From Acetobacteraceae bacterium (GTDB lineage Bacteria > Pseudomonadota > Alphaproteobacteria > Acetobacterales > Acetobacteraceae): a DNA stretch of 32,550 bases. Shown here in pieces: positions 1 through 32,550 of the stretch (positions are counted from its first letter, which is position 1; the number at the start of each line of letters is the position of its first letter). A program made the translations under genes and the position numbers. Below the pieces are notes generated by a model. The model searched no databases. It was not told the origin of the DNA and worked only from the letters and a program-made list of their open reading frames with translations. The stretch spans positions 1 through 32,550 of the forward strand of contig JANWXJ010000247.1 of the NCBI GenBank assembly GCA_025055335.1. Reading direction: 5' to 3'.

Positions 1-1
1 C

Positions 2-1003
2 GCGCCGCTTTCGGCCGCGCCCTCGACCCCGCCGGCGAACGACCTGCCGGCCGCGACGCTCCTCGCCTTCTGGCGCCAGATGCTGCGCATCCGCCGCTTC
101 GAGGAGACGGCGATCCACCACTCCACCACCGGCGACCTGCCCGGCGCGCTGCATGTCTGCATCGGTCAGGAGGCGGTGCCGGTCGGCGTCTGCGCCGCGC
201 TCGGGGCGGAGGACACCATCGCCTCCACCCATCGCGGCCACGGCCATGCGCTCGCCAAGGGCGCCTCCATGCGGCGGATGTTCGCGGAGCTGTTCGGCCG
301 GGCGGCGGGCGTCTGCGCCGGCAAGGGCGGATCCCAGCATGTGGCGGACCTGTCGGTCGGCATGCTAGGCACCAACGGCATCGTCGGCGCCTCCTTCGGC
401 ATCGCAGCCGGGGCGGCGCTGATGGCGAAGCGGCGCGGAGCAGGCGCGGTGTCGGTCGCCTTCTTCGGCGACGGCGCGGCCTCCCGCGGGACGCTGCACG
501 AGGTGCTGAACATCGCGGCGCTGTGGCGGCTGCCGCTGATCCTCGTGTGCGAGCACAACGGCTATGCGCAGTGGGTTGCGGCGCGCGACAACCTGGCCGT
601 CGCGCGCGTCGCCTCCCTTGCCGCGCCCTTCGGGATCCCGGGCGAGACGGTGGACGGCAACGACCCGCGCGCGGTGTTCCGCGCGGCCGAGGCGGCGGTG
701 GCGCGCGCCCGCACGGGCGAAGGCCCGAGCCTGATCGAGTGCCGCACCCAGCGCTACCACGGCCACACCACCTCCGACATGCAGGTGTACCGCACGCGGG
801 AGGAGATCGCGGCGCTGCGCGCCCGCACCGACCCCGTGCTGCATTTCGGCGCCGAGCTCGAACGCGCTGGCCTGCTGACGGCCGACGCGCGCGCTGCGAT
901 CGCGGCGGAGATCGAGGCCGAGATCGCCGACGCCGTGGCCTTCGCCCTCGCCAGCCCCTTCCCTGGGCCGGAGGCGCTGCTCGCCGACGTCACCGCTGCA
1001 TGA
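2..1003 (+). CDS. Thiamine-diphosphate-dependent 2-oxoacid (pyruvate/acetoin-type) dehydrogenase E1 alpha subunit, 5' partial
   Basis: Alpha half of a ThDP-dependent E1 component, which decarboxylates a 2-oxo acid (or acetoin) and passes the acyl group to an E2 lipoyl protein. Counting from the Met at base 80, the ThDP/Mg motif is visible as GDG at residues 130-132 with the partner Asn at 160 (CEHNGYAQ). The loop histidines lie in RYHGHTTSD, and HRGHGHALAKG is typical of the family. The frame stays open to base 2 and encodes the usual lead-in (LLAFWRQMLRIRRFEE), so base 80 is probably not the start and the true start lies outside the window. The stop overlaps the E1 beta start (ATGA at 1000-1003), so the two are translationally coupled. 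Pyruvate, acetoin and branched-chain substrates cannot be told apart here. No E2 or E3 gene follows. Confidence 0.85.
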   Translation, partial: APLSAAPSTPPANDLPAATLLAFWRQMLRIRRFEETAIHHSTTGDLPGALHVCIGQEAVPVGVCAALGAEDTIASTHRGHGHALAKGASMRRMFAELFGRAAGVCAGKGGSQHVADLSVGMLGTNGIVGASFGIAAGAALMAKRRGAGAVSVAFFGDGAASRGTLHEVLNIAALWRLPLILVCEHNGYAQWVAARDNLAVARVASLAAPFGIPGETVDGNDPRAVFRAAEAAVARARTGEGPSLIECRTQRYHGHTTSDMQVYRTREEIAALRARTDPVLHFGAELERAGLLTADARAAIAAEIEAEIADAVAFALASPFPGPEALLADVTAA

Positions 1004-1980
1004 CGCGCGAGATCGCCTTCCGCGACGCCATCGCCGAGGCGCTCGCCGAGGGCTTCGAGCGGCATCCGGAGATGATCCTGATGGGCGAGGACATCCTCGC
1101 CAAGGGCGGCGTGTTCGGCGTCCATCGCGGCCTGCTGCCGCGCTTCCGCGACCGTTTCCTGGAAACCCCCATCGCCGAGCCCGGCTTCATGGGCATGGCC
1201 GTCGGCGCGGCGATGACCGGCGGGCCCGTGGTGGTGGAGATCATGTTCGCCGATTTCCTCACCACCTGCATGGACGAGATCGTCAACCAGGCCGCCAAGA
1301 TGCGCTACATGACGGGCGGCTAGGCGCGCATGCCGCTCGTCATCCGCGCCGCCTGCGGCATGGGGCGCGGGACGGCGGCGCAGCACACCCAGTCGCTCGA
1401 GGCGTGGTTCGTCCATGTCCCGGGCCTCAAGTTGGTGGCGCCCTCCACGCCGGCGGACGCCAAGGGCCTGCTCGCCTCGGCGCTCGACGGCGAGGATCCG
1501 GTGCTGATGTTCGAGCACAAGCAGCTCTACGCGCTGAAGGGCGAGGTGCCGGAGGGCCGCCACCGCGTCCCCCTCGGCCGGGCGCGGCTGCTGCGCGAGG
1601 GGCGGGACCTCACGATCATCGCCTGGGCGGCGATGGCGCATCGCGCGCTGGAGGCGGCGGAGGCGCTGGCGGCCGAGGGCATCGCCGCCGAGGTGCTCGA
1701 TCCGCGCAGCCTCTCCCCGCTCGATACCGGGGCGATCCTCGCCTCGGTCCGCCGCACGGGCCGCGCACTGGTGGTGGACGAGGCGACGCTCCGCTGCTCC
1801 GTCGGCTCCGAGATCGCGGCGACGATCGGCGAGCACGCCTTCGCCGCGCTGAAGGGGCCGGTGCGGCGGCTCGCCTCGCCGCATGCGCCGAAGCCGTTCT
1901 CGCCGGTGCTGGAGGCGCTGTCGGCGCCGGGCAGCGCCGACATCGTGGCGATGGCGCGCGCGATGCTCGGCCGGGGCTGA
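1000..1980 (+). pseudogene. 2-oxoacid dehydrogenase E1 beta subunit interrupted by an in-frame TAG codon
   Basis: Partner of the upstream E1 alpha, starting at ATG 1000 inside the alpha stop. Residues 1-107 match the N-terminal Pyr domain of E1 beta (MGEDILAKGGVFGVHRGL, then ETPIAEPGFMGMAVGAAM). At 1321-1323 there is a TAG in frame, and the same frame then continues without any shift to 1980 with the rest of the protein: MPLVIRAACGMGRG, AQHTQSLEAWF, VAPSTPADAKGLL and a transketolase C-terminal domain. Family members have Gln where the TAG lies (TGGQ, then a short run to PLVIR), so one C-to-T change in CAG explains it. Without the stop the product would be 326 aa, the normal length. ATG 1330 could restart translation of the C-terminal part, but no good ribosome site precedes it. 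A recent nonsense mutation, a sequencing error or amber suppression are all possible. Confidence 0.8.
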
Positions 1981-2013
1981 CAGCGCCGCGCCGCTGTGTT
2001 TTGGTGGGCCGCA

Positions 2014-2025
2014 TTGTCCGGACAA
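2014..2025. promoter_or_regulatory. 12-bp perfect palindrome, possible GntR/FadR-type operator
   Basis: TTGTCCGGACAA is a perfect palindrome 14 bp upstream of the first tandem Bug receptor start and just before its ribosome site. FadR-subfamily GntR repressors commonly bind sites of the TNGTN-ACNA type, which this resembles. No GntR gene is in the window, so the assignment is inference. Confidence 0.4.
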
Positions 2026-2039
2026 CCGGGGAGGGCCCC

Positions 2040-3014
2040 ATGCGCCGCCGCCATCTGCTGCCGTTGCTCGCCGCGCCCTTCGTCGCGCCGCGGCGCGCGG
2101 CCGCGCAGCGCGGATGGGCGCCGGCGCGGCAGATTTCGCTCGTCGTGCCCTTCCCGCCCGGCGGGCCGACGGACATCGTCGCCCGGCTCTCTGCGCCCCT
2201 GGTGCAGGCCTCCCTCGGCCAGCCGGCGGTGGTGGAGAACCGCCCCGGGGCGACGGGCGTGGTCGGCACGCGCCACGTGCTTGCCCAGCCGGCCGACGGG
2301 CACACGGTGATGTTCGCCGCCTCCGGCACGCTGACGATCATGCCGCTCGTCACCCGCGATGTCGGGTTCGACCCCGTCGCCGATTTCGCCCCCGTCACGC
2401 TGGCGATGGCGGCCCCCAACATGCTGGTCGTGCATCCCTCGGTGCCGGCGACGACGCTCGCCGAACTCGCCGCCTGGATTCGTGCGCAGCCGGGCGGTGC
2501 GAACTACGGCTCCTCCGGCATCGGTTCGGCCGAGCAGCTGGGGATGGAGCTGCTCCACCTCCGCCTCGGGGTGGAGCTGACTCACGTGCCCTTCCAGGGC
2601 GGCGCGCCGACGGTGCAGGCGCTGATCGCGGGTACGGTGCCGATGTCCATGATGAACGCCGGCACCGCGCTGCCGCATGTGCAGGCCGGGCGGCTTCGCG
2701 CCATAGCGGTGGCGGGCCCCCGCCGCTTCGCGCCCCTGCCCGAGGTGCCGACGATGGCCGAGCAGGGGCAGCCCGAGGTGCTCTCCCAGTCCTGGACCGG
2801 CATCCTCGTGCGGGCGGGAACCCCGGCGCCGGCGGTTGTGCGGCTGCACCAGGCCTTCACCGAGGCGCTGCGGACGCAGGATGTCACGCAGCGCCTCGCC
2901 GCGCTCGGCTTCACGGTGGAGGCGAGCGAACCGCAGGTGCTCGCCCGGCTGATCGCCGCCGATCTCGACCGCTGGCGGGCGGTGGTGCGGGATGCGCGCA
3001 TCCAAATCACCTGA
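2040..3014 (+). CDS. Bug/TctC-family periplasmic solute-binding receptor (tandem copy 1)
   Basis: Periplasmic receptor of the tripartite tricarboxylate transporter (TTT) family, 324 aa, the usual length. It begins with an Arg-rich signal peptide (MRRRHLLPLL, hydrophobic stretch, Ala-rich cleavage region near residues 20-23). Family signatures follow: VVPFPPGGPTD (35-45), VVENRPGATG (64-73), QPADGHT (83-89) and a conserved EVPTMAEQG segment. Start ATG 2040 is preceded by GGGGAGGG at 2028-2034; the frame is open further upstream, but that is GC-rich noise overlapping E1 beta. It lies 59 nt after E1 beta and 18 nt before a close paralogue. Bug proteins bind small carboxylates or amino-acid-like ligands; the ligand cannot be read from the sequence. 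No TctA/TctB membrane genes are present nearby. Confidence 0.9.
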   Translation: MRRRHLLPLLAAPFVAPRRAAAQRGWAPARQISLVVPFPPGGPTDIVARLSAPLVQASLGQPAVVENRPGATGVVGTRHVLAQPADGHTVMFAASGTLTIMPLVTRDVGFDPVADFAPVTLAMAAPNMLVVHPSVPATTLAELAAWIRAQPGGANYGSSGIGSAEQLGMELLHLRLGVELTHVPFQGGAPTVQALIAGTVPMSMMNAGTALPHVQAGRLRAIAVAGPRRFAPLPEVPTMAEQGQPEVLSQSWTGILVRAGTPAPAVVRLHQAFTEALRTQDVTQRLAALGFTVEASEPQVLARLIAADLDRWRAVVRDARIQIT

Positions 3015-3032
3015 GGACAGGAGAGGGATGCC

Positions 3033-4031
3033 ATGACCCGCAGTTCCGCCACACCCGGCGGCCCGCCCGGCCGGCGCCTCCTGCTGGCCGCGCTGGCGGC
3101 CCTTCCCGCCGCCGCCCGGGCGCAGGGCGGCTGGGCACCCTCGCGCAGCGTCGCCCTCGTCGTGCCCTTCCCCCCGGGCGGGCCGACCGACCTCGTGGCC
3201 CGGCTGCTCGCCCCGGCGCTCTCGGCCGAGCTCGGCCAGCCGGTGGTGGTGGAGAACCGCTCCGGCGCCACCGGCGTTCTCGGCACGCGCCACGTGCTTG
3301 CCCAGCCCGCCGACGGGCACACCGTCCTCGTCGCCGCCTCCGGCACCATGACGATCCTGCCGGTGCTGCAGCGCGACCTCGGCTTCGATCCGCAGGCGGA
3401 TTTCCTGCCGCTTGCGCTGATCGTGACGGTGCCCGACGTGATCGTGGTGCATCCCTCCGTGCCGGCCGAGGATCTCGCCGGGCTGATCGGCTGGATGCGC
3501 GGGCAGCCGGGAGGGGCGGCCTATGCCTCCTCGGGAGTCGGCTCCTCGGGGCATTTCGGCATGGAGCTGTTCCGCCTGCGCGCAGGCGTGCCGGCCGTGC
3601 ACGCGCCCTTCCAGGGCGCCGCCCCGGCGGTGCAGGCGGTGGTGGCGGGCACGGTGCCGCTTGCCATGATGAACGCCCCGACGGCGCTGCCCCATGTGCA
3701 GGCCGGGCGGCTCCGGGCGATCGCCGTGGCCGGCCGGCGGCGCTTCGCCCCCCTGCCCCAGGTGCCGACGACGGAGGAGCTCGGCCTCGCGGGGATCGAG
3801 ACGCAGAGCTGGACTGCCGCGCTCCTGCGCGCCGGCACCGAGCCGCGGATCGCCTCCCGACTCGAGGCCGCCTTCGCCCGGGCCGCCTCGGCCGAGGAGC
3901 CGCGCCGGCGCTTCGACGCCCTGGGCTACACGCTGGAGGCGCGCGGCCCGGCCGATCTCTCCCGGCTGATCGCCGAGGATCTCGCCCGCTGGCGCGCCGT
4001 GGGGCAGGCGGCGGGGATCCGCGCGGAGTAG
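3033..4031 (+). CDS. Bug/TctC-family periplasmic solute-binding receptor (tandem copy 2)
   Basis: Second TTT receptor, 332 aa, clearly a tandem duplicate of the preceding gene. The stretches VVPFPPGGPTD, GTRHVLAQPADGHTV, ALPHVQAGRLRAIAVAG and RFAPLP are shared almost letter for letter. The signal peptide is MTRSSATPGGPPGRRLLLAA with predicted cleavage after ARA (residue 30). Start ATG 3033 follows GGACAGGAGAGGG; a nearer ATG at 3028 is out of frame. The C-terminal halves differ more (ETQSWTAALLRAGTEP here), which fits divergence of ligand choice after duplication. It is followed 32 nt later by the deacylase-like gene, so its ligand may be that enzyme's substrate; this is inference from position. 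Confidence 0.9.
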   Translation: MTRSSATPGGPPGRRLLLAALAALPAAARAQGGWAPSRSVALVVPFPPGGPTDLVARLLAPALSAELGQPVVVENRSGATGVLGTRHVLAQPADGHTVLVAASGTMTILPVLQRDLGFDPQADFLPLALIVTVPDVIVVHPSVPAEDLAGLIGWMRGQPGGAAYASSGVGSSGHFGMELFRLRAGVPAVHAPFQGAAPAVQAVVAGTVPLAMMNAPTALPHVQAGRLRAIAVAGRRRFAPLPQVPTTEELGLAGIETQSWTAALLRAGTEPRIASRLEAAFARAASAEEPRRRFDALGYTLEARGPADLSRLIAEDLARWRAVGQAAGIRAE

Positions 4032-4063
4032 CCGGCGAAACCAGGGCGGCAGGAGCGATCGGC

Positions 4064-5782
4064 ATGCACGACATCGTCATCCGCGACGGCGTGATCCTCG
4101 ACGGCACGGGCGCCCCCCGCTTCTCGGGCGACGTGGCGATCGAGGGCGAGCGGATCGTGCAGGTCGGCGGCAAGGCCGGGCCGGGGCGGCGCGAGATCGA
4201 CGCCGCCGGCCGCCTCGTCACGCCCGGCTGGGTGGATGTGCACACCCACTACGACGGCCAGGCGACGTGGGATCCGCTGCTCGCCCCCTCCTCCTGGCAC
4301 GGTTCCACCACCGTGCTGATGGGCAACTGCGGGGTGGGCTTCGCCCCCTGCCGCGCCGCCGACCGCGAGGCGCTGATCGCCCTGATGGAGGGGGTGGAGG
4401 ACATCCCCGGCATCGTGCTCTCCGAGGGCCTGCCGTGGACGTGGGAGAGCTTCCCGCAATACCTCGACGCGCTCGAGCGCATGCCGCGGGTGATCGACGT
4501 GGCGGCGCAGCTTCCCCACCACCCGCTGCGGGTCTTCGTGATGGGCGAGCGCGGCCTGAACCGAGAGGCCGCGACCGAGGAGGACATCGCCGAGATGGCG
4601 CGGCTGACGGAGGAGGCGCTCCGCGCCGGCGCCTTCGGCTTCACCACCTCGCGCACCGACCAGCACAAGACGCCTTCGGGCGAGCTCGTGCCCGCCCGCT
4701 ACGCCGAGGAGCGCGAGCTGCTCGGCATCGGCCGCGCGATGGCGCGCGCCGGGCGCGGCACCTTCGGCATGCTCTCCGATTTCGAGGACGAGGCGGCCGA
4801 GTTCCGCTGGCTGCGCGAACTGGCGAAACTGACCGGCCGCCCCGCCTGGTTCCTGCTGACCGACCGCGCCTATGACCCGCAGCGCTGGGTGCGGCTGATG
4901 GCCGGGGTGCATGCGGCGCGGCGGGAGGGGCTGCCGATCGCGGCCCAGGTGGCCTGCCGCCCGGTCGGGCTGATCCTCGGGCTCCACACCTCGCTCAACC
5001 CCTTCGCGCTCCGCGAATCCTACGCCGCGCTGGACGGCCTGCCGCCGGCCGAGAAGCTCTCGCGCCTGCGCGACCCCGAGACCCGCGCGCGCATCCTGTC
5101 GGAGGACGCCTCGCCGCGGCTGCTCGAGGTGCTGCCGCCGCTCTCGCGCGCCATCGCGACGCGCTGGGACAAGATGTTCGCCCTCGGCGATCCGCCGGAC
5201 TACGAGCCGCCGCCGGAGCGGTCGCTCGCCGCGCTCGCCGCCGCCGCCGGCCAGGATCCGGCCGCCTTCACCTACGACTACCTGACGGGCGAGGACGGCG
5301 GGCGGATGATCTATTTCCCCGTGGTGAACTATGCGGCGGGGGACCTTTCGGTGGTGGAGGCGATGCTGAAGGATCCCTGCACCGTCGTCGGCCTGTCCGA
5401 CGGCGGGGCGCATTGCGGCGTGATCTGCGACGCCTCGATGCCGACCTTCATGCTCAGCCACTGGGGCCGCGACCGCACGCGCGGCCCGCGCCTGCCGCTC
5501 GAGTTCCTGGTGAAGCGGCAGACGAGCGAGACCGCCGAGTTCTTCGGCTTCGCCGACCGCGGGCGGCTCAAGCCCGGCCTCAAGGCCGACCTCAACGTGA
5601 TCGACTTCGACCGGCTGCGCATCCACCGCCCCGAGGTGGTGTTCGACCTGCCGGCGGGCGGGCGGCGGCTGATCCAGCGCGTCGAGGGCTACGACCTCAC
5701 GCTCGTCTCTGGCGTGCCGATCCTGGAGAACGACACGCCGACCGGCGCCCTGCCAGGGCGGCTGGTGCGCGCCGCCGGCTGA
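4064..5782 (+). CDS. D-aminoacylase / N-acyl-D-amino-acid deacylase-family amidohydrolase
   Basis: Metal-dependent amidohydrolase of the D-aminoacylase family, 572 aa. The start is MHDIVIRDGVILDGTG; the first metal site is the HTH at residues 60-62 (GWVDVHTHYDGQATWDP), and Cys89 in MGNCGVGFAPC matches the cysteine ligand typical of D-aminoacylases. SDGGAHCGVICD near the C terminus carries the conserved metal Asp region, and a late GLKADLNVID strand closes the small beta domain. Family members hydrolyse N-acyl-D-amino acids, and some act on other cyclic or amide substrates, so the exact substrate is open. ATG 4064 is chosen because the frame upstream overlaps the Bug gene; GGCAGGAG at 4047-4054 is the ribosome site. 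It is probably the last gene of the run that starts with E1 alpha and is followed by a hairpin at 5793-5814. Confidence 0.85.
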   Translation: MHDIVIRDGVILDGTGAPRFSGDVAIEGERIVQVGGKAGPGRREIDAAGRLVTPGWVDVHTHYDGQATWDPLLAPSSWHGSTTVLMGNCGVGFAPCRAADREALIALMEGVEDIPGIVLSEGLPWTWESFPQYLDALERMPRVIDVAAQLPHHPLRVFVMGERGLNREAATEEDIAEMARLTEEALRAGAFGFTTSRTDQHKTPSGELVPARYAEERELLGIGRAMARAGRGTFGMLSDFEDEAAEFRWLRELAKLTGRPAWFLLTDRAYDPQRWVRLMAGVHAARREGLPIAAQVACRPVGLILGLHTSLNPFALRESYAALDGLPPAEKLSRLRDPETRARILSEDASPRLLEVLPPLSRAIATRWDKMFALGDPPDYEPPPERSLAALAAAAGQDPAAFTYDYLTGEDGGRMIYFPVVNYAAGDLSVVEAMLKDPCTVVGLSDGGAHCGVICDASMPTFMLSHWGRDRTRGPRLPLEFLVKRQTSETAEFFGFADRGRLKPGLKADLNVIDFDRLRIHRPEVVFDLPAGGRRLIQRVEGYDLTLVSGVPILENDTPTGALPGRLVRAAG

Positions 5783-5792
5783 GCCTTCCGGG

Positions 5793-5814
5793 CGGGGGCG
5801 GCATTCCGCCCCCG
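5793..5814. terminator. Hairpin after the deacylase gene
   Basis: A 9-bp perfect GC stem (5793-5801 with 5806-5814) and a CATT loop lie 10 nt past the deacylase stop. No T-run follows, so this is a probable but not certain terminator separating the catabolic run from the lipid A genes. Confidence 0.5.
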
Positions 5815-5865
5815 GCTGCCGCGTGCTAGGGCCGCGCGCGTGACGGCCCCGGCCCCCCTTTCCGC

Positions 5866-6579
5866 ATGCCGAAGTCCCGCATGCTGAAGCGCGCGCTCCG
5901 CAGCGCCTTCGTCCAGGCGCTCGCCGCGCGGCTCGTCGCGGCGTATCTCGCCTTCGTGTTCCGCACCTCGCGCTGGACCCTGATCGGCGTTCCGCATGCC
6001 GAGGCGGCGGTGGCGCGCGGAGGGCGGGTCGTCATCGGCTTCTGGCACGAGCGGCTGCCGCTGATGCCCGTGGTCTGGCGCATCGCGCGGCAGCGCTATC
6101 CCGAGCTGGGGTCGCTCCGGCCGCATGTCCTCGTCTCCCGCTCGCGCGACGGGCGGTTCATCGGCGAGGTGGTGTCGCGCTTCGGGCTGTCGCTCGTGCA
6201 TGCCTCCTCCTCCTCGGGCGGGGGAGTCGGGCTGCTCGCCCTGGCGCGGCTGATCGAGCAGGGCGCGCCGGTCGCCGTCACGCCGGACGGTCCGCGCGGG
6301 CCGCGGCGCGTGGCGGCGCCCGGCATCGCCCAGCTTGCGGCCGTCTCCGGCGTGCCGGTTCTGCCCGTCGGCGCCTCCACCACGCGCCACCGCCTCCTGC
6401 CTTCCTGGGACCGGATGATGCTGCCGCTTCCCTTCGGCCAGGGCTGCGTGGCGCTCGGCCCGCTGATCGAGGTGCCGGAAGGCGGCGCCGAGGCCGCCCT
6501 GCCCGCCATCGCCGACGCCCTGACCGCCGCCTGCGACGCGGCGGATTCCTGGGTGGCGGCCGGAGGGCGCGGCGCGTGA
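5866..6579 (+). CDS. DUF374-family lysophospholipid acyltransferase-like protein
   Basis: Protein of 237 aa with a hydrophobic N-terminal segment (about residues 15-35, probably membrane-associated). The conserved DUF374 motifs are FWHERLPLMP (HE-type, about 60-69), SRSRDGRFIGEV (about 90-101) and VTPDGPRGPRR (about 138-148), corresponding to the acyltransferase blocks of LpxL/PlsC-like enzymes. DUF374 genes commonly sit beside waaA and lpxK in alphaproteobacteria, as here, and are thought to act on lipid A or its precursors; the exact acyl transfer is not established. ATG 5866 gives the longest sensible start; ATG 5881 is an alternative. Its stop overlaps the waaA start (TGATG), so the two are co-translated. 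Confidence 0.85.
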   Translation: MPKSRMLKRALRSAFVQALAARLVAAYLAFVFRTSRWTLIGVPHAEAAVARGGRVVIGFWHERLPLMPVVWRIARQRYPELGSLRPHVLVSRSRDGRFIGEVVSRFGLSLVHASSSSGGGVGLLALARLIEQGAPVAVTPDGPRGPRRVAAPGIAQLAAVSGVPVLPVGASTTRHRLLPSWDRMMLPLPFGQGCVALGPLIEVPEGGAEAALPAIADALTAACDAADSWVAAGGRGA

Positions 6580-7841
6580 TGCTGCCGCTGTGGCGCGGGG
6601 CGACGACGCTTGCGGCCCCGCTGCTCCGCCTGCATCTGCGCCGGCGCGCGGCCCGCGGCAAGGAGATGGCCGCACGCCTGCCCGAGCGCGAAGGCCATGG
6701 CGCCGCCCGCCCGCCGGGGCGGCTCCTCTGGCTGCACGCGGCGAGCGTGGGGGAGACGCAATCCGCCCTGCCGCTGCTCGACGCGCTGGCCGAGGCCGAT
6801 CCGTCCGCGCGCGTCCTGCTGACCACCGGAACCGTCACCTCCGCCCGGCTGGCGGAGGCGCGGCTGCCGCCTGCACTCGCCGGCCGGGTGCTGCACCGTT
6901 TCGCGCCCCTCGACGTGCCGGCCTGGGTGGCGCGCTTCCTCGACGGGTGGCGCCCCGATCTCGGGGTGTTCGTGGAATCCGAGCTGTGGCCGAACCTGAT
7001 CGAGGGGGCGGCGGCGCGGGGCATCCCGCTCGCGCTGGTGAACGCGCGGATGAGCGCGCGCTCGGCGCGGCTGTGGCGGGCGAGCGGTGCCGCGGGCCGG
7101 CGGCTCCTCGGGCGCTTCGGCCTGATCGCGGCCCAGGGCGAGGCCGACGCCGCCCGCTTCGCCGCCCTCGGCGCCGTGCCTGTGGTGTGGGGCAACCTCA
7201 AGCACGCGGCACCGCCGCTGCCGGCCGACGAGGCGGAGCTCGCCGCGCTCTCCGCCGCCCTCGGCGGGCGGCCGGCCTGGATCGCCGCCTCCACCCATCC
7301 GGGCGAGGAGGCGGCGGCGCTCGCGGCGCACCGCGCCCTCGCCACCCGCATCCCCGGGCTGCTGACGATCCTTGCGCCGCGGCATCCCGAGCGGGGGGAG
7401 GAGGTGGCCGCCCTTGCCCGCGATCTGCCTCTTGCCCGCCGCAGCCTCGGGGAACGGCCGGGGCCGGCCACACAGGTGCTGCTGTTCGACACCATCGGCG
7501 AGCTCGGCCTTGCCTACCGCCTCGCGCGCGTGGCCTTCGTCGGCGGGTCGCTCGTGCCGCGCGGCGGACAGAACCCGGTGGAGCCGGCGCGGCTCGGCCT
7601 GCCGGTGCTGGTCGGGCCGCGGCATGCGAACTTCGCCGAGACGGTGGCCGCGCTGCGGCAGGCCGGGGCGCTCCGCGTGCTGCCCGGGGCCGGGGCGCTG
7701 GCCGAGGCGGTTTCCGCCGTGCTAACGGATGCCGACACCCGCCGGCGGATGGCCGAGGCGGGGCTGGCCTGGGCCGGTTCTGCAGAAGGGCTTCCGGCGC
7801 GGCTGGCCGCCGCGCTGTTGCGGCTGGCGCGTCCCGACTGA
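6579..7841 (+). CDS. waaA: 3-deoxy-D-manno-octulosonic acid (Kdo) transferase
   Basis: Transfers Kdo from CMP-Kdo to the lipid A precursor at the inner face of the cytoplasmic membrane. The 420-aa length fits the family. Visible signatures are WLHAASVGE (51-59, ending in the catalytic Glu), ESELWPN (133-139), NARMSARSARLW, and the C-terminal donor-binding FVGGSLVPRGGQNPVEP. The short hydrophobic N terminus (MLPLWRGATTLAAPLLRL) is the usual membrane anchor region. ATG 6579 shares its A with the upstream TGA; GTG 6576 would add one residue. It is followed by lpxK after 30 nt, so the DUF374-waaA-lpxK block is probably one transcript. Confidence 0.95.
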   Translation: MLPLWRGATTLAAPLLRLHLRRRAARGKEMAARLPEREGHGAARPPGRLLWLHAASVGETQSALPLLDALAEADPSARVLLTTGTVTSARLAEARLPPALAGRVLHRFAPLDVPAWVARFLDGWRPDLGVFVESELWPNLIEGAAARGIPLALVNARMSARSARLWRASGAAGRRLLGRFGLIAAQGEADAARFAALGAVPVVWGNLKHAAPPLPADEAELAALSAALGGRPAWIAASTHPGEEAAALAAHRALATRIPGLLTILAPRHPERGEEVAALARDLPLARRSLGERPGPATQVLLFDTIGELGLAYRLARVAFVGGSLVPRGGQNPVEPARLGLPVLVGPRHANFAETVAALRQAGALRVLPGAGALAEAVSAVLTDADTRRRMAEAGLAWAGSAEGLPARLAAALLRLARPD

Positions 7842-7871
7842 GGCGGGCGCGGAAGGAGACACGGGAGAAGC

Positions 7872-8858
7872 ATGCGGGCGCCGGAGTTCTGGAGCGGCGG
7901 AGGCGGCATTGCGCCGCTGCTGCTGTCGCCCTTCGCGGCGGTGTATGCGGCGGCGACGGCGCGGCGCGTGGCGCGGCCGGGCTGGCGGGCGCCGGTGCCC
8001 GTCATCTGCTGCGGCAACGCGACCGCGGGCGGGGCCGGCAAGACGACCGTCGCGCTCGACATCGGCCAGAGGCTGATGAACCGCGGCATCGGGGTGCATT
8101 TCCTGATCCGCGGCTATGGCGGGCGGCTCAGGGGCCCGCTGCGCGTGGATCCCGACCGGCACGACAGCACGGCCGTCGGCGACGAGGCGCTTCTGCTGGC
8201 CGCCCGCGCGCCCACCTGGATCGGGGCCGACCGTGCCGCCGCCGCCCGCCGCGCGATCGAGGCGGGGGCGCAGGCGCTGGTGCTGGACGACGGGCTGCAG
8301 AACCCGACGCTCGCGAAGGATCTCTCGCTTCTGGTGGTCGATGGCGGCTACGGCTTCGGCAACGGCCGCGTCATCCCGGCGGGCCCGCTGCGGGAGCCGG
8401 TGGCCGCCGCCGCCGCGCGCTGCCAGGCGGCGGTGCTGATCGGCGAGGACGAGGCCGGGGTGCTGGCGCAACTTCCGCGCGGCCTGCCGGTGCTGCGCGC
8501 CAACCTGGTGCCGGGGCCGGAGGCGGCGGCGCTGGCCGGCCGGACGGTGTTCGCCTTCTGCGGCATCGCGAGCCCGCGCAAGTTCTTCGCCACGCTGACG
8601 CAGGCGGGCGCCGTCCTCGCCGGCCGCGCCGCCTTCGCCGACCACTATCCCTACGACGAGGCCGAGATCCGCGAGCTTCTCGAGGAGGCCGAGCGGCTGC
8701 GGGCCATCCCGGTGACGACGAAGAAGGACGCCGTTCGCATCCCCTCCGCCCTGCGCGGGCGGATCACGGTGGTCACCGTCGGCCTCGCCTGGGAGGATCC
8801 GGCGGCGATCGAAACGCTGCTCGACCCGCTTGCCGCGCGGGTGCCGCAGGCGGCCTGA
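7872..8858 (+). CDS. lpxK: Tetraacyldisaccharide 4'-kinase
   Basis: Phosphorylates the 4' position of the tetraacyldisaccharide-1-phosphate in lipid A synthesis, at the inner membrane. The protein is 328 aa, normal length. The P-loop is TAGGAGKTT (51-59); GYGG follows at 81-84; VGDEALLLA (102-110) carries the conserved catalytic Asp104; the second nucleotide motif is LDDGLQ (138-143). An N-terminal hydrophobic patch (IAPLLLSPFAAVYAAATA, 13-30) anchors it to the membrane. GGAAGGAG at 7851-7858 is the likely ribosome site for ATG 7872. It is the last gene of the lipid A block and converges with the minus-strand Bug gene. Confidence 0.95.
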   Translation: MRAPEFWSGGGGIAPLLLSPFAAVYAAATARRVARPGWRAPVPVICCGNATAGGAGKTTVALDIGQRLMNRGIGVHFLIRGYGGRLRGPLRVDPDRHDSTAVGDEALLLAARAPTWIGADRAAAARRAIEAGAQALVLDDGLQNPTLAKDLSLLVVDGGYGFGNGRVIPAGPLREPVAAAAARCQAAVLIGEDEAGVLAQLPRGLPVLRANLVPGPEAAALAGRTVFAFCGIASPRKFFATLTQAGAVLAGRAAFADHYPYDEAEIRELLEEAERLRAIPVTTKKDAVRIPSALRGRITVVTVGLAWEDPAAIETLLDPLAARVPQAA

Positions 8859-9001
8859 GACGCGGCGGGAGCAGGGCGGCGGCGTCCTCTTCTCCGGTGC
8901 GCGGCCGCCCGGGCGGCCCGCGCGCCGGTGACGCGTTCCGGGCAGCCGGGCCGGGCGCGGCGTGCGAAGGCGCGAGGCGCCTGCGCCGACAGGAAACGAG
9001 A

Positions 9002-9031
9002 GCCGCCGCGCCGGCGCCCCGGCGCGGCGGC
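9002..9031. terminator. Strong bidirectional hairpin between convergent genes
   Basis: A perfect 13-bp GC stem (9002-9014 with 9019-9031) with a 4-nt loop lies between lpxK (plus, ends 8858) and the Bug gene (minus, ends 9055). Its position suits both transcripts. No long T-run is present on either side. The remainder of the 8859-9054 gap shows no gene. Confidence 0.6.
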
Positions 9032-9054
9032 GTGTTCCGCGCTGCGCGCGGCCG

Positions 9055-10035
9055 TCAGTCGGCGTATTGGCCGGCGGCCTGAAGCACCGGCCGCCAGCGG
9101 TTGATCTCCGCCTCCAGGAAGGCGCGGTGGGCCTCCGGCGTCACGCGCTCGAGCGGCTCGGGCGGGCTCGCGAGGTCGTTCAGCCGCGCGACCACCGTCG
9201 GGTCCTGGATGGCCACCCGCAGCGCCCGGTTCAGCCGCTCGATCACCGGCCGCGGCGTGCCGCGGGGGGCGTACATCCCGTGCCAGATCGAGACCTCGAA
9301 GCCCGGCAGCCCGGCTTCGGCGGTGGTCGGGATGTCGGGCGCCTGCGGCAGGCGCTCGCGCGTCGCCATGGCGAGGCCGCGGATCCGCCCCTCGCGCACG
9401 AAGGGCAGGGAGGAGGTGGTCTGGTCGCAATAGACGTCGAGGTTGCCGGCGATGAGCTGCGGGAAGATCGGGCCGGAGCCGGTGAAGGAGACGGTGGTGA
9501 AGTTGATCCCGAGCTGCGCCTGCAGCAGCGTGCCGCAGAGCTGGCTCGCCGAGCCGAGGCCGGCATTGGCGAGGTTCACGCCGTCCCGACGCTCGCGCGC
9601 ATAGGCCAGGAAGTCGGCCAGGGTGGTGCCGGGGAAGTTCGGCCGCACCGAGATGATCATCGGTGTCGGCGTGACGAGGCCGAAGGGCTCGAGGTCGGTC
9701 AGCGGGTTGTAGGGCAGGCGGCGGTAGAGCGTCGGCTGGGTGGCGATGCCGATGTTGGTGTAGAGGATGGTGTGCCCGTCGGGGCGCGCCTGCACCACGC
9801 GGTGCACGCCGATCGTGCCGCCGGCGCCGCCGACGTTCTGCACCACCACGGGCTGGCCGAGGTCTCGCCCCATCACCTCCGCGAGCAGCCGCCCGACGAC
9901 ATCGGTCGGGCCGCCGGGGGCGAAGGGGATCACCATGGTGATCTGCTGCGTGGGGAAGGCCTGCGCCGCCGCCTGGCCCGCGAAGGCCGCGGCGCCGAGC
10001 AGCGCGGCGACGAGGAGTCGGCGTGTCGTCGTCAT
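9055..10035 (-). CDS. Bug/TctC-family periplasmic solute-binding receptor
   Basis: TTT receptor of 326 aa with a Sec-type signal peptide (MTTTRRLLVAALLGAAAFAG, cleavage near residue 24-25 after AAA). It has VIPFAPGGPTDVVGRLL (35-51), VVVQNVGGAGG and QARPDGHTILYTN. Two Cys (LCGTLLQ and DVYCDQTT) are unusual against the other Bug proteins here, which lack them in these places. The ribosome site AGGAGAGG is about 10 nt before the ATG. It is the last gene of the ring-cleavage/BKACE operon, 42 nt after the SDR gene, so its ligand is probably an aromatic acid or a pathway substrate; that link rests on position only. Confidence 0.9.
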   Translation of the reverse strand: MTTTRRLLVAALLGAAAFAGQAAAQAFPTQQITMVIPFAPGGPTDVVGRLLAEVMGRDLGQPVVVQNVGGAGGTIGVHRVVQARPDGHTILYTNIGIATQPTLYRRLPYNPLTDLEPFGLVTPTPMIISVRPNFPGTTLADFLAYARERRDGVNLANAGLGSASQLCGTLLQAQLGINFTTVSFTGSGPIFPQLIAGNLDVYCDQTTSSLPFVREGRIRGLAMATRERLPQAPDIPTTAEAGLPGFEVSIWHGMYAPRGTPRPVIERLNRALRVAIQDPTVVARLNDLASPPEPLERVTPEAHRAFLEAEINRWRPVLQAAGQYAD

Positions 10036-10077
10036 GTCGGGTCGTTCCTCTCCTGTTTTGTGGCGAAGCCATGGGTG

Positions 10078-10821
10078 TCAGCGGCCGCCGCCGATGTCCA
10101 CCAGCGCGCCGGTCATGTAGCCCGATTTCTCGGACAGCAGGAAGCAGACGAGTTCGGCGACCTCCTCCGGCTCGCCGGGGCGGCCGAGGGCGATGCCGGC
10201 GGTGATCTGCCTCAGGCGCTCCGCGCCTGCGCGGGCCTCGTGGCTTTCGGTGCGGATCACGCCGGGGCGCACGCAGTTGACTCGGATGCCGGCCTTGCCG
10301 ACCTCGTTCGCGAGGCCGATGGTGAAGCCGTCCACCGCCGCCTTGGCCGCCGCGTACATCACCCGGCCCGGCTGCCCGCCCAGCACCGAGGCGCGGCTGC
10401 CGATGTTGACGATGACGCCGCCCTTCCCGCCGCGGTCGGTCGCCATGCGCCGCACGGCGGCGGCCGAGCAGAACACGGTGGAGCGGAGATTGGAGTCGAC
10501 GACGCGGGCGTAGTCTGCGGGGGTGGCGTCGGCGATGCGGAAATCGGCGCTGCCGCCGGCGTTGTTGACGAGGCCCTCGAGCGGCCCGAGCCGGTCGGCC
10601 GCCTGGAAGATGGCCTCGACCGCCGCGGGGTCGGAGGCGTCGCCGCGGATCGCCTCGGCCGCGCCGCCGGCGGCGCGGATGGCGTCCACCACGGCCTTGG
10701 CCGAGGCGTCGTCGCTGCGGTAGTTGACCGCGACGGTCCAGCCATCGCGGGCCGCGGCGCGCGCAACGGCGGCGCCGATGCCGCGGCCGCCGCCGGTGAC
10801 GAGCAGGACGCCGCGGCTCAT
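10078..10821 (-). CDS. Short-chain dehydrogenase/reductase (FabG-like SDR)
   Basis: Classical NAD(P)-dependent SDR, 247 aa. The Rossmann motif TGGGRGIG is at residues 9-16, NNAG at 86-89, and the catalytic tetrad is Asn111, Ser142, Tyr156 and Lys160 (YAAAK). The C terminus ends in MTGALVDIGGGR, typical of FabG-like enzymes. The residues after the second beta strand (NYRSDD) suggest NADPH use. Its ATG overlaps the BKACE stop by 4 nt (ATGA at 10821-10818), so it is translationally coupled within the operon. It might reduce or oxidise a keto intermediate, for example a maleylacetate or beta-keto acid step; the substrate is not readable from the sequence. Confidence 0.9.
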   Translation of the reverse strand: MSRGVLLVTGGGRGIGAAVARAAARDGWTVAVNYRSDDASAKAVVDAIRAAGGAAEAIRGDASDPAAVEAIFQAADRLGPLEGLVNNAGGSADFRIADATPADYARVVDSNLRSTVFCSAAAVRRMATDRGGKGGVIVNIGSRASVLGGQPGRVMYAAAKAAVDGFTIGLANEVGKAGIRVNCVRPGVIRTESHEARAGAERLRQITAGIALGRPGEPEEVAELVCFLLSEKSGYMTGALVDIGGGR

Positions 10822-11705
10822 GCGCGCCTCCCGACCACGGCGAGTTCCTGCCGCGCCTCGGCCGCGCTCATCGGCTCGGCGCCGAAGTGGCGCAGCAGAG
10901 AGACCGCGTGCTCGACGAGCTGGGCGTTGGAGGTCGCGAGCTCGCCCTTGCGGATGTAGATGTTGTCCTCGAGCCCGACGCGCACATGGCCGCCCAGCAT
11001 CCAGGCCTGCGCGACGATCGGGAACTCGCTGCGCCCGATGCCGAAGGCGGCCCAGGGCGCGCCCTCGGGCAGCATGTCCTTGGCGTACATCAGCGTGCGG
11101 CTGTCGGCGGCGAAGCCGTAGGCGATGCCCATGCACACCTGGAACAGGCAGGGCGGCGCGAGGGTGCCATCCGCGATCAGCGCCTTGGCGAGCGCGATGT
11201 CGCCCGAGTCGAAGACCTCGAGTTCGGGGATGGTGCCGGCGGAGTAGATCAGTTCCGCCATGCGCCGCACCGACCACGGGGCGTTGATGACGGCCGCCGT
11301 CCCCGACCACATGGTGTTGAGGTCGAGGGTCGCGATCTCCGGCTTCAGGTGCAGGATGTGCTCGACCCGCCGGTCGGGCGGCAGCAGGGTGGAGCCGGGG
11401 GCGGCGGTGCGCGGATCCTCGCGCGAGGGGATGAAGCGCCCGCCCGGACCGGTGGTGAGGTTGATCACCACGTCCACGCCCGACTTCGCGATCAGGTCCA
11501 TCACCTTCTCGTAGAGGGCGATGTCCATCGAGGGGGCGCCGGTCTCGGGATCGCGCACATGGATGTGGGCGACGGCCGCCCCGGCGCGCGCGGCGTCCAC
11601 GCAGGCGGTGGCGATCTGTTCGGGGGTGATCGGAAGGTAGGGCGTCTGCTGCGGCGTGGTGATGTTGCCGGTGACGGCGCAGGTCAGGATGTAGCGGGGT
11701 TTCAT
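10818..11705 (-). CDS. Beta-keto acid cleavage enzyme (BKACE, formerly DUF849; Kce-like)
   Basis: Zinc-dependent TIM-barrel enzyme of the BKACE family, 295 aa. BKACEs condense a beta-keto acid with acetyl-CoA and split the adduct to acetoacetate plus a new acyl-CoA. Visible are the start ILTCAVTGNITTPQQTPYLP, zinc ligands His47 and His49 in HIHVRD, the NLTTGPGGRF loop (82-91), the LDLNTMWSG block and the third ligand Glu246 in VRVGLEDNIYI. The start is ATG 11705, overlapping the YciI stop (ATGA); the SDR start overlaps its own stop in the same way. The family acts on several beta-keto acids (3-keto-5-aminohexanoate, dehydrocarnitine and others). In an operon with an intradiol dioxygenase, 3-oxoadipate is an attractive but unproven substrate. 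Confidence 0.92.
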   Translation of the reverse strand: MKPRYILTCAVTGNITTPQQTPYLPITPEQIATACVDAARAGAAVAHIHVRDPETGAPSMDIALYEKVMDLIAKSGVDVVINLTTGPGGRFIPSREDPRTAAPGSTLLPPDRRVEHILHLKPEIATLDLNTMWSGTAAVINAPWSVRRMAELIYSAGTIPELEVFDSGDIALAKALIADGTLAPPCLFQVCMGIAYGFAADSRTLMYAKDMLPEGAPWAAFGIGRSEFPIVAQAWMLGGHVRVGLEDNIYIRKGELATSNAQLVEHAVSLLRHFGAEPMSAAEARQELAVVGRRA

Positions 11706-12013
11706 GCGGCCGGGGGTCCGAAGGCGGGCTTGCCGCCGGTGATGTCGAGGAAACGGTCCACGGTGACGGTGGCGAACAGCCCCGCTTCCGCGAAGGGGTC
11801 GGATGCGGCGATCGCGCGGGCGGCGGCGATGTCCGGGCAGTCGAGCACGAACACGCTGCCGATGCGGGAGCCGTCCTCCTCCGAGACGATCGGCCCCGAG
11901 AGCTTCACCGTGGCGCCGAGGCGCTTCAGGTGCTCTCGGTGCGCGGGGTAGATCGCCTCGCGGATCGCCGCACCCCCCGGCTTGTCGAGGCAGCGCACGA
12001 GGTAGAGCGGCAT
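11702..12013 (-). CDS. YciI family protein (ferredoxin-like alpha+beta fold)
   Basis: Small 103-aa protein of the YCII-related family, related in fold to muconolactone isomerases. It starts MPLYLVRCLDKPGG, has the conserved PAHREHLKRLG helix and ends with SDPFAEAGLFATVTVDRF, the typical late motif. ATG 12013 overlaps the dioxygenase stop (TGATG); GTG 12016 is an alternative one codon upstream. Its stop overlaps the BKACE start by 4 nt. In aromatic operons such proteins sometimes handle lactones or muconate derivatives, so a role just after ring cleavage is plausible but unproven. Confidence 0.85.
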   Translation of the reverse strand: MPLYLVRCLDKPGGAAIREAIYPAHREHLKRLGATVKLSGPIVSEEDGSRIGSVFVLDCPDIAAARAIAASDPFAEAGLFATVTVDRFLDITGGKPAFGPPAA

Positions 12014-12846
12014 CACGCCGCATCCTGCCGGGGGATGCGGAACTGGTAGGTGAGCTTGCCGTCCGACCAGTCGGTGACGAGGCTCGCCTTCACGCCGAAC
12101 ACCGCGTCCTCGTGCAGGTAGGGATCGCCGTCCTTGAAGATGTGGGTGATGAGGTCGCGATACCCCGGCTTCTTGATCCAGAAATGCACATGGGTCGGCC
12201 GCATCGGGCCGCGGCCCATGGCGGCCAGCACGCGGCCGACCGGCCCGTCATGCGGCACCGGATAGGAGGCGGGGCAGATGGTGAAGCAGTGCACGCGCCC
12301 GTCCGGGCCGGTGACGAAGCGGCCGCGCATGAAATGCGCCTCGCCGTCGCCGATCTGGCTGTCGTAGTAGCCCTCGGCGCTGGTGTGCCAGATGTCCACC
12401 TGCGCGCCTTCCAGCGGCTTGCCGTCCTGGTCGCAGACCGTCACGTCGATCTCGAGCGGCGTGCCGGGCGCGCCGGGCGAGAGGTTGTCGCCGTTCTTCA
12501 TCCGCGGCGGGTTCTCGCGGTGGAAGGGGCCGAGCACGGTGGTGTCGGACACGCTCGCGTCGTGCCGGTTGGCGATGGCGTCCACCAGCATCGAGACGCC
12601 GAGCACGTCGGACAGCAGGATCACCTCCTGCCGCTTGTCGTCGCACCAGCGGCCGAGCTCGGTGAGGAAGGCGATGCCCTGCTCCCACTCCTGCGGCGTC
12701 AGGCGCACCTCCTTCACGAAGGCGTGGAGGTGGCGGATCAGCGCCGTCATCACCTCGGCCACGCGCGGGTCGGCGTCGGGGCGGATGCGGGCGATGACCG
12801 CGTCCGTCAGGTTGTCCTCGGTGTAGGTGATGTGGCCGTCGGCCAT
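12013..12846 (-). CDS. Intradiol ring-cleavage dioxygenase (hydroxyquinol/catechol 1,2-dioxygenase type)
   Basis: Fe(III) intradiol dioxygenase, 277 aa, opening an ortho-dihydroxy ring between the hydroxyls. The N-terminal helical dimer domain (about 1-100) is followed by the catalytic beta sandwich. Iron ligands are recognisable as Tyr161 (EGYYDSQ), Tyr195 (PASYPVPHDGP), His219 and His221 (RPTHVHFWI). The pattern and length fit hydroxyquinol 1,2-dioxygenases (product maleylacetate) at least as well as catechol 1,2-dioxygenases (product cis,cis-muconate); I favour hydroxyquinol. Its neighbours are an MDR oxidoreductase 12 nt upstream, and YciI and BKACE downstream with overlapping starts. GGAGGACC precedes the ATG. 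Catechol cannot be excluded. Confidence 0.9.
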   Translation of the reverse strand: MADGHITYTEDNLTDAVIARIRPDADPRVAEVMTALIRHLHAFVKEVRLTPQEWEQGIAFLTELGRWCDDKRQEVILLSDVLGVSMLVDAIANRHDASVSDTTVLGPFHRENPPRMKNGDNLSPGAPGTPLEIDVTVCDQDGKPLEGAQVDIWHTSAEGYYDSQIGDGEAHFMRGRFVTGPDGRVHCFTICPASYPVPHDGPVGRVLAAMGRGPMRPTHVHFWIKKPGYRDLITHIFKDGDPYLHEDAVFGVKASLVTDWSDGKLTYQFRIPRQDAA

Positions 12847-12858
12847 GATGGTCCTCCC

Positions 12859-13881
12859 TCAGCCCATCGTCAGGATGACGCGGCCGCGCGTGCCGTTCGC
12901 GACCGCGGCGTAGGCCTCGCGCGCCTCGTCGAGGGTGTAGGCCTCGGCGATCCTCGGCGCGGGCAGGGCGCCGCTCTCGAAACCCCGGGCAAGGCGCTCC
13001 ATCACTTCCGCGCAGGCGACGACGCCGCGCTTCAGGCTGTCTATGCCGAGAAGCCGCGCCTCCTTGCGGTAGAACGGGATCAGTTCGAGCGACACCGCCT
13101 CGCCCGGGCTGCCGGCGATGGCGACGTAGCGGCCGCGGAAGCCGAGCGCGCCGACGCCGGCGGAGAAGAGGGCGGGCGTGCCGACGGTGTCGTACACCAC
13201 GTCGAAGCCCTTGCCGCCGGTGAGCGCGGCGAGCGCGGCCGGAAGGTCGCCTGCCGCGGTGAGATCGAGCGGCTCGGCGCCGACTTCCGCCGCGACGGAG
13301 TCCGCGGGCAGCGGCCCGCGGCAGCAGGCGACGACGCGCGCGCCGTGCCAGCGGGCGAGTGCTGCGACCGCCCCGCCGACGCCGCCCGTGGCGCCGAACA
13401 CCAGCACCGTCTCTCCGGGCTGCAGCAGGGCGGCCTCGTGCAGGCCGAGCCAGGCGGTGACGTAGTTGACGCCGACCGCGCCCGCCTCCTCGAAGGACAG
13501 GCGCTCCGGCTTGCGGCGCAGCGCGGCGGCGGGAACCACCACGTGGCGGGCGTGCGTGCCGTCCCGCGTGTAGCCGATGTCGCCGCCCGTCCCCCAGACC
13601 TCGGTGCCGATCCACTCGGCGGGCCCGGCGACGACGGTGCCGGCGAAGTCACGGCCGGGCGTGCGCGGCGGGACCGTCTGGCGCATGCGGCCGGCGACGT
13701 TCTTCACGTCCGAAGGGTTGATCGAGGCGGCGTGCACGCGCACCAGCGCCTCGTCGGGGCCGGGCCTCGGCGTCGGCACGTCGAGGGTTTCCAGCACCTC
13801 CGGGCCGCCGAACGCCGCGAAGCGCAGCGCGCGCGTGCGCCCGGCATGAAGCCGCCCCTCGACCTCTCCCGCCACGTCCAT
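12859..13881 (-). CDS. Zinc-independent MDR-family oxidoreductase (quinone oxidoreductase-like)
   Basis: Medium-chain dehydrogenase/reductase of 340 aa. The GroES-like N-terminal domain has INPSDVKN and GRDFAGTVV (77-85) in place of the zinc-ligand GHE motif, so no catalytic zinc is expected. The NAD(P)-binding motif is FGATGGVGGAVAAL (about 162-175). The C terminus (LDEAREAYAAVANGTRGRVIL) is typical of quinone oxidoreductase-like proteins. It is the first gene of the minus-strand operon, directly downstream of the promoter and LacI-type operator. It could reduce a quinone form of the ring substrate (hydroxybenzoquinone to hydroxyquinol) or the C=C bond of maleylacetate; both are inferences. 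ATG 13881 is preceded by GGCGGCGGAG. Confidence 0.88.
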   Translation of the reverse strand: MDVAGEVEGRLHAGRTRALRFAAFGGPEVLETLDVPTPRPGPDEALVRVHAASINPSDVKNVAGRMRQTVPPRTPGRDFAGTVVAGPAEWIGTEVWGTGGDIGYTRDGTHARHVVVPAAALRRKPERLSFEEAGAVGVNYVTAWLGLHEAALLQPGETVLVFGATGGVGGAVAALARWHGARVVACCRGPLPADSVAAEVGAEPLDLTAAGDLPAALAALTGGKGFDVVYDTVGTPALFSAGVGALGFRGRYVAIAGSPGEAVSLELIPFYRKEARLLGIDSLKRGVVACAEVMERLARGFESGALPAPRIAEAYTLDEAREAYAAVANGTRGRVILTMG

Positions 13882-13913
13882 CTCCGCCGCCCTTCCAATC
13901 CAGTGGCCGGGTC

Positions 13914-13942
13914 CGGATAGGCGAGGGGCGGCGGGCGGTCAA
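13914..13942 (-). promoter_or_regulatory. Candidate sigma-70 promoter of the ring-cleavage/BKACE operon
   Basis: On the minus strand a -35 box TTGACC (13937-13942) is followed after exactly 17 bp by a -10-like TATCCG (13914-13919). It lies 33 bp upstream of the MDR oxidoreductase start and just downstream of the LacI-type operator. Confidence 0.5.
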
Positions 13943-13950
13943 GCGAAAAG

Positions 13951-13964
13951 TGCAAACGATTGCT
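13951..13964. promoter_or_regulatory. LacI-family operator between divergent regulator and catabolic operon
   Basis: TGCAAACGATTGCT is an imperfect palindrome around a central CG, the hallmark of LacI/GalR operators; the flanking G and C extend the symmetry to 16 bp (13950-13965). It lies 8 bp upstream of the -35 box of the minus-strand operon and 51 bp before the lacI-type gene on the plus strand. The divergent LacI protein is the obvious binder and would control both directions. A 7-nt direct repeat (GGTTTCC twice, 13970-13983) lies beside it. Confidence 0.65.
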
Positions 13965-14014
13965 CAGACGGTTTCCGGTTTCCGCGACTCCCGCGGGTAG
14001 ACTAGCCTTCCGCC

Positions 14015-15040
14015 ATGGAACGGCCGGGCCGCCCCACCATCTCCGACGTCGCGCGGCTTGCCGGCGTGCATGCCTCGACGGTCTCGCGCGCGCTCGACCC
14101 CTCGGCACGCCACCGCATCAGCAGGGCGGTGGCCGAGCGCGTCGCCGCCGCGGCCGAGCAGCTCGGCTACCGGCCCTCCGCGCTGGCCGCCGGGCTGCGC
14201 TCGGGGCGCAGCCATACCGTCGGCGTGCTGGTGCCGGACCTGACGAACCCGGTCTTCCCGCCGATCGTGCAGGCGATCGAGGCGGCGCTGGCCCGCGCAG
14301 GCTACGTCACGCTGCTCGCCAGCACCGAGGCCGATGCGGCGAAGGAGGCGCTGCTGATCCGCCGCATGGCGGCGCAGGGCGCGGACGGCATCATCCTCGC
14401 CTCGGCGGCGACGGGTTCGCCTGCGCCGGGGGCGGCGGCACGGCTCGGCCTGCCGCTCGTGCTGGTGAACCGCCGGCTGCCCGGGGCCGAGCTGCCCGCG
14501 GTGGTGAGCGAGGACGCCGCCGGCATCGGGCTTGCCGTGCGGCATCTGCTGGCGCTCGGGCATCGCCGGATCGCCCATCTCGGCGGACCCTCCGGCGTGG
14601 CGACGGCGGCGGACCGGCTGCGCGGCGTGCGGGCGGCGCTGCGCGCCGAGGGGCTCGCTCCCGTCGCGGTCGAGCGGGCCGCGGCCTACACACGCCAGGC
14701 CGGCGCCGAGGCGACCCGCGCGTTGTTGCGGGTGCGGCGCGGCGGCTTCACCGCGATCGTCGCGGCGAACGACCTTCTCGCCCTCGGCGCCTACGACGCG
14801 CTGCGCGAGGTGGGGCTGCGCATCCCGGCCGACATCTCGGTCACCGGCTTCAACGACATGCCGATGGCCGACCTCGTGGATCCGCCGCTCACCACCGTCC
14901 GCATCCAGCACGCCGCCATGGGCGAGGCGGCGGCGGAGGCGATGCTGGCGAGGCTGCGCGGCGAGGCGGGGCCGGGCACGGTGCGTCTGCCGGCGGCGCT
15001 GGTCGTGCGCGCCTCCGCCGCCCCGCCTCAGGCCGGGTAG
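14015..15040 (+). CDS. LacI-family transcriptional regulator
   Basis: 341 aa. The DNA-binding helix-turn-helix is at residues 8-27 (TISDVARLAGVHASTVSRAL), followed by the hinge helix (YRPSALAAGLRSGRS) that inserts in the minor groove of CG-centred operators. The rest is a periplasmic-binding-protein-like effector domain: VGVLVPDLTNPVFP, DGIILAS, VLVNRRLPG and the late VTGFNDMPMADLVDPPLTTV motif. It is divergent from the MDR-dioxygenase-BKACE operon with a LacI-type operator between, so it is most likely the repressor of that operon, released by a pathway substrate. Its last 13 nt overlap the end of the converging Rieske small-subunit gene. Confidence 0.93.
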   Translation: MERPGRPTISDVARLAGVHASTVSRALDPSARHRISRAVAERVAAAAEQLGYRPSALAAGLRSGRSHTVGVLVPDLTNPVFPPIVQAIEAALARAGYVTLLASTEADAAKEALLIRRMAAQGADGIILASAATGSPAPGAAARLGLPLVLVNRRLPGAELPAVVSEDAAGIGLAVRHLLALGHRRIAHLGGPSGVATAADRLRGVRAALRAEGLAPVAVERAAAYTRQAGAEATRALLRVRRGGFTAIVAANDLLALGAYDALREVGLRIPADISVTGFNDMPMADLVDPPLTTVRIQHAAMGEAAAEAMLARLRGEAGPGTVRLPAALVVRASAAPPQAG

Positions 15041-15510
15041 ATCAGGCTGTTCGGGATCATCTCGGAATCGAACACCACCACGCGCTCGCGGTAGCGCAGC
15101 CGCCCCTCGTCGCGCACCACGACGTCATGCGCCACCCCGGCGAGCACGATCTCGCTCTGCTTGTCCACGAGCGTCTGCACCATCAGGATGTTGGAGCGGA
15201 GCCGGACGCCTTCGCCTTCCGGCCCGACGATCCTGAGGCCCGAGACGAAGCGGCGGTAGTGTCGCGGGGCGTACATCTGCGTGCGCGTCAGCCCCGTCAC
15301 CCGGTCCTCGAGCATGCCGCGGCTCTCGGCGTAGATGGTGCAGAGGGTGCGGCCCGCCTCGAAGTTCTCGCGCGGGATGACGCGGTAGGTGCAGGCCTCG
15401 GTGAAGAAGCCGGGCCATTCGGACAGGCGCAGGTCGTCGAGGCATTCGAGATAGGCGAAGGTCAGCGCCTCGATCTCCTCGCGCGCGATGGCGGGCGGGA
15501 TCGCGTTCAC
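15028..15510 (-). CDS. nagH: Ring-hydroxylating oxygenase small (beta) subunit, salicylate 5-hydroxylase-like
   Basis: 160-aa SnoaL/NTF2-fold beta subunit of a Rieske oxygenase. The motifs are ALTFAYLECLDDLRLSEWPG, FFTEACTYRVIPRENFEAG, ESRGMLEDRV and the closing RERVVVFDSEMIPNSLIYPA. The beta subunit stabilises the alpha3beta3 assembly and has no metal. The start is GTG 15510, overlapping the alpha-subunit stop (GTGA), which gives the normal length; extending the frame to 15759 would overlap the alpha gene. NagH and AndAd-type subunits look most similar from memory. The tail overlaps the converging lacI-type gene by 13 nt. Confidence 0.85.
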   Translation of the reverse strand: MNAIPPAIAREEIEALTFAYLECLDDLRLSEWPGFFTEACTYRVIPRENFEAGRTLCTIYAESRGMLEDRVTGLTRTQMYAPRHYRRFVSGLRIVGPEGEGVRLRSNILMVQTLVDKQSEIVLAGVAHDVVVRDEGRLRYRERVVVFDSEMIPNSLIYPA

Positions 15511-16754
15511 AGCCCCATCACCTTCCGCCAGTAGCGGTACATGCCGCGGATCGCCGTCTCGGTCACCATGTGCTGGGTGTCGCCGATCTCGCGCCCGCCC
15601 ATCGTCACCAGCGCCGAATCCCAGGGTGCCGGGGCGATGCCCTGCTGGCTCATCTCGATCACCTCGCCGTCGTCGGCCGAGACGAAGCCCGCCGGCCCGA
15701 ACAGGTTGGCCTGGCGGGTGCGCCGGAGGCGCATCTCGGGCGGATCGTCGGCGTAGCACCAGTGCGTCCAGACGAAGTCGAACCCCGAAGGGCCCTTCGG
15801 GATGATGTGCCGCGTCGTCAGGCTGTTGATCTGCTGCTGCAGGATCACGGAGGGGAAGACGGTGATCATGCCGACCGTCTCCTCCCCCGGGAACTCCTTC
15901 ACCACGTCCATGATGCGCGGGTCGGCGAGCTTCAGGTCGGCCTGGAAGGTGCGCATGTCGGCCGTCACGTCGTTCAGCTCCTGCTCGCCCTTGCGGCTGA
16001 TCAGGATGCCGTGGCGGCCTTCCTCGTCCATCTCGACGGCGGATTTCTGGTCGGCGCGGAACAGTCCGAAGGTCACGAAGAACACGTGCAGCAGCCCCGC
16101 GTGGTAGGGGTCCTTGATGTTCTCCTGCATCAGCTTCCAGTTGGCCGGGATGTGCTGGCGGTTGTAGCCGAGCACGGCGAGCTTCCGCCCGTCATACACC
16201 CGCGTGTAGTGGCGCCAGAACTTCTCGCCCAGGTATTCGCGGAAGGGCGGTGTCGCGTCGCTGAAGGTGGCCCACACGACGCCGTTCACCACCTCGACGC
16301 GGAGCCGGTTCAGCCCCCACGCCTTGGGGTCGAAATCCGGCGGCATGCCGCCCTGGCGGCGCACGCCGCGGCGGAACGGCACGCCGATCAGGCTGCCGTC
16401 CAGCGCATAGGCCCATTGGTGGTAGGGGCAGATCAGCTGCTCGCTGCGCCCGGCCCGCGCCTGGCAGAACTTCACGCCGCGGTGGCGGCAGCGGTTCTCG
16501 ACCACGCTGATGGTGTCGGGCGCCGAGCGCACCATGATCACCGGCCTCTCGCCGAGCGTGGTGGTGCGCCAGTCGCCGACCTCGGGCACCTCCGCCTCGA
16601 GCCCCACGTAGAGCCAGTGCGGGCCGTACCAGATGCGCTCCAGTTCGCGGGCGTAGATCTCGGGGTCGGTGTAGACCCAGTAGGGGATGCGGCCGTCGGC
16701 ATCCTCGGGCCAGACCCGGCCCGGCGTTCCGGCCGCGGTGATGCTGCCGTCCAT
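15507..16754 (-). CDS. nagG: Rieske ring-hydroxylating oxygenase large (alpha) subunit, salicylate 5-hydroxylase-like
   Basis: 415-aa alpha subunit carrying the Rieske [2Fe-2S] ligands Cys89, His91, Cys109 and His112 (CRH and CPYH). The mononuclear iron site is in QENIKDPYHAGLLH, with bridging Asp215 and ligands His218 and His223. LFGPAGFVSADDGEVIE supplies the third-ligand region, and the C terminus is TETAIRGMYRYWRKVMGL. The overall motif run (WYGPHWLYVGLEAEVP, GVPFRRGV, IPANWKLMQEN, VTFGLFRAD) closely resembles salicylate 5-hydroxylase NagG, which makes gentisate; an anthranilate dioxygenase-type relative is the main alternative. A gentisate dioxygenase gene upstream on the same strand supports the salicylate reading. 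No ferredoxin or reductase gene is present in the window, so electrons must come from elsewhere. Confidence 0.88.
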   Translation of the reverse strand: MDGSITAAGTPGRVWPEDADGRIPYWVYTDPEIYARELERIWYGPHWLYVGLEAEVPEVGDWRTTTLGERPVIMVRSAPDTISVVENRCRHRGVKFCQARAGRSEQLICPYHQWAYALDGSLIGVPFRRGVRRQGGMPPDFDPKAWGLNRLRVEVVNGVVWATFSDATPPFREYLGEKFWRHYTRVYDGRKLAVLGYNRQHIPANWKLMQENIKDPYHAGLLHVFFVTFGLFRADQKSAVEMDEEGRHGILISRKGEQELNDVTADMRTFQADLKLADPRIMDVVKEFPGEETVGMITVFPSVILQQQINSLTTRHIIPKGPSGFDFVWTHWCYADDPPEMRLRRTRQANLFGPAGFVSADDGEVIEMSQQGIAPAPWDSALVTMGGREIGDTQHMVTETAIRGMYRYWRKVMGL

Positions 16755-16801
16755 TTTTCCCTCCCCTGCGAGCGGCGCGCCTGCCCCTTGGACGCCCGCG
16801 C

Positions 16802-16831
16802 GTGATACGGCCGGCTATTGTTCTATGTCAA
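16802..16831 (-). promoter_or_regulatory. Candidate promoter of the Rieske oxygenase genes, overlapping the iclR stop
   Basis: On the minus strand a consensus -35 TTGACA (16826-16831) overlaps the stop codon of the IclR gene, and a -10-like TATCAC lies 18 bp downstream (16802-16807), 48 bp before the alpha-subunit ATG. The 10-bp palindrome AAATGCATTT (16830-16839) touches the -35 box and could be a regulator site. Confidence 0.5.
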
Positions 16832-17610
16832 ATGCATTTTGCTTCGTGCAAAGTGCCGAAGCCCAGCGCCGCCCCCGCCATTCTCGCCGCCTGCCGCAGC
16901 ACGGCCTCGACGGCCGGATCCTCCGCCGGCGGCGAGGTTGCGGCGGCGATCGTCGTCATCACCAGCGCAAGGCGGCCTTGCGCGTCGAACACCGGGGCGG
17001 CGGCCGCCCTGAGGCCCGGGATCAGGCTCGAGTCCGCCCGCGCGATCCCCTCCGCCCGGACACAGGCGGCCTCCTGGTCGGCATCGCCGCCGCGCGCGGC
17101 CGCCTCCCGCCGGGCGGCGGCCCGGATCTCCTCGGCATCGCCGAAGGCGAGGAACACCCGCCCCGTCGCCGATCCCAGCACCGGCAGGACCGAACCGAGC
17201 CCGAGTGTGGTGAGCAGCGCCGGCCGCCCCGGAAGCCAGCGCACCACGGTCGGGCCGGCGTCGCCCCACACGGCGAGAAGGACGGTCCGGCCCGTCTCGG
17301 CCACCAGCCGGGCGGCGGCCCGTTCGGCCTCCGCCAGGGGATCGAGCCGCGCGAGCGCCGCAAGGCCGAGGCGCAGCACCCGCGGCCCGAGATCGTACAG
17401 CGCCCCGGCCGCATCCCGCCGGGCCATCCCGGCGGCGATCAGGCTGGCGAGGTAGCGGTGCGCCTGGCTTGCCGAGATGCCGGCGGCACGGGCGATCTCG
17501 GAGAGCGAGGCCGCCCGCCCCGCCGCGGCCAGCGCCTCGAGCACGCGCAGCGCCGTGCCGACCGAGCCGATGCCCCGCCGGGCGCCCGCGGGGCGGGGCG
17601 GCCGCGTCAT
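16828..17610 (-). CDS. IclR-family transcriptional regulator
   Basis: 260 aa. The N-terminal winged helix-turn-helix is at about residues 15-75 (GTALRVLEALAAAG, then LSEIARAAGISASQAHRYL), and the C-terminal GAF-like effector domain includes GSVLPVLGSATGRVFLAF and the late SLIPGLRAAAAPVFDAQG motif. IclR proteins often control aromatic catabolism and bind pathway acids. It lies 13 nt after the gentisate dioxygenase gene and 73 nt before the Rieske genes on the same strand, so it is embedded in the operon it probably regulates. Confidence 0.9.
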   Translation of the reverse strand: MTRPPRPAGARRGIGSVGTALRVLEALAAAGRAASLSEIARAAGISASQAHRYLASLIAAGMARRDAAGALYDLGPRVLRLGLAALARLDPLAEAERAAARLVAETGRTVLLAVWGDAGPTVVRWLPGRPALLTTLGLGSVLPVLGSATGRVFLAFGDAEEIRAAARREAAARGGDADQEAACVRAEGIARADSSLIPGLRAAAAPVFDAQGRLALVMTTIAAATSPPAEDPAVEAVLRQAARMAGAALGFGTLHEAKCI

Positions 17611-17623
17611 CCGCGCGGTCGGG

Positions 17624-18655
17624 TCAGCCCCGCCCCTCCCGCCAGATGTTCAGCCTCTCCTGCGCCGGGCGGTCGGAGAGGGTGAACAGCACGCTCTCCT
17701 CGGCGGCCTCGTGGCGGAAGCGCGTCCAGTTCGGCACGATGAACACGTCCTTCGGACCCCAGTCGAACCACTGGCCGCCGATCTCGGTGCGGCCGCGGCC
17801 CTCGACGCACACCACGATCTGCCCGTCGGTCTGGCGCGCCGGGGCGCCGGCGAAGCCCTTCGGCAGCAGCGACAGGATCCCGCCCATGGTGGGCGTGGGC
17901 CAGCCGCCGGTGCGGGGATGGGCGTAGCGCAGGCGGAAGCCGTGCACCGCGTCATGCGCCGCATGCCGCGCGATCCGCGCCAGCGCCTCGCGCGAGCGGT
18001 CGTAGCGGTAGTTGATGATGGGCGAGTTCGGGCTGTCGCTCTCCGGCTCGAGCGGCAGCATGGAGGCGGCGTAGCGCCCGAGGCTGTCGTCCTGCGGCTT
18101 CTTCTGCGGGTAGATCTCCTCCTCGTGGTGCTCGAGGAAGGCGCATTCGAAGAAGTTCACGATCGGCAGGTCGAGGCCGTCGAGCCAGATCACGGGCTCC
18201 GTGCCGGTGTGCCCGTGGTCGTGCCAGGTCCAGGAGGGGGTGATGACGAAATCGCCCGGGTGCATGGCCGTGCGCTCGCCGTCCACCGCGGTGTAGGCGC
18301 CCTCGCCCTCCAGGATGAAGCGGATCGCCCCCGCCACGTGGCGATGCGCGCGCGCGACTTCGCCCGGCAGGATGAGCTGCAGCCCGGCGTAGATGGTGGG
18401 TGTCGCGCGGGACTGGCCGCGATAGGCCGGGTTCTCGAGCACCAGCACGCGGCGCTCCGCCTCCTCTGCGGTGATGACGCGGCCGGCCTCGAGCAGCAGC
18501 GGCTTCACCTCGTTCCAGCGCCACAGCTTGGCGCGCGCCGAGGATTTCGGCTCGCGCGGGACGATGGTCTTCAGCACCTCCCACAGCGGGGCGAGGTCGT
18601 CGCGGCCGATGCGGTCGTAGTATTCCTGCCGGGCCGGCGGGATCGGGTTGTCCAT
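17624..18655 (-). CDS. gtdA: Gentisate 1,2-dioxygenase
   Basis: Bicupin Fe(II) dioxygenase, 343 aa, cleaving gentisate (2,5-dihydroxybenzoate) to maleylpyruvate. The iron ligands are His104 and His106 (ARAHRHVAGAIRF) and His145 (SWTWHDHGH), at the same positions known for E. coli-type gentisate dioxygenase. Other family marks are LWRWNEVKPLLLEAG (44-58) and WLDGLDLPIVNFFE. The second cupin (TMGGILSLLPKGF, then DVFIVPNWTRFRHEA) lacks a full metal site, as usual. Start ATG 18655 is preceded by GGGAAGGAG. It is the first gene of the gtdA-iclR-Rieske run and would consume the Rieske enzyme's product. Maleylpyruvate isomerase and fumarylpyruvate hydrolase are not in the window. Confidence 0.93.
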   Translation of the reverse strand: MDNPIPPARQEYYDRIGRDDLAPLWEVLKTIVPREPKSSARAKLWRWNEVKPLLLEAGRVITAEEAERRVLVLENPAYRGQSRATPTIYAGLQLILPGEVARAHRHVAGAIRFILEGEGAYTAVDGERTAMHPGDFVITPSWTWHDHGHTGTEPVIWLDGLDLPIVNFFECAFLEHHEEEIYPQKKPQDDSLGRYAASMLPLEPESDSPNSPIINYRYDRSREALARIARHAAHDAVHGFRLRYAHPRTGGWPTPTMGGILSLLPKGFAGAPARQTDGQIVVCVEGRGRTEIGGQWFDWGPKDVFIVPNWTRFRHEAAEESVLFTLSDRPAQERLNIWREGRG

Positions 18656-18765
18656 GGCGCGTCTCCTTCCCGGGAATGCGTGGCGGCGGAGACTAGCCCA
18701 GCGCGCGGCGCGGCGGAACCGCCGCCCCCTCGACAGCCGTTCCGCCCGGGTCCAGCATCCCGCGC

Positions 18766-19737
18766 ATGCACCGACGCGCCCTCCTCGCCGCCCCCGCACT
18801 GCTGCTTGCGCCGCGGCTCGCCGCTGCGCAGGGCGGCTATCCGTCGCGCCAGGTCGCGATCGTCGTCGGCGTCGCGCCGGGCGGCACCGCCGACATGGCG
18901 GCGCGCATCCTGGCCGAAGGCTTCCCCCGGCGCTTCGGCGACCGCTTCCCCTTCGTGGTCGAGAACCGCCCGGGTGCGGCGACGCAGATCGGCACCGCCC
19001 ATGTCGCGCGACAGCCGGCGGACGGCCACACGCTGCTGGTGGCCGGCGCGCCTTTCGCCATCAATCCCGCCCTGTTCCCGGCACTCCCCTACGACACCGC
19101 GCGCGATTTCGCCGCCATCACGCTGCTCGTGCGCAACGGCCTGTTCCTCGTGGTGCCCGCCGCCTCGCCGGTGCGCGACATGGCGGGGTTCCTCGCGCTC
19201 GCACGCAGCCGCAACGGGCTGAACATGGCCTCGGCCGGCAACGCCTCGATGAGCCACATGGCGCTCGAGCTGCTCGCTTCGCGCAGCGGCGCGCCGCTCG
19301 TGCATGTGCCGTTCCGCGGCTCGGGGCTCGCCATGCCGGCGCTGCTCGGCGGCCAGGTGGACGCGATGTTCGAGAACCCCTCGACCTGCCTGCCGCTGGT
19401 GCGGGAGGGGCGGCTGCGCGCCATCGCCTTCACCGGCGCCGAGCGCAGCGCCGCCGCGCCGGAGGTGCCGACGGTCGCCGAGGCCGCGGGGCTGCCGGGC
19501 TTCCTCGCGCTCAACTTCTTCGGGCTGTGGGCGCGCAGCGGCACGCCGGAGACGATCCTGGACGCGATCCACGCCGCGACGGTGGAGATCCTCGGCCGCC
19601 CCGAGGTGGTGGACCGCTTCGCCCGCGACGGGGTGGAGCCCGCGCCGATGCCGCGCGCGGCCTTCGCCGGGTTCGTCGCGGAGCAGATGCGCGTCTGGGC
19701 CGAGGTGGTGCGCGAGCGCGGCATTCAGCCCGGCTGA
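18766..19737 (+). CDS. Bug/TctC-family periplasmic solute-binding receptor
   Basis: TTT receptor of 323 aa, divergent from gentisate dioxygenase with a 110-nt gap. The signal peptide is MHRRALLAAPALLLAPRLAA with cleavage near AAAQ (20-22). It has VVGVAPGGTADMAARIL in place of the commoner VPFPPGGPTD, then VVENRPGAATQIGTAHVARQ, QPADGHTLL and VPTVAEAAGLPGF. Divergence in the first ligand loop marks it as a different subgroup from the tandem pair. It may feed the gentisate/salicylate module across the shared upstream region, or the LysR operon it faces. The last 13 nt overlap the end of the converging lysR-type gene. Confidence 0.9.
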   Translation: MHRRALLAAPALLLAPRLAAAQGGYPSRQVAIVVGVAPGGTADMAARILAEGFPRRFGDRFPFVVENRPGAATQIGTAHVARQPADGHTLLVAGAPFAINPALFPALPYDTARDFAAITLLVRNGLFLVVPAASPVRDMAGFLALARSRNGLNMASAGNASMSHMALELLASRSGAPLVHVPFRGSGLAMPALLGGQVDAMFENPSTCLPLVREGRLRAIAFTGAERSAAAPEVPTVAEAAGLPGFLALNFFGLWARSGTPETILDAIHAATVEILGRPEVVDRFARDGVEPAPMPRAAFAGFVAEQMRVWAEVVRERGIQPG

Positions 19738-20600
19738 GCGGCGAGCAGCGCGGCGAGGCGTTCGGCGGCGGCGCCCGCGCCGGGGCGGTGCAGCGCCAGC
19801 ACGTCGCGCCGCACCAGCGGGCGGGAAAGGCGCTTCATCGCGACCGCCTCGCCAGCGAGGCGCGCGGCGATGGTCGGCAGCGGCGCCACGCACAGCCCGG
19901 CCGACACCAGCGCCAGGGCGGTGGCGATGTGCGCCGCCTCGAAGGCGGGACGCGCCTGCGGCAGCCCGGCGGCGGAGAGCGCCGCCTCGATCAGCGGACG
20001 CAGCGCCGAATCGCGCGGCAGCACCAGCGCCTCGCCGGCGAGGTCGCCCCATGTCGCGGCGCGGACGCGGGCAAGCGGGTGCGCGCGCGGCACGAACAGG
20101 GCGAGATGGTCGGACAGCACGCGGCGCGCGACGAGGCCCGCCTCCGCCCCCGGCAGGAAGGTGGCAACCCCGAGCTCGGCCGATCCGTCCTGCACACGTT
20201 CCAGCACCCCGGCAGCGGTCGCCTCGATCAGCCGCACCTCGACCGCCGGGTAGGCGGCGCGGAGCGAGGCGATGGCCGGCGGCAGCAGCGTGGCGGCGAG
20301 CAGCGGGACGGTCGCCACCACGAGCGCCGGCGGGCCGGCCAGCGCCCGTACCCCGGCGAGCGCCGCCGAAAGGTCGGCCAGCAGCGCCGCCGCGCGCGGG
20401 CGGAAACCGGCCCCGGCAGGCGTGAGCTCGACGCGGCGGGTGGTGCGGCGGAACAGCGCCGCGCCGGCGATGGCCTCGAGCTCGCGCACCAGCGCCGAGA
20501 CGGTGGATTGCCCGCAGCCGAGCCGGCGGGCCGCGGCGCCGAAGCCGCCCGTCTCGGCCACCGCGAGGAAGGCGCGCAGGTGGCGCGGCGTCGCATCCAT
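19725..20600 (-). CDS. LysR-family transcriptional regulator
   Basis: 291 aa. The winged helix-turn-helix is at residues 1-60 (HLRAFLAVAETGGFGAAARRL, then QSTVSALVRELEAIAGAALF, RRTTRRVELTPAG), followed by a LysR substrate-binding domain (PAVEVRLIEA, LGVATFLPGAEAGL, LPLARVR-type region, ALALVSAGLCVAPLP). It is divergent from the Mo-hydroxylase operon with an array of ATCCATCG boxes between, so it most likely activates that operon and represses itself, as LysR proteins usually do. One box lies over its own start codon. Confidence 0.92.
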   Translation of the reverse strand: MDATPRHLRAFLAVAETGGFGAAARRLGCGQSTVSALVRELEAIAGAALFRRTTRRVELTPAGAGFRPRAAALLADLSAALAGVRALAGPPALVVATVPLLAATLLPPAIASLRAAYPAVEVRLIEATAAGVLERVQDGSAELGVATFLPGAEAGLVARRVLSDHLALFVPRAHPLARVRAATWGDLAGEALVLPRDSALRPLIEAALSAAGLPQARPAFEAAHIATALALVSAGLCVAPLPTIAARLAGEAVAMKRLSRPLVRRDVLALHRPGAGAAAERLAALLAAQPG

Positions 20601-20648
20601 CGGAATCCTCGATCAATCCATCGCGATATTCCGGATTGTGCGATGGAT
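20595..20648. promoter_or_regulatory. Array of ATCCATCG boxes, likely LysR binding region
   Basis: Three copies of ATCCATCG: direct at 20595-20602 and 20616-20623 (21 bp apart, two helical turns) and inverted at 20641-20648. The second and third form a perfect 9-bp inverted repeat (20616-20624 with 20640-20648). Two further nested inverted repeats occur: CAATCC/GGATTG (20614-20619, 20633-20638) and CGGAAT/ATTCCG (20601-20606, 20628-20633). The array covers the gap between the lysR-type gene and the divergent Mo-hydroxylase operon. Confidence 0.6.
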
Positions 20649-20686
20649 GCCGGCGCGATGGAATGGGAGCGGCACGGGGAGGGGCG

Positions 20687-22900
20687 ATGCCGGACGGCAG
20701 CCGAAGCAAGACGGGCGGCTTCATCGGGCGGGCGCTGCGCCGGCGCGAGGATGCCGCGCTGCTGACCGGCCAGGGCCGCTTCGCGGCCGACATCCCGCCG
20801 CCGCCCGGCACGCTCCTCGCGCGATTCCTGCGCGCGCCCTTCGGCCCGGCGCGCCTGACCGCGCTCGACACCGCGCCCGCGCTTGCCCTGCCCGGCGTGG
20901 TCGCCGTGTTCACCGCGTCCGATCTGCCGGCGGCCTCGCAGCCGGCGGTGAACCGCTTCTTCGACGGGCTGCCGCCGGCCGGCTTCGCGCCCCTCTTCGG
21001 CCCGGAGGTGCCTTGCGCCGGCGCGCCCGTCGCGCTCGTGCTCGCCGGCACCGCCGCCGCGGCGGAGGATGCGGTGGAGGCGCTGCAGCCCACCCTGCTT
21101 CCCGACCCGCAGCCCGAACGGCCCGCCTTCGCCGCCACCTTCGGCAACGGGGCGGGGCGCGCGCCCCTTGCCGTCTGTGCCACGCTGCGCCATGCGCGGC
21201 TGTCCCCGGCGGCGATGGAGCCGCGCGCGGTGCTGGCGGTGCCGGAGGGGGGGCGGCTGCGTCTGCACCTCTCCTCGCAGACGCCGCACCGCGCCCGCGC
21301 CGACCTTGCGGCGGTGCTCGGGCTCGATCCGGCGCTGATCCATGTCGCCGGCGGGGATGTCGGCGGCTCCTTCGGCGCCAAGGCCTCGATCACGCCGGAG
21401 GAGGCGGCGGTGGCCGCGGCGGCGTGGCGGCTCCAGCGCCCGGTGCGCTGGGTGGCGACCCGCAGCGAGGAGTTCCTCTCCGCCCCGCGCGGCCGCGGCC
21501 TCGCGCTCTCGGCGCGCATGGGCTTCGACGGGACGGGGCGGGCCCTGTCGCTCGAGGCCGAGGTGTCCGCCGCACTCGGCCACCGCCTGACGTATTCGGC
21601 GGCGGTGCCGGCGCGCAACGCCGCGCGCTGCCTGCCCGGGCCCTATGCGGTGCCGGCGGTGGCCGTCCGCGCCGAGGGACGGATCACGCCCGAACCCGCC
21701 ATCGGCATCTATCGCGGCGCCGGCCGGCCGGAGGCGGCGATCCTGCTCGAGCGCCTGATGGACAGCGCGGCGGCGCGGCTCGGCCTCACGCCCGTGGCCA
21801 TCCGCCGGCGCAACCTGCTGCCGCGCGAGGCGCTGCCGCACCGGACCCCGACGGGCGAGACGCTCGATTCCGGCGACTACCCGGCGCTGCTCGATCGCGC
21901 GCTGGCGCTGGCCGGCGGCGCGTGGGAGGCGCTGGCGGCCGAGCGCGACGCGCGGCGCGCGCGCGGCGAGCATGTCGGGCTCGGGCTTGCCTGCTACGTC
22001 GAACCCTGCGGCCAGGGGTGGGAATCGGCGCGCATCTCGGTCGGCGCCGACGGGCGCGTGACGGTCGCGACAGGCTCCACCGCGCAGGGCCAGGGGCGCG
22101 AGACGGCGGCGGCGCAGATCGTCGCGGATGCGCTGCGCCTGCCCGATCCCTCGCTCGTCCTGGTGCTGCACGGGGATACCGACGCGACGCCGGAGGGCAT
22201 CGGCGCGCTCGCCTCGCGCTCGACCGGAATCGGCGGCGGCGCGCTGTGGCTCGCCGCCGAGCGGCTGCAGGAGGCCGCGCGCCCGCTCGCGGCGCGGCTC
22301 CTGAACGCGGCAGCCGAGGATGTGGTGCCTGCCCCGGGCGGCTTCGCGCTTGCCACCGATCCGGCGCGGCGGATCGGCTGGGCGGCGGTCGCACCCCTCT
22401 CTGTCGAGGCGCGCTTCACCGCCGCGCGCGAGGCCTGGAGCGCCGGCTGTGTCATCGCGCGCGTCGCGCTCGACGGCGAGACCGGCGCGGTGGCCATCGA
22501 GCATCTCGCCTGGGCCGACGATGCGGGCACCCTCGTCAATCCGCTGCTGGCCGAGGGGCAGATGTGGGGCGGCCTTGCCCAGGGCATCGGCGAGGTGCTG
22601 TGCGAGCGCATCGCGACCGACGCGGCCGGCACGCTGCTGTCGGGCAGCCTGATGGACTACGCGCTGCCGCGTGCGGAGGACATGCCGCAGGCCGTCGCCC
22701 TCGGCGGGCCGGCGATCCCTTCGCGCGCCCTGAACAACCCGCTCGGCGCCAAGGGGATCGGCGAGGCGGGCACCATCGGCGTGCCGGCGGCGCTGCTCAA
22801 CGCCGTCTCGGACGCCGTCGGCGGCCTGCCCGAGGAGGTGGCGCTGCCGCTCACCCAGGAAACCGTCTGGCGCCTGCTGCGCCGAGGAGGACCGCGATGA
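20687..22900 (+). CDS. Xanthine dehydrogenase-family molybdopterin-binding (large) subunit
   Basis: 737-aa large subunit of a molybdenum hydroxylase, which adds water-derived oxygen to N-heterocycles or aldehydes. Landmarks are GGFIGRALRRREDAALLTGQGRF at the N terminus, VHVAGGDVGGSFGAKA-like IHVAGGDVGGSFGAKA, IGIYRGAGRPEAA, TVATGSTAQGQGRETA, and the catalytic Glu693 in GAKGIGEAG. It lacks the AYRCSFR signature of true CO dehydrogenase, so it is a form II/other-substrate enzyme. ATG 20687, with GGGGAGGGG just before, is preferred over the in-frame ATG 20636, which lies in the LysR box array. The iron-sulfur (CoxS) and FAD (CoxM) subunits are not adjacent, which is unusual. Its stop overlaps the DapA-like start (ATGA). 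Confidence 0.88.
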   Translation: MPDGSRSKTGGFIGRALRRREDAALLTGQGRFAADIPPPPGTLLARFLRAPFGPARLTALDTAPALALPGVVAVFTASDLPAASQPAVNRFFDGLPPAGFAPLFGPEVPCAGAPVALVLAGTAAAAEDAVEALQPTLLPDPQPERPAFAATFGNGAGRAPLAVCATLRHARLSPAAMEPRAVLAVPEGGRLRLHLSSQTPHRARADLAAVLGLDPALIHVAGGDVGGSFGAKASITPEEAAVAAAAWRLQRPVRWVATRSEEFLSAPRGRGLALSARMGFDGTGRALSLEAEVSAALGHRLTYSAAVPARNAARCLPGPYAVPAVAVRAEGRITPEPAIGIYRGAGRPEAAILLERLMDSAAARLGLTPVAIRRRNLLPREALPHRTPTGETLDSGDYPALLDRALALAGGAWEALAAERDARRARGEHVGLGLACYVEPCGQGWESARISVGADGRVTVATGSTAQGQGRETAAAQIVADALRLPDPSLVLVLHGDTDATPEGIGALASRSTGIGGGALWLAAERLQEAARPLAARLLNAAAEDVVPAPGGFALATDPARRIGWAAVAPLSVEARFTAAREAWSAGCVIARVALDGETGAVAIEHLAWADDAGTLVNPLLAEGQMWGGLAQGIGEVLCERIATDAAGTLLSGSLMDYALPRAEDMPQAVALGGPAIPSRALNNPLGAKGIGEAGTIGVPAALLNAVSDAVGGLPEEVALPLTQETVWRLLRRGGPR

Positions 22901-23883
22901 CCCTGCCCTACACGCGCTCGACCGCCAAGGAATACGCGCGCGAGCACCTGCGCGGCATCTGGGCGGCGGCGATGACGCCCTTCCGCCCCGACCTCTCGAT
23001 CGACGAGCAGGGCTTCCGCCGCAACCTGCGCCACTGGTTCCACGATCTCGGGATCGACGGCGTGTTCGTGGCGGGCAAGCAGGGCGAGTTCTACGCCCTC
23101 TCGCTTCCCGAGCGGAAGCGGCTGTGCGACATCGCGGTGGAGGAGGCGAAGGCGGCGAAGCGCCAGGTGATCTACAGCGCCTCCGACCAGAACATGGACA
23201 CCGTGATCGAGCTCGCCCGCCACGCCGAGGCGGCGGGTGCGGACTGGATTGTGGTGCATGCGCCGGTGCTGCATTTCGTGCACGACCAGGCCGACACGCT
23301 CCGCGCCTACTACGCGCGCATCGCCGAGGCGAGCGGCATCGGCATCGCCATGTGGTCGCATCCGGATTCGGGCTACCTGATGTCGCCCGAACTCTGCGCC
23401 ACCATCGCGCGCGAGGTGCCGAGCGTGGTCGCCATCAAGTACTCCGTGCCGCGGCCGATGTATGCCGAACTCACGCGTCTTGCGGGCGATGCGCTGATCG
23501 TCTCGACCGCGAGCGAGGAGGAGTGGCTCGACAACATCCTCGAGCTCGGCTGGCGGCTCTATCTCTGCTCCGCGCCCCCCTTCCTGCTGCAGACGGCGAA
23601 CGACAGGCGGATGCGCGAGTACACGGACGCCGCCTTCGCCGGCCGCGCCGAGGAGGCGCGGCGCATCTCGGCAAGCCTCGAGCCGGTGCGCCGGGCGCTC
23701 AAGTCCTCCCGCCCGCCGGGCAAGCCGCATGCCCAGCAGAAGGCCTGGATGGAGCGGCTGGGCCAGGCGGGGGGGCCGGTGCGGCCGCCGATGCTGGAGC
23801 TGACCGTCGCCGAGCGAGATGCCGTCAATCGCGCCTTCGACTCCTGCGGGCTGATCCCCGCCATCCGCGCCGCTGCAGAATAA
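22897..23883 (+). CDS. DapA-superfamily (DHDPS-like) lyase/aldolase of unknown substrate
   Basis: 328-aa class I aldolase-type TIM barrel. The Schiff-base lysine is Lys181 in VVAIKYSVPRP, and GIWAAAMTPFRPD (20-32) is the typical N-terminal strand. It is unlikely to be true dihydrodipicolinate synthase: the GTTGE motif is AGKQGEF (59-65), and the PYY segment carrying the catalytic Tyr is HAPVLHF (121-127). Family members in aromatic operons include hydratase-aldolases that release pyruvate and an aldehyde, which is a reasonable model here. It overlaps the Mo-hydroxylase stop by 4 nt and precedes the 3-hydroxyanthranilate dioxygenase by 11 nt, so it belongs to the same operon. Substrate unknown. 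Confidence 0.85.
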   Translation: MTLPYTRSTAKEYAREHLRGIWAAAMTPFRPDLSIDEQGFRRNLRHWFHDLGIDGVFVAGKQGEFYALSLPERKRLCDIAVEEAKAAKRQVIYSASDQNMDTVIELARHAEAAGADWIVVHAPVLHFVHDQADTLRAYYARIAEASGIGIAMWSHPDSGYLMSPELCATIAREVPSVVAIKYSVPRPMYAELTRLAGDALIVSTASEEEWLDNILELGWRLYLCSAPPFLLQTANDRRMREYTDAAFAGRAEEARRISASLEPVRRALKSSRPPGKPHAQQKAWMERLGQAGGPVRPPMLELTVAERDAVNRAFDSCGLIPAIRAAAE

Positions 23884-23894
23884 CGGAGAGAGCC

Positions 23895-24431
23895 ATGATC
23901 CCGCCCTTCAACTTCGCCCGCTGGATCGAGGAGAACCAGCAGTTCCTGAAGCCGCCCGTCGGCAACAAGCAGCTCTATCCCGGTGCGGGGATGGTGGTGC
24001 AGGTGGTCGGCGGCCCGAACCGCCGCGTGGATTTCCACGACGATCCGGTGGAGGAGTTCTTCTACCAGCTCCGCGGCGACATGGTGCTGAAGGTGCACGA
24101 CCGCGGGAAGATCGAGGACATCCGGATCAGGGAAGGCGACGTGTTCCTGCTGCCGGCGCATATGCGCCACTCGCCGCAGCGGCCCGTACCCGGCTCGGTC
24201 GGGCTGGTGGTGGAGGGCACGCGCCGCCCGGGCGACAAGGACGGCTTCGAGTGGTTCTGCTTCTCCTGCGGGGGCCTCGTGCACCGGGTCGAGGTGGACC
24301 TCAAGGACATCGTGGCCGACCTGCCGCCGCTCTACGAGGCGTTCTACGGCAGCGAGCAGGCCCGCACCTGCCGGCACTGCGGCACGCTGCATCCGGGGAA
24401 GGAGCCGCCCGAGGGGTGGGTCCGGCTGTGA
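23895..24431 (+). CDS. nbaC: 3-hydroxyanthranilate 3,4-dioxygenase
   Basis: Cupin Fe(II) extradiol dioxygenase, 178 aa, turning 3-hydroxyanthranilate into 2-amino-3-carboxymuconate 6-semialdehyde. The catalytic iron ligands are His48, Glu54 and His92 (DFHDDPVEEFFY, AHMRHSPQRP). The second, rubredoxin-like metal site of the bacterial enzyme is intact: Cys122/Cys125 (CFSC) and Cys159/Cys162 (CRHC). These spacings match the well-studied bacterial enzyme with a constant shift of 3. GGAGAG precedes ATG 23895. The stop overlaps the hydrolase start (GTGA). The usual next enzyme, the semialdehyde decarboxylase, is missing from the window. Confidence 0.95.
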   Translation: MIPPFNFARWIEENQQFLKPPVGNKQLYPGAGMVVQVVGGPNRRVDFHDDPVEEFFYQLRGDMVLKVHDRGKIEDIRIREGDVFLLPAHMRHSPQRPVPGSVGLVVEGTRRPGDKDGFEWFCFSCGGLVHRVEVDLKDIVADLPPLYEAFYGSEQARTCRHCGTLHPGKEPPEGWVRL

Positions 24432-25306
24432 TCGCGGCGGAGCGGCTGGCGCCGGACCGGCGCCTGCCTCCGCCGCCGCCGCTTCCTGATCTCGATGTCG
24501 CGGAGGTTGACGCCGCCGCGCTCGGCCTGTCCGGCCCGCGGCTGTCCTTCCTGGCGGCGGGGCCTGGCGAGGGCCCGCCGGTCGTGCTGCTGCACGGGAT
24601 CGCCGCCAACGCCACCGGATGGCGCTTCCTGCTTGATGCGCTCGCCGCGTCGCGCTTCCGGGCCATCGCGTGGAACGCGCCCGGCGCCATGCTGTCCGAC
24701 CCCTTCCGGGCCGAGACGCCGCGCCCGGAGGACTATGCCGACGCGCTCGCCCCGCTGATGGATGCCCTCGGGATCGGACGCGCCGACCTCGTCGGCTCCT
24801 CCTTCGGCACGCTGGTCGCCATGTGCTTCGCGGTGCGGCATGCGCGGCGTGTGCGGCGGCTCGTGCTGCTCGGCTGCTCGCGCGGGCAGCGCTGGAAGAC
24901 GGCGGAGGAGCGCGCGCGCATGCTGGCGATGCGCGCCGCGATGGCGGCACAGGGCGGACCGGCGATGGCGCGCGAACGCGCCGCGGCGCTGCTCGGCCCC
25001 GACCCGGATCCGGCCGTGCTTCCGCTGCTGCGGCGCATGCTCGCCGCGACCGACGGAGCGGCGCTGCTGCAGGCGGCGCGCTGCTCGGACGGCGCCGACA
25101 CGCTCGACTACGCGCCCGCGATCGCCGCACCTGCCCTGCTGCTGTGCGGCGAGGAGGACCGGGTGAACCCGCCCGAGGTGTCCTGCGCCGTCGCGGCGGC
25201 ACTGCCCGGCGCGCGGCTGGTTCTGCTGCCGGGCATCGGCCATCTGCCGGAACTGGAATGCCCCCGGACGACGGCGGCGCTGGTGGGCGAGCATCTGGAG
25301 CGCTGA
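24428..25306 (+). CDS. Alpha/beta-fold hydrolase
   Basis: 292-aa serine hydrolase. The oxyanion-hole motif is LLHGIAAN (54-61), the nucleophile Ser125 lies in GSSFG (123-127), and the triad is completed by Asp244 (GEEDRVNP) and His272 (GIGHLPELE). The N terminus is proline-rich (residues 14-20) and has no signal peptide, so the protein is cytoplasmic. The start GTG 24428 overlaps the dioxygenase stop. It resembles ring-fission-product or enol-lactone hydrolases in length and motif spacing, so it may cleave a C-C or ester/amide bond in the 3-hydroxyanthranilate-derived product. The specific reaction is not determined. Confidence 0.85.
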   Translation: MIAAERLAPDRRLPPPPPLPDLDVAEVDAAALGLSGPRLSFLAAGPGEGPPVVLLHGIAANATGWRFLLDALAASRFRAIAWNAPGAMLSDPFRAETPRPEDYADALAPLMDALGIGRADLVGSSFGTLVAMCFAVRHARRVRRLVLLGCSRGQRWKTAEERARMLAMRAAMAAQGGPAMARERAAALLGPDPDPAVLPLLRRMLAATDGAALLQAARCSDGADTLDYAPAIAAPALLLCGEEDRVNPPEVSCAVAAALPGARLVLLPGIGHLPELECPRTTAALVGEHLER

Positions 25307-25314
25307 TCCGGCCC

Positions 25315-25341
25315 CGGCGGGCGGCGCCGCCCCGCCCGCCG
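25315..25341. terminator. GC hairpin after the hydrolase gene
   Basis: A 10-bp perfect stem (25315-25324 with 25332-25341) and a 7-nt loop lie 8 nt after the hydrolase stop. No T-run follows, so it may only weaken transcription into the Bug gene or protect the upstream mRNA. Confidence 0.4.
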
Positions 25342-25408
25342 CGCGAGGCGGGTGACAGCGCCGCGCCAGCGTCGCATCCTCTGCCGGAACCAGCCCGGGA
25401 GACACCGC

Positions 25409-26377
25409 ATGATCCGCCGCCGCCCGCTTGTCGCCGCCGCCCTGGCAGCGCCGCTGGTCGCCCGCGCGCAGGGCGCCTTCCCGAACCGGCGCGTCACCAT
25501 CATCGTGCCGTTCCCGGCCGGCGGCGGGCTCGACATCCTGACGCGCGCGATCGCCGAGCATCTGCAGGGCGCCTGGGGGCAGCCGGTGGTGGTGGAGAAC
25601 CGGCCGGGCGGCTCCACCATCCCCGGCGCCGACGCGGTGGTGCGCGCCGCCCCCGACGGCCACACGCTTCTGCTGACGGCCGACAACACCATCACTTCCA
25701 ATCCGCACCTGTTCCGCAACCTGCCGCACGACCCGATCCGCGACCTCGCGCCGGTCACGCATGTCGTGGACGTGCACCAGATGGTGGTGTCGAGCGCGGC
25801 GCTGGACGTGCGCGACATGGCGGGGCTTGTGGCGGCGGCGCGGGCGCGGCCGGGGCAGCTCAACTACGGATCCTTCGGGCCGGGCAGCCAGCCGCACCTC
25901 GCCTTCGAGGTGCTGAAGGCCGAGCACCGCCTCGACATCGTGCATGTCACCTATCGCGGCCTGCCGCAGGTGATCCCTGCGCTGCTCGCCGGAGAGATCC
26001 AGATGACGCTTTCGGGCATCGCCTCCGCCGGGCAGCATATCGCCACGGGGCGCCTGCGCGGGCTTGCGGTCGGGCGGCCGACGCGGTTCCCGACGCTGCC
26101 CGAGGTGCCGACGCTGGCCGAGGCCGGCTTCGACAGCATGGACCCGCGCACCTGGTTCGGCCTGTTCGCCCCGGCGGCGACGCCGCCCGCCATCATCGCC
26201 CAGATCCAGCGCGAGGTTGCGGCGGCGCTGCGCACCCCCGCCATCGCCGACCGCCACCTGACGCCGAACGGCTACACCGTCCACGCCAGCGAGCCTGCCG
26301 CCTTCGCCGCCTTCATCCGCGAAGACCTTGCCTACAAGGAGCGGATGATCCGCCTCTCCGGCGCCCGGGTGGAATGA
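25409..26377 (+). CDS. Bug/TctC-family periplasmic solute-binding receptor
   Basis: TTT receptor of 322 aa. The signal peptide MIRRRPLVAAALAAPLVARA has predicted cleavage after ARA (residue 20). Family motifs are IIVPFPAGGGLDILTRAI (31-48), VVVENRPGGST, APDGHTLLL and LPEVPTLAEAGFDS. An in-frame ATG at 25352 would add an Arg-rich, non-signal extension, so ATG 25409 is preferred, with GGGAGA upstream. It follows the 3-hydroxyanthranilate gene set by 102 nt with a hairpin between, and is followed by the ABC importer operon, so it may belong to either or stand alone. Confidence 0.9.
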   Translation: MIRRRPLVAAALAAPLVARAQGAFPNRRVTIIVPFPAGGGLDILTRAIAEHLQGAWGQPVVVENRPGGSTIPGADAVVRAAPDGHTLLLTADNTITSNPHLFRNLPHDPIRDLAPVTHVVDVHQMVVSSAALDVRDMAGLVAAARARPGQLNYGSFGPGSQPHLAFEVLKAEHRLDIVHVTYRGLPQVIPALLAGEIQMTLSGIASAGQHIATGRLRGLAVGRPTRFPTLPEVPTLAEAGFDSMDPRTWFGLFAPAATPPAIIAQIQREVAAALRTPAIADRHLTPNGYTVHASEPAAFAAFIREDLAYKERMIRLSGARVE

Positions 26378-26441
26378 CGGGGGCGCGAATCAGGTCTTTT
26401 AGGCTTCAACGATCTGCGCTAGGGTGGCTGCACGGGAGACA

Positions 26442-26458
26442 CCCTGGCGCAGCCAGGG
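26442..26458. promoter_or_regulatory. 17-bp inverted repeat in the leader of the ABC importer operon
   Basis: CCCTGGC-GCA-GCCAGGG is a perfect 7-bp inverted repeat with a 3-nt centre, immediately before the ribosome site (AAGGGAGAGA, 26461-26470) of the binding-protein gene. It could be a repressor operator or an mRNA hairpin tuning translation. A relatively AT-richer stretch upstream (26388-26415) probably holds the promoter, but no clear boxes can be fixed. Confidence 0.45.
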
Positions 26459-26474
26459 ACAAGGGAGAGACAGC

Positions 26475-27662
26475 ATGACCGCATCCATCACCCGCCGTGG
26501 CGTGCTCGCTGCCGGCACCGCGCTGGCGGCGGCGCCGCTCGCCGCGCCCGCGATCGCGCAGGGCGCGCCGCTGCGCATCGGCGTGATCACCACCCTCTCG
26601 GGCCCGGGCGGGTATCTCGGGGCCGACGCGCGCGACGCGCTGCTGCTCGCCGCCGAGATGAACGACGGGCGGCTGGGCGGCGTGCCCGTGCAGTTCGTGG
26701 TGGAGGACGACGCGCTGCGCCCCGCCCAGGGCAAGCAGATCGCCGAACGCTTCATCCGCAACGAGAGGATCCGGCTGTTCACCGGCGTCATCTTCTCGAA
26801 CGTGCTGGGCGCGGTGGTGCCCGACGTGCTGGACGGCAACGGCATCTACGTCTCCTGCAACGCGGGGCCGTCGAACTTCGCCGGGCGCGAGTGCCACCGG
26901 AACTACTTCGTCGTCTCCTGGCAGAACGACAACCTGCACGAATCCGCAGGCGCGCTCGCCAACATCATGGGCTACCGGCGCGTGTTCATCCTGGCGCCGA
27001 ACTACCAGGCGGGCCGAGACGCGCTGACGGGCTTCAAGCGCCTGTTCCAGGGCACGGTCACGAACGAGGTCTACACCCGCCTCGACCAGACCGACTACGC
27101 CGCCGAGATGGCGCAGATCCGCGCCGCGCGGCCCGATGCCGTGTACCACTTCCACCCGGGCGGCCTCGGCATCGCCTTCATCCGCCAATACGCGCAGGCC
27201 GGTCTGCTCGGCACCATCCCGCAGGTGCTGCCCGCGCCCTCGATGGATGTCGGCACGCTGGCCGCGGTGGGCGACGCCGCCGAGGGCATCGACCTCTCCA
27301 GCCACTGGAACAGCGACTTCGACAACGAGGAGAACCGCCGTTTCGTCGAGGCCTTCCGCCGCCGCTACAACCGGATCCCCACCTTCTACGCGCAGCAGGC
27401 CTACGACACGGCGCTGGCGATCGGCGCCGCCCTGCGCGGCGCGGGCGGCACGGTGGACAACACCGAGGCGTTCCGCACCGCCATGCTGCGCGCGGATTTC
27501 CGCTCGACCCGCGGCAGCTTCCGCTTCGGCCCCAACCAGCACCCGATCCAGGACTGGTACGCGCTGAAGGTGGAGCGGGTGGGCGGGCAGCTCGCCCTCG
27601 TCACCAAGCGGAAGATCCTCGAGAACCACGGCGACGCCTACGCCGCCCAGTGCCGGCTGTAA
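26475..27662 (+). CDS. Branched-chain amino acid-type ABC transporter substrate-binding protein
   Basis: Periplasmic ligand-binding protein of the LivJ/LivK (Peripla_BP_6) family, 395 aa. The twin-arginine-like signal is MTASITRRGVLAAGTALAAA with cleavage after AIA (about residue 28). It has RIGVITTLSGPGGYLG at the mature N terminus, VEDDALRPAQGKQIAERFI, the FILAPNYQAGRDALTGF hinge block and TFYAQQAYDTALAIGAAL. Such proteins may bind leucine-type amino acids, but in aromatic islands they often bind benzoate-like or other acids, so the ligand is open. ATG 26475 is preferred over 26424, which would precede the signal peptide with charged residues. It leads a complete liv-type operon. Confidence 0.92.
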   Translation: MTASITRRGVLAAGTALAAAPLAAPAIAQGAPLRIGVITTLSGPGGYLGADARDALLLAAEMNDGRLGGVPVQFVVEDDALRPAQGKQIAERFIRNERIRLFTGVIFSNVLGAVVPDVLDGNGIYVSCNAGPSNFAGRECHRNYFVVSWQNDNLHESAGALANIMGYRRVFILAPNYQAGRDALTGFKRLFQGTVTNEVYTRLDQTDYAAEMAQIRAARPDAVYHFHPGGLGIAFIRQYAQAGLLGTIPQVLPAPSMDVGTLAAVGDAAEGIDLSSHWNSDFDNEENRRFVEAFRRRYNRIPTFYAQQAYDTALAIGAALRGAGGTVDNTEAFRTAMLRADFRSTRGSFRFGPNQHPIQDWYALKVERVGGQLALVTKRKILENHGDAYAAQCRL

Positions 27663-27684
27663 CCCCGGAGCGCAGGAGGACGGC

Positions 27685-28599
27685 GTGGCGCTTCTGCTGG
27701 AGCAGCTGCTGAACGGCGTCCAGCTCGGCGTCACGCTGTTCCTGCTCGCCGCCGGGCTGACGCTGGTGTTCGGGATCATGGGCGTGATCAACCTCGCCCA
27801 TGGCTCGCTCTACATGATCGGCGCCTTCGCCGCCGCCTGGGTTGCGGCGCAGACAGGCAGCGTCCTGCTTGCGCTGCTCGGGGGGCTGGCGGCCGCAGCG
27901 GTCGTCGGCATGGCCATCGAGTTCGTGGTGCTGCGGCGCCTCTACGCGCGCGACCACCTCGATCAGGTTCTGGCCACCTTCGGCCTGATCCTGTTCTTCA
28001 ACCAGGGCATGGTGATCCTGTTCGGCCGCCAGCCGCTGTTCGTCGCCCTGCCCGAGTTCCTCTCCGGCGCCGTCGAGGTGCTCCCCGGCGTGCCCTATCC
28101 GGTCTACCGCCTGCTGATCATCGCCTGCGGGCTGCTGGTGGCGCTCGGGCTCTGGCTGCTCATCCAGCGGACGCGCATCGGCATGCTGGTGCGGGCGGGA
28201 GCGACGCACCGGGAGATGGTGCGCGCCCTCGGCGTGGACATCCGGCTGCTCTACACCCTCGTCTTCGGGCTCGGCGCGCTGCTCGCGGGCTTCGCCGGCA
28301 TCATGGCCGGGCCGGTGTATTCCGTGAATGTCGGCATGGGCGAGCAGATCCTGATCCTGACCTTCGTCGTGGTCGTCATCGGCGGCGTCGGCTCGATCCG
28401 GGGGGCGATGTACGGCGCGCTGCTGGTCGGCATCGTGGACACGCTGCTGCGCGCCTATGTGCCGGGGCTGCTGCGCGGCGTGATGGACGCGTCTCAGGCG
28501 GACATGCTGGGGGCCGGCCTCGCCTCGATGGGCGTCTATCTGCTGATGGCGCTGGTGCTGCTGCTGAAGCCGCGAGGCCTCTTCCCGGCCCATGCGTGA
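27685..28599 (+). CDS. livH: Branched-chain amino acid-type ABC transporter permease LivH
   Basis: Inner-membrane permease, 304 aa, with about eight hydrophobic segments. The family signature GLTLVFGIMGVINLAHGSL is at about residues 24-42, followed by GAFAAAWVAAQ. The cytoplasmic ABC-contact loop (GATHREMVRALGVDI, about 171-185) and the VVVVIGGVGSIRGA motif near residue 230 are clear. Translation starts with GTG 27685, preceded by GCAGGAGGA. It sits 22 nt after the binding-protein gene, and its end overlaps livM by 8 nt. Confidence 0.95.
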   Translation: MALLLEQLLNGVQLGVTLFLLAAGLTLVFGIMGVINLAHGSLYMIGAFAAAWVAAQTGSVLLALLGGLAAAAVVGMAIEFVVLRRLYARDHLDQVLATFGLILFFNQGMVILFGRQPLFVALPEFLSGAVEVLPGVPYPVYRLLIIACGLLVALGLWLLIQRTRIGMLVRAGATHREMVRALGVDIRLLYTLVFGLGALLAGFAGIMAGPVYSVNVGMGEQILILTFVVVVIGGVGSIRGAMYGALLVGIVDTLLRAYVPGLLRGVMDASQADMLGAGLASMGVYLLMALVLLLKPRGLFPAHA

Positions 28600-29563
28600 A
28601 CGCATCGTCCTCGCGGCACTGCTTGCCGCTGCCGTCGCGCTGCCCTGGATCGCCGAGGCGCTCGGCACGCCCGCGACCGTCGGTGTCGCGACCCGCATCG
28701 CGATCTACGCCATCGCCGCCGCGTCGCTGAACCTCATTCTCGGCTACGGCGGCCTCGTCTCCTTCGGCCATGCGGCCTATTTCGGGCTCGGCGGCTACAC
28801 CGTCGGCATATTGTGGGAGCACTTCCGCCTGAACGAGCCGTTCCTCGGCATCATCCCCGGCACGGCGGAGCTGCTCGTCACCTTCCCCGCCGCCATCCTG
28901 GTGGGCGGGCTTGCGGCGGCGGCGATCGGCGCGCTGTCGCTGCGCACCTCGGGCGTGCAGTTCATCATGATCACGCTCGCCTTCGCGCAGATGGTGTATT
29001 TCCTCTTCGTCTCGCTGGCCGTCTACGGCGGCGACGACGGGCTGATGATCCGCCGCCCGAACGCCTTCCTCGGCCTCAACCTGCGCGATCCGGCCACGAT
29101 GTACTGGCTGTCGCTCGCGGTGCTGGTGTTCTGGCTGTGGCTGATGGGCCGGGTCGTGCGCTCGCGCTTCGGCCGGGTGCTGGAAGGCGTCCGGCAGAGC
29201 GAACGGCGCATGGCGGCGATCGGCATCTCCACCTACCCCTACAAGCTGGCGGCCTTCGCCATCGCAGGTGCTGCCTGCGCCGCCGCCGGGGCGCTGTGGG
29301 CGAACTACGCCCGCTTCGTCAGCCCCGACATGATGCACTGGACGAAATCGGGCGAGCTGATGATCATGGTGATCCTGGGCGGCCTCGGCACCCTGCTCGG
29401 GCCGGTGCTCGGGGCGGCCGCGCTGGTCGGGCTGGAATACACGCTCTCCGGCATCACCGAGCACTGGCAGTTCGTGCTCGGCCCGATCCTGGTGGCGATC
29501 GTGCTGTTCGCGCGGAAGGGGCTGATGAGCCTGTTCGGCCGCTGGGGGCCCGGCAATGGCTGA
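28592..29563 (+). CDS. livM: Branched-chain amino acid-type ABC transporter permease LivM
   Basis: Second permease, 323 aa, with a largely hydrophobic profile. The LivM signature AASLNLILGYGGLVSFGHAA (about 45-64) precedes YFGLGGYTVGIL, and later come SLRTSGVQFIMITLAFAQM, the coupling loop VRQSERRMAAIGIS and LGGLGTLLGPVLGAA. The 8-nt overlaps with livH upstream and livG downstream indicate tight translational coupling. It forms the heterodimeric channel with LivH. Confidence 0.95.
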   Translation: MRERIVLAALLAAAVALPWIAEALGTPATVGVATRIAIYAIAAASLNLILGYGGLVSFGHAAYFGLGGYTVGILWEHFRLNEPFLGIIPGTAELLVTFPAAILVGGLAAAAIGALSLRTSGVQFIMITLAFAQMVYFLFVSLAVYGGDDGLMIRRPNAFLGLNLRDPATMYWLSLAVLVFWLWLMGRVVRSRFGRVLEGVRQSERRMAAIGISTYPYKLAAFAIAGAACAAAGALWANYARFVSPDMMHWTKSGELMIMVILGGLGTLLGPVLGAAALVGLEYTLSGITEHWQFVLGPILVAIVLFARKGLMSLFGRWGPGNG

Positions 29564-30314
29564 GCCGGTGCTCGCCGTCCGCAACCTCGTCAAGCGCTTC
29601 GGCGGCTTGGTCGCGACGGACGATCTCACCCTCGAGGTGCGCCCCGGCGAACTCCACGCCCTGATCGGCCCGAACGGCGCCGGCAAGACCACGGCGATCG
29701 GCCAGATCTGCGGCGAGATCGCGCCCGATTCCGGCAGCATCCGCTTCGACGGCGCCGACATCACCGGCCTTTCCTTCGCGCAGCGGGTCAGGCGCGGCCT
29801 CTCCCGCACCTTCCAGATCGTGCAGCTGCTCGACGACGACACCGCGCTCGAGAACGTCTCGCTCGCCGTGCAGGCGGCGGAGGGCCACTCCTTCCGCTTC
29901 TGGCGCAACGCGCGCCTCGACCGGCGCCTGACCGACCGCGCGCGGGCGCTTCTCGCGCAGGTCGGCCTGCCCGAGGAGCGCGCCCGCGTCCGCGCCTCCG
30001 ACCTCAGCCACGGCGAGCGCAAGCAGCTCGAACTCGCGATCGCCCTCGCGCCCGGACCCAAGCTGCTGCTGCTGGACGAGCCGATGGCCGGCCTCGGCGC
30101 CGCCGAATCGCTGCGCATGACGGAGGTGCTGCGCGCGCTCAAGGGCCGGATCCCGATGCTCCTCGTCGAGCACGACATGGACGCGGTGTTCGCCCTGGCC
30201 GACCGCGTGTCGGTGCTGGTGTACGGGCGCTGCATCGCCTCCGGCCTGCCGGAGGCGATCCGCGCCGACCCGGCGGTGCGCGAGGCCTACCTGACCGAGG
30301 AGGACGGCCACTGA
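29556..30314 (+). CDS. livG: Branched-chain amino acid-type ABC transporter ATPase LivG
   Basis: 252-aa cytoplasmic ATPase. The Walker A motif is GPNGAGKTT (about 38-46), the signature is LSHGERKQLELAIAL (about 148-162), Walker B is LLLLDEPMAGL, and the switch His lies in LLVEHDMD. SRTFQIVQLLDDDTALENV is the Q-loop region. The signature has LSHGE, a common LivG variant of LSGGQ. The stop overlaps the livF start (TGATG). Confidence 0.95.
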   Translation: MAEPVLAVRNLVKRFGGLVATDDLTLEVRPGELHALIGPNGAGKTTAIGQICGEIAPDSGSIRFDGADITGLSFAQRVRRGLSRTFQIVQLLDDDTALENVSLAVQAAEGHSFRFWRNARLDRRLTDRARALLAQVGLPEERARVRASDLSHGERKQLELAIALAPGPKLLLLDEPMAGLGAAESLRMTEVLRALKGRIPMLLVEHDMDAVFALADRVSVLVYGRCIASGLPEAIRADPAVREAYLTEEDGH

Positions 30315-31015
30315 TGCTCGAGGTCGCCTCCCTCCACGCCGGCTACGGCCGCAGCGAGGTGCTGTTCGACGTGAACCTCGTGGTCGGCGAGGGCGAGGTC
30401 GTCACCCTGCTCGGGCGCAACGGCATGGGCAAGACGACGACGGTGCGGGCGATCATGGGCCTCAATCCGCCGCGCGGCGGCAGCGTGCGGTTCCTCGGTC
30501 GGGATGTCGCGGGGCTGCCGCCGGAGGCGATCGCGCGGCTCGGCGTCGGGCTCGTGCCCGAAGGCCGGCAGGTGTTCCCGACACTGACGGTGCGCGAGAA
30601 CCTTGTCGCCACCGCGGCCAACCGCACTGGCAACCCGCAACCCTGGCGTCTGCCCGAGGTGTTCGCGCTGTTCCCGCGCCTCGAGGAGAGGGCGAACCAG
30701 CTCGCGCGCACCCTCTCGGGCGGCGAGCAGCAGATGCTCGCGATCGGGCGGGCGCTGATGACGAATCCGCGGCTGCTCATCCTCGACGAGGCGACCGAGG
30801 GCCTCGCCCCGGTGATCCGCGCCGAGATCTGGGCGACGCTTGCGCGGCTGAAGGAGCGCGGCCAGGCGATCCTGGTGATCGACAAGAACCTCTCGGCGCT
30901 GACGAAGCTCGCCGACCGGCACTTCGTGCTGGAGAAGGGCCGCACCGTCTGGTCGGGCACGAGCGCGGAGCTTCGCGCCGAGGCCGAGCGCGTGAAGGGA
31001 TGGATCGGCGTATGA
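30314..31015 (+). CDS. livF: Branched-chain amino acid-type ABC transporter ATPase LivF
   Basis: 233-aa second ATPase. Walker A is GRNGMGKTT (about 34-42), the signature is LSGGEQQMLAIGRAL, and Walker B is LLILDEATEGLAP. LVPEGRQVFPTLTVREN is the typical LivF Q-loop segment. The switch region reads ILVIDKN where LivF proteins usually have VEQN, a modest departure. The stop overlaps the ATG of the downstream hydrolase (ATGA at 31012-31015), which ties that enzyme to the transporter. Confidence 0.95.
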   Translation: MLEVASLHAGYGRSEVLFDVNLVVGEGEVVTLLGRNGMGKTTTVRAIMGLNPPRGGSVRFLGRDVAGLPPEAIARLGVGLVPEGRQVFPTLTVRENLVATAANRTGNPQPWRLPEVFALFPRLEERANQLARTLSGGEQQMLAIGRALMTNPRLLILDEATEGLAPVIRAEIWATLARLKERGQAILVIDKNLSALTKLADRHFVLEKGRTVWSGTSAELRAEAERVKGWIGV

Positions 31016-31842
31016 GCTGGCAGGGCAAGCCGCGCGACTGGCTGGACCGGGAGTACAACGCCCGCGCCACCGTGCCCGACATCTTCCCGATCATCGCCCT
31101 CGGGCGCGAACGGACGGAGGCCGCCAAGGCCGCGCTCCGCTGGTCCCGCCACGCCTACGGCCCGACGGAGCCGGAGCGGCTCGACATCTACCCGGCCGCC
31201 GCCAAGGGGCCGGCGCCGGTGTTCGTGTACATCCACGGCGGCTACTGGCGGCTTCTCGACGCCGACGATTCCGGCTTCATGGCGCCGGCCTTCTCGGCGC
31301 TGGGTGCCGTGACGGTGGCGCTGAACTACGCGCTGGCGCCTGCTGTGACGCTCGAGGAGATCGTTCGCCAGTGCCGCGCTGCGCTGGCGTGGCTCCGCGC
31401 CAACATCGCCCGCTTCGGCGGCGACCCGGCGCGCATCCACATCGCCGGCTCTAGCGCCGGCGGACACCTCGCGGCGATGCTGGCGCGCGAGGAGGGCGTG
31501 GCGGGGGCCACCATGCTCTCCGGCCTCATGGATGTGGAGCCGCTCGTGCATTGCCACGTCAACGAGTGGCTGAACCTCACGCCCGAACGCGCCCGCGCGC
31601 TGTCGCCGCTGCAGCTTCCTCCGCCGCCGGCGGGACGGCCCTTCGTCTTCAGCGTGGCGCCGAACGAGACCTCGGAGTTCAAGCGGCACACCGCCGAACT
31701 CGCCGAAGCCTGGCGCGCGGCCGGCTGCGAGGTGACGGTGGTGGCCCCGCCACCCGCCTCCAACCACTTCGATCTGCCCTACGAGTTCTGCGATCCCTGC
31801 TCGCCCCTGATGCGGGCGGTGCGGCGCGCGATGGGGCTCTAG
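31012..31842 (+). CDS. Alpha/beta hydrolase, arylformamidase (kynurenine formamidase)-like
   Basis: 276-aa serine hydrolase of the HGGYW type. The oxyanion motif HGGYW is at residues 75-79, the nucleophile Ser148 lies in GSSAGGH (146-152), the likely acid is in NETSEF (218-223), and the catalytic His252 is in SNHFDLPY. The spacing and the HGGYW and EF blocks resemble animal-type arylformamidase (N-formylkynurenine to kynurenine), though many bacterial esterases share this fold. ATG 31012 overlaps the livF stop; the in-frame ATG 31000 would overlap livF further. Being coupled to an importer, it probably acts on the imported compound. With a 3-hydroxyanthranilate dioxygenase nearby, a kynurenine-related substrate is attractive but unproven. 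Confidence 0.8.
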   Translation: MSWQGKPRDWLDREYNARATVPDIFPIIALGRERTEAAKAALRWSRHAYGPTEPERLDIYPAAAKGPAPVFVYIHGGYWRLLDADDSGFMAPAFSALGAVTVALNYALAPAVTLEEIVRQCRAALAWLRANIARFGGDPARIHIAGSSAGGHLAAMLAREEGVAGATMLSGLMDVEPLVHCHVNEWLNLTPERARALSPLQLPPPPAGRPFVFSVAPNETSEFKRHTAELAEAWRAAGCEVTVVAPPPASNHFDLPYEFCDPCSPLMRAVRRAMGL

Positions 31843-32114
31843 CGCGGCTCGCCAAGGGCGGTACTCCGGCGGGTGCCTGAAGCCGCTCCGCGACTCGGGG
31901 GGTGGAGCCGTGCAAGCCGGCACAAGCGCGCGGCAACGGCTCGGGCGTTGCGCCGCTTGAAGCACGCTGAGGCCGGATCGGAAGACAAAGCTTCCTGTGC
32001 CCGGCCGGCCGATCCGCATCCCGCAGCCTAAGCCCGGGCGCCGGGCAGGCGCCCTTCGTGCTGGCGCGGGCAACCCGCGGGATGGCTCTGTCGAGAACGC
32101 AGTAGGGTTCGGGA
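31843..32114. other. Non-coding stretch with a series of inverted repeats; possible structured RNA or dispersed repeat
   Basis: I see no convincing gene in these 272 nt between the hydrolase and the yifB-like gene, which converge. Four inverted repeats follow in a row: 31933-31938/31946-31951 (6 bp, 7-nt loop), 31974-31981/32009-32016 (8 bp) enclosing a nested GGAAG/CTTCC hairpin (31980-31984/31991-31995), 32036-32042/32048-32054 (7 bp, 5-nt loop), and 32065-32070/32074-32079 (6 bp, 3-nt loop). Some could serve as terminators for the two converging genes. I could not match it to tmRNA, RNase P RNA, SRP RNA or tRNA by their conserved sequences. The strand of any transcript is unknown. Confidence 0.35.
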
Positions 32115-32549
32115 CTACCGGGGGACCGCTTGAAGGAAGCTTCTGCTTCGATAGGCCAGTGCTTCCGCCACGTGGCGGCTCAGTGTCCGGGCCTTGCCCG
32201 ACAGGTCGGCGATGGTCCGTGCAACGCGCAGCGTGCGCAGGACGCCGCGGCTGGACAGGCCCAAGCGCTCCGCCGCGCGCTCGAGGAGCGCGATCGCATC
32301 CGCGTCGGCCCAGCTCCGAAGCCTGTCCAGTGGCGCTTCCGAGTTGAAGGTTCCGCCCCGGCGAACCGAGGCGTCCGACGCGGCGGCGACACGCCGGGCG
32401 ACGACGGCGCTCGCCTCTCCCGGCTCGGCCCGGACGAGGTCGCGCGGCGGGATCGGCAGCATCTCGACGACGAGATCGATCCGGTCGAGCAGCGCGCCCG
32501 ACACCTTCTCCCGGTATTCGCCGCCGCATCCCGGGGCACGGCTGCATTC
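32115..32549 (-). CDS. YifB/ComM family Mg-chelatase-like AAA ATPase, C-terminal part (start outside window)
   Basis: The last 144 residues of a YifB/ComM-type protein, a AAA ATPase related to magnesium chelatase ChlI that in naturally competent bacteria promotes branch migration during DNA uptake. Visible are the Cys-containing lead (ECSRAPGCGGEYREKVSG), the sensor motif GALLDRIDLVVEM and the Mg_chelatase_C helical domain ending in LSSRGVLRTLRVARTIADL and VAEALAYRS. The frame is open to the window edge, so the AAA core and start lie beyond base 32550. The stop is TAG at 32115-32117. It is a conserved housekeeping-type gene that marks the end of the catabolic region. Confidence 0.9.
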   Translation of the reverse strand, partial: ECSRAPGCGGEYREKVSGALLDRIDLVVEMLPIPPRDLVRAEPGEASAVVARRVAAASDASVRRGGTFNSEAPLDRLRSWADADAIALLERAAERLGLSSRGVLRTLRVARTIADLSGKARTLSRHVAEALAYRSRSFLQAVPR

Positions 32550-32550
32550 C

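Follow-up and report, generated by a model that had tools for sequence, protein, structure and literature searches.

In this study, we analysed a stretch of DNA of 32,550 nucleotides from an Acetobacteraceae bacterium, referred to here as the window, in which six co-directional genes on the minus strand lie in the order MDR-HQD-YciI-BKACE-SDR-Bug, running from 13881 to 9055 (Table 1). An initial annotation had described these genes as one tightly coupled block, and this description was borne out with regard to strand, position and spacing; the names it gave to the genes also agree with our domain scans. Three of the junctions overlap by 1–4 bases: HQD and YciI share the sequence TGATG, and the YciI/BKACE and BKACE/SDR junctions each consist of a 4-bp ATGA overlap. 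The MDR stop codon is followed by a 12-nt gap, within which GGGAGGA is found upstream of HQD, and SDR and Bug are separated by about 40 nt. The divergently oriented LacI gene probably encodes the regulator of the operon, and the Bug receptor probably binds the imported substrate. None of the genes within the operon encodes a hydroxyquinol-forming enzyme.

Table 1. Genes of the operon and the adjoining regulator, with positions in the window
Feature	Position	Strand	Domains and remarks
MDR, Zn-independent, quinone oxidoreductase/enoyl-reductase type	12859..13881	-	PF00107/PF08240/PF13602; proposed maleylacetate reductase
HQD, hydroxyquinol 1,2-dioxygenase-like intradiol dioxygenase	12013..12846	-	PF04444+PF00775; best PDB match 1tmx
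YciI-family protein, accessory	11702..12016	-	PF03795; nearest solved relative TftG
BKACE, beta-keto acid cleavage enzyme (DUF849)	10818..11705	-	PF05853, 309 bits
SDR oxidoreductase	10078..10821	-	PF13561
Bug/TctC periplasmic receptor	9055..10035	-	PF03401
LacI-family regulator, divergent from operon	14015..15040	+	PF00356/PF13377

Next to the operon, the minus strand at 15028-18655 carries genes for a gentisate 1,2-dioxygenase that scores above its curated cut-off, for both the alpha and the beta subunit of a Rieske oxygenase similar to AndAc/AndAd, and for an IclR-like protein. Together these probably hydroxylate a ring of the salicylate or anthranilate type, with gentisate as the product. 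A plus-strand frame at approximately 23895-24431, with genes for an alpha/beta hydrolase and an aldolase-like protein close by, looks by eye like a 3-hydroxyanthranilate 3,4-dioxygenase. Bug-type receptor genes are found four times in this one 32 kb stretch (3033-4031, 9055-10035, 18766-19737 and 25352-26377), and no TctAB partners were noticed.

Recurrence of the cluster

A survey of genomes for the same gene set, which had been suggested when the operon was first annotated, recovered the full block in about 14 other genomes. These are of the Roseomonas/Falsiroseomonas type, and the contigs around their BKACE homologues show the arrangement LacI/MDR-HQD-(YciI)-BKACE-(SDR)-Bug, which we call type A. 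A second arrangement, HQD-SDR-BKACE-MDR (type B), is present in five other Acetobacteraceae and also in two genomes from other alphaproteobacterial families (L226 and L227). The divergent LacI gene is kept with type A and with several type B clusters. In a third arrangement (type C), found at three loci (L112-L114), HQD and BKACE are linked, and in two of these (L113 and L114) the BKACE gene directly follows HQD and a true iron-dependent maleylacetate reductase (MAR) is encoded within the cluster in the order MAR...HQD-BKACE, while the contig of the third breaks upstream. The best PDB matches of the type C MAR are 3jzd and then 3w5s and 3hl0, both of which are named maleylacetate reductase. 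In a sample of 200 Acetobacteraceae genomes, a BKACE was detected at E<=1e-60 in 35, and 12 of these 35 have a copy no more than about 2 kb away from an HQD gene, which indicates that the grouping is not due to chance. At L113 (9165-12392), GFO/IDH/MocA, xylose-isomerase-like and DUF4432 genes come after the hydroxyquinol cluster with MAR and BKACE, a hint that its source may be linked to sugars or glycosides.

The dioxygenase and the proposed maleylacetate reductase

The dioxygenase had been described as hydroxyquinol/catechol-type, and the comparison with solved structures supports a ring of the hydroxyquinol type: HQD matches the hydroxyquinol 1,2-dioxygenase 1tmx with 261 bits, whereas the best catechol enzyme reaches 123 bits. 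The protein contains the Dioxygenase_N and Dioxygenase_C domains and the Tyr/Tyr/His/His ligand motifs, and is closest to known hydroxyquinol enzymes. The top PDB match of the YciI protein is TftG (4lbh; E 1.3e-8), the 5-chloro-2-hydroxyhydroquinone dehydrochlorinase of the chlorohydroxyquinol route, and this closest solved relative is a separate line of evidence that points to hydroxyquinol chemistry. The YciI protein may handle hydroxyquinol or its quinone, and it has no representative in the clusters L008, L009, L013, L067 and L073. At locus L141 (G072:C77 5320-6174), a type A-like dioxygenase gene was reported by the search with one in-frame TAG. Weak HQD matches (26-31%) beside BKACE genes in Emcibacteraceae and Kordiimonadaceae were set aside, as they represent distant intradiol-type sequences in other contexts.

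The reductase of the operon belongs to the MDR family and falls outside the Fe-ADH family (PF00465) of the MARs, so that its proposed likeness to MAR is one of function. The GHE zinc motif is absent from the protein and GRDFAG stands in its place. Members of the MDR family of the quinone oxidoreductase/enoyl-reductase type reduce C=C bonds adjoining carbonyls, an activity that fits maleylacetate. We compared the neighbours of 104 HQD loci, comprising those of Acetobacteraceae and of the type A contigs (two pairs of which represent one and the same contig each), and counted an MDR at >=38% identity to that of the window. An MDR without a MAR was found at 22 loci and a MAR without an MDR at 13, and no locus had both; as the loci are related, these counts do not represent independent events. 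BKACE occurs together with MDR at 19 loci, with MAR at two, and alone at two, both of which are cut by contig ends, so that every untruncated HQD-BKACE cluster carries one reductase, either MDR or MAR. Among loci lacking BKACE, 11 have a MAR alone and three an MDR alone. PcaI/PcaJ-like and PcaF-like genes were each found at one of the 104 loci, and 64 loci, mostly of a more distant HQD group, have no MDR, MAR, BKACE or Pca-type neighbours. No MAR was detected at E<=1e-60 in 9 of 12 genomes with MDR-type clusters; these include the source genome, for which absences are only suggestive as the assembly (2.9 Mb, 256 contigs) is 84% complete. In G167, an exception, the MAR adjoins a second HQD gene. 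The two clear Fe-ADHs of the source genome are only 27-29% identical to MAR.

The three loci with MDR alone are those of L142, L143 and L144 (about 5200-7520), in three genomes of one genus, where a single uninterrupted open reading frame encodes both MDR and HQD, with the ADH_zinc_N domain as well as Dioxygenase_N/C, and no BKACE gene is nearby. The linkers between the two parts differ in length, and one of them consists of APTHASTR-like repeats. These fusions support the idea that the MDR acts in the pathway of HQD. It had been proposed that either the MDR or the SDR protein takes the place of the iron-type enzyme. The mutual exclusion of MAR and MDR and the fusions speak for the former; the SDR gene is present in most clusters, but L003/L124 and the fused ones lack it, which makes the MDR rather than the SDR the likely maleylacetate reductase of the operon.

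In tree tests, a single HQD clade for types A, B and the fused proteins was not rejected (p-AU 0.605), whereas the union of all BKACE-linked types (A, B and C) in one HQD lineage was (p-AU 0.0004). This suggests that the link between HQD and BKACE probably has at least two origins, one with MDR and one with MAR. The BKACEs of the three types could still form one clade (p-AU 0.26), and as a single HQD-linked BKACE clade survives this test, we do not claim that BKACE was recruited to HQD independently.

The BKACE and its proposed substrate

The BKACE passes the PF05853 family model (309 bits, cut-off 24.8). It has been reported that some members of this family act on beta-ketoadipate (PMC4922564 Table 7), and the NCBIfam model NF053568 describes a 3-oxoadipate:acetyl-CoA acetyltransferase. 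We propose the same reaction for the BKACE of the operon, which however belongs to a different subfamily, as it scores 161.7 bits against NF053568 (equivalog cut-off 350) and 236.4 bits against Kce (cut-off 382). Among BKACEs of solved structure, BsfD from the biosynthesis of flavophos (9zsc) is the closest to it. A second BKACE gene of the source genome (L165 7903-8829, contig C165), with SDR, Bug, flavin-monooxygenase-like and amidohydrolase-like neighbours, scores above the cut-off of NF053538 (3,5-dioxohexanoate:acetyl-CoA acetone transferase).

A comparison of the active site with characterised BKACEs had been called for, and gave a divided answer. The Zn ligands H48, H50 and E247 (BsfD numbering) are conserved, as is R91, but the Tyr found at the catalytic position of characterised BKACEs is replaced by Phe. 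BsfD likewise has Phe166 where a Tyr is thought to be catalytic, and its Arg91 has been said to have no counterpart in other characterised BKACEs (PMC12871164). We found Phe at this position in all 100 close-subclade rows examined (100/100) and Arg91 in most of the subclade, so that across a large, mainly proteobacterial group the supposedly universal catalytic Tyr is Phe and Arg91 is common. Phe166 is thus uninformative as a mark of BsfD chemistry. Arg91 could be the residue that holds the distal carboxylate of 3-oxoadipate.

Taken together, we consider it probable that the operon serves the breakdown of hydroxyquinol by an alternative lower pathway. The gene content, its conservation, the fact that the two reductases exclude each other and the fusions are observed, and from these we infer every substrate and reaction. 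According to this model, HQD would open hydroxyquinol to maleylacetate, and the Zn-independent MDR would reduce the C=C bond of maleylacetate in place of the iron-dependent MAR, giving 3-oxoadipate. The BKACE would then convert 3-oxoadipate and acetyl-CoA to succinyl-CoA and acetoacetate in one step, replacing PcaIJ plus PcaF. The placing of the BKACE after the reduction, as first proposed, is supported by its linkage to HQD and by the MAR-bearing clusters at L113 and L114, where MAR would supply 3-oxoadipate to the BKACE. Several points speak against the model: the BKACE scores below the cut-offs of NF053568 and Kce, it has Phe at the supposed catalytic position and its closest solved relative does not cleave, the fused MDR-HQD genes have no BKACE in their vicinity, and an enzyme that would form hydroxyquinol is absent from the operon.

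The same annotation had envisaged an ending free of CoA-transferases, which does not hold for the host: a search of the genome for both types of gene found PcaF on contig C60, at 714 bits against a cut-off of 605, while contigs C32 and C179 carry two CoA-transferase pairs of the PcaIJ/Sco type. Among 19 cluster-bearing genomes checked, PcaF is present in 16 and a PcaI-like subunit in 18, and at the thresholds used both are missing only in G535. PcaF may serve other pathways in those genomes. As the host and most of its relatives keep PcaF and PcaIJ-type genes, the BKACE need not be essential. Acetoacetate itself requires a CoA-transferase or a synthetase for its activation, and the need for this step would thus be moved rather than removed.

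The PcaF and CoA-transferases of the genome could instead finish 3-oxoadipate themselves, with the BKACE catalysing a BsfD-like C-acetylation without cleavage or acting on another beta-keto acid. While the Phe at the catalytic position and the BsfD-like loop would be in line with this, the Phe is found throughout the large subclade and is not specific to BsfD chemistry, and the BKACE is tightly linked with HQD in three gene orders; we regard this explanation as unlikely. It is somewhat less probable still that maleylacetate is the direct substrate of the BKACE, yielding acetoacetate and a C4 unsaturated acyl-CoA, and that the MDR reduces something else. Maleylacetate is indeed a beta-keto acid with a CO-CH2-COOH end, and BKACEs are promiscuous (PMC4922564). 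However, 3-oxoadipate is the likelier of the two substrates given that one reductase accompanies HQD and BKACE in every untruncated cluster, the MDR is fused to HQD itself in some genomes, and the MAR of type C would make 3-oxoadipate. The last explanation, that a substituted (e.g. chlorinated or alkylated) hydroxyquinol gives rise to substituted chain acids and, through the BKACE, to a substituted succinyl-CoA, is equally improbable, since the resemblance of YciI to TftG is set against many clusters that lack YciI and a window in which no dehalogenation genes were noticed. We retain 3-oxoadipate as the likeliest BKACE substrate.

Relation to known systems

The replacement of PcaIJ/PcaF by a BKACE is not a new idea. 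In the protocatechuate (pca) operons of Methylobacterium, which lack pcaIJ/F, a DUF849/kce BKACE has been proposed to split beta-ketoadipate with acetyl-CoA in their place (PMC8963497, PMC12379598). Those operons belong to the protocatechuate branch (pcaGH, pcaB) and have no MDR for MAR, and the BKACEs are likened here by their proposed role. The initial annotation knew of no established operon with the present combination; in view of Methylobacterium this does not apply to the BKACE shortcut as such but does to its hydroxyquinol version, as in a search mostly outside subscription papers we found no literature linking hydroxyquinol with BKACE/DUF849. The same search found none on an MDR-type maleylacetate reductase. 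The hydroxyquinol version and the MDR-type reductase are thus what is new here, as predictions from sequence comparison. Classical hydroxyquinol clusters, with an Fe-dependent MAR of the GraC/TftE type, share cleavage to maleylacetate followed by reduction, and a YciI/TftG-type accessory protein, but in the operon described here the reductase is of the MDR family and a BKACE is added. With BsfD, the BKACE has in common a loop of about 20 residues with Arg91 and the Phe166 position; however, the product of BsfD is a phosphonate, formed by transfer of acetyl with no cleavage step (PMC12871164), whereas this BKACE is encoded in a catabolic operon.

We lean, with slightly less confidence than for the pathway model above, towards a complete alternative route that recurs in Acetobacteraceae and is also present in other Alphaproteobacteria, in which the MDR, sometimes fused to HQD, would be an unrelated replacement of MAR and a BKACE of the Phe subclade would split 3-oxoadipate without PcaIJ/PcaF. 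If this is true, the BKACE shortcut, which has until now been proposed for the protocatechuate branch, would extend to that of hydroxyquinol. Maleylacetate reductases would then be predicted to comprise a second family, unrelated to the first, which is directly assayable and for which the fused form is the obvious test protein. In addition, some members of the large BKACE subclade that has Phe in the position of the supposed catalytic Tyr would be given a substrate.

Follow-up and report, generated by a model that had tools for sequence, protein, structure and literature searches.

The window analysed here, a stretch of 32,550 nucleotides from an Acetobacteraceae bacterium, is contig C111 of a 2.92-Mb assembly in 256 contigs with a completeness of 84%. 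It contains a plus-strand operon of four genes, whose identities are backed by Pfam and NCBIfam. They encode the large (molybdopterin) subunit of a Mo-hydroxylase (MoL, positions 20687..22900, MoCoBD_1/2 and Ald_Xan_dh_C domains), a proposed aldehyde oxidoreductase; a Schiff-base enzyme of the DapA/N-acetylneuraminate lyase (NAL) superfamily (22897..23883, PF00701), the proposed replacement of aminocarboxymuconate semialdehyde decarboxylase (ACMSD); 3-hydroxyanthranilate 3,4-dioxygenase (HAO, 23895..24431); and an accessory alpha/beta hydrolase resembling PcaD and meta-cleavage hydrolases (24428..25306, PF00561/PF12697). The initial annotation had described a four-gene set with overlaps, and all four genes were recovered in place, with an ATGA overlap between the Mo subunit and DapA genes, a GTGA overlap between the HAO and hydrolase genes, and an 11-base gap between the DapA and HAO genes. 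A divergent LysR-family regulator lies upstream on the minus strand (19725..20600, PF03466/PF00126), and the same arrangement precedes MoL-DapA-HAO in six other loci (L014, L020, L029, L050, L065 and L068).

Downstream, the plus strand carries a Bug/TTT-type periplasmic binding protein taken from the ORF list and assigned to its family by eye (25352..26377, with a start possibly nearer 25409), the ORFs of a branched-chain-type ABC importer with a substrate-binding protein, two permeases and two ATPases (26424..31015), and a BD-FAE/HSL-type esterase with an HGGYW motif (31000..31842, PF20434/PF07859). The esterase, a gene that recurs downstream of DapA-HAO loci, is weakly arylformamidase-like: it matched the kynurenine formamidase 4e11 at 4.8e-11, which was not its best match. 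The solved structures nearest to the alpha/beta hydrolase are an esterase and hydrolases of the HsaD/BphD type. The substrate-binding cluster of the importer (c2) is present in 38 of 80 loci, with permease and ATPase clusters c3-c6 alongside, and in the Chelatococcus and Paroceanicella loci the importer is annotated as a branched-chain-type ABC system; it is likely the uptake system for the aromatic acid.

The dioxygenase assignment is firm at the level of family models, since the protein clears the NCBIfam equivalog cut-offs of both NF009763 (262.9 versus 220 bits) and TIGR03037 (237.4 versus 145.95 bits). A gap-free alignment to the Cupriavidus HAO 1yfu confirms that every metal ligand is present (H48, E54 and H92), as had been claimed, and also shows N24, R44, R96 and E107, the substrate residues, to be kept, as are all four cysteines of the rubredoxin type. 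The gene is single-copy in the genome. Its product would open the ring of 3-hydroxyanthranilate, a product of tryptophan breakdown, to give 2-amino-3-carboxymuconate 6-semialdehyde (ACMS).

The closest relatives of the window by sequence belong to Elioraea (87% identity for HAO, 85% for DapA). Conservation of DapA, HAO and the Mo subunit across many families indicates that the operon genes are not chance ORFs. In 66 of 81 loci with both DapA and HAO, the DapA gene lies immediately upstream of the HAO gene on the same strand, and in the remainder it lies a few kb away within the same cluster. The conserved unit is thus this pair and not the four-gene set put forward initially, all four genes being together only in the window and in L014; the hydrolase is rare, with 7 occurrences in 64 well-flanked DapA loci, and the distribution of the Mo subunit is patchy. 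The 80 loci drawn from the genome collection are those most similar to the window and form a biased sample. An even sample of the phylum, comprising 397 genomes requested at a completeness of at least 90%, with 28 HAO carriers in addition to the genome of the window, is a fairer test.

The AlphaFold2 model of the DapA-like protein is a TIM barrel (pLDDT 92.9) that is nearest to N-acetylneuraminate lyase and dihydrodipicolinate synthase (DHDPS), with Z scores of ~34 at ~24% identity. Its invariant lysine K181 aligns with the Schiff-base lysine of NAL. By fold and lysine the protein belongs to the NAL/DHDPS superfamily, but it lacks the catalytic Tyr, whose position is occupied by Trp153 in 34/34 and 30/30 aligned sequences; the subfamily further has GKQGE where the superfamily has its GSTGE/GTTGE motif, and H121, H155, D157 and R186 are invariant within it. 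The Tyr rule has a known departure in the KdaD clade, which uses Glu (PMC13398020). Because the catalytic Tyr is missing, our claim is limited to a new subfamily of this fold as opposed to a known superfamily enzyme, and given the Trp153 and GKQGE replacements its chemistry cannot be deduced from that of characterised relatives. No equivalog-level name from the NCBIfam models fits: the best match, KdgD, reached 82.8 of the 373.95 bits of its cut-off, DapA 78.3 of 206.15 and NanA 65.2 of 281.

ACMSD decides the fate of 3-hydroxyanthranilate between quinolinate and catabolism. The initial annotation had reported no ACMSD, and this holds for the genome, in which the best match has 32% identity at E 1e-41 and lies on a different contig, compared with E < 1e-60 and 37-65% identity for the true ACMSDs of our survey. 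The ACMSD query for this search aligned to 2hbv over its full length. A copy hidden elsewhere was considered and rejected, the genome matches being only amidohydrolase paralogues at 28-32% identity. Absence from this genome is weak evidence by itself, as the assembly is in 256 contigs and 84% complete; ACMSD is also missing from the closest relative, Elioraea G193, which is 98% complete.

Among 76 distinct HAO genomes (79 handles less the duplicates G437=G193, G450=G003 and G459=G020), 56 have an orthologue of DapA, 12 have a true ACMSD, eight have neither and none has both (Fisher p 4e-9, uncorrected for kinship). The orthologues of DapA match at 59% identity or more and E <= 3.4e-126, the next-best paralogues having at most 32% identity. 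In the phylum sample, all 11 carriers of DapA belong to the class of the window, whose 12th HAO genome (G658) carries ACMSD, and ACMSD is present in 10 of the 16 HAO genomes from outside this class. Several changes of partner between DapA and ACMSD are seen on the HAO tree, where the DapA-type L086 and L087 cluster with the ACMSD-type L138 (support 99) and L090, in which ACMSD adjoins HAO, is nested in the DapA clade. The L199 cluster (HAO-ACMSD-KynU-KMO-TDO) and the L086 cluster (HAO-KynU-KMO-TDO with ALDH, AspDH and DapA) are nearly identical, with the lower step exchanged. Such an exchange of partners around a constant HAO suggests that DapA and ACMSD both act on ACMS. DapA very probably takes the place of ACMSD in these genomes, and the different downstream branch for 3-hydroxyanthranilate anticipated by the initial annotation gains support.

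The Mo subunit shows the cofactor domains and the active-site Glu of the xanthine dehydrogenase family. The Glu, within GAKGIGEAG, is conserved across 20 aligned MoL loci, as is the loop GIYRGAGRPEA, apart from single substitutions in L014 and L020. An identity as aerobic CO dehydrogenase (CODH) was rejected: the scores missed the curated large-subunit cut-offs (406.5 versus 950 and 287.3 versus 991 bits), and the loop reads GIYRGAGRPEA. MoL has no 2Fe-2S or FAD subunit genes beside it, and 13 queries for a 2Fe-2S small subunit matched neither the operon nor the related MoL loci; eight Fer2_2 genes lie elsewhere in the window's genome. Among the 64 DapA loci flanked on either side by 4 kb or more, MoL is found in 18, an aldehyde dehydrogenase (ALDH) in 19 and both in none (Fisher p 6e-4, uncorrected for kinship). 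Neither is nearby in the other 27, where an enzyme encoded elsewhere in the genome may serve. In the phylum sample, each of the 11 DapA genomes carries one, and only one, of the two within ~10 kb. The label switches seven times on the DapA tree, with at least four switches forced by well-supported branches. Orthologues of this NAD-linked ALDH, which resembles succinate semialdehyde dehydrogenase (SSADH), were found at 64% identity or more in 17 genomes, each with DapA, and the MoL of L061 has 10 strong matches, every one of them beside DapA.

These replacements bear on the possibility that ACMS, which cyclises spontaneously, is converted to quinolinate and then hydroxylated by the Mo enzyme or fed into NAD synthesis, with DapA in an assisting or peripheral role. 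The spontaneous cyclisation and the closest solved structure of the Mo subunit, quinoline 2-oxidoreductase, are in keeping with such a route. However, the Mo enzyme is missing from most DapA-HAO loci, DapA itself being nearly constant, and it is interchangeable with an NAD-linked ALDH that could not hydroxylate a pyridine, so that the hydroxylation of quinolinate proposed initially is disfavoured; the importers adjoining it hint at a catabolic role for the operon and not at NAD supply. We regard the quinolinate route as highly unlikely, and aldehyde oxidation as the probable role of the Mo enzyme.

A further recurrent partner is a NadX-type aspartate dehydrogenase (AspDH), an enzyme that interconverts aspartate and iminosuccinate. 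It is linked to the DapA locus in nine of the 11 DapA genomes of the phylum sample and is present at 6/6 annotated plasmid loci; by locus type, linkage was found in 16/20 ALDH-type, 9/20 MoL-type and 6/42 other loci. On a Phaeobacter plasmid the cluster reads HAO-ALDH-KynU-transporters-LysR-AspDH-DapA, and the stretch examined has no other obvious step of the route, which suggests that the enzymes of this cluster suffice to reach central metabolism. Against a close association, many DapA loci lack AspDH, as does Elioraea G193, and an AspDH-like gene of 32% identity lies 0.7 kb from ACMSD in the ACMSD cluster L191. In the window's genome the sole copy found, at 33% identity, is on contig C212, unlinked to the operon, and was rejected as part of the module. 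This copy sits near an apparent aminotransferase gene.

From gene order, orthology, the two exclusivities, the predicted fold and the conserved residues, all of them observed, we infer the reactions past ring cleavage. The DapA/NAL subfamily enzyme would fill the position of ACMSD, with Lys181 displacing ammonia at C2 of ACMS and forming a Schiff base with this carbon. In the 2-imino, C3=C4 tautomer, water could then add at C4, followed by a retro-aldol break of the C3-C4 bond. The model for this step is provided by the aromatic hydratase-aldolases of the DHDPS/NAL superfamily, which combine hydration with retro-aldol cleavage. The C4 half would be released as iminosuccinate or oxaloacetate and converted to aspartate by the often-linked AspDH, and the C3 half as malondialdehyde. 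Should the aldehyde be oxidised beforehand, the C3 half would instead be malonate semialdehyde, and such prior oxidation would also block cyclisation to quinolinate. An aldehyde-oxidising enzyme would finish the route, namely the Mo-hydroxylase in the window and the SSADH-like ALDH in relatives. The initial annotation had alternatively suggested that an open-chain product is cut by the lyase and the hydrolase together; of its two options, this one fits as far as the cut by the lyase is concerned. The hydrolase is present in only 7/64 loci. We give about an even chance to the operon being an ACMSD-free lower pathway for 3-hydroxyanthranilate with C3-C4 cleavage as the most likely reaction; that DapA itself acts as a hydratase-aldolase on this bond is held at a shade under even confidence.

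C3-C4 cleavage accounts for the lyase, AspDH and the aldehyde-oxidising enzyme together. The strict exclusivity with ACMSD is explained equally well if the DapA-like enzyme is a Schiff-base ACMS decarboxylase, a non-homologous stand-in for ACMSD that possibly releases ammonia, with the resulting amino- or hydroxymuconate semialdehyde oxidised by the ALDH or Mo enzyme and passed to the classical meta route. Decarboxylation would be the simplest account of that exclusivity, and on chemical grounds the 3-carboxylate of ACMS, beta to the C2 imine, is favourably placed for it. KdgD, the best family match and a member of the same superfamily, catalyses decarboxylation as well as dehydration (PMC13398020), but its match is far below the cut-off. 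Decarboxylation also leaves AspDH unexplained, and later meta-pathway genes were not recognised in the compact clusters, the clusters being the extent of this check. In the window, the ORF survey and domain scans likewise recognised none of the later meta steps (AMSDH, deaminase, 4-oxalocrotonate decarboxylase, hydratase, aldolase). We consider decarboxylation, the main rival to C3-C4 cleavage, rather unlikely.

The origin of the substrate is a separate matter. A kynureninase was looked for without success in the window's genome, in Elioraea and in several Roseomonas-type genomes, so in the window's genome the substrate is probably imported and might be an analogue. The operon might accordingly process, in place of 3-hydroxyanthranilate itself, another or a substituted aminophenol acid taken up by the adjacent ABC system, with which the esterase and hydrolase genes of the window's sub-type would agree. 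On the other hand, HAO keeps all of its substrate-contact residues, and orthologous modules elsewhere occur with KynU, KMO and TDO, which makes a substrate other than 3-hydroxyanthranilate quite unlikely.

Extending C3-C4 cleavage beyond the window, we tentatively propose that Alphaproteobacteria and some Gammaproteobacteria share a widespread lower kynurenine pathway that skips both ACMSD and quinolinate. In it, a new subfamily of Schiff-base hydratase-aldolases, with Trp and His in the active site, would split ACMS, or the acid derived from it, in a single step to a C3 unit and a C4 amino or keto acid, namely aspartate or oxaloacetate; a Mo aldehyde oxidase and an NAD-linked ALDH would be its exchangeable partners. 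A search of the open-access literature, which leaves most subscription journals outside, found nothing tying HAO to a DapA-family enzyme and nothing relevant on 3-hydroxyanthranilate with aspartate dehydrogenase or dihydrodipicolinate synthase, or on a novel ACMS pathway; the one paper that mentions both 3-hydroxyanthranilate and dihydrodipicolinate, on paulomycin biosynthesis (PMC4802897), concerns a dihydrodipicolinate reductase and is unrelated. The DapA-HAO route thus appears to be widespread in bacteria but undescribed. If this is correct, most of the HAO-bearing Alphaproteobacteria sampled would possess a second solution, unrelated to ACMSD, and such genomes would have to be annotated differently. 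The route would also supply an enzyme with another way of removing ACMS, and it would be a clear example of a molybdoenzyme and an NAD-linked dehydrogenase standing in for one another within a single pathway.

Compared with the nba/kynurenine-type meta-cleavage pathway (HAO, ACMSD, AMSDH, deaminase), the system uses the same HAO family with presumably the same ring-cleavage product, and some clusters also carry upstream kynurenine-pathway genes; it differs in that ACMSD never occurs in the same genome, and in having in its stead a protein of the DapA family, AspDH and either the Mo enzyme or the SSADH-like ALDH. With members of the DHDPS/NAL superfamily such as KdgD and trans-o-hydroxybenzylidenepyruvate hydratase-aldolase, the DapA-like protein shares the TIM barrel, the Schiff-base lysine and a predicted action on alpha-keto-acid-like substrates, but it has Trp153 for Tyr, GKQGE for GSTGE/GTTGE and at most ~26% identity to the solved members compared, and it fits no existing family model. 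Relatives of NadX aspartate dehydrogenase linked to these loci score as AspDH, one of them above an equivalog cut-off, but they lie in a catabolic cluster and none is in the window itself. MoL has in common with the xanthine dehydrogenase family (quinoline 2-oxidoreductase, glyceraldehyde oxidoreductase, CODH) the three cofactor domains and the active-site Glu, and is distinguished by the lack of a small-subunit gene, its tie to DapA-HAO and its exchange with ALDH.

No 2Fe-2S subunit gene adjoins the Mo-hydroxylase large subunit in the loci that carry it beside the DapA-like enzyme and 3-hydroxyanthranilate 3,4-dioxygenase (HAO), e.g. window 20687-22900 (+) and loci L166 and L169 in other genomes, and its electron-transfer partners must be encoded elsewhere.

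The gentisate 1,2-dioxygenase encoded within window 15028-18655 (-) exceeds the TIGR02272 cut-off in the family-model scan; this stretch is probably a salicylate 5-hydroxylase/gentisate cluster. Next to the dioxygenase, domain scans identify a regulator that is IclR-like and a pair of Rieske oxygenase genes resembling AndAc/AndAd. Window 10818-12846 (-) is a further aromatic-degradation block, in which an intradiol (catechol/hydroxyquinol-type) dioxygenase neighbours an SDR and a DUF849 (BKACE)-like protein, both assigned by eye. Bug/TTT-type binding proteins, also recognized by eye, are encoded at 1883-4031, 9055-10035, 18766-19737 and 25352-26377, with no adjoining transporter membrane genes noticed at these four stretches. 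At 32115-32504 (-), a sequence that by eye resembles the C-terminus of a Mg-chelatase-like protein of the ComM/YifB type indicates that the catabolic island stops near the window end.

No formylkynurenine formamidase was recognized in the DapA-type tryptophan degradation cluster L086, which contains TDO, KMO and KynU and, directly upstream of HAO, an arginase/agmatinase-family gene (L086:8903-9898). The product of this gene might be the formamidase of the cluster. In the canonical ACMSD cluster L191, an AspDH-like gene (32%) adjoins ACMSD (L191:5511-7951).
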